This document shows positions 1 through 37,998 of a stretch of DNA of 37,998 nt, piece by piece. Both the position numbers and the translations under genes were made by a program. Source of the DNA: Sandarakinorhabdus oryzae. Its GTDB lineage: Bacteria > Pseudomonadota > Alphaproteobacteria > Sphingomonadales > Sphingomonadaceae. The stretch is taken from positions 1 through 37,998 of the forward strand of contig NZ_WNJP01000009.1 of the NCBI RefSeq assembly GCF_009733735.1, written 5' to 3'. The notes below the pieces were generated by a model. The model saw only the letters and a list, made by a program, of their open reading frames with translations. It searched no databases and had not been told where the DNA came from. Position 1 is the stretch's first letter. Every line of letters begins with the position of its first letter.

Positions 1-115
1 CCGCGGCCAGCGCCGGCTGCGGCAGGCGAGCGAGCTGCGACGCCAGGCGATGGACGCTGGCCAGATCGCCGCGCGCCAGGGCGTCACGCGCGGCAGCGGG
101 GGAGGGGTGGTTCAT
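1..115 (-). CDS. Partial Ala-rich protein, N-terminus only
   Basis: A minus-strand reading frame starts with ATG at 115 and runs off the left edge, giving about 38 residues that begin MNHPSPAAARDALARGD. The fragment is Ala/Arg/Leu-rich and looks like the first helices of a helical-repeat (TPR-like) protein, but too little is present to name a family. It is divergent from the sterol desaturase-like gene that starts at 279, and the 160 bases between them must hold both promoters. An open frame on the plus strand also covers this start, but its residues upstream of 279 do not look like part of the hydroxylase. Confidence 0.45.
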   Translation of the reverse strand, partial: MNHPSPAAARDALARGDLASVHRLASQLARLPQPALAA

Positions 116-278
116 GGCCGGCAGGAATGGCAGAGCGCCGGCCACAGTCAACCGGCGAACGGCGCAGGCCAGGGGCGGCAGCGCGGCACCTGACCGCAGC
201 TGGTTGCGGAGGATGACGTATGGGTGCGCCTGTGGCAGGATGCGATCAGCATCAGGACTGCCGCCGGATTGGGATGTC

Positions 279-1166
279 ATGACAAGCAATCGCCTGAAAG
301 ACATGCTGTTTCGCTACATGCAGCCGGGCCTCATCGTGGCCATCGTGGCCTGGTGGACGCTGTTGCCGCCCAGCCTTGCCAGCAGCGCCACGACCTTCTT
401 CTGGACCGGAATCGCCATCAAGGGCTTCGTGCTGCTGCTGGAAGCGTTCAACGAGCGCCACGCCAGCTGGCGCCTCACGCCGCGCGAACTGCTGAGTGAC
501 GTCATCTACGTCGCGCTTGGCTACACGGTGGTGCAGTGGCTCGATCACAATATCGCCGAGCGCGGGTACCAGGCGTTCAAGGCGATGGTGGGCATCAAGA
601 CGCCGTGGCTGACGGCGGCGCCGGTGGCGCTGCAGGCGGCGCTGGTGGTGGTGCTGCTGGAATTCGGCCAATATTGGATGCACCGCGGCATGCACAACTG
701 GCGGCCCTTGTGGCTCACCCACGCGCCGCACCATTATCTTACGCAGCTGAACGCGCTGAAGGGCCATGTCGGCAACCCGATCGAGCTGTTCCTGGTCGGC
801 CTGTCGGTGGTGTCGCTGTTCGATTTCTCGCTGCCCGGCCTGTTCGCCGGCTTTTCGGTGCTCACCGCGATCTTCTGCTTCGCCCACGCCAACGTGCGCT
901 TCAACCCGCCGGCGTGGTATGCGCACGTGTTCACCACCATCGAAAGCCACAGCCTGCACCATTCGATGGAATATGAAGACACGCGCTGCAACTATGCCAA
1001 CGCGCTGATCCTGCTCGACCGCATGTTCGGCACCTTCCGCGCCGGCGAGACCGCCGAAGTGGGCCAGGAGGCGGGGCGCAAGCTGGGGATCAAGGACGTG
1101 ATGGTCTATCCGTTCACGCCGCTGATCGACGGCGCGCGCGGCATGCTGAAAGGGTCGCGGGCATAG
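279..1166 (+). CDS. Fatty acid hydroxylase / sterol desaturase family membrane protein
   Basis: The 295-residue product is an integral membrane di-iron oxygenase of the fatty acid hydroxylase superfamily. These enzymes hydroxylate or desaturate lipid chains, sterols or carotenoids using O2. The histidine clusters that ligate the iron pair are visible in order: HRGMH, HAPHH, and the late HSLHH. Several hydrophobic segments precede and surround them (for example LIVAIVAWWTLLP near the N-terminus and ALQAALVVVLLEFG before the first cluster). The frame is open back to 114, but those extra residues are Arg-rich and unlike a membrane protein. I chose ATG 279, which has a purine-rich stretch (GGATTGGG) just upstream. 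The substrate cannot be told from sequence and the neighbours give no hint. The family call is firm, the exact reaction open. Confidence 0.85.
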   Translation: MTSNRLKDMLFRYMQPGLIVAIVAWWTLLPPSLASSATTFFWTGIAIKGFVLLLEAFNERHASWRLTPRELLSDVIYVALGYTVVQWLDHNIAERGYQAFKAMVGIKTPWLTAAPVALQAALVVVLLEFGQYWMHRGMHNWRPLWLTHAPHHYLTQLNALKGHVGNPIELFLVGLSVVSLFDFSLPGLFAGFSVLTAIFCFAHANVRFNPPAWYAHVFTTIESHSLHHSMEYEDTRCNYANALILLDRMFGTFRAGETAEVGQEAGRKLGIKDVMVYPFTPLIDGARGMLKGSRA

Positions 1167-1304
1167 GGAGTTGGCTGATCAAGCCGTCGGGCAGCTTGCG
1201 CCCATTTTCGATCGTTCGACTGAAACACGCTTTGACCCGAAAGCTGCAGTTCTGCCTTACGAAAATAGGTATGATCGTCGGCTGACGCTTGGTATGTTCT
1301 TTAA

Positions 1305-1736
1305 ATGCGAAATGAACAGCCGAATCGCTTTACGATCAAGAAGATGGATGAAAGCCGAGGGCATTGTGACTGTTGTGGCAGAGATAGCCGCTCGGTTGCA
1401 GGATTGGTCTATGATCAAGGTAATGCCGCCGCAGCCTACTGGATACATTGGACCGAGGGACACCTGAGCGACATTGGCGCGAACCTCGATTTGGTGCTGG
1501 GTGAATGGGGCGAGGGAACAAGCCCTGCAGATCGATACGCTATCTCCATGGTTCATCGGCAGCAGGCTGATGGCACTCCAGCCCTAATGGTTATCGATGC
1601 TCACGGCAGACCGGCCGCAAACGGAAACCTCGCCAGCACCGCCATGCGTCGCGACGATGTAATTGGAACACCTCTGGCGGCGCAGGTCTTCGCCCTGACT
1701 GATGCAATTTATGAGCAAGATGACCGCTTTTTCTGA
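1305..1736 (+). CDS. Hypothetical protein with N-terminal Cys cluster
   Basis: A 143-residue protein I do not recognise. Near the N-terminus it has HCDCCGRDS, a CxCC arrangement that could bind a metal such as zinc. This is followed by a mixed alpha/beta segment with many aromatics (AAAYWIHWTEGH) and a conserved-looking acidic C-terminus (DAIYEQDDRFF). The composition is less GC-biased than the operon downstream. No good Shine-Dalgarno precedes ATG 1305; ATG 1344, just after AAGAAG, is an alternative that would keep the Cys cluster. It stands alone on the plus strand, convergent with the 104-residue gene at 1857-2171. Probably a soluble cytoplasmic protein; function unknown. Confidence 0.6.
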   Translation: MRNEQPNRFTIKKMDESRGHCDCCGRDSRSVAGLVYDQGNAAAAYWIHWTEGHLSDIGANLDLVLGEWGEGTSPADRYAISMVHRQQADGTPALMVIDAHGRPAANGNLASTAMRRDDVIGTPLAAQVFALTDAIYEQDDRFF

Positions 1737-1856
1737 TGGTCTGCTCACCACCCCATTGCCGCCATTGCGCCCTCCGTATCGAGGGCGATTGACCCAAAGG
1801 CAGTAGGTCTGGTTTGGACGTGAAAAGCCGCCTGTCTACTCCCGACCCAGCTGCAG

Positions 1857-2171
1857 TCATTCAATCTCGTTAGCAGTGGGCGGCACTCCGCGCTTGGCCG
1901 CAGCCGCAGACATGAGAACTCTCTCGACGATGGCATCGAACTCCTCCTTGCCGATTGCATCGAGGGCATCATAACTTGTCACGGTTGGGGGCCACCAGCC
2001 GTGCAATTCACCCCACCGATGCAACTCGCGAGCAGCCGCTTCGACTTGATCGTCCGTTGGACGATCAGATTCGATAAAATTCGATGGATGCACGATAAAC
2101 CCCAATTGGAATTTCAGGCAGGCGATGTCTGTTTCCCACCCCATTGCAGACGTTAACGCTTGCGAGTTCAC
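1857..2171 (-). CDS. Hypothetical protein, 104 residues
   Basis: A small soluble protein with Trp-rich patches (HRWGELHGWWPP) and a helical C-terminal half (EEFDAIVERVLMSAAAAK). I do not recognise the family. The frame starts with GTG at 2171, three bases beyond the stop of the beta-propeller gene and in the same direction, so it could be the last gene of the guanidine/urea operon. ATG 2144 is an alternative start, but neither has a clear ribosome binding site. Its base composition is less GC-rich than the operon genes, which argues for a separate origin. Confidence 0.5.
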   Translation of the reverse strand: MNSQALTSAMGWETDIACLKFQLGFIVHPSNFIESDRPTDDQVEAAARELHRWGELHGWWPPTVTSYDALDAIGKEEFDAIVERVLMSAAAAKRGVPPTANEIE

Positions 2172-2174
2172 GCC

Positions 2175-3083
2175 CTAATTCTTCGCCCCAAGCGCCGGCG
2201 CCGGCCAATATTTCAACGTGTGCACATCATGCGCGCTGGTCCACACGCCGGCCCTGGTCCAGCGCAGCGCGCCGCTTTTCACTTCGGGGCCCACACGGGC
2301 GATGATGGCCTGCGTTTTGGCGTCGATCACCACATATTCCTGATCGTCGGTGGTGCGCAGCCACACCTTGCTGGCGCCGGTGTCGATGTCGCCCCATTTG
2401 AGGTTCGCGCCCACCTTCACCCGGCCGGCCACGGTGACCGCCTTGGGATCAACCTTCACCAGCGTGCCATCGCCCTGTTCCTGCACCCACACGCCGCCGG
2501 CGCCCGCCGCCAGGAAGCCCGGCTGCTTGCCCAGAGCGGCGCGCGCCGTCACTGCGCCCTTGGCGGGATCGATGCGCTGCACGCTCTGCTTGGGCGCGCT
2601 CACCGCCCACAGCGCGCCTTCGCCAAAGGCCAGATAGGACGTGCCGGGATCGACCGCGATGCGGGCGGTGATCGCGCCGGTCTTCGGGTTCACCCGCGCC
2701 ACTTCGCCCTTGGCATCGCTCGCCACCCAGATCGAACCGCCGCCGAACACGACGTTCAGTTCGCCCGACTTGTCGGCGATGCCAGTTTCCACCGTCTGCA
2801 CCAGCGTGGCCGTGCGCGTGTCGATCCGGTGCAGCGCGCCCAGCTTGCAATCGGCGACCCACAGATATTTGCCCTTGATCGCCATCGCCCCGCACGGCCC
2901 CGGCAGCGCGACGCTGGCTTGCCTGCCGCTGCGGCTCCACTGCTCGACCCGGCCGCGGTTGGTCATCCACACCGTCTTGCCGTCCACCACCAGGAAATCG
3001 CCGAAGTCCGGCACAGTCTGCACTTCGGCCTGCTGGGCAAGGGCAGGGGCGGCGGCGAGCAGGAGGGCGGTGAGGCGGATCAT
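2175..3083 (-). CDS. Secreted YncE/Vgb-like beta-propeller protein
   Basis: The 302-residue product starts with a short signal peptide (MIRLTALLLAAAPALA, likely cut after ALA) and is then built of repeated beta-strand units of the YncE/streptogramin-lyase type, with recurring phrases such as VWMTNRGRVEQW, LWVADCKLGALHRID, IWVASDAKGEVARVNP, LWAVSAPKQSVQRIDP and VWVQEQGDGTLVKVDP. These predict a six- or seven-bladed propeller in the periplasm. It begins 18 bases after the allophanate hydrolase stop, with AAGGGAAAG as ribosome binding site, so it is probably co-transcribed with the nitrogen operon. Its job is unknown; a periplasmic binding or scavenging role for the operon's substrate is a guess. 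No catalytic residues are evident. Confidence 0.75.
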   Translation of the reverse strand: MIRLTALLLAAAPALAQQAEVQTVPDFGDFLVVDGKTVWMTNRGRVEQWSRSGRQASVALPGPCGAMAIKGKYLWVADCKLGALHRIDTRTATLVQTVETGIADKSGELNVVFGGGSIWVASDAKGEVARVNPKTGAITARIAVDPGTSYLAFGEGALWAVSAPKQSVQRIDPAKGAVTARAALGKQPGFLAAGAGGVWVQEQGDGTLVKVDPKAVTVAGRVKVGANLKWGDIDTGASKVWLRTTDDQEYVVIDAKTQAIIARVGPEVKSGALRWTRAGVWTSAHDVHTLKYWPAPALGAKN

Positions 3084-3101
3084 GGCAGCTTTCCCTTCGC
3101 G

Positions 3102-4865
3102 TCAGGCGGTCTTGCTGGCGATATAGGCGCGCCAGCCGCCCAGGTGGGTGATGTCCTCGGCGCCAGTGAGCGCCCGCGGCTCTGCAACGAAACCCTTCAC
3201 GCTCGATCCGTCCGCCAGCGTCACCGTGCCGATGGCCAGCGGCGGCGGCACATCGACAACGAAGCTGCCGAACTCGGCGACGCCCAGTTCATACACCTCC
3301 AGCTTGATCGGCGCACCATCGGGCGTGAACACCAGCGCCGGCTTGGGCGGCACGCTGTCGGCCATGGCATAGAGGCGATAGGTCGGCGCGGTCTCAAAGG
3401 CGCCGACGAACGTCGCGTTGCGGGAGGTCAGCTGCCAGTGCAGCGGCATGCCTTCCAGGTGCGCGCCCACAACGGCCAGTTTCACAGTCTGCATCTTGCC
3501 CTCCAGGTCGAGTGGTGGTGGTGCGGGGTGGCCGGTGGCTTCGGCCCAGGTTTCGGCCAGATCGAGCAGCGCCCGGTCCGTATCGGCCGGGCCAATGAAC
3601 GTGATGCCGAAGCCGACGCCATTGGCCTTTTGCCCGGCCGGCACTGCCACCGCCGCCATGTCGAGCAGGTTCACGAAGTTGGTGTAGAGCCCGAGATTGC
3701 TGTTCAGCCCCACCGGCGCGGCCAGCATTTCGGCGACGCGATAGCTGGTCGGCGTGGTCGGGAAGGCGAGCACGTCGATGCTGTCCCACAGCAGGTCGGC
3801 ATGGCGCTTGATGTCGGCCAGGCGGTACATGCCGTTGAACAATTCGACCGCCGTCTTGGCCCAACCCTGTTCGACCACGGTCCGCACGGTGGGGTCCACG
3901 GCATCCGGGTTGTTGGTGAGGATTTCGGCCATGGCGGCGGTGCGTTCGGCGACCCACGGGCCGCCATAGAGCAATTGCGCGGCCTCCAGCAGCGGGGCGA
4001 TATCAAGTTCGACGACCTCGCCCAGGGTGGCGAGCGTCGCCAGCGCACGCTCATACAGATGCTCGGCCTCCACATCGCCGAACCAGTTGCGCTGATCCCG
4101 GCGCGGCACGGCGAAGCGGCGGGGCCCCAGCGGTCGGTCGGCGAGCGGCTTGGAGTAGGCGTCGGCGGCGTCGAAGCCGGCGATCACCTGATCGACCAGG
4201 GCCGCATCGGCCGGTCGGTCGGTGAACACGGTGATGCAATCCAGCGTGCGGCAGGCCGGCACCAGGCCGGTGCCGCTCCAGCGGCCACGGCTGGGCTTGA
4301 AGCCGATCAGATGCTGGAACGCCGCCGGCACCCGGCCCGAACCGGCGGTATCGGTGCCGAGCGCGAACGGCACCAGTCCGGCGGCAACGGCGACCGAGGA
4401 ACCGGAGGAGGAACCGCCGGACACCCACGCCAGATTATGCGCATTCCGCGGGGCGCCATAAGGGCTGCGCGTGCCGTTGAGGCCGGTGGCGAACTGGTCG
4501 AGATTGGTCTTGCCCACGCAAATGGCGCCCGCCGCCTTCAGCCGGGCGATCACCGTGGCATCGGCATCCGGTTGATAGGCGAAGGCCGGGCAGGCGGCGG
4601 TGGTAGGAAGGCCGGCAACGTCGATATTGTCCTTGGCGGCATAGGGCACGCCGGCCAGCGGCAGCACTTCACCCGCCGCCACGCGCGCATCGACGGCGCG
4701 GGCCTGGGCCAAAAGATCATCGGCGGCAGCACGCGAAATCCAGATCTGCGGCTGCACCGCGTCATAAGCGGCGATGCGGGCCAGCGTTTCGGCCATCACC
4801 GCTTCGGCCGAAGTGGTCCCAGCGTTCACCGCCGCCGCGATGGCGCTGGCGTGCTGGCGGCTCAA
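3102..4865 (-). CDS. atzF: Allophanate hydrolase
   Basis: This 587-residue enzyme hydrolyses allophanate to ammonia and CO2, the last step of biotin-dependent urea or guanidine breakdown. The N-terminal two thirds is an amidase-signature domain: Lys in GVPYAAKDNID (about residue 78), the Gly/Ser loop SGGSSSGSS (about 149-157), and the nucleophile Ser in GTDTAGSGRVPA (about 176) form the Ser-cisSer-Lys triad. The C-terminal third matches the second domain of AtzF-type enzymes (GMPLHWQLTSRNATFVG onward). The TTG start at 4865 overlaps the carboxylase stop by four bases (TTGA), which implies translational coupling. Upstream in-frame residues belong to the carboxylase region and read as noise. 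Length fits the family (about 600). Confidence 0.93.
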   Translation of the reverse strand: MSRQHASAIAAAVNAGTTSAEAVMAETLARIAAYDAVQPQIWISRAAADDLLAQARAVDARVAAGEVLPLAGVPYAAKDNIDVAGLPTTAACPAFAYQPDADATVIARLKAAGAICVGKTNLDQFATGLNGTRSPYGAPRNAHNLAWVSGGSSSGSSVAVAAGLVPFALGTDTAGSGRVPAAFQHLIGFKPSRGRWSGTGLVPACRTLDCITVFTDRPADAALVDQVIAGFDAADAYSKPLADRPLGPRRFAVPRRDQRNWFGDVEAEHLYERALATLATLGEVVELDIAPLLEAAQLLYGGPWVAERTAAMAEILTNNPDAVDPTVRTVVEQGWAKTAVELFNGMYRLADIKRHADLLWDSIDVLAFPTTPTSYRVAEMLAAPVGLNSNLGLYTNFVNLLDMAAVAVPAGQKANGVGFGITFIGPADTDRALLDLAETWAEATGHPAPPPLDLEGKMQTVKLAVVGAHLEGMPLHWQLTSRNATFVGAFETAPTYRLYAMADSVPPKPALVFTPDGAPIKLEVYELGVAEFGSFVVDVPPPLAIGTVTLADGSSVKGFVAEPRALTGAEDITHLGGWRAYIASKTA

Positions 4866-7800
4866 GGCGTCCTCCGCAGCGCCAGCATCGGCGCGCCGGG
4901 TTGCAATGGCTGGCGTTCGGCCAGATAGAGCGCGACCACCGTGCCGGCGGCCGGGCTTTCCACCGGACATTCCATCTTCATCGCCTCGATCACCGCGATG
5001 GTGTCGCCGGCCTTCACAACGTCACCGGGCTTCACCAGCAGTTTCCACACGCTGCCGCCGAAGGGGGATTCAACAAGTTCCGCGCCATCGGGCACGTCCA
5101 CGGCTGCGGCCGGGGCCATGTCGGCGGCGTCGTCCGCCACCCGGTCAAATTCGCCCTTGCGCTGCCAGTCAGCCCGCTCCTCGGCAAAGGCCGCCTGCCG
5201 GTTGGCTTCGAAGGCGGCGATATCGGCGGCATTGTCGGCCAGGTAACGGCGATAGTCGGCGAGGCGGAACTCGGACGGTTCGATGCGGATGGCGCGGCGG
5301 CCGCTCGGGATATCGCGCCGCCATTCCACCAGTTCCTCAGGCGTCACCGGATAGAATCGTATCTGGTCGAAGAAGCGCAGCAGCCAGGGCTTGCCCTCGA
5401 TGAAGGCGTCGGTCTGGCGGTGGGTGTTCCACACCTGGATGGTGCGGCCGAACAGCTGGTAACCGCCCGGGCCTTCCATGCCATAGATGCACATATAGGC
5501 CCCGCCGATGCCGACGACGTTGGGCGGCGTCCAAGTGCGGGCCGGGTTGTATTTGGTCGTCACCAACCGGTGGCGCGGATCGACTGGTGTGGCGACCGGT
5601 GCGCCCAGATAGACGTCGCCCAACCCCATCACGAGGTAGGAGGCGTTCCAGATGATGTCCTCAACCGCCTGCACATCAGGCAAGCCGTTGATGCGGCGGA
5701 TGAATTCGATATTGTCCGGGCACCAGGGCGCATCATCGCGCACGACGGCCATATATTTCTGGATGGTCTCGATGGTGGCCGGATCGCGCCAGCTCAGGGG
5801 CAGGTGGACGATGCGCGACGGGATGGTGAAATCATCCAGCTCGCCCAGCCTTTCCTCGGCCGCCATCAGCGCGGCCAGCGCGACGGCGCTGTCGAGGCGC
5901 ACGCCATCGAAATGCATCTGCAAGCTGCGGATGCCCGGCACCAGATCGATCACACCGGGCAGGGCCAGCCGCTCCAGTTCGGTGAGCAGCGCGTGGACGC
6001 GGATGCGCAGTTCCAGGTCCAGGGTGATCGGGCCATATTCCACCAGGATGTTGCGATCACCCTGCTGGCGATAGACGACGCGCGGCCGGCTGCCCGCCGC
6101 CGGGATTTCGGCGAGGATCGGCGACAGATCGGCGATTGCGCTGCCAGCCATGTCCGGCAAGGGCGCACCCGTAGCCAGCAGCGCCCGCTGTGCCGCATCG
6201 GCGGCCTGGGCGGCAGCCAGCGTGACCGGCACGAAGCGCAGCCGGTCGCCGGGGGCCAATTGCCCGATCTTCCAGCGATCCGCCGCAATCACCACGAACG
6301 GGCAGACGAAGCCGCCCAGCGACGGCCCATCGGGCCCGAGGATGATCGGCATGTCGCCGGTGAAATCCACGGCGCCAATGGCATAGGGATTGTCGTGGAT
6401 GTTGGACGGGTGCAGGCCGGCCTCGCCGCCGTCCAGCCTCGCCCATTCCGGCTTCGGCCCCACCAGCCGCACGCCGGTACGGTTGCTGTTGTAATGCACC
6501 TGCCAGTCCGTGCCAGCGATCATCGCCATATCGCCGGGGGTGAAGAAATCCGGCGCGCCGTGCGGGCCAACCATCACCCGCACCATCCACTCCGTCGGCA
6601 GCGCCGGCAGCGGCGCACTGGCCAGGGGGGTGGTGGTGGGTGCGTCCCCAAGGTGCAGCACATCGCCCGCCAGCAGCCGGCGCGCGCCATGGCCGCCGAA
6701 CCCGCCCAGATCGAATGTGGCGACACTGCCCAGATACGGCGCGATGTCGAAGCCGCCGGCAACCAGCAGATAGCCGCGGAAGCCGCCGCCCTTCGCCCGG
6801 CCCATCGCCAGTTTCTGGCCCGCCGCCACGCTGATGGCCTGGCCCAGCGGCACCGGCGCGCCATCCAGCGTCGCGCCGAAATCGGCGCCGGTCAGGCAGA
6901 TGCGCGTCGGCGCGGTGAAGGCCAGGGTCGGCCCGGTGACGGTGATTTCCAGACCGGCCGTGCCTTCATCATTGCCGAGCAGGCGATTGCCGAGCCGGAA
7001 GCTGAAATCATCCATTGGCCCTGACGGCGGCACGCCCACGGCCCAATGCTGCTGGCGGCCCGGCCAATCCTGCACAGTGGTCGATGTGCCGCCGGCAATC
7101 ACGCGGATGGCGCGCAGGTTGTGTTCCACGCTGTCGAGCGCGCGGGTCGAAACCTCGCCGCTGGTGAAGGCGACAGACCGCACCACGTCGCGCAGCCAAC
7201 GCAGATTGGTCTCCATCCCGTCGATGCGCGTGCCATCGAGCGCGCGCGCCATCGCGGCCACGGCCAGTTCGCGACTGGGGGCATGCACGATCAGCTTGGC
7301 CAGCATCGGATCGTAGAATGCGCTCACCTGCGTGCCGGCCATCACCCAGGTTTCGGTGCGGATATCGGCGGGGAAATTGGCGGCGGTGATCAGGCCCGTG
7401 GTGGGGCGATAATCATTGGCCGGGTCTTCGGCATAGAGCCGCACCTGCACGCTGTGGCCGTTGGGGGACGGCACGGGCACATCCATGAAACCAAAATCGC
7501 CACCGGCGCCGCGCAGCATCCATTCGACTAGGTCGATGCCCAGCACTTCCTCGGTCACGCCATGTTCGACCTGCAGGCGGGTGTTCATTTCGAGGAAGAA
7601 GAAATCCTGCCGGTCGGCGTCGTAGAGAAACTCCACCGTCCCGGCATTCTGGTAGTGCGCGGCCTCGCCCAGCCGGATGGCGGCGGCGAACAGCGCCTCG
7701 CGCACGGCCTGGGGCAGCAGCGGCGCCGGGGCTTCCTCCACCACTTTCTGATTGCGGCGCTGCAGCGAGCAGTCGCGTTCGCCCAGCGCCAGCACGCGGC

Positions 7801-8455
7801 CGGCACCGTCGCCAAAGATCTGCACCTCGACATGGCGGGCGCGGCGCACATAGCGTTCCAGGAACAAGCCGCCATCGCCGAAATTGGCCTGGCCCAGCCG
7901 CGCCACGGCCGCGAACGCCTCGTGCAGGCTGGCCTCATCTTCGCACACCCGCATGCCGATGCCACCGCCGCCGGCCGTCGCCTTCAACATGACCGGGAAG
8001 CCGATGGCCTGCGCCGCGGCCAACGCTTCGGCTTCGTCCTTCAGCAACCCGCTGCCGGGTGCCAGCGGCACGCCGTGGGCGGCGGCCAGATCGCGGGCGC
8101 TGTGTTTCAGGCCGAAGGTGCGGATATTGTCCGGCGTCGGCCCGACGAAGATGATGCCGGCGGCTGCACAACGCTCGGCGAAATCGGCGTTTTCAGCCAG
8201 GAAGCCGTAACCGGGGTGGATCGCGTCCGCGCCGCTGGCCTTGGCCGCCGCGATGATGGCATCGGCGTTGAGATAGGATTCGGCCGGGCGCGACCCGCCG
8301 ATCGCTATGGCTTCATCGGCCGCCGCGACGTGCAGGCTGGCCTCGTCGGCTTCGGAATAGACCGCGACGGCGCGCAGGCCCATGCGCTTGGCCGTGCGGA
8401 TGATGCGCGTGGCGATGGCGCCACGATTGGCGATCAGGATGGTCTTGATGGTCAT
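4862..8455 (-). CDS. Biotin-dependent urea/guanidine carboxylase
   Basis: A 1197-residue single-chain carboxylase that transfers CO2 from biotin to urea or guanidine. Domains in order: biotin carboxylase with ATP-grasp (ILIANRGAIATRI at the start; KATAGGGGIGMRV near 160), the paired KipA/KipI-like (AHS2/AHS1) carboxyltransferase domains roughly in 460-1090, and a C-terminal biotinyl domain with the attachment motif EAMKME, the target being Lys1160. ATG 8455 overlaps the preceding gene's stop by four bases. Such proteins are usually annotated urea carboxylase, but homologues flanked by two DUF1989 proteins have been shown to be guanidine carboxylases, and that context is present here. Substrate choice has been tied to residues in the carboxyltransferase pocket, which I could not align. 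Confidence 0.93.
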   Translation of the reverse strand: MTIKTILIANRGAIATRIIRTAKRMGLRAVAVYSEADEASLHVAAADEAIAIGGSRPAESYLNADAIIAAAKASGADAIHPGYGFLAENADFAERCAAAGIIFVGPTPDNIRTFGLKHSARDLAAAHGVPLAPGSGLLKDEAEALAAAQAIGFPVMLKATAGGGGIGMRVCEDEASLHEAFAAVARLGQANFGDGGLFLERYVRRARHVEVQIFGDGAGRVLALGERDCSLQRRNQKVVEEAPAPLLPQAVREALFAAAIRLGEAAHYQNAGTVEFLYDADRQDFFFLEMNTRLQVEHGVTEEVLGIDLVEWMLRGAGGDFGFMDVPVPSPNGHSVQVRLYAEDPANDYRPTTGLITAANFPADIRTETWVMAGTQVSAFYDPMLAKLIVHAPSRELAVAAMARALDGTRIDGMETNLRWLRDVVRSVAFTSGEVSTRALDSVEHNLRAIRVIAGGTSTTVQDWPGRQQHWAVGVPPSGPMDDFSFRLGNRLLGNDEGTAGLEITVTGPTLAFTAPTRICLTGADFGATLDGAPVPLGQAISVAAGQKLAMGRAKGGGFRGYLLVAGGFDIAPYLGSVATFDLGGFGGHGARRLLAGDVLHLGDAPTTTPLASAPLPALPTEWMVRVMVGPHGAPDFFTPGDMAMIAGTDWQVHYNSNRTGVRLVGPKPEWARLDGGEAGLHPSNIHDNPYAIGAVDFTGDMPIILGPDGPSLGGFVCPFVVIAADRWKIGQLAPGDRLRFVPVTLAAAQAADAAQRALLATGAPLPDMAGSAIADLSPILAEIPAAGSRPRVVYRQQGDRNILVEYGPITLDLELRIRVHALLTELERLALPGVIDLVPGIRSLQMHFDGVRLDSAVALAALMAAEERLGELDDFTIPSRIVHLPLSWRDPATIETIQKYMAVVRDDAPWCPDNIEFIRRINGLPDVQAVEDIIWNASYLVMGLGDVYLGAPVATPVDPRHRLVTTKYNPARTWTPPNVVGIGGAYMCIYGMEGPGGYQLFGRTIQVWNTHRQTDAFIEGKPWLLRFFDQIRFYPVTPEELVEWRRDIPSGRRAIRIEPSEFRLADYRRYLADNAADIAAFEANRQAAFAEERADWQRKGEFDRVADDAADMAPAAAVDVPDGAELVESPFGGSVWKLLVKPGDVVKAGDTIAVIEAMKMECPVESPAAGTVVALYLAERQPLQPGAPMLALRRTP

Positions 8456-9087
8456 GCCGCAACGATCATGCGCACGGGCGTCGGGTTGAAGGCGTTGCAC
8501 GGGTTGTTGATCTGCGGGCAGTTCGAAACCAACACGATCACATCCTGATCGGCTTTCAGGTCGACCGTCAGGCCCGGCGCGGAAATGCCGTCCACGATGC
8601 CCAGCGCGCCATCAGCTTCCACCGGAACGTTCATGAAGAAATTGATGTTGGCGACGATATCGCGCTTGCCGCGGCTTTCGGTCAGGTTGGCTTCCAGGAA
8701 ATTCTCCACGCAGGCGTGCTGCCACTTGGTGTGATGGCCATAGCGCAGCGTGTTGGATTCACACGAGCACGCCCCGCCGATGGTGTCGTGATACTCGACC
8801 GCGCTTGCGGTGATCGTCATCAGCGGCCGGCCCTCGTTGGACATCAGCCGCGTGCCGGTGCGCAGGAACAGATTGCCCTGGGCGGCCACCGTGTCCTGCG
8901 CGCTGTAGCGCTCGGCGTCGTCGGCGGCGGCATAGATCAGGAAATCCACCGCCTGGTTGCCTTCCAGATCGACGATGCGCAGCGTCTGCCCGGCGGCCAC
9001 ATGGTGCAGCCAGGGTGCGCGCGCCGGCACGATTTCATCGTGGAGCACGGGGCCGGGCAGGCCGGCGAGATGGGGATCTTGTGTCAT
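8452..9087 (-). CDS. DUF1989 protein (UAAP family), likely carboxyguanidine deiminase subunit
   Basis: A 211-residue member of the urea-carboxylase-associated DUF1989 family. Conserved features include GNQAVDFLIY, the Cys-containing GGACSCESNTLRYG and the C-terminal VSNCPQINNPCN. A pair of such proteins forms a heteromeric carboxyguanidine deiminase that turns carboxyguanidine into allophanate, which explains its place between carboxylase and importer genes. The frame is open to a TTG at 9099 that overlaps the upstream stop. I chose ATG 9087 because GAGAG lies six bases ahead of it. Its stop overlaps the carboxylase start (ATGA). Which of the two standard subunit names applies is not decided here. 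Confidence 0.85.
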   Translation of the reverse strand: MTQDPHLAGLPGPVLHDEIVPARAPWLHHVAAGQTLRIVDLEGNQAVDFLIYAAADDAERYSAQDTVAAQGNLFLRTGTRLMSNEGRPLMTITASAVEYHDTIGGACSCESNTLRYGHHTKWQHACVENFLEANLTESRGKRDIVANINFFMNVPVEADGALGIVDGISAPGLTVDLKADQDVIVLVSNCPQINNPCNAFNPTPVRMIVAA

Positions 9088-9095
9088 GTTCGCTC

Positions 9096-9926
9096 TCAAC
9101 GACGATAAAGGTCTTCGACATTCAGAAAGGCGCGCAGGCCCTCTGGCGTCGCATTGCGGATGGGATCGTCTGGCGGCGTCACCGGGCCGCGCCAGGCGGT
9201 GAGGCGCAGTGGCGTGGAGTTATACTCCGGCCGCGGATCCAGCACGTGCGGGCAATTGGCGATGACGATGATCACGTCCATCTCGGCGCGCAGCAGCACC
9301 TCGCGGCCAGGCGCGAACGGGCCCACAACGGGCGTGATGGTGCCATCGGCTTCGATGCGGGTGCCCTTGAACAGGGTGATCGCCGGGTGCACGTCGCGCC
9401 GGCCCAGGCCATGCTTGGCGGCGCCCAACAGGAAGCGGTCGCGCCCATTGGGATGCGCGCCGCTGTTGCGCCCGTCGCCATAACGCGCCGCATTGGTGGC
9501 CGCGTTCGACACGCCGCAGAAACAGTCATGGGTGCCGGCGCTGTCCTCGACGATGCTCATCAACACCCGGCCCATGTCCGACAGCAGCAGCTTGCCCGGC
9601 CCCAGATAGGCGTTCCATTGCACCTTCACCGTATCGGCCATGTTGAGCCGCTCGGTGGGCATTTCGGCGTTGAAGATCTGCACCGAAGCCGCGGCATCGC
9701 CGGCCTTGTCGATCAGGCGCAGGCGGGCGCCGCGCGGCAGGCGGCGGGTGGCGTAACCACCGGGCGCAACGGTTTCTTCCCACAACAAATCGTCGCCGCT
9801 CACGCCAGCCGGCAGATCATCGGCGACTGGCGGCAGGATCGGCATGGTTTCGACGCGGATGCTGCCTTGCGCGCGGGCATGTTCGCGCGCGGCCAGCGGA
9901 TCGGCAAGGGAAGGGGGCGCAGTCAT
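9096..9926 (-). CDS. DUF1989 protein (UAAP family), larger deiminase subunit
   Basis: A 276-residue paralogue of the next gene. It has an N-terminal extension of about 40 residues, then the DUF1989 core with AAASVQIFNAEMPTERLN, the Cys-containing THDCFCGVSNAATN, and IVIANCPHVLDPR near the end. The spacing of these motifs parallels the smaller paralogue, supporting a heteromeric enzyme. By analogy with characterised CgdAB it would act with its partner on carboxyguanidine. ATG 9926 overlaps the stop of the NikR-like gene by four bases. Role inferred from family and context; I see no broken residues. Confidence 0.85.
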   Translation of the reverse strand: MTAPPSLADPLAAREHARAQGSIRVETMPILPPVADDLPAGVSGDDLLWEETVAPGGYATRRLPRGARLRLIDKAGDAAASVQIFNAEMPTERLNMADTVKVQWNAYLGPGKLLLSDMGRVLMSIVEDSAGTHDCFCGVSNAATNAARYGDGRNSGAHPNGRDRFLLGAAKHGLGRRDVHPAITLFKGTRIEADGTITPVVGPFAPGREVLLRAEMDVIIVIANCPHVLDPRPEYNSTPLRLTAWRGPVTPPDDPIRNATPEGLRAFLNVEDLYRR

Positions 9927-10420
9927 GGCAGGCTCCGGTTGGCAGGTTCGCCCTGTTCATGCAGCGGCGGCAGCAGGGCGGTGGTGGTGACGAGTTCAAG
10001 CTGCTGCACGCCGCGCACCACGCGCAGCGCGTCGGCCAGCGCGCGCAGGCGCAGCGCTGGCCCCTGCACCAGCAGCACTTCCAGCGATTGGTCATCTTCC
10101 AGGAAGACGTGCTGAACCGAGATGACTTCCTTGATATACTCGGCCTCGATCTGCGCCAGCTGCTGGCGCACGCGGCCGCGATCGGCGCGATAGACCAACG
10201 TGATGGTGCCGGCGAACAGCGCCTGCGGGTGGGTGAGCGCCTCGTGCGCGGCCACGGCGTGGCTGATCAGCTCGGCAATCAGCTGCGAGCGCGAGGCGAG
10301 TGCGCGTTCCTGCAGCATCACGTCCAGCTTGTGCAGCAGACTGGCCGGCAAGCTCATGCTCAGCCGGGCGAGGCCGGCGACGGGCAGGGCCTCGACTTGG
10401 GTGCGGGCGACAGCCTTCAT
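9923..10420 (-). CDS. NikR-like ribbon-helix-helix regulator
   Basis: The 165-residue product has an N-terminal ribbon-helix-helix (LARLSMSLPASLLHKLDVML, then RSQLIAELISHAV) and a C-terminal ACT-like domain of the NikR type (ITLVYRADRG, then EYIKEVISVQHVFLEDDQ). In E. coli NikR nickel is held by His76, His87, His89 and Cys95. In my hand alignment His87 is kept (QHVF), but position 89 is Phe and position 95 is Ser, so nickel sensing is unlikely. It sits inside the operon, overlapping both neighbours by four bases, so it probably regulates nitrogen substrate use, perhaps sensing guanidine or a product. A candidate operator lies at 13144-13169. Confidence 0.8.
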   Translation of the reverse strand: MKAVARTQVEALPVAGLARLSMSLPASLLHKLDVMLQERALASRSQLIAELISHAVAAHEALTHPQALFAGTITLVYRADRGRVRQQLAQIEAEYIKEVISVQHVFLEDDQSLEVLLVQGPALRLRALADALRVVRGVQQLELVTTTALLPPLHEQGEPANRSLP

Positions 10421-11181
10421 GCGGCGGCCCCTTCCGTCTCTTCAGCCACCTCGTCGGCCTTGGGCCGCAGTTTCAGATCATAGGTGATGGTGGCGCCATA
10501 GCGATTGGGTTCGTGCGGATCCTGGCGCTGCTTGTCGAGCGCAATCACCCGCGTGCCCAGCGTGAAGGCCTCGCGGATATCGTGGGTGACCATCACGATC
10601 GTCAGCTGCTGCTCGCGCCACAGCCGGGCGATCAGCTTGTGCATGTCTGCCCTGATGCCGGGATCGAGCGCGCCGAACGGCTCATCGAGCAGCAGGATGC
10701 GCGGCTGCATCATCAGGGCCTGGGCAATGGCCAGGCGCTGCTGCATCCCGCCCGACATCTGCGCCGGATACTGGTTGGCCGCGCCTTCCAGGCCGACAGC
10801 GGCAAGCATGGCCAGTGCCTCCGCACGGGCAGCCTTGCGGCGGGCGCCGAACAGCCGGGCGAGCAGCGGCGCACCGGCAAAATCGCGGGCAATCATGACG
10901 TTGCCCAGCGCGGTGAGATGCGGGAACACCGAATAACGCTGGAAGACAACGCCGCGATCCGGGCCGCATTCCGGCGCCAGCGGTGCGCCATCCAGCGTGA
11001 TCACGCCCTTGGCCGGGGCTTCCTGACCGAGCAGCAGGCGCAGCAGGCTGGTCTTGCCGGCACCCGACGGGCCGATGATGGAGACGAACGCACCGGCCTC
11101 GATTTCCAGGTTCAGCCGTTCGAGGACGACATGGGCGCCATATTCCACCCAGACATTGCGGATTTCGAGCAGCGTCGTCAT
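10417..11181 (-). CDS. ABC importer ATPase (nitrate/taurine type)
   Basis: A 254-residue nucleotide-binding subunit. Walker A GPSGAGKT is at residues 37-44, followed by the Q-loop region VVFQRYSVFPHLTALGN, the signature MSGGMQQR, Walker B ILLLDEPFGALD and the switch His in VTHD. It resembles the SsuB/TauB/NrtD group that energises uptake of small nitrogen or sulfur compounds. The start is ATG 11181, overlapping the permease stop by four bases; a longer open frame upstream is an out-of-frame shadow of the permease gene. The context suggests import of guanidine, urea or a related compound. Confidence 0.93.
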   Translation of the reverse strand: MTTLLEIRNVWVEYGAHVVLERLNLEIEAGAFVSIIGPSGAGKTSLLRLLLGQEAPAKGVITLDGAPLAPECGPDRGVVFQRYSVFPHLTALGNVMIARDFAGAPLLARLFGARRKAARAEALAMLAAVGLEGAANQYPAQMSGGMQQRLAIAQALMMQPRILLLDEPFGALDPGIRADMHKLIARLWREQQLTIVMVTHDIREAFTLGTRVIALDKQRQDPHEPNRYGATITYDLKLRPKADEVAEETEGAAA

Positions 11182-11993
11182 CGCGCCGCTCCGCCTGCCC
11201 ACGGGAACAGCCGGCGGCCGGTGGCGACCAGCGCCATGTCGATCAGGATCGAAAGCAGCGCGATCCAGGCGACATAGGGGATGATGACGTCCATCGACAG
11301 ATAGCGGCGGACAAGGAAGATGCGGTAGCCCAGCCCCACGTCGGACGCGATGGCTTCGGCCGAAATCAGGAACACGAAGGCCGGCCCGATGGCGAGACGC
11401 GTCACCTCGATCAGCCGGGGCAGCGCCTGCGGCAGCGCCACGCGCAGGATGACCTGCCAACTGCTGGCGCCCAGCGTCTGCGCCTTGATGATCTGTTCGG
11501 TGGGCAGAGCGGCGACATGCCCGGCCAGATCGCGGATCATCACCGGCGCGACGCCGATGACGATCAGCGCCACTTTGGCGGTTTCGCCCAGGCCCAGCAT
11601 GATGAACAGGATCGGCAGCAGCGCCACTGGCGGGATCACCGCGATGCCGAGCACCAGCGGGCTGAAGGTGGCCCGTGCCGGCGGCAGCGCGCCGAGCAGC
11701 AGCCCGACGAGGAAGGCCATGGCCATGGCGATGCCCAGGCCCAGGCCCAGCCGCTCCAGGCTGGCGGCGGTGTCGGCCCAGAAGAGCAGGCTGCCCGAAA
11801 GCGGATCGGGCACCGTCGCCAGCGTCCACAGCGCCTTGGCCATGGCACCGGGCAGCGGCACGATGCGATCATTCGGATTGGCCGCATGGCGCACGGCGGC
11901 CGTGACCACATAGGCCAGCAGCAGCAGCACGACCGGAATCGTGCCCAGCGTCGCGGCTTCACGCCGGCCGATCTTGCGGCTTACCCAGCGCAT
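11178..11993 (-). CDS. ABC importer permease (SsuC/TauC type)
   Basis: A 271-residue inner-membrane protein with about six hydrophobic segments, the first being LGTIPVVLLLLAYVVTAAV. The cytoplasmic coupling loop that docks on the ATPase is recognisable (EQIIKAQTLGASSWQVILRV, the EAA-like motif, then ALPQALPRLIEV). This fits the binding-protein-dependent transport family of SsuC, TauC and NrtB. ATG 11993 is eight bases from the binding-protein stop, and its own stop overlaps the ATPase start. It forms the importer with the adjacent ATPase and lipoprotein. Confidence 0.92.
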   Translation of the reverse strand: MRWVSRKIGRREAATLGTIPVVLLLLAYVVTAAVRHAANPNDRIVPLPGAMAKALWTLATVPDPLSGSLLFWADTAASLERLGLGLGIAMAMAFLVGLLLGALPPARATFSPLVLGIAVIPPVALLPILFIMLGLGETAKVALIVIGVAPVMIRDLAGHVAALPTEQIIKAQTLGASSWQVILRVALPQALPRLIEVTRLAIGPAFVFLISAEAIASDVGLGYRIFLVRRYLSMDVIIPYVAWIALLSILIDMALVATGRRLFPWAGGAAR

Positions 11994-12000
11994 GGTGGCG

Positions 12001-13080
12001 TCACAGTTTCCCGTCAGCCGCTTGTCTCATGTAGCTGTCGTCAAAGCGCAGCGTCACGCGGGCGGCATCGCCCAGCGTCTTGCCGCCAGGGAAGCCGATG
12101 CCCACCGCATCGGGCGTTGCGGCGCCCTTGAACAGCCCGCGCGAGAAGGAGAAATCGCGCACGCGGTTCATGGTGGTGATGAGATCGGGGCTCCGGGCGG
12201 CGGCCACGGCGGCCTTGGGATCGGTGTAGAGGAAGGTGGTGGTGAGCTGCGCGTCGAACACCGCGGGCGTGGTGCCGGCCAGCTGCGCCATCGCGGCCCG
12301 CGCCGCCTTGCCAGCCGCATCCTGCCGCTGCATCAGCGCCATCGTCTCGTACCAGATGCCGGCCAGCGCTTTGCCCAGGTTGGGATTGGCCTTCAGCGTG
12401 GCGGTATCGACCACCAGCAGATCGATGATCTCGCCGGGAATATCGGCGGAGCTGAACAGCAGCTTCGCGCCCGGCTGCGCCTTGATCGCCGCAAGCTGCG
12501 GGTTCCAGGTGACGGCGGCCTGCACGTCGGGGCTGGCAAAGGCGGCGACGATATCGGCATCGGCGGTGTTGATGGTCTTGACGTCCTGCATCGCCATGCC
12601 GGCCTTTTCCAGCGCGCGCGCCAGCAGATAGTGCGAGACGGACAGCTCGACGAGGTTGATCGGCTTGCCCTTCAGGCTGGCGATGCTGGCGGCGCCCTTG
12701 GCGACCAGGCCATCATTGCCGTTGGAATAATCGCCGATGATGATGGCGCTCGTGTCCTTGCCGGCGGCGGCCGGGATGGTGAGCGCGTCCATGTTGGCGA
12801 CCGTCACGCCGTCCAGCTTGCCGGCGGTGAACTGGTTCACCGATTCGGCATAGTCATTGACCTGCACGACATTGATCTTCAGGCCATATTTGTCGGCCCA
12901 TTTCTTCACGATGCCGGCCTGCGCCGCATAGGGCCACGGCATCCAGCCGGCATAGATCGACCAGCCGATGCTGAACTCGCTGCGCTTGGCCGCTGGCTTG
13001 TCGCCGCCGCCGCAGCCGCTGGCCAGCAGCAGCGTGGCCACGCCCAGCAGCCCGATGATGCGATTGAGGAATTGGCGCAC
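12001..13080 (-). CDS. ABC transporter substrate-binding lipoprotein
   Basis: A 359-residue periplasmic binding protein of the nitrate/sulfonate/taurine (NMT1/SsuA-like) type. It opens with a lipoprotein signal (RQFLNRIIGLLGVATLLLAS, then GCGGGD); the Cys of SGC would be lipidated. The mature part has the typical beginning EFSIGWSIYAGWMPWPYA and the ITLVxxNDYAES-like segment NVVQVNDYAESVNQFTAGK. I chose GTG 13080: it places the signal peptide at the N-terminus and has GGGG upstream. The frame is open further, but those residues are Arg/Pro-rich and unlike a leader. It is the first gene of the operon; ligand not provable from sequence, guanidine or urea-like by context. Confidence 0.9.
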   Translation of the reverse strand: MRQFLNRIIGLLGVATLLLASGCGGGDKPAAKRSEFSIGWSIYAGWMPWPYAAQAGIVKKWADKYGLKINVVQVNDYAESVNQFTAGKLDGVTVANMDALTIPAAAGKDTSAIIIGDYSNGNDGLVAKGAASIASLKGKPINLVELSVSHYLLARALEKAGMAMQDVKTINTADADIVAAFASPDVQAAVTWNPQLAAIKAQPGAKLLFSSADIPGEIIDLLVVDTATLKANPNLGKALAGIWYETMALMQRQDAAGKAARAAMAQLAGTTPAVFDAQLTTTFLYTDPKAAVAAARSPDLITTMNRVRDFSFSRGLFKGAATPDAVGIGFPGGKTLGDAARVTLRFDDSYMRQAADGKL

Positions 13081-13143
13081 GCTGAAGTCCCCGAAAAATG
13101 CTCGCCGCACCAGACAGGCCGCCGGCCAAGCCGGCAAGGGCAA

Positions 13144-13169
13144 TATTACGTATGTCGCTTTTGGTAATA
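13144..13169. promoter_or_regulatory. Perfect dyad TATTAC-N14-GTAATA, candidate operator
   Basis: A perfect six-base inverted repeat with half-sites 20 bases apart lies 64 bases upstream of the binding-protein start. On the minus strand it covers a TAATAT hexamer that could be the -10 box of the operon. NikR-type regulators bind widely spaced dyads (E. coli: 6-N16-6), and the operon encodes a NikR-like protein, so this is its most plausible operator. The sequence of the dyad is observed; the link to the regulator is inferred. Confidence 0.45.
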
Positions 13170-13208
13170 CCGGCTGGCCCGGCGCGTGACGGCGATTCAG
13201 CGCCAGCC

Positions 13209-13236
13209 TTGCGCTTTTCCGGCCCGTCACTTAGGG
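13209..13236 (+). promoter_or_regulatory. Possible tRNA-Pro promoter
   Basis: TTGCGC and TTAGGG are separated by 16 bases and end 12 bases before the tRNA. The match to the sigma-70 consensus is only fair in the -10 box. Confidence 0.25.
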
Positions 13237-13248
13237 CAGGCGCTGCGT

Positions 13249-13325
13249 CGGGGAGTGGCGCAGTCTGGTAGCGCATCTGCTTTGGGAGCAGAGGGCCGCA
13301 GGTTCGAATCCTGTCTCCCCGACCA
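13249..13325 (+). tRNA. tRNA-Pro (anticodon TGG)
   Basis: A 77-base cloverleaf. The acceptor arm CGGGGAG pairs with CTCCCCG, the anticodon stem TCTGC/GCAGA encloses the loop TTTGGGA (anticodon TGG), the T-arm is GCAGG-TTCGAAT-CCTGT, the discriminator is A and CCA is encoded. Its 3' end is the insertion site of the island that follows, and the gene is kept intact by the left copy of the att repeat. Confidence 0.97.
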
Positions 13326-13326
13326 T
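13308..13326 (+). repeat. attL core (tRNA-Pro 3' end)
   Basis: ATCCTGTCTCCCCGACCAT, the T-arm 3' strand and acceptor end of the tRNA plus one base. It is identical to 34762-34780 at the other end of the island; 18 of its 19 bases recur at 34823-34840. Confidence 0.9.
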
Positions 13327-13379
13327 AATTCAATAAAATAGTAAAATCAGTAGCTTAGGCTGTATAGGGCGTCACTCGA

Positions 13380-13412
13380 CGTAACAGTCTGACGTAACAG
13401 TCAGCGTAACAC
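13380..13412 (+). repeat. Left arm-type integrase sites (three CGTAACA repeats)
   Basis: CGTAACAG at 13380 and 13393 and CGTAACAC at 13405 are direct repeats spaced 13 and 12 bases. The same word occurs three times inside the right end in the same orientation. The arrangement resembles arm-type binding sites of lambda-family tyrosine recombinases. Confidence 0.65.
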
Positions 13413-13511
13413 CGGGGTGGTGCTATTAGCCCTGAGAACACCGTCTCGATGAGCATTCTGATAGCGTTGGTGACAGTGTGATGGGGCGCTGTGCCTTGAC
13501 AGGCGCGCGAT

Positions 13512-14375
13512 ATGTGGGCTGCGTTCACGAGCGTAATCGCCGCCGGTTCGCAGATTGATCCGGTGCTCCGCGCCCCTAGGCTCGCCAGTCTGCAAAAAGG
13601 GAAATTAGTGCACCACAAAATGGGCAGCTGGCCGGTCGAACAGCGCGATCGACAACTCCTTGCTATATTAGGAAAAACGCGCTTGAGGGGCAGGGTCTCT
13701 GTGCTACTGAAACAGAGGGAGATTGAACCCCTCGTAGTGTATACTTCCTTGAACGATTTCATACTCAAGCTTGGAACGCAGCAACAGACCAGCAGACCTA
13801 AGGTTCCCAGGTGGAGAGACCTAAGCCCGTGGATGAGAGTCCAGCTTGGTCATATGACGATTTCCGAGTTTCAGGGTTGGGCCTTCACAGTTCACTTCGA
13901 GGATAACCTGCTCCGGGCTATCGAGGCTCGCACCGATAGGGCAGACTACATTCGCCGTCGCTTCACCAACGAGCTCGGGAAGGTATTTGACGTTGCTCCG
14001 GCATATTATCTGGTGACCGAACTGCACGACAGCCATGGGAAACCAGTCCATCCCCACATCCACGGTGGTATCGAGATCGAAGGCGTCGCCGAAGCTTATG
14101 TCCGGCATGCTATCCGTCGGGCGGCTGGCCATGACATGGATCGAGGGCCGGGCAAGCATAATGCTTACCTCGGTGAAAAGCCCTACGGTCGTGTCGAGAA
14201 GTGGGGCAAATATGTCTGCAAGGGTCTTCGGCGCAAAGCACCGCTAGGCTGGGAGAAGCGGCATTCGATGTCGAACCAGCTCAACGGCGCAGCGCGTGAT
14301 TTTTGGGAGTTCATCTCGGAAACGGCAACCACAGAGATTGACCGGCGAAAGGGCGGAGCAAAGATAGTGGCCTGA
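13512..14375 (+). CDS. HUH-type Rep/relaxase-like protein
   Basis: The 287-residue product has the marks of a HUH endonuclease, which nicks DNA through a Tyr to start rolling-circle replication or transfer. There is a beta-strand motif AFTVHFED near residue 117, the metal-binding HUH within HPHIHGG (His182-Ile-His184, preceded by His180), and a Tyr motif KYVCKG with Tyr234 and Lys237 (YxxK). The first 110 residues are of unknown type, and the start is uncertain: ATG 13512 gives the longest frame, ATG 13620 is possible. It is the first gene inside the island, close to the att site, which suits a replication or mobilisation role. Function inferred from motifs only. Confidence 0.6.
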   Translation: MWAAFTSVIAAGSQIDPVLRAPRLASLQKGKLVHHKMGSWPVEQRDRQLLAILGKTRLRGRVSVLLKQREIEPLVVYTSLNDFILKLGTQQQTSRPKVPRWRDLSPWMRVQLGHMTISEFQGWAFTVHFEDNLLRAIEARTDRADYIRRRFTNELGKVFDVAPAYYLVTELHDSHGKPVHPHIHGGIEIEGVAEAYVRHAIRRAAGHDMDRGPGKHNAYLGEKPYGRVEKWGKYVCKGLRRKAPLGWEKRHSMSNQLNGAARDFWEFISETATTEIDRRKGGAKIVA

Positions 14376-14448
14376 GGGCGCCACAGAGCGCCTATGGCGC
14401 GGTTTGGAAGAACTTTGGCCACCCACGCTCTCTGAAGGCCTGACGCGC

Positions 14449-14466
14449 TGTCAGAGCGTCCTGACA
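14449..14466. promoter_or_regulatory. Inverted repeat TGTCAG-N6-CTGACA
   Basis: A perfect six-base dyad in the 234-base gap upstream of the GHKL ATPase gene. It uses the same hexamers, in the opposite order, as the dyad at 14576. It may be an operator for a dimeric regulator or part of a terminator for the HUH gene; there is no T-run after it. Confidence 0.35.
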
Positions 14467-14575
14467 CGCCTGAACGGGACGCCGCGCACGAAATTTCACT
14501 CACTCCAGTTGCCGGTTCGCCAGGATATATATAACCATCTGAATGTAAGGGGTGTTTCGAAAACTTAGAAAGATG

Positions 14576-14593
14576 CTGACACAATTCTGTCAG
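14576..14593. promoter_or_regulatory. Inverted repeat CTGACA-N6-TGTCAG
   Basis: A perfect six-base dyad ending five bases before the Shine-Dalgarno of the first defence gene. It could act as an operator or as an mRNA hairpin limiting translation of the system. Confidence 0.4.
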
Positions 14594-14609
14594 AGTTGAG
14601 GGGGGTGCG

Positions 14610-16073
14610 TTGAGAACTGAGAATGTGTCGCCGCGTGCGTCCATGCTGATAGAAAGCATGCGTGATCTCGGTTATTCGCTAGAGACGGCCTTGGCTGATA
14701 TCATTGATAATTCCATCGCAGCCAACGCAGATTCAATCGATATATTTACCGATCCTTCGGATGAAACACCTCGTATTGCCATCGTCGACAACGGCTGCGG
14801 GATGACAGAAGCTGAACTGCTCGACGCCATGCGTGCGGGCAGCCAGAACCCTCTCTCTTCCCGAAAAGCGAATGACCTTGGAAGATTTGGCCTTGGACTC
14901 AAAACTGCTTCCTTTTCGCAGTGCCGCCGGCTGAGCGTCATCACGAGGCGGGATGACAAGATGTCCGCAGCCATCTGGGACCTTGATCACGTTGCAAAGA
15001 CTGATCGATGGGAAGTGCTGATGCCACCCGATCCGTCAGCGTTGCCGTTGGCTTCAAGGCTGATCGGAAACGGCACGATCGTGATCTGGGAGCAGATGGA
15101 CCGCCTTCACGGTGGCCTTGGAACTGGGCTGCTGGTTCGACGACTGAGCGAAGCCGCAAGCCACCTCGAGCTTGTCTTTCACCGCTTCCTGAGCGGTGAG
15201 GTTGGACAGCGGAAGGTCAGGATTTCCCTGAACAACACGCCACTCAGACCTCTGGATCCTTTCGCTTCCACACTCAAGGCGACACAGAGGCTCGAACCCG
15301 AGATTCTAGCGGTCAATGGTCATCCGGTGACAATTCAGGCGTTCACACTGCCTCATTTCAGCAAGATAGAATCCAAGGAAGAATGGGAAAGATTGGCAGG
15401 TGAAGCAGGACACCTGAGAAATCAGGGCTTCTATCTGTATCGCGAACGGCGCCTGATCATCTGGGGGACCTGGTTCGGCCTTGCTCGTCACCGTCCACTG
15501 ACCAATCTGTCGCGCGTTAGGATCGATATGCCAAAGGAGCTCGATCCCGAATGGAAGATCGACGTCAAGAAGGCATCTGCGCAGCCGCCTGCCATACTGC
15601 GCGAACGGTTACGGCAACTGGTTGAGAAGATCGGGGCCAGCTCGAAGCGAGTCTATACACACAAGGGCAAGAAACTGAATATCGATGGCCGACTTGATGT
15701 CTGGAGCCGTGTTCAGGACAAAGGCGAAATAAAGTATCATTTCAACAAGGAACATCCGTCCTTCCAATCCTTGGTAGACGGTTTGCCCGATGCCCAGAGG
15801 TCGCGCTTGATTGCGCTCGTGGAGCTGATGGAATCCATGCTTCCGTTCGACTCCATATTTGCTGACAGAGGGGGTGACCCCAAGGCAATTGTCACGAACG
15901 GTGTCGCAGATGAAAGCTTGGCCCTACTTGCCCGCGATACGTATCTGCAACTCAACGGTGCCAGCGACAGGTCGGCCAAGATCCTCGACATGATGGCGAT
16001 GTGTGAACCGTTTTCGCTTCGGTGGCAGGACACCTTGAGCATGCTCAAGACAGCATTTTCGTGGGAGTCGTGA
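14610..16073 (+). CDS. MutL/MORC-like GHKL ATPase of a defence operon
   Basis: A 487-residue ATPase of the GHKL (gyrase, Hsp90, histidine kinase, MutL) superfamily. Visible motifs: N-box ALADIIDNSIAANA (residues 28-40), G1 IVDNGCGM (58-65) and G2 LGRFGLGLKTAS (90-101). The N-box position that is the catalytic Glu in MutL reads as Asp30 here. Prokaryotic relatives of MORC/MutL in restriction-like operons with Z1 proteins were described by Iyer, Abhiman and Aravind. They are thought to clamp or remodel DNA. The start is a TTG at 14610 preceded by a strong GAGGGGGG; no ATG fits as well. First gene of the module; the next gene follows within six bases. Confidence 0.88.
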   Translation: MRTENVSPRASMLIESMRDLGYSLETALADIIDNSIAANADSIDIFTDPSDETPRIAIVDNGCGMTEAELLDAMRAGSQNPLSSRKANDLGRFGLGLKTASFSQCRRLSVITRRDDKMSAAIWDLDHVAKTDRWEVLMPPDPSALPLASRLIGNGTIVIWEQMDRLHGGLGTGLLVRRLSEAASHLELVFHRFLSGEVGQRKVRISLNNTPLRPLDPFASTLKATQRLEPEILAVNGHPVTIQAFTLPHFSKIESKEEWERLAGEAGHLRNQGFYLYRERRLIIWGTWFGLARHRPLTNLSRVRIDMPKELDPEWKIDVKKASAQPPAILRERLRQLVEKIGASSKRVYTHKGKKLNIDGRLDVWSRVQDKGEIKYHFNKEHPSFQSLVDGLPDAQRSRLIALVELMESMLPFDSIFADRGGDPKAIVTNGVADESLALLARDTYLQLNGASDRSAKILDMMAMCEPFSLRWQDTLSMLKTAFSWES

Positions 16074-16078
16074 CGGCG

Positions 16079-18814
16079 ATGCTTCTCAAACAGCTTGAAG
16101 ATATGGTTTCTGCGGCGGTTGTCCTCGAAAAGGCCCCTACCCAAGGTCGTGTCAGAGAACTCGTTTCCGACATCCGGCAAATAAGCCTTTTCAAATCAGT
16201 GACCGATACTGAAGCGGAATATCTGATCAAGATCCTTGAGACAAAGCTGGACGTGTCGATGACAATCGGGGCGCAGCTTACCGCGAAGAACTTCAAGCCG
16301 TGGCTCGAGAGCCGGCGCAAGGACATCGATCCTTATTATTGGGATCGCTATCGCAAATTGCTCGTTCAACAGGGCTTGCCGCCAGGCGTAGTCAACACGC
16401 TTGACGAGGTCACCGAGAGAATTACCGGCCTGCTTGAAGACCCCGAGAAGGAAGGTCCATGGGATCGCCGGGGCATGGTGGTAGGACACGTTCAGTCAGG
16501 AAAGACTGCGAACTACACGGGAGTGATCAGCAAGGCTGCCGATGCCGGCTATCGCTTGATTGTGGTGATTGCCGGGGTTCACAACAATCTTCGCAGCCAG
16601 ACGCAAGCGCGAATTGACGAGGGGATCATCGGCCGTGACACCGGCAAGGGGTTGGCCCCAGATGGCCATGACAATCGGTTGGGGGTGGGCTTTTTCAATT
16701 CAAGTCGGAAGCCGGCATCCTTTACCAGCACGACACACGACTTCAACAAGCAGCAGGCCGGGGCAGTCGGAGTGTCTCTCGACAACCTCAAGGAGCCTGC
16801 CGTTCTCGTCATCAAGAAGAATTCCAGCACCCTTGCAAACGTGATCGCCTGGCTGAAGGAGCACAATGCCAAGCGTGGAACGAAAACAATCTCTGCACCG
16901 ATGCTACTGATTGACGATGAAGCAGACAATGCCTCAATCAATACTGCAAAAGGAAAAGGAGAAGTCACTAAAATAAACGGTCAATTGCGTGAACTGCTTC
17001 GGATGTTCGAGCGTAGTTGTTATGTCGGTTACACCGCAACCCCATTTGCAAACATATTCATTGATCCGGATTCGGATGATGAGATGGTCGGTGAAGATCT
17101 TTTTCCTCGAGATTTCATCGTCAGCCTCGATCCGCCGGACAATTATTTTGGTGCTCGGCATGTTTTCATCGACAATAGCGAAGAAATTCTTAGGAACATT
17201 GATGACAATGGCGACCTGTTGCCTGTTGTGCACAAGAAAGAGCATCGGATCATCGCATTACCTGGATCTCTGGTCGAGGCAATAAGAGCGTTTGTGGTGG
17301 CCCGTGCTATCCGAATACTCAGGGGGCAAGGATCAAAACATAGTTCCATGCTGGTAAACGCATCAAGGTTCACTGCCGTGCAATCATCGTTGCGCGTCGA
17401 GATCCACGAGCGGCTGAGGGCGATCAAGGATGCCTCCAGGCTCTATGGTGGACTGGAAGCTGGCCAGGCAGAGGCGGATGAAGAAATAGCTGCGCTGAAA
17501 CGAGTATGGGAGCGGGAGTATTCGCAAGCGCATCGGGTATGGAGCGAAGTGCTCGCGACCCTGAATGAATCTGCAGCTGCGATCCGGGTGGTGGAGGTCA
17601 ACTCGAAATCGAAGGGCGGCCTTGATTATGCCAGCTACAAGGACACCGGACTCAATGTAATCGCCGTTGGCGGGTTTTCCCTTTCGCGAGGTTTGACACT
17701 GGAGGGACTCATCGTCAGCTACTTCCTCCGAAATTCCATGATGTATGATACGCTCATGCAGATGGGGCGTTGGTTCGGATACCGGCCCGGATATGACGAC
17801 CTTTGCCGAGTCTGGATGCCTGAAGAAGCTCAAGGCTGGTATGAGCATATCGCCGAGGCGATCGAGGAGCTCCGTGACGAACTGCGTGCCATGGCAGCTA
17901 TCAATGCTACTCCAAGGGAGTTTGGTTTGAAGGTCCGAAGCCATCCGGACACATTGATCATCACCGCGCGAAACAAGATGGGCACTGGCAAGAAGCTTGT
18001 GATGCGTATCGGTTTGGGAAAAAGTTTTGTGGAAACGGCGGTCTTGCGCGCCGACGCCCCTGCACTGAAAGAAAACCGCAAGGCTGCGACCCGGCTGGCG
18101 CAAACCCTCAAGGAGGCAGGCTTCGATCCAAAAGACGCCGAACCGGCGGTTGGCGGCTATCTGCTCGACGGCGTTCCTGTCGAGCCGGTGCTCGATTTCA
18201 TAAGGGCGTTTCGCAACTCCGAAGGATCCTTCTCTACCGAAACCGGACCCGTCTCGCGGTATGTGGAGGATCGGGCCAACGATGAACTGGCACTTTGGCA
18301 GGTATTGTTCACGAGCGTGAAAGCGAGCCAGCGAAAGCTAGTGAACACCGAGCTCCTGGGAAGAGAGATCAACTGCCAAGAGCGGACAATGGGCGACAGA
18401 TCGAACGACAAGACGATCTATGTTTCGAACAAGCAGCGTGTAGCGTCGCGCGGCGTCGAGATGTCCGGGATCGCGGGGGATGCGATCGCTTCGGCCCAGG
18501 CGAAGTATCTGCAGGACAATCCCACTGTGCGGAAAGAGTCTGAGAAATCAGGAAAAAAGCCTAACTACCCCGACTGGATTTATCGCGAGGTTCGCGCAAG
18601 ACCGCTGCTGATCGTGCATCTTCTCGACCTTTCGGCACCCACGGGTGCAAAGTTCAGTGCTCCGGAAGTGAACCCCATTATCGCGTGGAGCATTAGTTTT
18701 CCCGAGACAGAACGACCCGAGCAAAAGGTTGAATACGTCGTTGGCGCCGTCTGGCTGAAAGAAAACATGGCGGGTGAATGGGACGACGATGACCTCGGAG
18801 GAGACGATGACTGA
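16079..18814 (+). CDS. Z1-domain SF2 helicase-like protein
   Basis: A 911-residue protein of the Z1 family, which joins superfamily II helicase-like ATPase motifs with a characteristic helical region. Visible motifs: Walker A GHVQSGKT (residues 136-143), Walker B LLIDDEAD (276-283), a motif III-like YVGYTATPFAN, and motif V/VI-like GGFSLSRGLTLEG and MGRWFGYRPGY. It is probably the DNA-translocating motor of the system. ATG 16079 lies 11 bases after GGGAG. An in-frame GTG at 16070 would overlap the upstream stop by four bases and is a real alternative. The end overlaps the next gene by eight bases. Confidence 0.9.
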   Translation: MLLKQLEDMVSAAVVLEKAPTQGRVRELVSDIRQISLFKSVTDTEAEYLIKILETKLDVSMTIGAQLTAKNFKPWLESRRKDIDPYYWDRYRKLLVQQGLPPGVVNTLDEVTERITGLLEDPEKEGPWDRRGMVVGHVQSGKTANYTGVISKAADAGYRLIVVIAGVHNNLRSQTQARIDEGIIGRDTGKGLAPDGHDNRLGVGFFNSSRKPASFTSTTHDFNKQQAGAVGVSLDNLKEPAVLVIKKNSSTLANVIAWLKEHNAKRGTKTISAPMLLIDDEADNASINTAKGKGEVTKINGQLRELLRMFERSCYVGYTATPFANIFIDPDSDDEMVGEDLFPRDFIVSLDPPDNYFGARHVFIDNSEEILRNIDDNGDLLPVVHKKEHRIIALPGSLVEAIRAFVVARAIRILRGQGSKHSSMLVNASRFTAVQSSLRVEIHERLRAIKDASRLYGGLEAGQAEADEEIAALKRVWEREYSQAHRVWSEVLATLNESAAAIRVVEVNSKSKGGLDYASYKDTGLNVIAVGGFSLSRGLTLEGLIVSYFLRNSMMYDTLMQMGRWFGYRPGYDDLCRVWMPEEAQGWYEHIAEAIEELRDELRAMAAINATPREFGLKVRSHPDTLIITARNKMGTGKKLVMRIGLGKSFVETAVLRADAPALKENRKAATRLAQTLKEAGFDPKDAEPAVGGYLLDGVPVEPVLDFIRAFRNSEGSFSTETGPVSRYVEDRANDELALWQVLFTSVKASQRKLVNTELLGREINCQERTMGDRSNDKTIYVSNKQRVASRGVEMSGIAGDAIASAQAKYLQDNPTVRKESEKSGKKPNYPDWIYREVRARPLLIVHLLDLSAPTGAKFSAPEVNPIIAWSISFPETERPEQKVEYVVGAVWLKENMAGEWDDDDLGGDDD

Positions 18815-19817
18815 CGATCCTTGGAGCAGCATAGCCAAGCCATCGGAAGCTGCCGCTGTTTCCGGCAGGCGCGTTTCGCCAGACAACAGATGGGATTTTT
18901 TCTGGGCAAAGGACTCTCGGGGAAAGTGCCTTCTTGTCCTCCAACATCATGCCTCCTCGAGCTCCTTCGAGAAATTGCCGAAACCCAAGGGGCTAACTGT
19001 CGAGATCGTTGACGCCGTAGAGGGGCGAAAAACCCTCATGCTGAGGCTGCTTGATACGCAGCAGCGCGATATCTTCCTCAAACTCTCGGAGGACATAATT
19101 CTTGCGGCCGAAGGTGCCGAGACTGAAGCTGAAGCCGTCGCTGTCGCGTTGGCACGGACATGGCGCTGGCATCATCTGCTCAAGGGTGGCGCAGGCGGGA
19201 AGCTGGGCGAGGAAGAGCAGAAAGGGCTGATCGGCGAGCTACTGGTGCTCAAGCGCTATCTGCTGCCGATCTTCAACCCAATCACAGCGGTGTCAGCCTG
19301 GCTCGGACCGATTGGATCGCCCAAGGACTTCGAGATCGGACGGGTTGCGATCGAAGCAAAAGCTAGGCGCGGAACAGCTACGCCATTCGTCAAGATTTCC
19401 TCGGAACATCAGCTCGACGAAGTGGGCTGCGACGTCCTCTTTCTCCATGTGGTCGAGCTGGACAGATTGCCGGTTGAGGCGGATCCAGATCTGGCGCTGA
19501 GTCTGACGAGCCTTGCGGACCAAATTCGAGTTTCGCTTCAGGCTGCGGATCAGACGGCCGTTGAGGCATTTGAGGCATGTCTGATTTCAGCCGGAGTGAG
19601 ACCGGAAGACGATTATTCTGATGATCTCTGGATCGAGGGTCGTTCGCGTGTCTTCGAGGTAAAGGATGGGTTCCCCAGGGTTACTGCGCAGTCTGCGGGA
19701 GCAGGTGTGAGGGGGGTGCAATACTCCATCGACCTCGCCGCTTGCGAACCCTTTGCGGTGCTTTCAACGACAATTTCCGAACAACTGGGGAAACTGACCA
19801 ATGTCGCAGACCATTGA
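18807..19817 (+). CDS. PD-(D/E)XK nuclease-like protein (DUF4420 type)
   Basis: A 336-residue protein of the PD-(D/E)XK motif family found beside Z1 proteins. The likely nuclease core comprises the Glu in QKGLIGELLVLKRYL, the Asp in GSPKDFEIG and the ExK in VAIEAKAR. This predicts a metal-dependent DNA cleaving subunit, probably the effector of the module. ATG 18807 has GGAGGAG a few bases upstream and overlaps the Z1 stop by eight bases. A longer frame from 18774 lacks a ribosome site. The 3' end overlaps the AIPR gene by 17 bases. Confidence 0.85.
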   Translation: MTDDPWSSIAKPSEAAAVSGRRVSPDNRWDFFWAKDSRGKCLLVLQHHASSSSFEKLPKPKGLTVEIVDAVEGRKTLMLRLLDTQQRDIFLKLSEDIILAAEGAETEAEAVAVALARTWRWHHLLKGGAGGKLGEEEQKGLIGELLVLKRYLLPIFNPITAVSAWLGPIGSPKDFEIGRVAIEAKARRGTATPFVKISSEHQLDEVGCDVLFLHVVELDRLPVEADPDLALSLTSLADQIRVSLQAADQTAVEAFEACLISAGVRPEDDYSDDLWIEGRSRVFEVKDGFPRVTAQSAGAGVRGVQYSIDLAACEPFAVLSTTISEQLGKLTNVADH

Positions 19818-21852
19818 GGAGTTCCAGCGCGAACTGGCGAGAGATGTCGTTCTGACGGCGGATGCGACCGGCGATTTCAAGGAAGAGGCGTTCTTCGAGA
19901 TCGTGGCATCGCATCTTGTCGATGCTGGCGAACTGGAAACGCACGAGCGCACACATTTTGCCGATCGCGGGCTTCGGATTGATGGCCATGGAGGACATCC
20001 ACGTGATGCAGATGGCATTCTATCCCTTATTGTTCAGGACTTCAGCCAATCAGATGCGATGGAGACGCTGACGAACACGGACATGCAGGCGGTGTTCAAC
20101 CGTGCGACACAGTTCATGAAAAAGGCGCGGGACCCGTCCTTTCGCAGGGACTTCGAAGAGAGCTCACCTGCATTCGAAGCGGCGCTGCACATAGACGGAT
20201 GCTGGGCTCAAGCGCGCCGAGTGAAGCTGATCCTGCTGACCAACAAGGTTCTCAGCACGCGCGTAGATGGCCGTGAGTCTGCCGAAATCGATGGCAAGGA
20301 GGTCGTTTACAGTGTCTGGGATCTGGGGCGGCTGTTTCGATATATCTCGTCCGGGCGGGAACGCGAGGAGATGGAGCTCGATCTTGTGGCCGATTATGGC
20401 GGGGCTATCCCGGCGCTTCCCGCTCATCTGAAAACCGGCGACTACCAAGCCTTCCTTGCGGTCGTTCCGGGCGCCCAGGTCGCGCTCATCTACGACAGGT
20501 GGGGCTCCCGCCTCCTCGAACAGAATGTTCGCAGCTTCCTCCAGCTCAAAGGGGGCGTCAACAAGGGGATGGCAAAGACCATCATCGAAACTCCCGAAAT
20601 GTTCTTTGCATACAACAACGGGATCACAGCCACGGCAGAAGCGGTGGAACTCGACGGCGACGGTAGTGCTATCTGCAAGATAAGAAATCTGCAGATCGTC
20701 AACGGCGGTCAGACCACTGCATCGCTGCATCTTCAGAGGACAAGAGGGACTGACCTGTCAAAGGTATTCGTTCAGATGAAGCTGTCTATCGTCCAACCGG
20801 AGTTCGTTGAAGAGATTGTTCCGAAGATATCTGAGTATGCGAATACACAGAACAAAGTGAATGCAGCAGATTTCTTTGCAAATCATCCTTTCCATATCGA
20901 GCTTCAAAAATCATCTCGACAGGTTCTTGCACCAGCTAAAAAAGGAACTTTTGTTGAGACTCGTTGGTTCTATGAGCGCTCTCGTGGGCAATTTGTGAGC
21001 GAAAGGTCGCGGATATCTGGATCTGCATTGAAGAAATTTGATGCAGATTTTCCTTCTGCGCAGTTGATCACGAAAACGGATCTGGCAAAGGCTCTGAACT
21101 TGTGGCCTGGCTTTGTTGGCATTGCACCCGAGTCCGTTTCGAGAGGCGCTCAGAAAACCTTCTCTGATTTTGCGAAAGCCGTCAGTGGATCTTGGACAGA
21201 AAAGAGACGTGATGAAATAAATGATGCATATTTTAAGGAATGCGTATCGAAAATTATAATTTATAAAGAATCAATATCGATCTTCAATAAAAAATATCCG
21301 GGAGCCGGCTACCCTGCGCAGACCGTCGCATATGCTATTGCAAAGCTTGCTTCGGATTTGGACGAGCGAGGCGAATGTTTGTCATTTATGAACGTATGGC
21401 TTGCGCAGAGTCTTACTCCGGGCGTGCGTCGCGCTTTGGAAATCTCAATGGAAGCTGTCAGAGACGTCCTTACAAACCCTCCGATTGCAGGTCAGAACAT
21501 CTCGGAATGGGCAAAGGTTCAACTTTGTTGGATGCGCGTGAAAGCGCTGCGCGTGGACTGGCCCAGCGAGCTGGAGGACGATCTGCTATCCACAGCGCTC
21601 GCGCGTCAGGGAAAGAAGGAAGCCAAGAAGGACAAGCAGGAGGACTCAGGCATCGCCGCTCAAGCTGCCGTCTTGCAGGCGGGCAGCCACCATTGGGAGA
21701 AGCTGCTGGATTTTGCGAAATCGAAGAAGCTACTTTCGCCGAACGAGCGGCAGATACTCGCGTTGGCGGCGCGACCTGGGGCGCTGCCCAACGACAAGCA
21801 GTGTCTGGTGTTGATGAGGATCGAGCGCACTCTCAAGGATGCCGCAATCTGA
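19801..21852 (+). CDS. AIPR family protein (abortive infection phage resistance)
   Basis: The 683-residue product matches the AIPR family: NNGITATAEAVELDGDG, IRNLQIVNGGQTTASLH and a conserved KISEYANTQNKVNAADFFAN stretch. Members occur in phage-resistance operons with Z1 and PD-(D/E)XK proteins; their biochemical role is not settled, although a nuclease-like core has been suggested. It starts at ATG 19801 inside the previous gene, a sign of coupling. The stretch from about 20820 to 21330 is much richer in A and T than either side, hinting that the gene is a mosaic. The C-terminal part is Lys-rich (KKEAKKDKQ). Confidence 0.87.
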   Translation: MSQTIEEFQRELARDVVLTADATGDFKEEAFFEIVASHLVDAGELETHERTHFADRGLRIDGHGGHPRDADGILSLIVQDFSQSDAMETLTNTDMQAVFNRATQFMKKARDPSFRRDFEESSPAFEAALHIDGCWAQARRVKLILLTNKVLSTRVDGRESAEIDGKEVVYSVWDLGRLFRYISSGREREEMELDLVADYGGAIPALPAHLKTGDYQAFLAVVPGAQVALIYDRWGSRLLEQNVRSFLQLKGGVNKGMAKTIIETPEMFFAYNNGITATAEAVELDGDGSAICKIRNLQIVNGGQTTASLHLQRTRGTDLSKVFVQMKLSIVQPEFVEEIVPKISEYANTQNKVNAADFFANHPFHIELQKSSRQVLAPAKKGTFVETRWFYERSRGQFVSERSRISGSALKKFDADFPSAQLITKTDLAKALNLWPGFVGIAPESVSRGAQKTFSDFAKAVSGSWTEKRRDEINDAYFKECVSKIIIYKESISIFNKKYPGAGYPAQTVAYAIAKLASDLDERGECLSFMNVWLAQSLTPGVRRALEISMEAVRDVLTNPPIAGQNISEWAKVQLCWMRVKALRVDWPSELEDDLLSTALARQGKKEAKKDKQEDSGIAAQAAVLQAGSHHWEKLLDFAKSKKLLSPNERQILALAARPGALPNDKQCLVLMRIERTLKDAAI

Positions 21853-21946
21853 CGAATGTGACGTTGCAGCTTCCTGCGCAGATTGCATCATCCCTAGATG
21901 GCAGCTTTTTTTGCGCTGCACGCCTTCATCTCAAGCGGATTGGGCG

Positions 21947-22378
21947 TCAAAAGTTGCTTTGATCTGCGCAGCGGAGCCAGCGGCCAATTTTCTCTGCGAT
22001 TTCCTCTGGAGAGTTGCGAATACTGCACTCCCAAGCGACCGCTACCCGCCACCCAGCAGCCAGGAGCGCGTCGATGTTGCGCTTGTCGCGGGCAACGTTC
22101 GCTTCGAACTTGGCCGACCAGAACTCCGTCCGGGTAGCTGGAGTCGTTGCAAAGAGACAGTTTTCATGGCGATGCCAGAAACAACCGTTAACGAAGATTG
22201 CTGCCTTCCAGCGCGGCAGCACGATATCCGGCGATCCAGGCAGCGACTTTCGATGAAGTCGGAACCGGAAGCCGGCACGGTGCAGGCCGCGCCGAAGCAG
22301 CATCTCGGGTTTCGTGTTCTTCCCACGAATTCGCGACATCATCCTGGCGCGTGTCTTCTGATCGACAATATCAGCCAT
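21947..22378 (-). CDS. vsr: Vsr-type very short patch repair endonuclease
   Basis: A 143-residue Vsr homologue that nicks next to T:G mismatches arising from deaminated 5-methylcytosine. The key residues keep E. coli numbering: Glu25 in NTKPE, Asp51 in GSPDIV and His69 in GCFWH. The Cys/His zinc site (HRHENC and WECS) and the KNTKPE and RDKRNI motifs are intact. It is on the opposite strand to the rest of the module, convergent with the AIPR gene (94 bases apart) and divergent from the methyltransferase with only 43 bases between starts. It presumably repairs mutations at the sites that methyltransferase modifies, although some relatives may act as restriction nucleases. Confidence 0.95.
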   Translation of the reverse strand: MADIVDQKTRARMMSRIRGKNTKPEMLLRRGLHRAGFRFRLHRKSLPGSPDIVLPRWKAAIFVNGCFWHRHENCLFATTPATRTEFWSAKFEANVARDKRNIDALLAAGWRVAVAWECSIRNSPEEIAEKIGRWLRCADQSNF

Positions 22379-22421
22379 TCTGGGGCCTGGCTTATCCTGT
22401 TGGCTGCGTTAGAGAGACACG

Positions 22422-23975
22422 GTGAACACGGGTGGTGAGCTCTTGAAGACCTACAAGGTTGTCGACCTATTTGCCGGACCGGGAGGGTTGGCGGAAGGGC
22501 TGGCCTCTGTCCGCCGTAACGGGCAGGCCATGTTCGACGTTCGCCTCTCTGTTGAAAAGGATCCTGCCGCCTTTTCAACCCTGCGCCTGCGAAGCTTCTA
22601 CCGTCAGTTCGGCGGTGCGGCTCCAGTAGCCTATTATGAGCATCTCGGCGGGGCTCTATCACGCGACGACCTAGTAAGGCGATATCCAGACCAGTGGGCC
22701 AATGCTTGCCGGGAGACACTCCAGCTGGAAATGGGTTCAGAGGGCGCCGATGAGATTCTGGACCCCATCCTGGCCGGCATCATGGCCGAAGATAGCCGAG
22801 ATATCATCCTTGTTGGCGGGCCGCCGTGCCAAGCGTATTCCCTTGTGGGTAGAGCCAGGAACCGTGGCACTGTGGGCTACGTCGCCCGGGACGATGGCAG
22901 GCATTTCCTTTATCGTGAGTATGTCCGGATACTGAAACTGCTTCAGCCTGTCGCGTTCGTGATGGAGAACGTGAAAGGCATCATGTCTGCAAAGGTCGAT
23001 AGCGAAAGCATCATCGAGATGGTCCTGAGTGACCTCACGACGGTCAATGGACCTGACAGCTACCGCATCGTGCCATTCTCATATGACCACGAGACGGCTG
23101 TCACGACAAATCTGCTGAAAGCCGAACAACTCGGAGTTCCGCAAAGACGACACAGGGTCATACTCGTCGGGGTCAGAGCCGAACTCGTGGACAGTGGTGC
23201 CATCGCTTCAGCTTTCCAGCTGAGTGGCTTCACATCGAAGTCGACGGTTCGTGACGTTCTTGGTGGAATGGAACCTGTTCGCAGCAGCTTGAGCCAATCA
23301 CCCGACAACAATGTTGCATGGCGTGCAGCTGTCCTCGAGGCGATGAGATCGGCAGCCCAGGCTGCCCTACAGGAAGAAGACGAAAGACAGGACTTGGTAG
23401 CCCAGCGCTTGGCTGAACACATCCTTTCAGTGCTCGCTGGTGCCGCTCCTGCCTCCACGTCATCAGTCACCCCGGCGCCAATCCTGAACAACCGCCTTGC
23501 AGACTGGATCATCGACCCCAAGGTCGACCGGCTCCCGAACCATCATGCTCGAGGGCACATGCAGTCAGACCTGGCTCGCTATGCCTATGCTGCGACATTT
23601 GCCGAAGTGCATGGCTATTCACCAAAGTCAGGCGAATTTCCGGATCAGCTGGCTCCTGCTCATGAAAGCTGGAAGAGTGGGAAATTTGCCGATCGGTTCC
23701 GAGTGCAGTCATGGGACCAGCCGTCGACAACAATCACCAGTCATATCAGCAAGGATGGGCACTATTTCATCCATCCTGATCCTGTTCAGTGCCGCTCGTT
23801 GACCGTCAGAGAAGCTGCCCGACTTCAAACCTTTCCGGACAATTACCTATTTTGTGGTAATCGCACACAGCAATTTGTTCAGGTAGGCAATGCCGTTCCG
23901 CCGTTGCTAGCGAAGCATATTGGCGAAATGCTCTATGAGCTTCTGGATCAGACGGGCGAGCGCTCTTCAGCTTGA
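22422..23975 (+). CDS. DNA (cytosine-5) methyltransferase
   Basis: A 517-residue C5 methyltransferase with motifs in standard order: I VVDLFAGPGGLAEG, IV GGPPCQAYS with catalytic Cys136, VI FVMENVKGIM, VIII LGVPQRRHRVILVG, a long target-recognition region, and X VGNAVPPLLAKHIGEML. It probably protects host DNA from the module's nuclease. The target sequence cannot be read from the protein. GTG 22422 is the longest start, but TTG 22443, preceded by GGTGAG, would begin just before motif I and may be the true one. The last nine bases overlap the convergent small gene at 23967. Confidence 0.95.
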   Translation: MNTGGELLKTYKVVDLFAGPGGLAEGLASVRRNGQAMFDVRLSVEKDPAAFSTLRLRSFYRQFGGAAPVAYYEHLGGALSRDDLVRRYPDQWANACRETLQLEMGSEGADEILDPILAGIMAEDSRDIILVGGPPCQAYSLVGRARNRGTVGYVARDDGRHFLYREYVRILKLLQPVAFVMENVKGIMSAKVDSESIIEMVLSDLTTVNGPDSYRIVPFSYDHETAVTTNLLKAEQLGVPQRRHRVILVGVRAELVDSGAIASAFQLSGFTSKSTVRDVLGGMEPVRSSLSQSPDNNVAWRAAVLEAMRSAAQAALQEEDERQDLVAQRLAEHILSVLAGAAPASTSSVTPAPILNNRLADWIIDPKVDRLPNHHARGHMQSDLARYAYAATFAEVHGYSPKSGEFPDQLAPAHESWKSGKFADRFRVQSWDQPSTTITSHISKDGHYFIHPDPVQCRSLTVREAARLQTFPDNYLFCGNRTQQFVQVGNAVPPLLAKHIGEMLYELLDQTGERSSA

Positions 23976-24326
23976 TGTCATGAAACTACCTGGCGCCCAG
24001 TTTCCCATCTCGTTGGGACGCATCACGCCTCCCCCAAGCCCGACGAGTGACGACAGCACGGTTATCGCTGCCGGCTGGTAGCGGCATGTCAGAAACGTGC
24101 TCGGCCCCTTCCAGGCATCAGCATAATCCTCAGCCGCCCACGAGTTCAGGAATACATCGAATACAATTTGAGCTCCGTTGGAGGCCGTTATGCTCACTTC
24201 CCAATGTTCGGGGCGGTATCTAGGCGCTGCATGAACATCGTTCACACCATCCGCTTGCGCAAACAATTCACATACGGCTTCGATGCCGAGATGGCCTGGA
24301 AGGATTGCCTGTGCGTTTATGCTCAT
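23967..24326 (-). CDS. Hypothetical protein, 119 residues
   Basis: A small acidic, Ala/Trp-containing protein that I do not recognise. It begins MSINAQAILPGHLG and ends with a Gly-rich GLGGGVMRPNEMGNW segment. ATG 24326 is preceded by GGAG at six bases, better than the ATG at 24338. It converges on the methyltransferase with a nine-base overlap and is read in the same direction as the resolvase upstream, 63 bases away. It may be cargo rather than part of the restriction module. Confidence 0.6.
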   Translation of the reverse strand: MSINAQAILPGHLGIEAVCELFAQADGVNDVHAAPRYRPEHWEVSITASNGAQIVFDVFLNSWAAEDYADAWKGPSTFLTCRYQPAAITVLSSLVGLGGGVMRPNEMGNWAPGSFMTSS

Positions 24327-24389
24327 GTCCGGCTCCATACCGAGTAATCTGATCGTGAAAACGCCAATGTCTCCAAAAGCCCTTCCAGT

Positions 24390-24950
24390 TCACTCACGAT
24401 TTCGAGCTGGAACTGACAGGTGACGATACACACTCGCCCGACCGATGCCGAGTGTCCTCGCAATCCTTGCAGGACCGTCGCCGGCGGCTCTCATGGCACG
24501 AATCTTGTCAACATCGATTGAAACAGGACGCCCCTTATAAACCCCGGCTGCCTTAGCCTTATCGATCCCATCGCGCTGGCGCTCACGTCGGAGATCCGTT
24601 TCAAACTCGGCAAAGCTCGCCAAGATGTTGAGCAGGAGCTTTCCATCGGGCCGGGTTGTGTCGATGCCACCCTGCTGAAGACAGCGGAAGGTGACGCCTT
24701 TTGATGCGAGGCCGGCAACGATCTGTTTCAGATCAAGCATCGACCTTGCCAGTCGATCCAGGCGGGTAACGATAAGGGTGTCGCCTTCGCGGGCGAACTC
24801 CAAAGCTTGCTCCAATGCTGCGCGTCCATCGGTTGTGGTGCCGCTGCGCTTTTCGGCGAACACCTTCTCACACCCGGCTGCGGTGAGCGCCTCTAGCTGC
24901 AGGTCGAGTGATTGTGAGATCGAGCTTACTCGAGCATAACCGATTAGCAT
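24390..24950 (-). CDS. Serine recombinase (Tn3-type resolvase/invertase)
   Basis: A 186-residue resolvase. The N-terminal catalytic domain has GYARVSSISQSLDLQ with nucleophile Ser9, and the conserved DTLIVTRLDRLARSM. The E-helix region LNILASFAEFETDLRRER is followed by GRPVSID and a C-terminal helix-turn-helix (GPARIARTLGIGRASVYRHL). It recombines paired sites by double-strand cuts through a phosphoserine bond. No transposase accompanies it, so it may be a transposon remnant, a dimer resolver for the island, or an inverting enzyme. An inverted repeat 47 bases upstream (24997-25011) may be part of its site. The ribosome site is weak. Confidence 0.93.
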   Translation of the reverse strand: MLIGYARVSSISQSLDLQLEALTAAGCEKVFAEKRSGTTTDGRAALEQALEFAREGDTLIVTRLDRLARSMLDLKQIVAGLASKGVTFRCLQQGGIDTTRPDGKLLLNILASFAEFETDLRRERQRDGIDKAKAAGVYKGRPVSIDVDKIRAMRAAGDGPARIARTLGIGRASVYRHLSVPARNRE

Positions 24951-24996
24951 GATGGTTAACCTGTCTTATATGGTTCTAGACCACTACCATCTGACG

Positions 24997-25011
24997 TCTC
25001 GAATGTCGAGA
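24997..25011. repeat. Inverted repeat TCTCGA-ATG-TCGAGA, possible resolvase site
   Basis: A perfect six-base dyad with a three-base centre, 47 bases upstream of the resolvase start. Resolvase genes usually lie next to their res site, which contains such dyads; no second or third subsite is obvious. Confidence 0.35.
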
Positions 25012-25501
25012 AATTACCCAAATGAGACGCGCGAACCTGGTCGGTGAGGCGTATCGGAGGGGTATACCTTAACGAGACTTATTTCATCAGGAATGGGGGC
25101 AAGAACGGCCCAAAAACGGCGATTTTGTCCGTATGCAGAAATAGGTATATATATCAGAGTGTTGATTGAAAATGGTGGAATCTAACTTTACATGTTCTGG
25201 GCACGTTCTTGACAAAAAAACACGTGAATCTGTCAAGTTGCCCCACCCAAATGAAGCGACCAGAGAGCATCACAAAGCGCTCCCCACGCTTTCTGTGAGC
25301 ACTGGTCAGCAACCAAACCGTCGAGCTGGGAGACGCTTAAAACCGGTCTCCCAAACCAGACCGAAAATCCCAAACTTCTTGCCTCCTGCAAATACAGCTT
25401 CTCGGCTCTGCAAGCCATGGAAAAAGTCTTTCTAACGAAATTGAAGGGAATGCGCGGATATCGCTGATAAATTATGACCGCACACCAAACGGATCTGAAA
25501 A

Positions 25502-25557
25502 GACTCTGTATACCATAGAGTCCTTTACCTTCACTTAGGTGAAGACTGCTGGAGTCT
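25502..25557 (+). other. Cluster of overlapping hairpins
   Basis: GACTCT (25502) pairs with AGAGTC (25517), then CTTCAC-TTAG-GTGAAG forms a tight hairpin (25529-25544). GAGTCT at 25552 could instead pair with AGACTC at 25501, giving two mutually exclusive folds. This may be a structured leader, a small RNA or a terminator-like element; there is no clear T-run. Confidence 0.35.
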
Positions 25558-25942
25558 TTGCAGGTGGTGTGAATTTATCTCTTCTGGTGGGTTCATAAGA
25601 CGTCGGAAAGCACCCGACATCAGACAGATTTTCCGAGCGGACGTTGCGCGCTCTGTAAGCGTCGATCATGGGCGCTTAGACAGAATATTTAGGCAGGAAG
25701 AAGTTGCTGTCCTTCCACAGCGATCGGACGCGGTCGTGGTCGATGCCCTACCGCAATCCTTTGTATTTGGACCGAGAGTGGTCGAATGGGAAGAAGCTTC
25801 AGTCAATCTGAAGCGGGTATGGCCTCCTCAGAAGGGCCAATCCGGCTCGTGCGAAAGAATGCTCATAAACTTGGAATAGTATCATTGCCTCGGTATTGTA
25901 AAAGGCCTGGGCAACAAGTAGCGTGCTGGGGGGGTGACTTGA

Positions 25943-28900
25943 TTGGTGACAGAAGCGCGCCAGTTTCGGGCTATCGTCGTTGGAATCGAAACCTATGATG
26001 ACAAGCAGGTTTGGAAGACACTAACCGGTGTTGGCCAAACGGCTGCCCGTGTTGCACGCGCCCTTAATGCAGAGCCGCTGGCCTTGCCCAACGGCGGCCT
26101 CAAGGATGAAGCCCCCCGCGCGCTGAAAGACGCCATCAAGGCAATCCCTGATCGTGCGACGGTCTTCTTGCATTGGATCGGACATGGCGTTTCAGCTGGT
26201 GATCAGCATTACCTTGTCTGCCGAGATTCCCCCGAGCCAAGCGCCCTCGATAGCTATGAAGCGATTCCTTCCGGGGAATTAGGGCGCATCCTTGCGGCGT
26301 CTAAAGCCGAACGCGTGGTGGTGGTGCTTGACACCTGCTTTTCTGGCGACGGTGCAGGCAATCTTGCACAGCGTTATCGTGACAGCTTGGCACTTGAACT
26401 GGATAGGGAAGGTTGGGAACGCGTTGCTTGTGTGATTGCGGCGTCCCACCCGCTCGACAAGGCCGTTGCCGGCCGGTTCTCAATTGCTCTTGCAGAGGCG
26501 CTCGAAGATCCGAGCCTGCACCTCAAATGGACCCGTGCCGAGCAGTATATTGATCCCGAGCGGCTCGCGATCGCTGTTCGTGACATGCTGGGCGAGGCGA
26601 ACAAGGCGGTGCACCCGCGCTTTTCCAAGGAAGGCTTCGGTCAGGACATCATCCCCAACCCGCGCTACCAGCCGGAGGAGGGTAACACCGACCTCGAGAC
26701 CCGCCGCCGGCTGGAAGGCGTGTTTGGTGAGGCAGCGCACTTCAATCTGTCGGCACGCGGTATCGAGACTGGCGAGGCGGGCTATTTCTTCACGGGGCGG
26801 CGGCAAAGCCAGCAAGCGATTGTCGATTGGCTTGGCGGCAGCGGAGGCAACCTGCTGGTGGTCACAGGTCCGCCGGGGGTGGGAAAATCGGCGCTCATAG
26901 GCCGAATGGTCACGTTGTCTGTGCCCGAAGTGCGGACCGAAATCGCAGCTGCCGGCGGCTTGCATACCGATGATCTGCTTCCACCCGACAATTCAGTGCA
27001 TGTCGCCATCCACGCCAAAGGCAAGAGCGTGTTCGACGTGGCAACAGCGCTGGGCCGCGCCGCAGGTCTTGAGCGCCCCGTCGTCGACCAGCCGGGTATC
27101 GTCGAAGCGCTAGCAGCGCTTGCGGAGAACGGTAAGCAGCGCACCATCGTGATTGATGCGCTTGATGAGGCAGCCCAAGGCCAGGCGGAGCGCATCGCCA
27201 ACGAGATCATCCGCCCAGTGATCGCGATGCCGCACATGCGCATGCTGGTCGGCTCCCGCCGCAGCCTTGATGGTCAGTTCATTCCCGATGGCGAGGAGCG
27301 GCACGAGCGACTATTGAAGTCCTTTGGTTTGAGCGCAAACATCCTCGATCTGGCAGATGAGCCGGAAGCCCGAGCCGATATCGCCGAGTTCACCAGCAAG
27401 CGGCTGCACAGCGCGGAATCTCGCGGTGGGGATGATTGGATCGAACAGGCCGCAACCCGCGTGGCAGACGCATCAAATGGCAGCTTCCTTTATGCTCGGC
27501 TCGCAGCGCGCAGCCTTGAAGCATTCCCCGATGCTGTGCTCGAACAACTTCCGGCCGATGCCGCAGAAGCGTTCGTGCTGGATATCGCCAGCCGTTTCAG
27601 CGATGATGTTGCTCGCGTGTCCGACCTGTTGCGCTCGCTGGCCTTCGGGCTCGGTCTTGGACTGTCCCGCTCGGTCTGGGCGCCCATCGCCACTGCGCTT
27701 GCCGCGTCGCCCCATACCTATACCGACGACGATGTGGTCTGGATACTGCGCAACGCCGGGTCTTATATCATTGAGACGACAGTCCAGACCGGCGGTATCG
27801 GTCAGGCCGTATATCGACTGATTCATCAAGCGATTGCCGATCACCTGCAAAAAGCCTGCCCAACCAGTAGTCCGAATGCGCTGATCATGCGTGCGCTTAT
27901 GCATGGGTTAGAAGGTGAATCCTGGCTCGCGGCCGATGCTTATATCGCGCGTCATCTTGCCGAACATGCCGCGCAGGCGAATCATGAGCCCAGTGAGGAT
28001 GTGTGCTTCGATCGGCTATTCGATCATCCGGGTCTTCTTGCCATTGCCGTGCCAGACAATTTTCTCCGCCTGCTCGGCTACGCCGAAGGGGCAAGGGCGC
28101 GTGCAGTGCGTGATATCTACCGATTGGCTGGCGCTGAATTGCGTGTGGCCGAAGCGGTGGAGCGGTGGGCGTTGCTGCATCGGACGGCGATGTTCCAGCG
28201 GTCCGACCTAACTCAATGGCTGACGCCACCTGGGTCATCGCCCTGGCAGAGCGCTTGGGCACAGACCGCGCCTGCTATTCCCCATTTGGTAGTTGGGCGG
28301 CACAAGGCAAAGGTAAGGTCGGTTGCGCTTGGTGCGTTTGATGGCCGGGCGGTGATCGTCTCTGGTGGCGAAGATCAGACCGTCCGCCTGTGGGATGCTG
28401 CCAACGGGTCGCCGTTCGGCGTGCCGCTCATAGGCCATGAGAATGTAGTCACTTCGGTTGCGTTGGGGGAGATTAGCGGCCGAACTATCATCGCCTCGGG
28501 TAGCAGGGACCAGACCGTCCGGCTGTGGGATGCAGCCAGTGGGACGCCGTTCGGGGCGCCGCTGACGGGCCATGCAGATTCGGTCACTTCAGTCGCGCTG
28601 GGGGTGGTCAATCGCCGGATAGTGATCGTCTCGGGTAGCAGGGACCAGACTGTGCGGCTTTGGGATGCGATCAGAGGGCAACCGCTCAGTGCACCGCTCG
28701 CGGGCCATAGGTCTTGGGTCACCTCGGTTGCGCTAGGGGTGGTCAACGGCCGGATGGTAGTCGTTTCGGGAGGCAGGGACCTGACCGTTCGACTTTGGGA
28801 TGCCGAAAGAGGGCAGCCGCTCGGCTACCCGCTTACGGGCCATGGGTCTTGGGTCACCTCCGTTGCGCTTGGTGAGGTTGATGGCCGGGCGGTGATCGTC

Positions 28901-30145
28901 TCTGGTGGCGAAGATCAGACCGTCCGCCTGTGGGATGCTGCCAGCGGTTCGCCGCTCGGCGTGCCGCTTAGGGCGCATGCAGGTTCGGTAAGTTCGGTTG
29001 GGATTGGGGTGGTCGATGGCCGGGCGGTGATCGTCTCAGGTAGCAGGGACCAGACTGTGCAGCTTTGGGATGCATCCAGTGGAGCATCGCTCGGGGGACC
29101 CTTCTCAGGCCACGAGTCTTGGGTCACTTCGGTGGCGTTGGGGGTGGTCGACGGCCGGACAGTGATCATCTCCGCTGGAGATGACAAGACGGTGCGGTTG
29201 TGGGATGCCGCTAGTCGCCCGCCACGCAGCGCGCCGCTCACAGGCCATGAATTTTGGGTCGGTTCAGCTGCGTCAGGTGTGGTCGATGGGCGGACTGTGA
29301 TTGTTTCAGGTGGCGGAGACCAGACCGTTCGGTTGTGGGACGCGGCCAGCGGGACGCCGATCGGCACGCCGCTCGCTGGCCATCAGTATTGGGTCAGTTC
29401 GGTTGCGCTGGGAGTAGTCGACGGCCGGGCAGTAGTCGTCTCGGGTAGCTGGGACGAAACCGTGCGGTTATGGGATGCGGCCAGCGGCACACCGCTCGGC
29501 GCCCCGCTTGCGGGTCATGAGAATATGGTCAGCTCAGTTGCGCTTGGAGCGATCGATGGGCGGACAGTGATCATCTCGGCTGGTGATGACCAGACCGTCC
29601 GGCTGTGGGATGCGGTAAGTGGCGCATCGCTCGGAGCACCGCTCACAGGCCATGAGAATATGGTCACCTCAGTTGCGCTGGGACTAGTCGATGGCCGGGC
29701 GGTGATCGTCTCTGGTAGCGAAGATCAGACCTTGCGCCTATGGGACGCAGCCAGCGGGTTGCCGCTCGGTGCGCCACTCATAGGCCATGAGAATGTAGTC
29801 ACTTCGGTTGCGTTGGGGGAGATTAGCGGCCGAACTATCATCGCCTCGGGTAGCAGGGACCAGACCGTCCGGCTGTGGGATGCAGCCAGTGGGACGCCGT
29901 TCGGGGCGCCGCTGACGGGCCATGCAGATTCGGTCACTTCGGTTGCCCTCGGGGTGGTCGGCGGCCGGACAGTGGTAGTTTCGGGTAGCAGTGATGAAAC
30001 TATACAGGTGTGGGATGCCAGAACGGGCGAGGCCTTAATGAAATGTCCAATTGGCATGAAAATTGGTTCAGTCGTGATTTTGCCTGATAGCCATATTGTT
30101 GCTGCGACAAATCGCGGAGTGATTAGCCTTCAAGTCCGTATTTGA
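25943..30145 (+). CDS. Caspase-STAND NTPase-WD40 receptor-like protein
   Basis: A 1400-residue multidomain protein. Residues about 6-190 form a caspase (C14) domain with catalytic His81 in HWIGHG and Cys132 in LDTCFSG. A NACHT/STAND NTPase follows, with Walker A GPPGVGKS (309-316) and Walker B IVIDALDE (402-409), then a helical region with HQAIADHL near 635. From residue 786 to 1370 there are 13 WD40 repeats of exactly 45 residues, then a degenerate 14th, enough for two seven-bladed propellers. This is the layout of an NLR-like sensor: ligand binding by WD40, NTP-driven oligomerisation, protease activation, probably ending in cell death or dormancy on infection. The start is TTG 25943 or GTG 25946, both after GGGGGTGA. 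The lipase gene follows 12 bases on. Confidence 0.9.
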   Translation: MVTEARQFRAIVVGIETYDDKQVWKTLTGVGQTAARVARALNAEPLALPNGGLKDEAPRALKDAIKAIPDRATVFLHWIGHGVSAGDQHYLVCRDSPEPSALDSYEAIPSGELGRILAASKAERVVVVLDTCFSGDGAGNLAQRYRDSLALELDREGWERVACVIAASHPLDKAVAGRFSIALAEALEDPSLHLKWTRAEQYIDPERLAIAVRDMLGEANKAVHPRFSKEGFGQDIIPNPRYQPEEGNTDLETRRRLEGVFGEAAHFNLSARGIETGEAGYFFTGRRQSQQAIVDWLGGSGGNLLVVTGPPGVGKSALIGRMVTLSVPEVRTEIAAAGGLHTDDLLPPDNSVHVAIHAKGKSVFDVATALGRAAGLERPVVDQPGIVEALAALAENGKQRTIVIDALDEAAQGQAERIANEIIRPVIAMPHMRMLVGSRRSLDGQFIPDGEERHERLLKSFGLSANILDLADEPEARADIAEFTSKRLHSAESRGGDDWIEQAATRVADASNGSFLYARLAARSLEAFPDAVLEQLPADAAEAFVLDIASRFSDDVARVSDLLRSLAFGLGLGLSRSVWAPIATALAASPHTYTDDDVVWILRNAGSYIIETTVQTGGIGQAVYRLIHQAIADHLQKACPTSSPNALIMRALMHGLEGESWLAADAYIARHLAEHAAQANHEPSEDVCFDRLFDHPGLLAIAVPDNFLRLLGYAEGARARAVRDIYRLAGAELRVAEAVERWALLHRTAMFQRSDLTQWLTPPGSSPWQSAWAQTAPAIPHLVVGRHKAKVRSVALGAFDGRAVIVSGGEDQTVRLWDAANGSPFGVPLIGHENVVTSVALGEISGRTIIASGSRDQTVRLWDAASGTPFGAPLTGHADSVTSVALGVVNRRIVIVSGSRDQTVRLWDAIRGQPLSAPLAGHRSWVTSVALGVVNGRMVVVSGGRDLTVRLWDAERGQPLGYPLTGHGSWVTSVALGEVDGRAVIVSGGEDQTVRLWDAASGSPLGVPLRAHAGSVSSVGIGVVDGRAVIVSGSRDQTVQLWDASSGASLGGPFSGHESWVTSVALGVVDGRTVIISAGDDKTVRLWDAASRPPRSAPLTGHEFWVGSAASGVVDGRTVIVSGGGDQTVRLWDAASGTPIGTPLAGHQYWVSSVALGVVDGRAVVVSGSWDETVRLWDAASGTPLGAPLAGHENMVSSVALGAIDGRTVIISAGDDQTVRLWDAVSGASLGAPLTGHENMVTSVALGLVDGRAVIVSGSEDQTLRLWDAASGLPLGAPLIGHENVVTSVALGEISGRTIIASGSRDQTVRLWDAASGTPFGAPLTGHADSVTSVALGVVGGRTVVVSGSSDETIQVWDARTGEALMKCPIGMKIGSVVILPDSHIVAATNRGVISLQVRI
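28427..28590 (+). repeat. 164-bp perfect direct repeat, copy 1
   Basis: Identical base for base to 29777-29940, ten WD40 periods (1350 bases) downstream. Other unit pairs, such as 1 and 5, also share long identical tracts. Confidence 0.95.
29777..29940 (+). repeat. 164-bp perfect direct repeat, copy 2
   Basis: The second copy of the tract at 28427-28590. Identity at synonymous sites shows recent copying by unequal crossover or gene conversion. Confidence 0.95.
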
Positions 30146-30157
30146 ACGGAGGAGACG

Positions 30158-31561
30158 ATGCCGACCTCCATGCAAGACATGATCATCGTCATCCCGGGCA
30201 TCATGGGTTCAACGCTTGTTGACCTGGACGGCAAGGAGTTGTGGGGTGTGAAGCCGGGCACGCTTTTGACGTCCATCATTCGCCTCGGTCGCAACTTCGA
30301 CAAGCTGCGACTTCCGTCCGGCATCGGTGACGAAGCCGCTCCGGATGGCGTCAGGCCTGGCGCGCTGATCCCTATTCCCCATATTGTGGGCAAGCTGTTC
30401 GGCACAGAAGGGTATGGCCGGCTTGTCGCGTGGTTGGAGCAGCGGTTCGATGTGCGTCAGCCACAGGACGGGGTGCCGGGAAACCTGATCACCTTCCCCT
30501 ATGACTGGCGGCTTTCGAACCGGGCGAATGCCAGGCGGATCGAAACGGAGTTGGTGCCCATGCTGGAAGCTTGGCGGAAGGCCAGCGGCAATCCGGACGC
30601 CAAGTTCCGCTTCATCTGCCATTCCATGGGCGGGCTGGTGGCGCGCTGGTTCACGGAAGTGCTTGGCGGGCGGGAGTTGACCCGGCAGATCATCACCATC
30701 GGCACGCCTCACCGTGGTGCGGCTGAAGCGCTGGTGCGCCTGTCCAATGGCTTTGATCCCGGATTTGGGCCGATCAAGATCCCGTTGACTGGGATTATCC
30801 GCTCCTTGCCGTCTGCCCACCAATTGCTGCCCACATACCGATGCGTGGCAGACGACGGCGGACCAAAGCGGATCAGCGAAGTCACTATCCCGGACATCGA
30901 CACCGCCATGCTGACCGATGCGTTGGCATTTCATGCCACCATTCTCGATCATGCGAAGCAGGAGACACCAGCTGACTATCGCAAGTTCGCGCTGAAAGGG
31001 ATCGAGCAGCCAACCACTACCGGCGCGCGCTTTGTTGGCGGCAGGCTGGAGCCGATGAATCAGCTGGACGCACAAGACCGCCGAGGCGATGGCACGGTGC
31101 CGCGCATCTCTTCACATATGCCCGAATGGCAGGATGATGCCTACGCTGGCGCCTTTGGCCAGCAACATGCGACGTTGCAGAGTGACGGCAACCTTCACCG
31201 ACAGCTGTTCGCGATCCTGACCGCCCAAGAACTCGAGACCTACGGCGCAGGCGAGAACCTGTTCGGCCTGGAGCTTCCGGAGGTCGTGCAAGCCGGCCAA
31301 TCCTTGCCGGTGACGGTGACGAGCAGCACCGGAGATGGAAGCCTGCCCCTGCGCGTGCATCTTTTGGACGAGCAGGGAACCGAACTCGACAGCCAACTGC
31401 TGCGCAACCTGGGCGGTGGCCGATACCAAGCCATTTTCGAAGACATCGCGCCAGGTCAGGTATCCGTGCGCGTCGCATCCGCCACACCCACCCGGCCGCT
31501 GGACCCGGTCACCGGCCTCACCATCGTCTGGGACGCGGCGTTAGCCGAAGCAAATGGTTGA
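30158..31561 (+). CDS. LCAT/PGAP1-like alpha/beta hydrolase (predicted lipase)
   Basis: A 467-residue hydrolase related to lecithin:cholesterol acyltransferase and PGAP1. Motifs: VIPGIMGSTL at the N-terminus (oxyanion region), FPYDWRLS, the nucleophile elbow CHSMGG with Ser156, GTPHRGAAE, GDGTVPR with Asp311, and His337 or His347 as the third triad member. Residues from about 375 form a beta-rich Ig-like domain (LPVTVTSSTGDGSLPLRVHLLDEQG). There is no signal peptide, so it acts in the cytoplasm, possibly on membrane phospholipids. GGAGGA precedes ATG 30158, 12 bases after the caspase-WD40 stop, so the two genes are one operon. It may be a second effector or a target released by the caspase. 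Confidence 0.88.
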   Translation: MPTSMQDMIIVIPGIMGSTLVDLDGKELWGVKPGTLLTSIIRLGRNFDKLRLPSGIGDEAAPDGVRPGALIPIPHIVGKLFGTEGYGRLVAWLEQRFDVRQPQDGVPGNLITFPYDWRLSNRANARRIETELVPMLEAWRKASGNPDAKFRFICHSMGGLVARWFTEVLGGRELTRQIITIGTPHRGAAEALVRLSNGFDPGFGPIKIPLTGIIRSLPSAHQLLPTYRCVADDGGPKRISEVTIPDIDTAMLTDALAFHATILDHAKQETPADYRKFALKGIEQPTTTGARFVGGRLEPMNQLDAQDRRGDGTVPRISSHMPEWQDDAYAGAFGQQHATLQSDGNLHRQLFAILTAQELETYGAGENLFGLELPEVVQAGQSLPVTVTSSTGDGSLPLRVHLLDEQGTELDSQLLRNLGGGRYQAIFEDIAPGQVSVRVASATPTRPLDPVTGLTIVWDAALAEANG

Positions 31562-31652
31562 CGAGCGGAATACCTGTTGAAGCTTGCCATGATTCGGCAG
31601 ATGTCCGCTGTTGGGATTGGGACTGGGTCTATCGAATGACCGGGAAGGGGCG

Positions 31653-32567
31653 CTAGGTTGCCGGTGTGGGCTCCACCACAACCGCATTCGACCTCGATTC
31701 CAAATCTGTTGCCGGCAGGTCGATCACTCGCACCTGATCCAAAGCGACCAAATGCTCCTCACCGTTTTCGTGTTCGGCTAGGTAGACCGTCAGGGCGCCA
31801 AGCGGCACAGACCGCACGGCGGTGTGGAGACAGCGAGACGTCGCGCTGAACCGAATGACCCTGCTGTCGGTGAGATAGATGACGGTGTGATCCACCAAGG
31901 CGGCGATCTTCTTTCGCGTGTAGGTGGTTCCGCTCTGTCGAAGGTTGAGAACACGCATTGCCAGCGCGAACGAGGTTCCAGCTTGTGCTGCGAAGTCTTT
32001 CTGAGCCCAGGCTCTCAGCGCCCTGTAAAGCTCTGGAGTATGCCCGTCAGCATCCCATTCGGGGCTGAAGCTGGTGTCACCTGCTGCGGTGCCTGAATCG
32101 ACTAGAGACGCCCTGGTGACGCGCTGAGGTGCAAACATCACGCAGCGGTTGTTCAGCGTCAAAGCGACAACCATGGTAGCCCAGCTGGGTTGATGCAGCT
32201 GCTTGCTGATGCTCGCTGCCTGCTCGCAGGATACGGGATACCAGCGCGGTCTATCGTCAGGGGTAAGCTGCAACCTCAGATAACCCCACAGCAGATAGGG
32301 CAGGGTGCCCCAGCGTCGCCGGTGCTGAGCATTCCATTCGTAGAGGGGAGGGGAAGGCTGCATGCCGCAGGGCGCGGTCAATGACTGCGAGGGTTCCAGA
32401 AGCTCGAAGATCGACGTGTTGAAGGCAGTAGCCATGTTCTGGAGCTCAGCCTTGGTGGGAATTGCTGCGCGACGTTCCCATTCCTCGATCTGCTCTTCAG
32501 CCACGCCGGCTTGCTCAGCAAAACTACCGACAGTAAGCCCGCGACGAAACCTAAACCCTTTGAACAT
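31653..32567 (-). CDS. XRE-family helix-turn-helix protein with unknown C-terminal domain
   Basis: A 304-residue protein. The N-terminus is a Cro/C1-type helix-turn-helix (FRRGLTVGSFAEQAGVAEEQ, then IEEWERRAAIPTKAELQNMA). The remaining 230 residues are a mixed alpha/beta region I do not recognise, with a Trp-rich patch (RRRWGTLPYLLWGYLRL). ATG 32567 fits the start of the domain and has GAGAG nine bases upstream; ATG 32585 is also open. It converges on the lipase gene and lies near the integrase, so it may control excision or the defence genes. The long C-terminal part suggests ligand sensing. Confidence 0.75.
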   Translation of the reverse strand: MFKGFRFRRGLTVGSFAEQAGVAEEQIEEWERRAAIPTKAELQNMATAFNTSIFELLEPSQSLTAPCGMQPSPPLYEWNAQHRRRWGTLPYLLWGYLRLQLTPDDRPRWYPVSCEQAASISKQLHQPSWATMVVALTLNNRCVMFAPQRVTRASLVDSGTAAGDTSFSPEWDADGHTPELYRALRAWAQKDFAAQAGTSFALAMRVLNLRQSGTTYTRKKIAALVDHTVIYLTDSRVIRFSATSRCLHTAVRSVPLGALTVYLAEHENGEEHLVALDQVRVIDLPATDLESRSNAVVVEPTPAT

Positions 32568-32880
32568 CTGACCAGTCTCTCTCATTTATTGATACAGACC
32601 TCTTGTAGATCGAAACTGAATCGAAGTCGGGTGGAAACCGAATAATGTAAAATAATCGCCGAAAAATGGCGAAGTCTTAGGATTGGACAGTGTGTCGCCA
32701 TCCGGGTGGTGAATTTCTGACTGAGTTTTGACTTGGGTGCCTTCCATAGCCGAACAATTTGGACCGGCGTTGGATGTCTACTCAGACATTGTTGCCCAGA
32801 TCAGTGAGAGGGAATTTTTCAAAGCGGTAATATGTCTTTAGCGTGAGCGCCGTGTCTCGAACAGCAAACGCGCTCGCTCC
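32568..32880. other. Intergenic stretch of 313 bases
   Basis: Lies between the XRE gene start and the integrase stop. It is AT-richer than the core and must hold the XRE promoter. I see no small gene or strong hairpin in it. Confidence 0.5.
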
Positions 32881-34650
32881 TCAATGCCCAGCCCGGGGTA
32901 GGATTGTTGAGAAATCAACACCAGTAAAGGCCACGCTATCGATTATCTCGCACCGTTGCTGAAACGTGCCTTCGGCCATCTTTCCGTAGCGGGTGGTCAT
33001 CAAATCCTTAGAATGTCCGAGCACCACAGCGATTTGATCATCATAGAAGCCAGCCAACCGCAGCTGATCGGTGATCGTATGCCGGAAGCTATGGAGGCCC
33101 ATGCCGTCAGCACCATGCTTCACATCTATCCGCGTGAGATAGTCTCGCCAGGCGCGGGACGGCTTGGCGCCCAGGATGCCCTTCACCGGTTTCAGCCCAG
33201 GAAACAGGCGAAGATCTTTTGCCTCGCGCCTTTCGCTTACATATTTGAGAAATCCTGCAGCCTCCAAAGTTTTGTGCACTGGCACGACCCGCCGTGAAGC
33301 GGTGTTTTTGAGTGTTTTTGTGGTGTCTTCGTCGTCACATTCTTCCATATGGAACGCCCACCGGTCGCCATTCTGGTGGATATCGCTGACCAGCAGCTGC
33401 GCCAGCTCGGTTGCTCGAGCGCCCGTGAACATTGAGCACAAGGGAATCCAAAAGCGCCAATCGCGGATCAGCACATCGCCAGCTTGGTGAGGCTTCAATA
33501 CGCTTTCGGAGCCCTTGAACAGCGGTGACGCAAGAATGATGTTGAGCTGCTCGTCCGAAAACGGCGGTCGTTGGCCTCGTCCCTTGTCGATACGCGGAAA
33601 CAACCCAGAGGTAAGGTTGTGCTCAACATATTGTCGTTGAACTAGCCACTTGAAGAAGGAGCTGACGCCTGAAATCTCGCGATAGACGGTTTTTGGAGAC
33701 CGATTGGGAAGTTTCCGATTGATGCCAATCGCTACCGCAGCTGCAAGGGAAATGTCTTGGCAATCAGAGCGGCTACTGAACTTCACTGGAAGCTGGAGAA
33801 GAACTTCGACGAACGCAGCCATCTGCCGCTTCGTGATGCTTTCGACCAGGACATCGGGGCTACAATGCTGAACAAAGAGCCGGATAGCTTGGCTTTGCTG
33901 GTCTATCGTGTAGCCTTTCTTGAAAGCGCTCCGGCGCTCGGCTTCCTCAAATTTTTGGGCAAGCGCAGCAAGGGTGGTGTCCTCCCCTCCCATAGCTTTC
34001 GATGGCGTGACGAAGGATGCTCGGATCACTTCACTGGTCGGCGCGGGAGCGGCTTCCCCCCTTGCTGACCGCATCTCCAAGTCGGCTGCATCGCGAATGG
34101 CATCGACCATCGCACGGTAAAATGCCCAATAGCCTTCGGTGTATTGACCGTTTGCCAGCAACTTAGGGAGCGTCCAGCCTTCATCCTCGATAATGCGGTC
34201 CATCTTGTTCATGATGGGTTCCAACATAATTCCCTTGGTTGCCGCGTCCTTGAGCTTCAACGAACCATACTGAATGCTCGTGAGCTGGAGCGGAAGCGCA
34301 TCCCGATCTTCTGCTACGACCGCTTCCGTAAATTTGGCCTCGTAGGCCATCCGCCTCTCGTCAAAGAATTTCCGACATGCTCGATTGATGTCAGTCTTGG
34401 TCGGCGTTTTCCCTTGAAGTTCCTCGCGTGCGGATCGTCGGACTGCTTCCCACTGGTCATCCTGTTCTAGGTTGAGCCGGTGCATCACAAGGCGCGCCTG
34501 CTTGCGATCTGACGTGCCTGTCGATTTCCAGACCGCTTCCTTGGGCTTCTGCCCATGCGACCTAAGGATGGCGATGACGTCCGATGGCACCGTTCTACGG
34601 TAGAAGAAGTTTGGTGAGTCTTTGCGTTTGACGAGCCAAAGGTCGGTCAT
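32881..34650 (-). CDS. Tyrosine recombinase, island integrase
   Basis: A 589-residue phage-type integrase. The N-terminus has the DUF6538-like start (LVKRKDSPNFFYRRTVPSDV), then a long core-binding region and the C-terminal catalytic domain: Arg in TGARATELAQL, HSFRHT (HxxR), His in LGHSKD and the Tyr nucleophile in TTRYGK. The usual pentad is complete, so the enzyme should be active. ATG 34650 has GAGG five bases upstream; a GTG at 34671 is less likely. It reads into the island from the right end, with its start about 110 bases from the att repeat. It inserts the element at the tRNA-Pro 3' end. Confidence 0.95.
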   Translation of the reverse strand: MTDLWLVKRKDSPNFFYRRTVPSDVIAILRSHGQKPKEAVWKSTGTSDRKQARLVMHRLNLEQDDQWEAVRRSAREELQGKTPTKTDINRACRKFFDERRMAYEAKFTEAVVAEDRDALPLQLTSIQYGSLKLKDAATKGIMLEPIMNKMDRIIEDEGWTLPKLLANGQYTEGYWAFYRAMVDAIRDAADLEMRSARGEAAPAPTSEVIRASFVTPSKAMGGEDTTLAALAQKFEEAERRSAFKKGYTIDQQSQAIRLFVQHCSPDVLVESITKRQMAAFVEVLLQLPVKFSSRSDCQDISLAAAVAIGINRKLPNRSPKTVYREISGVSSFFKWLVQRQYVEHNLTSGLFPRIDKGRGQRPPFSDEQLNIILASPLFKGSESVLKPHQAGDVLIRDWRFWIPLCSMFTGARATELAQLLVSDIHQNGDRWAFHMEECDDEDTTKTLKNTASRRVVPVHKTLEAAGFLKYVSERREAKDLRLFPGLKPVKGILGAKPSRAWRDYLTRIDVKHGADGMGLHSFRHTITDQLRLAGFYDDQIAVVLGHSKDLMTTRYGKMAEGTFQQRCEIIDSVAFTGVDFSTILPRAGH

Positions 34651-34658
34651 GAGCACCT

Positions 34659-34691
34659 CGTAACGGCTCACGTAACAGCGAGCCGTAACAG
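34659..34691 (+). repeat. Right arm-type integrase sites (three CGTAAC repeats)
   Basis: CGTAACGG at 34659 and CGTAACAG at 34671 and 34684 are direct repeats at 12 and 13 base spacing, just upstream of the integrase start. They match those at 13380-13412 in sequence, orientation and spacing, and may also let the integrase control its own promoter. Confidence 0.65.
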
Positions 34692-34761
34692 GGCTCTCAT
34701 TTTATCGCATATAGTTCAATAACTTATTGGAACATAAACCTAAAAAACCCGCGTGTTTTGC

Positions 34762-34780
34762 ATCCTGTCTCCCCGACCAT
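34762..34780 (+). repeat. attR core
   Basis: A 19-base identical copy of the tRNA-Pro 3' end (13308-13326), 71 bases beyond the last arm-type repeat. It is the likely right boundary of the island. Confidence 0.88.
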
Positions 34781-34821
34781 TTTACGCCGCGGAGCGGCTC
34801 CGGTTACAGGATCAACGGAGT

Positions 34822-34840
34822 AATCCTGTCTCCCCGACCA
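34822..34840 (+). repeat. Third copy of the tRNA-Pro 3' end
   Basis: AATCCTGTCTCCCCGACCA, identical to 13307-13325, lies 60 bases beyond attR. ACAGGAT at 34806 can pair with its ATCCTGT, imitating a T-arm. It is either the original chromosomal junction, with the 34781-34821 segment left by an earlier insertion, or a second attachment site. Confidence 0.75.
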
Positions 34841-34857
34841 ATGTCTCCAAAAAACGA

Positions 34858-34889
34858 AAACGGCCCCGGCATCGCTGCCGGGGCCGTTT
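34858..34889 (-). terminator. Rho-independent terminator
   Basis: A 13-base stem (CGGCCCCGGC core) with a six-base loop. On the minus strand it is followed by TTTTCGTTTTTT, 20 bases after the TonB receptor stop. On the plus strand a short TTTC follows, so it may also end transcripts coming from the island or the tRNA. Confidence 0.9.
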
Positions 34890-34908
34890 CGTGTTCAGCG
34901 GGCCAGGT

Positions 34909-37578
34909 TCAGAAGCGCTGGCCGAACTTGATGCCGAAGAACTGCGGCCGGATCGGGAAGTTGCGCGACGAGTTGGCGCACAACGAGATGGCGCAGAAGG
35001 TGTTGGTGGTCAGGATGCCCCGGCGATCGAAGGCGTTCTGGATGAACAGGTCCAGGGTCCACTTGTCCTTCTTGATGCCCGCCGCGAAATCGAACGAGAC
35101 AAAGCCGGCCGAATTGCCCAGCAGCTTGTTCAACTCGGTGTTCAGATCCTGGGTGGCGCCGGTCTGGTAGAGGGCGGCACCCTGGATATAGGCGTCCAGC
35201 TTGCCCAGCGTCGTATCATAGCGCACCGAGGTGGTGCCCTTGAACTTCGGCTGGCGCGGCAGGCGGGTGCCGTCGGCAGCGGCGACTTCCGGCGTATCGA
35301 GGCCGTCATCAAGCACGGCACCAACGGTGCAGGTCTTGAGCTGCGCAATGGTCAGCGTGGCCTGGTCGGCGGCGAAGTTGCAGAAATTGCCCTTCAGCTT
35401 GCCGTCGTTGTACGACCCGGCCGTCGAGATGGTGACCTTGCCGAGCTTGAGGTCCGCATCGAACTCGATGCCTTTCACTTCCGCATTGCCGGCGTTGCCG
35501 GTGATGCCGGCGCCCTGGGCGCCGGACACGACCACCCCGTATTGCAGATCTTTCCACTTTTCGAGGTAGATGGCGGCATTGAAGCGGAAGATGTTGTTCC
35601 ACGTCGTCTTGAAGCCGATTTCGAAGTTGATCAGGTCTTCCGAACGGAACGGCGCCACCGCATAGACCTGGCCGCCGATGCGCAACGGCCGGCCTTGGCC
35701 GCCAGGACGGAAACCGGTCGAATAGTTGGCATAGACCATCTTCGACGGCGTCACTTCCCAGTTCAGCGCAACCTTGTGGGTCTCACCCTGCTCGCGATAG
35801 ATCAGCTGCTGATCGGGCCGCGAGAAGTTGGTGTTGAGGCACTGCAAACGCTCGGCCGGCAGCGGCAGCGGGCAGCCGCCGGTGCCGGTCGGCACGTAGG
35901 TGGTGCGGATGTTGCGCGCCGTCGCCGCGACCCCGCCAAAGCCGACCACGTTCAGCTCCGTCCAGAAATAGCGGATGCCGCCCGTTACCTTCAGGGTGGG
36001 GGTGATGTTGTAATGGCCTTCAGCGAAGATGGCATAGTCTCGCGTCACGCGGTTCTGCTCGGTCAGGTAGAAGGCGTCGCGCTTCACCGCTGCCGAGCCG
36101 CGCACCATGGTGCCGCCCTGGTCTTCCGGGACGCCGAAACCGTCCAGCGTGGTGCCGTTGCCGCCGCAATCCTCGGTGTCACTATAGGCGCAGGCCGCCG
36201 TGAAGCCCGGCGACTGGCCGAGACCGTGGATGCCATAGTCGTCGTTGATCTCGATCTTCTGATATTGGTAGAAGCCGCCAAACGTGACGTCGAAGGGCCA
36301 GCTTTCCGGCGTCTTCAGGCGCAGTTCCTGGGTGAAGATGCGCTCGTTGCGGTTGCCGCTGTAGAACTGGGTGGGGTTCAGCAGCGTCGTGCAGCGCAGC
36401 GAATCCCCTGAACCGGTGCAGCCCGCCTTGTCGAAGAACTGCAGATAGGATTCATAGCCGGGACCGAAACTGTCGTAGGTCACCGAATAATAAGTGTAAT
36501 CGTTGAGCAGCTTGATGTTGCGGCGGAAATAGCCGGTGGCGCTGACCAGGTCGAAATCGCCGATATGGCCGTGCACGGCCAGCTGCGCCTGATACCATTG
36601 GTCGTTCTGGCGGGTGTCGTCATAATCATGCACCTGCAGATCGCCAACGCGCGGATCGAAACCGAAATAGCCGCGCGAAATCTGCTTCTGTGCCGTCACC
36701 TGCGGGTTGATCGACCAGCCATCGGCCGGTTCCCACAGCAGTGACAGGCGACCGCCGACTTCATCGATCGTGTTGTAATTGTTCTTCACCTTGTTGGCGT
36801 TGTTCAGCGTGAAGCTGGTGAGCGGGTTGGTGTCGCCCAGGTTGAACACCGCCGGCGTGCCATCGTTGTATTTGCCGTTGTTGGGCGTGTTGTCGATGTA
36901 ACCGCCTTCGTGGCGATAATAGCCCATGGCGCGCACGGCCAGCGTGTCGGAGATCGGCACGTTGATGAAGCCCTGGGCCTGGCCACCGCCGGTGCCCTTG
37001 CCGAACTTGTTGCCTTCAAAATCATAGCCGGCTTCGAATTGGCCGATCTTCGGCTTGTTGGTGATCACGCGCAGCGTGCCGGCCAGCGAGCCGGCCCCGA
37101 ACAGCGTGCCCTGCGGGCCCGACAGCGCCTCGATGCGTTCGATGTCATAGATGTGAACATCGGGAAGGCCGTTCACGTTGATCGAGATATCGTCGAGATA
37201 ATAACCGGTGGCCGGATAGGCGCCGCCGGCCGGTACGATGCCGCGGAAATAGACTTCGGTACGGCCCGGCCCGAGACCAGCGGTTGAGACCGACGGCAGC
37301 AGCGCGGTGAAATCGGTCAGGCCCTTCACCTGGCGGTTGGCCAGTGTTTCGGTGCTGAGCGCCTGCATCGAGATCGGCACCTTCTGGATGCTGGTCGCCG
37401 TGCGGGTGGCGGTGACGATGATTTCCTCGAAGCCTTCCGACTTTTCGGCGGCGGCTGAGGCCTGGTCCTCTGCGGCCAGTGCGGGGGCGGCAAGGCCCGC
37501 CAGCATGGTGGTGGCGCACGCCAAGCGGATAAACTCGGCCCTGCGGCTGGCGATACGACGCTGTTCTTGCCCGATCAT
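34909..37578 (-). CDS. TonB-dependent outer membrane receptor
   Basis: An 889-residue receptor that imports a scarce substrate across the outer membrane using TonB energy. It has a signal peptide (FIRLACATTMLAGLAAPALA), a TonB-box region EEIIVTATR, a plug domain (VPISMQALSTETLANRQV and ALSGPQGTLFGAGSLAGTLR) and a long beta-barrel ending in FGIKFGQRF with the C-terminal Phe typical of porin-fold proteins. ATG 37578 has AGGGGG six bases upstream; 48 further open residues do not look like a leader. The substrate is unknown, and no transporter genes flank it. It is divergent from the gene at 37815. Confidence 0.93.
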   Translation of the reverse strand: MIGQEQRRIASRRAEFIRLACATTMLAGLAAPALAAEDQASAAAEKSEGFEEIIVTATRTATSIQKVPISMQALSTETLANRQVKGLTDFTALLPSVSTAGLGPGRTEVYFRGIVPAGGAYPATGYYLDDISINVNGLPDVHIYDIERIEALSGPQGTLFGAGSLAGTLRVITNKPKIGQFEAGYDFEGNKFGKGTGGGQAQGFINVPISDTLAVRAMGYYRHEGGYIDNTPNNGKYNDGTPAVFNLGDTNPLTSFTLNNANKVKNNYNTIDEVGGRLSLLWEPADGWSINPQVTAQKQISRGYFGFDPRVGDLQVHDYDDTRQNDQWYQAQLAVHGHIGDFDLVSATGYFRRNIKLLNDYTYYSVTYDSFGPGYESYLQFFDKAGCTGSGDSLRCTTLLNPTQFYSGNRNERIFTQELRLKTPESWPFDVTFGGFYQYQKIEINDDYGIHGLGQSPGFTAACAYSDTEDCGGNGTTLDGFGVPEDQGGTMVRGSAAVKRDAFYLTEQNRVTRDYAIFAEGHYNITPTLKVTGGIRYFWTELNVVGFGGVAATARNIRTTYVPTGTGGCPLPLPAERLQCLNTNFSRPDQQLIYREQGETHKVALNWEVTPSKMVYANYSTGFRPGGQGRPLRIGGQVYAVAPFRSEDLINFEIGFKTTWNNIFRFNAAIYLEKWKDLQYGVVVSGAQGAGITGNAGNAEVKGIEFDADLKLGKVTISTAGSYNDGKLKGNFCNFAADQATLTIAQLKTCTVGAVLDDGLDTPEVAAADGTRLPRQPKFKGTTSVRYDTTLGKLDAYIQGAALYQTGATQDLNTELNKLLGNSAGFVSFDFAAGIKKDKWTLDLFIQNAFDRRGILTTNTFCAISLCANSSRNFPIRPQFFGIKFGQRF

Positions 37579-37814
37579 GTCAGTCCCCCTGAAAAATTGT
37601 CCCCGCGCACTCCCCGACGGCAGCCCCGAGCTGCCCGCCTGTGTTATCATCGTCCCATCGGCGAGGCGATGGGGATGAGAACACAAAAACCAACTGTTGC
37701 AAATTGGTGTCAGCTTCATCATGCCGCATCATCGCGGCGGGCATATGGGCCATTTTCCCCCTCTCCCCGGCCGACCGGTTGTGTGGCTGGCCAACCCGGC
37801 CTAGCTTCGCCCTG
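37579..37814. promoter_or_regulatory. Divergent promoter region
   Basis: These 236 bases separate the TonB receptor start (minus) from the gene starting at 37815 (plus), so both promoters should be here. I could not single out a convincing -35/-10 pair or operator. Confidence 0.4.
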
Positions 37815-37998
37815 ATGACAGGACGCAACTCTCCGCCGGGCGGCCCGCCGCCGGCCTGGCAGCCGGCGCTTGCCGCCGCCACCGCCAAGCTCGATTCCGA
37901 TCCGGACGCCGCACTTGCGGCAGCGGACGCACTGCTCGCGGCCCAGCCTGAACTGCAGCCGGCCCAGCTGCTCGCCGGCCAGGCGCTGCGGCGGCTCG
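37815..37998 (+). CDS. Partial Ala-rich protein, N-terminus (possibly TPR)
   Basis: An open frame from ATG 37815 runs off the right edge, 61 residues long. After a Pro/Gly-rich start come helices such as ALAAATAKLDSDPDAALAAA and AAQPELQPAQLLAGQALRR, which resemble TPR units. In sphingomonads TPR-sulfotransferase genes often sit beside TonB receptors, but nothing visible here proves that identity. Confidence 0.6.
   Translation, partial: MTGRNSPPGGPPPAWQPALAAATAKLDSDPDAALAAADALLAAQPELQPAQLLAGQALRRL

Follow-up and report, generated by a model that had tools for sequence, protein, structure and literature searches.

The window analyzed here, a DNA stretch of 37,998 nucleotides, carries a two-gene operon composed of a gene for a large sensor protein and, after a gap of 12 nt, a gene for a lipase, both located exactly where the initial annotation had placed them (Table 1). 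The sensor gene starts with TTG, or with GTG one codon later, and its product follows the NLR-like layout of antiviral STAND proteins, in which an effector domain precedes a STAND NTPase and C-terminal repeats. The N-terminal domain is a caspase-like peptidase, which matches NCBIfam model NF047832 at aa 9–170 (60.7 bits, below the cut-off of 140) and the PADLOC caspase model (E 6e-7). The His81/Cys132 dyad proposed earlier was found in place, and both residues are conserved in 17/17 aligned caspase domains, namely that of the window and 16 partners chosen from the other 25 of the caspase type. The STAND NTPase was likewise recovered, as NPHP3_N scores 30.4 bits against a Pfam cut-off of 24.8 (nSTAND1 and AAA_16 are both under cut-off) and Lys315 sits within GPPGVGKS. 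Regarding the 14-blade WD40 array of the initial annotation, 13 canonical 45-aa repeats were identified by motif and 13 stretches by Pfam, with 40–91% identity among the blades; a degenerate 14th blade at aa 1360–1400, judged by eye, is plausible.

Table 1. Features of the sensor-lipase pair and of the surrounding island
Feature	Position	Strand	Remarks
tRNA-Pro(tgg)	13249–13325	+	Integration target; left repeat 13303–13326
MzaB, MzaC, MzaD, MzaE-like genes	14610–21852	+	PADLOC; individually 14610–16073, 16022–18814, 18774–19817, 19801–21852 (E 2.6e-81, 6.2e-142, 5e-18, 7.3e-82)
C5 cytosine DNA methyltransferase	22422–23975	+	
Serine resolvase	24390–24950	−	
Sensor gene	25943–30145	+	1400 aa; caspase-like domain, STAND NTPase, helical region, WD40 array
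Caspase-like peptidase domain	25967–26452	+	aa 9–170; NF047832 E 1.4e-16
His81 codon	26183–26185	+	Caspase-like domain
Cys132 codon	26336–26338	+	Caspase-like domain
STAND-type P-loop NTPase core	26783–27259	+	aa 281–439; Lys315 codon 26885–26887
WD40 array	28265–30142	+	13 canonical 45-aa repeats, possible degenerate 14th
Shine-Dalgarno-like GGAGGA	30148–30153	+	Intergenic, ahead of the lipase ATG
LCAT/PLA2G15-like lipase	30158–31561	+	467 aa; second gene of the pair
Lipase triad codons	30623–31168	+	Ser156 30623–30625, Asp311 31088–31090, His337 31166–31168
Ig/filamin-like beta-sandwich of lipase	31262–31531	+	C-terminal; aa 369–458
HTH_3-domain protein	31653–32585	−	Convergent to lipase
Tyrosine integrase	32881–34671	−	DUF6538 + Phage_integrase
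Right copy of tRNA-Pro 3' end	34757–34780	+	92% of 24 nt
Further partial copy of tRNA-Pro 3' end	34818–34841		79%

Profile searches matched the product of the second gene to LCAT and, with E 1.5e-13, to group XV phospholipase A2; its LCAT domain (PF02450, 35.7 bits, cut-off 21) and its Ser-Asp-His triad place it with the LCAT/group XV PLA2 family. A Foldseek search with its structure model (pLDDT 89.3) placed LCAT at ranks 1–4 and the propeptide form of the lipase BlEst2 at ranks 5–6. Ser156, Asp311 and His337, the last of which had been left unnumbered, are invariant across the 26 rows of alignment A2. In alignment A1, the lipase of L013 (Streptomyces clavuligerus) has lost Ser and His beside a caspase that retains its dyad. 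With no obvious signal peptide recognized by eye, the protein is predicted to be cytosolic, and membrane phospholipid is its probable substrate. Strands in the structure model and Ig matches in Foldseek indicate a C-terminal Ig-like tail, and a profile search aligned aa 380–449 with a filamin-C Ig domain (E 5.4e-5). The initial annotation suggested that the caspase may cut this tail; comparison across the lipases revealed no conserved cleavage site and no conserved basic candidate site in the linker. When an active-site-blocking insertion, the second hallmark given by Tuck et al., was sought, two segments (aa 286–311 and 337–372) stood out as blocks of variable length and lower model confidence with no conserved basic residue. 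The tail was rejected as a certain cut site because of the missing conserved site and because a comparable tail aids activity in the esterase EstA3, in which removal of the C-terminal beta-sandwich abolishes activity on C12–16 substrates according to the available text. The title of a cited reference, in turn, describes inhibition of BlEst2 by its C-terminal domains.

The pair is located on a 21.5-kb tRNA-Pro island that carries other defence-type genes, among them those of Mza, another antiviral system, in agreement with the defence island assumed earlier. Within the order of the source genome, only 4/346 genomes gave a match, the three besides the window at 123–124 bits. Related pairs occur in several bacterial phyla, some of them on plasmids. 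A search of genome contigs with alignment A1 yielded at least 269 lipase relatives, the best 80 of which were kept. A single-protein lipase query, whose patterns were too specific, gave no confirmed relatives in genome or viral contigs; alignment A2 gave eight weak and partial relatives in viral contigs and none in phage records.

A gene with a cysteine-peptidase domain adjoins the lipase at 44 of the 46 family loci (lipase score of at least 200 bits, a cut chosen after the gap of 201, then 184, then 147 was visible; 44/47 if L047, at 184 bits near a contig end and with no peptidase neighbour found, is counted), a figure that is partly circular because partners from this very set served to train the three peptidase HMMs. 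The partners comprise 26 caspases, 7 CHAT peptidases and 11 of a third, probably transglutaminase-like type; no peptidase neighbour was found at L010 and L022. More independent evidence is provided by the Pfam matches and by 21 further loci, which come from 119 genomes drawn from the order of the Streptomyces genome of L024, and from two additional copies that the L052 genome carries. An adjacent cysteine-peptidase-domain gene is present at 20 of these 21, among which only exact duplicates were taken out, so that close kin of the training loci stay in, and two (L172, 198 bits; L173, 187 bits) fall below the 200-bit cut. The exception, L171, reads as a STAND NTPase-lipase fusion without a recognized peptidase. 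Among 51 lower-scoring LCAT relatives, at loci that are frequently short, a cysteine-peptidase-domain gene is adjacent once, fused CHAT occurs five times and CHAT lies one gene away three times; the annotated serine protease beside one of them (L016) is outside the coverage of the three HMMs. CHAT and LCAT domains, both above the Pfam cut-off, share a single protein at L083, L090 and L095; at L075, CHAT is fused to a related hydrolase with LCAT below cut-off, and the CHAT fusion of L087 was seen by our own HMM only. The pairing is near-obligate in this lipase family, and the long homologous ORFs, together with its recurrence across the family, argue against chance. Absence of the pair outside this strain had been named beforehand as grounds for abandoning the proposal, and the pair was recovered as a conserved unit in other genomes.

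The lipase clade and the peptidase type are co-inherited while the sensors change. On the lipase tree, in which Actinomycetota make up 34/45 rows, peptidase type requires 3 changes, compared with a shuffled mean of 16.1 (0/200 as low) and with 8 changes for phylum, and the caspase-paired rows fall 25/25 on one side of a branch with a support of 100/100. Lipase distances correlate with those of the caspase (r 0.80) and with those of the segment after it (r 0.76; 25 loci and 0/2000 permutations in each case). The sensor parts of the partners vary among WD40, TPR, HEAT, VMAP-C, VMAP-M2 and CHAT-only forms. In the third peptidase type, Cys and His are invariant in 9/9 rows, and the protein of L030 gives a weak transglutaminase-like Pfam match under the cut-off (E 0.0068). 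A structure model of this type (pLDDT 78.7) gave no fold match at E ≤ 0.001 (best 0.034); its top rows include menin, PNGase and a putative cysteine protease, which we take to be transglutaminase-like. A transglutaminase-like assignment is suggested by these data, and in the available text of Kaur et al. 2020 (PMC7159879), such peptidases are described as occurring rarely on VMAPs.

The coupling of sensor, caspase and lipase in the initial annotation fits these observations. Our preferred reading, held with marginally better than even confidence, is that the lipase is a peptidase-licensed, membrane-attacking output of an NLR-like (STAND) immune module with two enzymes. The WD40 array would sense a cue from a phage or mobile element, upon which the STAND NTPase may oligomerize, thereby clustering and activating the N-terminal caspase-like peptidase. 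The peptidase would then license the neighbouring cytosolic lipase, most likely by cutting; the lipase would be a pro-lipase gated by the Ig-like tail or by a loop near the active site. Once activated, it may hydrolyze membrane phospholipid, leading to arrest or death of the infected cell. A broader proposal, to which we give somewhat less than even odds, holds that protease-licensed phospholipase modules form a widespread class, in which clades of one family of LCAT/PLA2G15-like pro-lipases, each locked to a caspase, CHAT or transglutaminase-like type, would be passed among STAND-WD40, STAND-TPR, STAND-HEAT, VMAP and CHAT sensors; no description of such a class was found in the searchable literature. 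Such modules would be to lipases what the nuclease-protease pairs are to nucleases, and would amount to a bacterial caspase-to-phospholipase death pathway. Gasdermins are among the effectors that bacterial immune proteases switch on. If the preferred reading is correct, a lipase would join the effectors so activated, for which the available text of Tuck et al. (PMC12799240) demonstrates nucleases. Action of a bacterial caspase on a phospholipase would, moreover, parallel the membrane-breaking cell death of animals. What Kaur et al. and Tuck et al. predict in general terms, as far as their accessible text states it, would then have a concrete instance in two genes whose catalytic residues are named.

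The lipase may instead be switched on by binding or recruitment to the assembled sensor, with the caspase targeting itself or other proteins and no lipase cut necessary. We regard this as unlikely, albeit deserving weight: the peptidase-free fusion at L171, the fit of the single-chain hydrolase-CHAT proteins to proximity as well as to cleavage, and the lack of a cut site conserved across the lipases favour it, whereas the near-obligate cysteine-peptidase pairing and the tracking of peptidase type by lipase clades, under varying sensor repeats, argue against it. As peptidases and sensors are exchanged naturally around a single lipase family, cleavage can be tested directly against mere recruitment. 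That caspase and lipase are parallel toxic effectors of one sensor, neither acting on the other, would agree with the retention of both sets of catalytic residues in nearly all aligned rows; separate loss or swap would be expected, yet peptidase type and lipase clade move together, and we consider it improbable.

We hold as slightly more improbable that the pair serves in developmental or stress cell death, or in signalling, rather than immunity. Multicellular prokaryotes are stressed in the available text of Kaur et al. 2020 (PMC7159879), and Actinomycetota dominate the lipase tree, but the window genome is sphingomonad-like, the integrated island that bears the pair here also carries Mza genes, and other pairs are found on plasmids. 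Very improbable is the reading in which the lipase, as an antitoxin or a partner in immunity or repair, keeps the sensor in check rather than serving as its output: the L013 lipase, catalytically dead by its residues beside an intact caspase, would suit such a role, but the triad is retained throughout alignment A2, and the CHAT and STAND fusions mark the lipase as an output domain.

Among known systems, Avs and bacterial NACHT antiviral STAND proteins have an N-terminal effector, a STAND NTPase and a C-terminal repeat sensor, a layout that the present sensor shares. Unlike in Avs, the output here appears to be routed via a separate lipase gene, and PADLOC Avs models gave no match at the sensor. 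LCAT and group XV phospholipase A2 (e.g., PDB 5txf and 4x90) have the same alpha/beta-hydrolase core and triad, whereas the lipase here is apparently cytosolic (by eye) and has an extra Ig-like tail and a peptidase partner. Among the titles and abstract openings listed in a literature search, which mostly missed subscription papers, none tests an LCAT-type lipase with a bacterial caspase. The available text of Tuck et al. 2025 (PMC12799240) describes proteolytic activation of pro-nucleases whose partner is a trypsin or a caspase (Hachiman, AVAST and canu) and foresees further enzyme classes activated in this way; a c-Jun peptide put in place of HamA served there as a dimerizing element. As here, the effector has its own gene, next to which a protease is encoded in fusion with a varying sensor, effector and protease co-evolve and a caspase version is known; the effector there is an MBL-fold nuclease instead of an LCAT-like lipase, and gating insertions and cut sites are established for the nucleases, whereas no conserved cut site was found in the lipases. 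The EACC1 two-gene system (Kaur et al. 2020, PMC7159879, available text) also has a caspase with varying C-terminal domains, including STAND; the EACC1-associated caspase model scores 60.7 here against a cut-off of 140. Just upstream of the sensor gene, where that system has a transmembrane EACC1 gene, lie an 89-aa ORF without a Pfam match and the opposite-strand resolvase, and no EACC1-like 5' gene was recognized by Pfam.

A precedent for the pairing is found in the VMAP (vWA-MoxR) ternary systems, NTP-dependent conflict systems for which Kaur et al. 2020 (PMC7159879) report, in the text available, a caspase/alpha-beta-hydrolase pairing; GAP1-N1 systems have a related hydrolase according to the same text. 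The view that exactly this pair is unprecedented was therefore rejected; what is new relative to that report is the STAND-WD40 core and the finding that the hydrolase is LCAT/PLA2G15-like. In both cases, the core protein bears the caspase and an alpha/beta-hydrolase gene lies next door; the systems differ in that a single STAND-WD40 protein forms the core here and the hydrolase is LCAT/PLA2G15-like with an Ig-like tail. Pfam detected no VMAP domain at aa 1–770 of the sensor, none among the 25 families listed, out of 39, in a whole-protein scan, and no MoxR ATPase or vWA genes among the main ORFs from 10.4 to 37.7 kb. At L030 (VMAP-C) and L036 (VMAP-M2), lipases of the same family adjoin partners with VMAP domains, so that the VMAP and STAND kinds overlap. 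All 13 fetched caspase-type sensors without this lipase family (13/13) adjoin a shorter alpha/beta-hydrolase. Trypsin versions of VMAP systems pair with Trypco in the available text (PMC7159879), and the same rule is encountered here in STAND sensors, two of which, of the trypsin type, adjoin Trypco1.

Both open reading frames of the pair proposed in the initial annotation, together with residues His81, Cys132 and Lys315 of the sensor, were found at the positions assigned to them. The caspase-STAND-WD40 sensor gene is separated from the gene for the LCAT/PLA2G15-like lipase by 12 nt, and GGAGGA precedes the lipase ATG. The caspase-like domain (sensor aa 9-170) matches NCBIfam NF047832 (E 1.4e-16, but below its cut-off) and the PADLOC caspase model (E 6e-7). 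An Asp two residues ahead of Cys132 would presumably fit a basic P1 residue, as in metacaspases. A STAND-type NTPase follows at approximately aa 281-439 (NPHP3_N above cut-off), and the WD40 array comprises 13 canonical repeats of 45 aa each. This array (window 28301-29950) is strongly repetitive, and blades 2-3 and 12-13 resemble a duplicated two-blade unit (91% and 80% amino acid identity; 89-90% for DNA), as if the sensor were undergoing reshuffling.

Features of the sensor-lipase pair and its island (forward-strand coordinates)
Feature	Position	Detail
tRNA-Pro	13249-13325	
Sensor ORF	25943-30145	1400 aa
Lipase ORF	30158-31561	467 aa
Tyrosine integrase	32881-34671	
Copy of tRNA-Pro 3' end	34757-34780	92% of 24 nt

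The lipase belongs to the LCAT family of hydrolases (PF02450, 35.7 bits against a cut-off of 21), and its Ser156/Asp311/His337 triad shows no variation in the 26 rows of an alignment (A2) of the window copy and 25 chosen relatives from genome_contigs. The A2 profile matched group XV phospholipase A2 (E 1.5e-13), and its tail part a filamin Ig domain (E 5.4e-5). In a fold search with the AlphaFold2 model (pLDDT 89.3, pTM 0.92), the top four matches were LCAT, followed at ranks 5-6 by lipase BlEst2 in its propeptide form. Two stretches vary in length, namely aa 286-311 before Asp311 (25-46 residues) and aa 337-372 before the Ig-like tail (34-64 residues); a conserved basic site was sought in both across the relatives and none was found. 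In Streptomyces clavuligerus (L013:6995-8374), a lipase on a long tree branch has lost the triad Ser and His, and the neighbouring caspase sensor keeps its dyad.

Regarding co-occurrence, a tblastn search with the lipase matched 37 of 72,556 plasmid records, of which 13 were taken with their neighbouring genes, and a profile scan of genome_contigs with a further alignment of lipase relatives (A1) supplied the best 80 of at least 269 relatives. Adding the window, the window's own copy L001 and the three order matches L002-L004 gave 98 stretches, which were scored by a lipase HMM. The scores drop from 201 to 147 bits with a single locus between (184 bits), and the family was defined as the 46 loci above 200 bits, not counting L001. 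The pair is not specific to this strain, a point the initial annotation had marked for checking: a cysteine-peptidase gene adjoins the lipase in 44 of the 46 loci (26 caspase, 7 CHAT and 11 transglutaminase-like), and no peptidase neighbour was detected in the remaining L010 and L022. The CHAT assignment rests on Pfam for L012 (E 8.7e-11) and on Pfam (E 2.1e-37) plus a weak HMM match for L028. Among the 51 loci below 200 bits, a peptidase-domain gene is adjacent in one (L092), CHAT lies one gene away in three (L050, L056, L063), and hydrolase and CHAT form a single chain in five (L075, L083, L087, L090, L095). Four of the five fusions were checked with Pfam: the LCAT match passes the cut-off in L083, L090 and L095 but falls short of it in L075; L083 has PLD-like domains too. 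The three peptidase HMMs detected nothing in 42 of the 51, some of which are short stretches, and they do not cover the annotated serine protease neighbour of L016.

Since the peptidase HMMs had been built from partners in this first set, a further draw of genomes was taken. In the order of the Streptomyces genome carrying L024, the lipase occurs at E <= 1e-60 in 17 of 119 genomes, at 23 places. After removal of the known L018 and L024 and of two places matching L035 and L042 exactly over the last 200 residues, and addition of two extra copies from the genome of L052, 21 new places remained; only exact duplicates were purged, so kin of the training loci are still among them. A peptidase gene adjoins the lipase at 20 of the 21 (15 caspase, 2 CHAT, both confirmed by Pfam, and 3 transglutaminase-like). 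Two of the transglutaminase-like loci score 198 (L172) and 187 bits (L173), and the count becomes 18 of 19 at a cut of 200. The sole exception, L171:2391-7700, appears to be one long ORF of STAND NTPase and lipase in which no peptidase was recognised. The family is rare outside this sampled order: in the window's phylum, E <= 1e-40 was reached in 2 of 398 genomes, the window's own and that of L176 (155 bits; no peptidase neighbour found), and in the phylum of L026, E <= 1e-60 in 1 of 194, L026's own.

In a lipase tree of 45 rows (L042, identical to L038 in scores, was excluded), the 25 caspase-paired rows lie on one side of a branch with support 100/100; the orphans L010 and L022 fall among them, and L013, on its long branch, is placed with little certainty. 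The three peptidase types require 3 changes (minimum 2) against 16.1 when shuffled, with none of 200 shuffles as low, and phylum requires 8 (phyla of the window and plasmid loci assigned by hand). Kinship contributes to this clustering. Over 25 loci, lipase distances correlate with those of the caspase (r 0.80) and of the 330 residues following it (r 0.76), each with 0 of 2000 permutations; the stronger correlation of the caspase with the segment after it (0.94) reflects that both are parts of one chain. The sensor end varies. The window has WD40, and among 10 partner ends scanned, WD40 was found in L037, L051 and weakly L013, TPR in L018, L023, L026, L034 (weak) and L044, HEAT in L008, and no recognised domain in L020. 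Elsewhere, partners carry VMAP-C (L030) or VMAP-M2 (L036), and CHAT is the sole Pfam match in L005, L007 and L009. In these three rhizobial loci, a convergent gene directly follows the CHAT gene (L005:10304-12157, L007:10285-12792, L009:10235-12742); it carries an S8 peptidase annotation in L005 and L007, has a similar size in unannotated L009, and is a possible third component. XRE and/or RES-domain genes lie close to Streptomyces caspase-lipase loci (L011, L014, L015, L111), with which a toxin-antitoxin pair may travel.

In the reverse direction, sensor aa 1-770 matched 39 plasmid records, and by coordinates a lipase of the same family adjoins the best sensor place in 18. Seventeen of the other 21 were examined (H50, H53, H68 and H73 were left out): one (L111) has an LCAT-type lipase too, 13 have a different, shorter alpha/beta-hydrolase adjoining the sensor, two have a trypsin-type sensor (called by Pfam for L105, by record annotation for L106) beside Trypco1 (PF19493, E 8.5e-21 and 4.2e-19), and in L114 neither peptidase nor hydrolase was detected. 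The caspase HMM matches 12 of the 13 short-hydrolase loci, L098 matching the CHAT HMM only, weakly (E 1e-4). The shorter hydrolase was detected in these loci with an HMM built from 6 of the same 13, and this HMM gave no match at E 1e-5 in L001-L097 or the window. The short hydrolase, mostly of about 290 aa with a GHSLGSV motif (e.g., L104:4946-5815), occupies the lipase slot in every examined caspase-type STAND sensor locus without an LCAT-type lipase (L098-L104, L107-L110, L112 and L113, the last with genes split into several ORFs). Two of these, on Streptomyces plasmids (L109, L110), lie near type I-E CRISPR genes. The sample follows the rule described for VMAP systems, in which caspase pairs with alpha/beta-hydrolase and trypsin with Trypco (Kaur et al. 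2020, PMC7159879).

The NLR-like layout suggests that the WD40 array would bind a ligand, the NTPase would drive assembly of the sensor, and the caspase would become active after assembly. The peptidase would then license the neighbouring lipase; such licensing would most simply account for the tie between one lipase family and three cysteine-peptidase types. Direct precedents are Hachiman and AVAST, in which a protease activates a pro-nuclease, and canu, which pairs a caspase with a nuclease; the hallmarks named for more such pairs are protease co-evolution and active-site-blocking insertions (Tuck et al. 2025, PMC12799240). The lipase-peptidase pair displays the first; bearing on the second, the lipase has the two length-variable stretches, in which no basic site is conserved. 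Against licensing stand the L013 lipase without Ser and His, the existence of the orphans L010 and L022, and the fact that a C-terminal sandwich can help enzyme activity, as in EstA3. The caspase/hydrolase kind was already predicted by Kaur et al. (PMC7159879), whose hydrolase could be the LCAT type, the short type or both, and the mechanism is known for nucleases, another effector class, from Tuck et al. (PMC12799240). No experimental test of such a lipase-peptidase pair was found in the titles and abstracts searched. To this the present analysis adds the identification of the hydrolase as LCAT/PLA2G15 with an Ig-like tail, a core of STAND and WD40, three types of peptidase that the lipase clades track, and a second, short hydrolase that can fill the lipase position.

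The two genes sit within an integrated island at tRNA-Pro, together with MzaB-E-like genes and a C5 methyltransferase. Measured in 2-kb steps, G+C is 0.53-0.63 between 14 and 34 kb and 0.59 in the step at 34-36 kb; over 2-12 kb it is 0.67-0.69. Among 1037 matching records, the 8 that were listed align 91-95% of the left flank (9096-13230) with Novosphingobium and Sphingobium megaplasmids at 72-76% identity, and the host is accordingly taken as sphingomonad-like. Within window 13249-34841, the tRNA 3' end is present three times (100%, 92% and 79%), which hints at repeated integration of the Mza/methyltransferase island.
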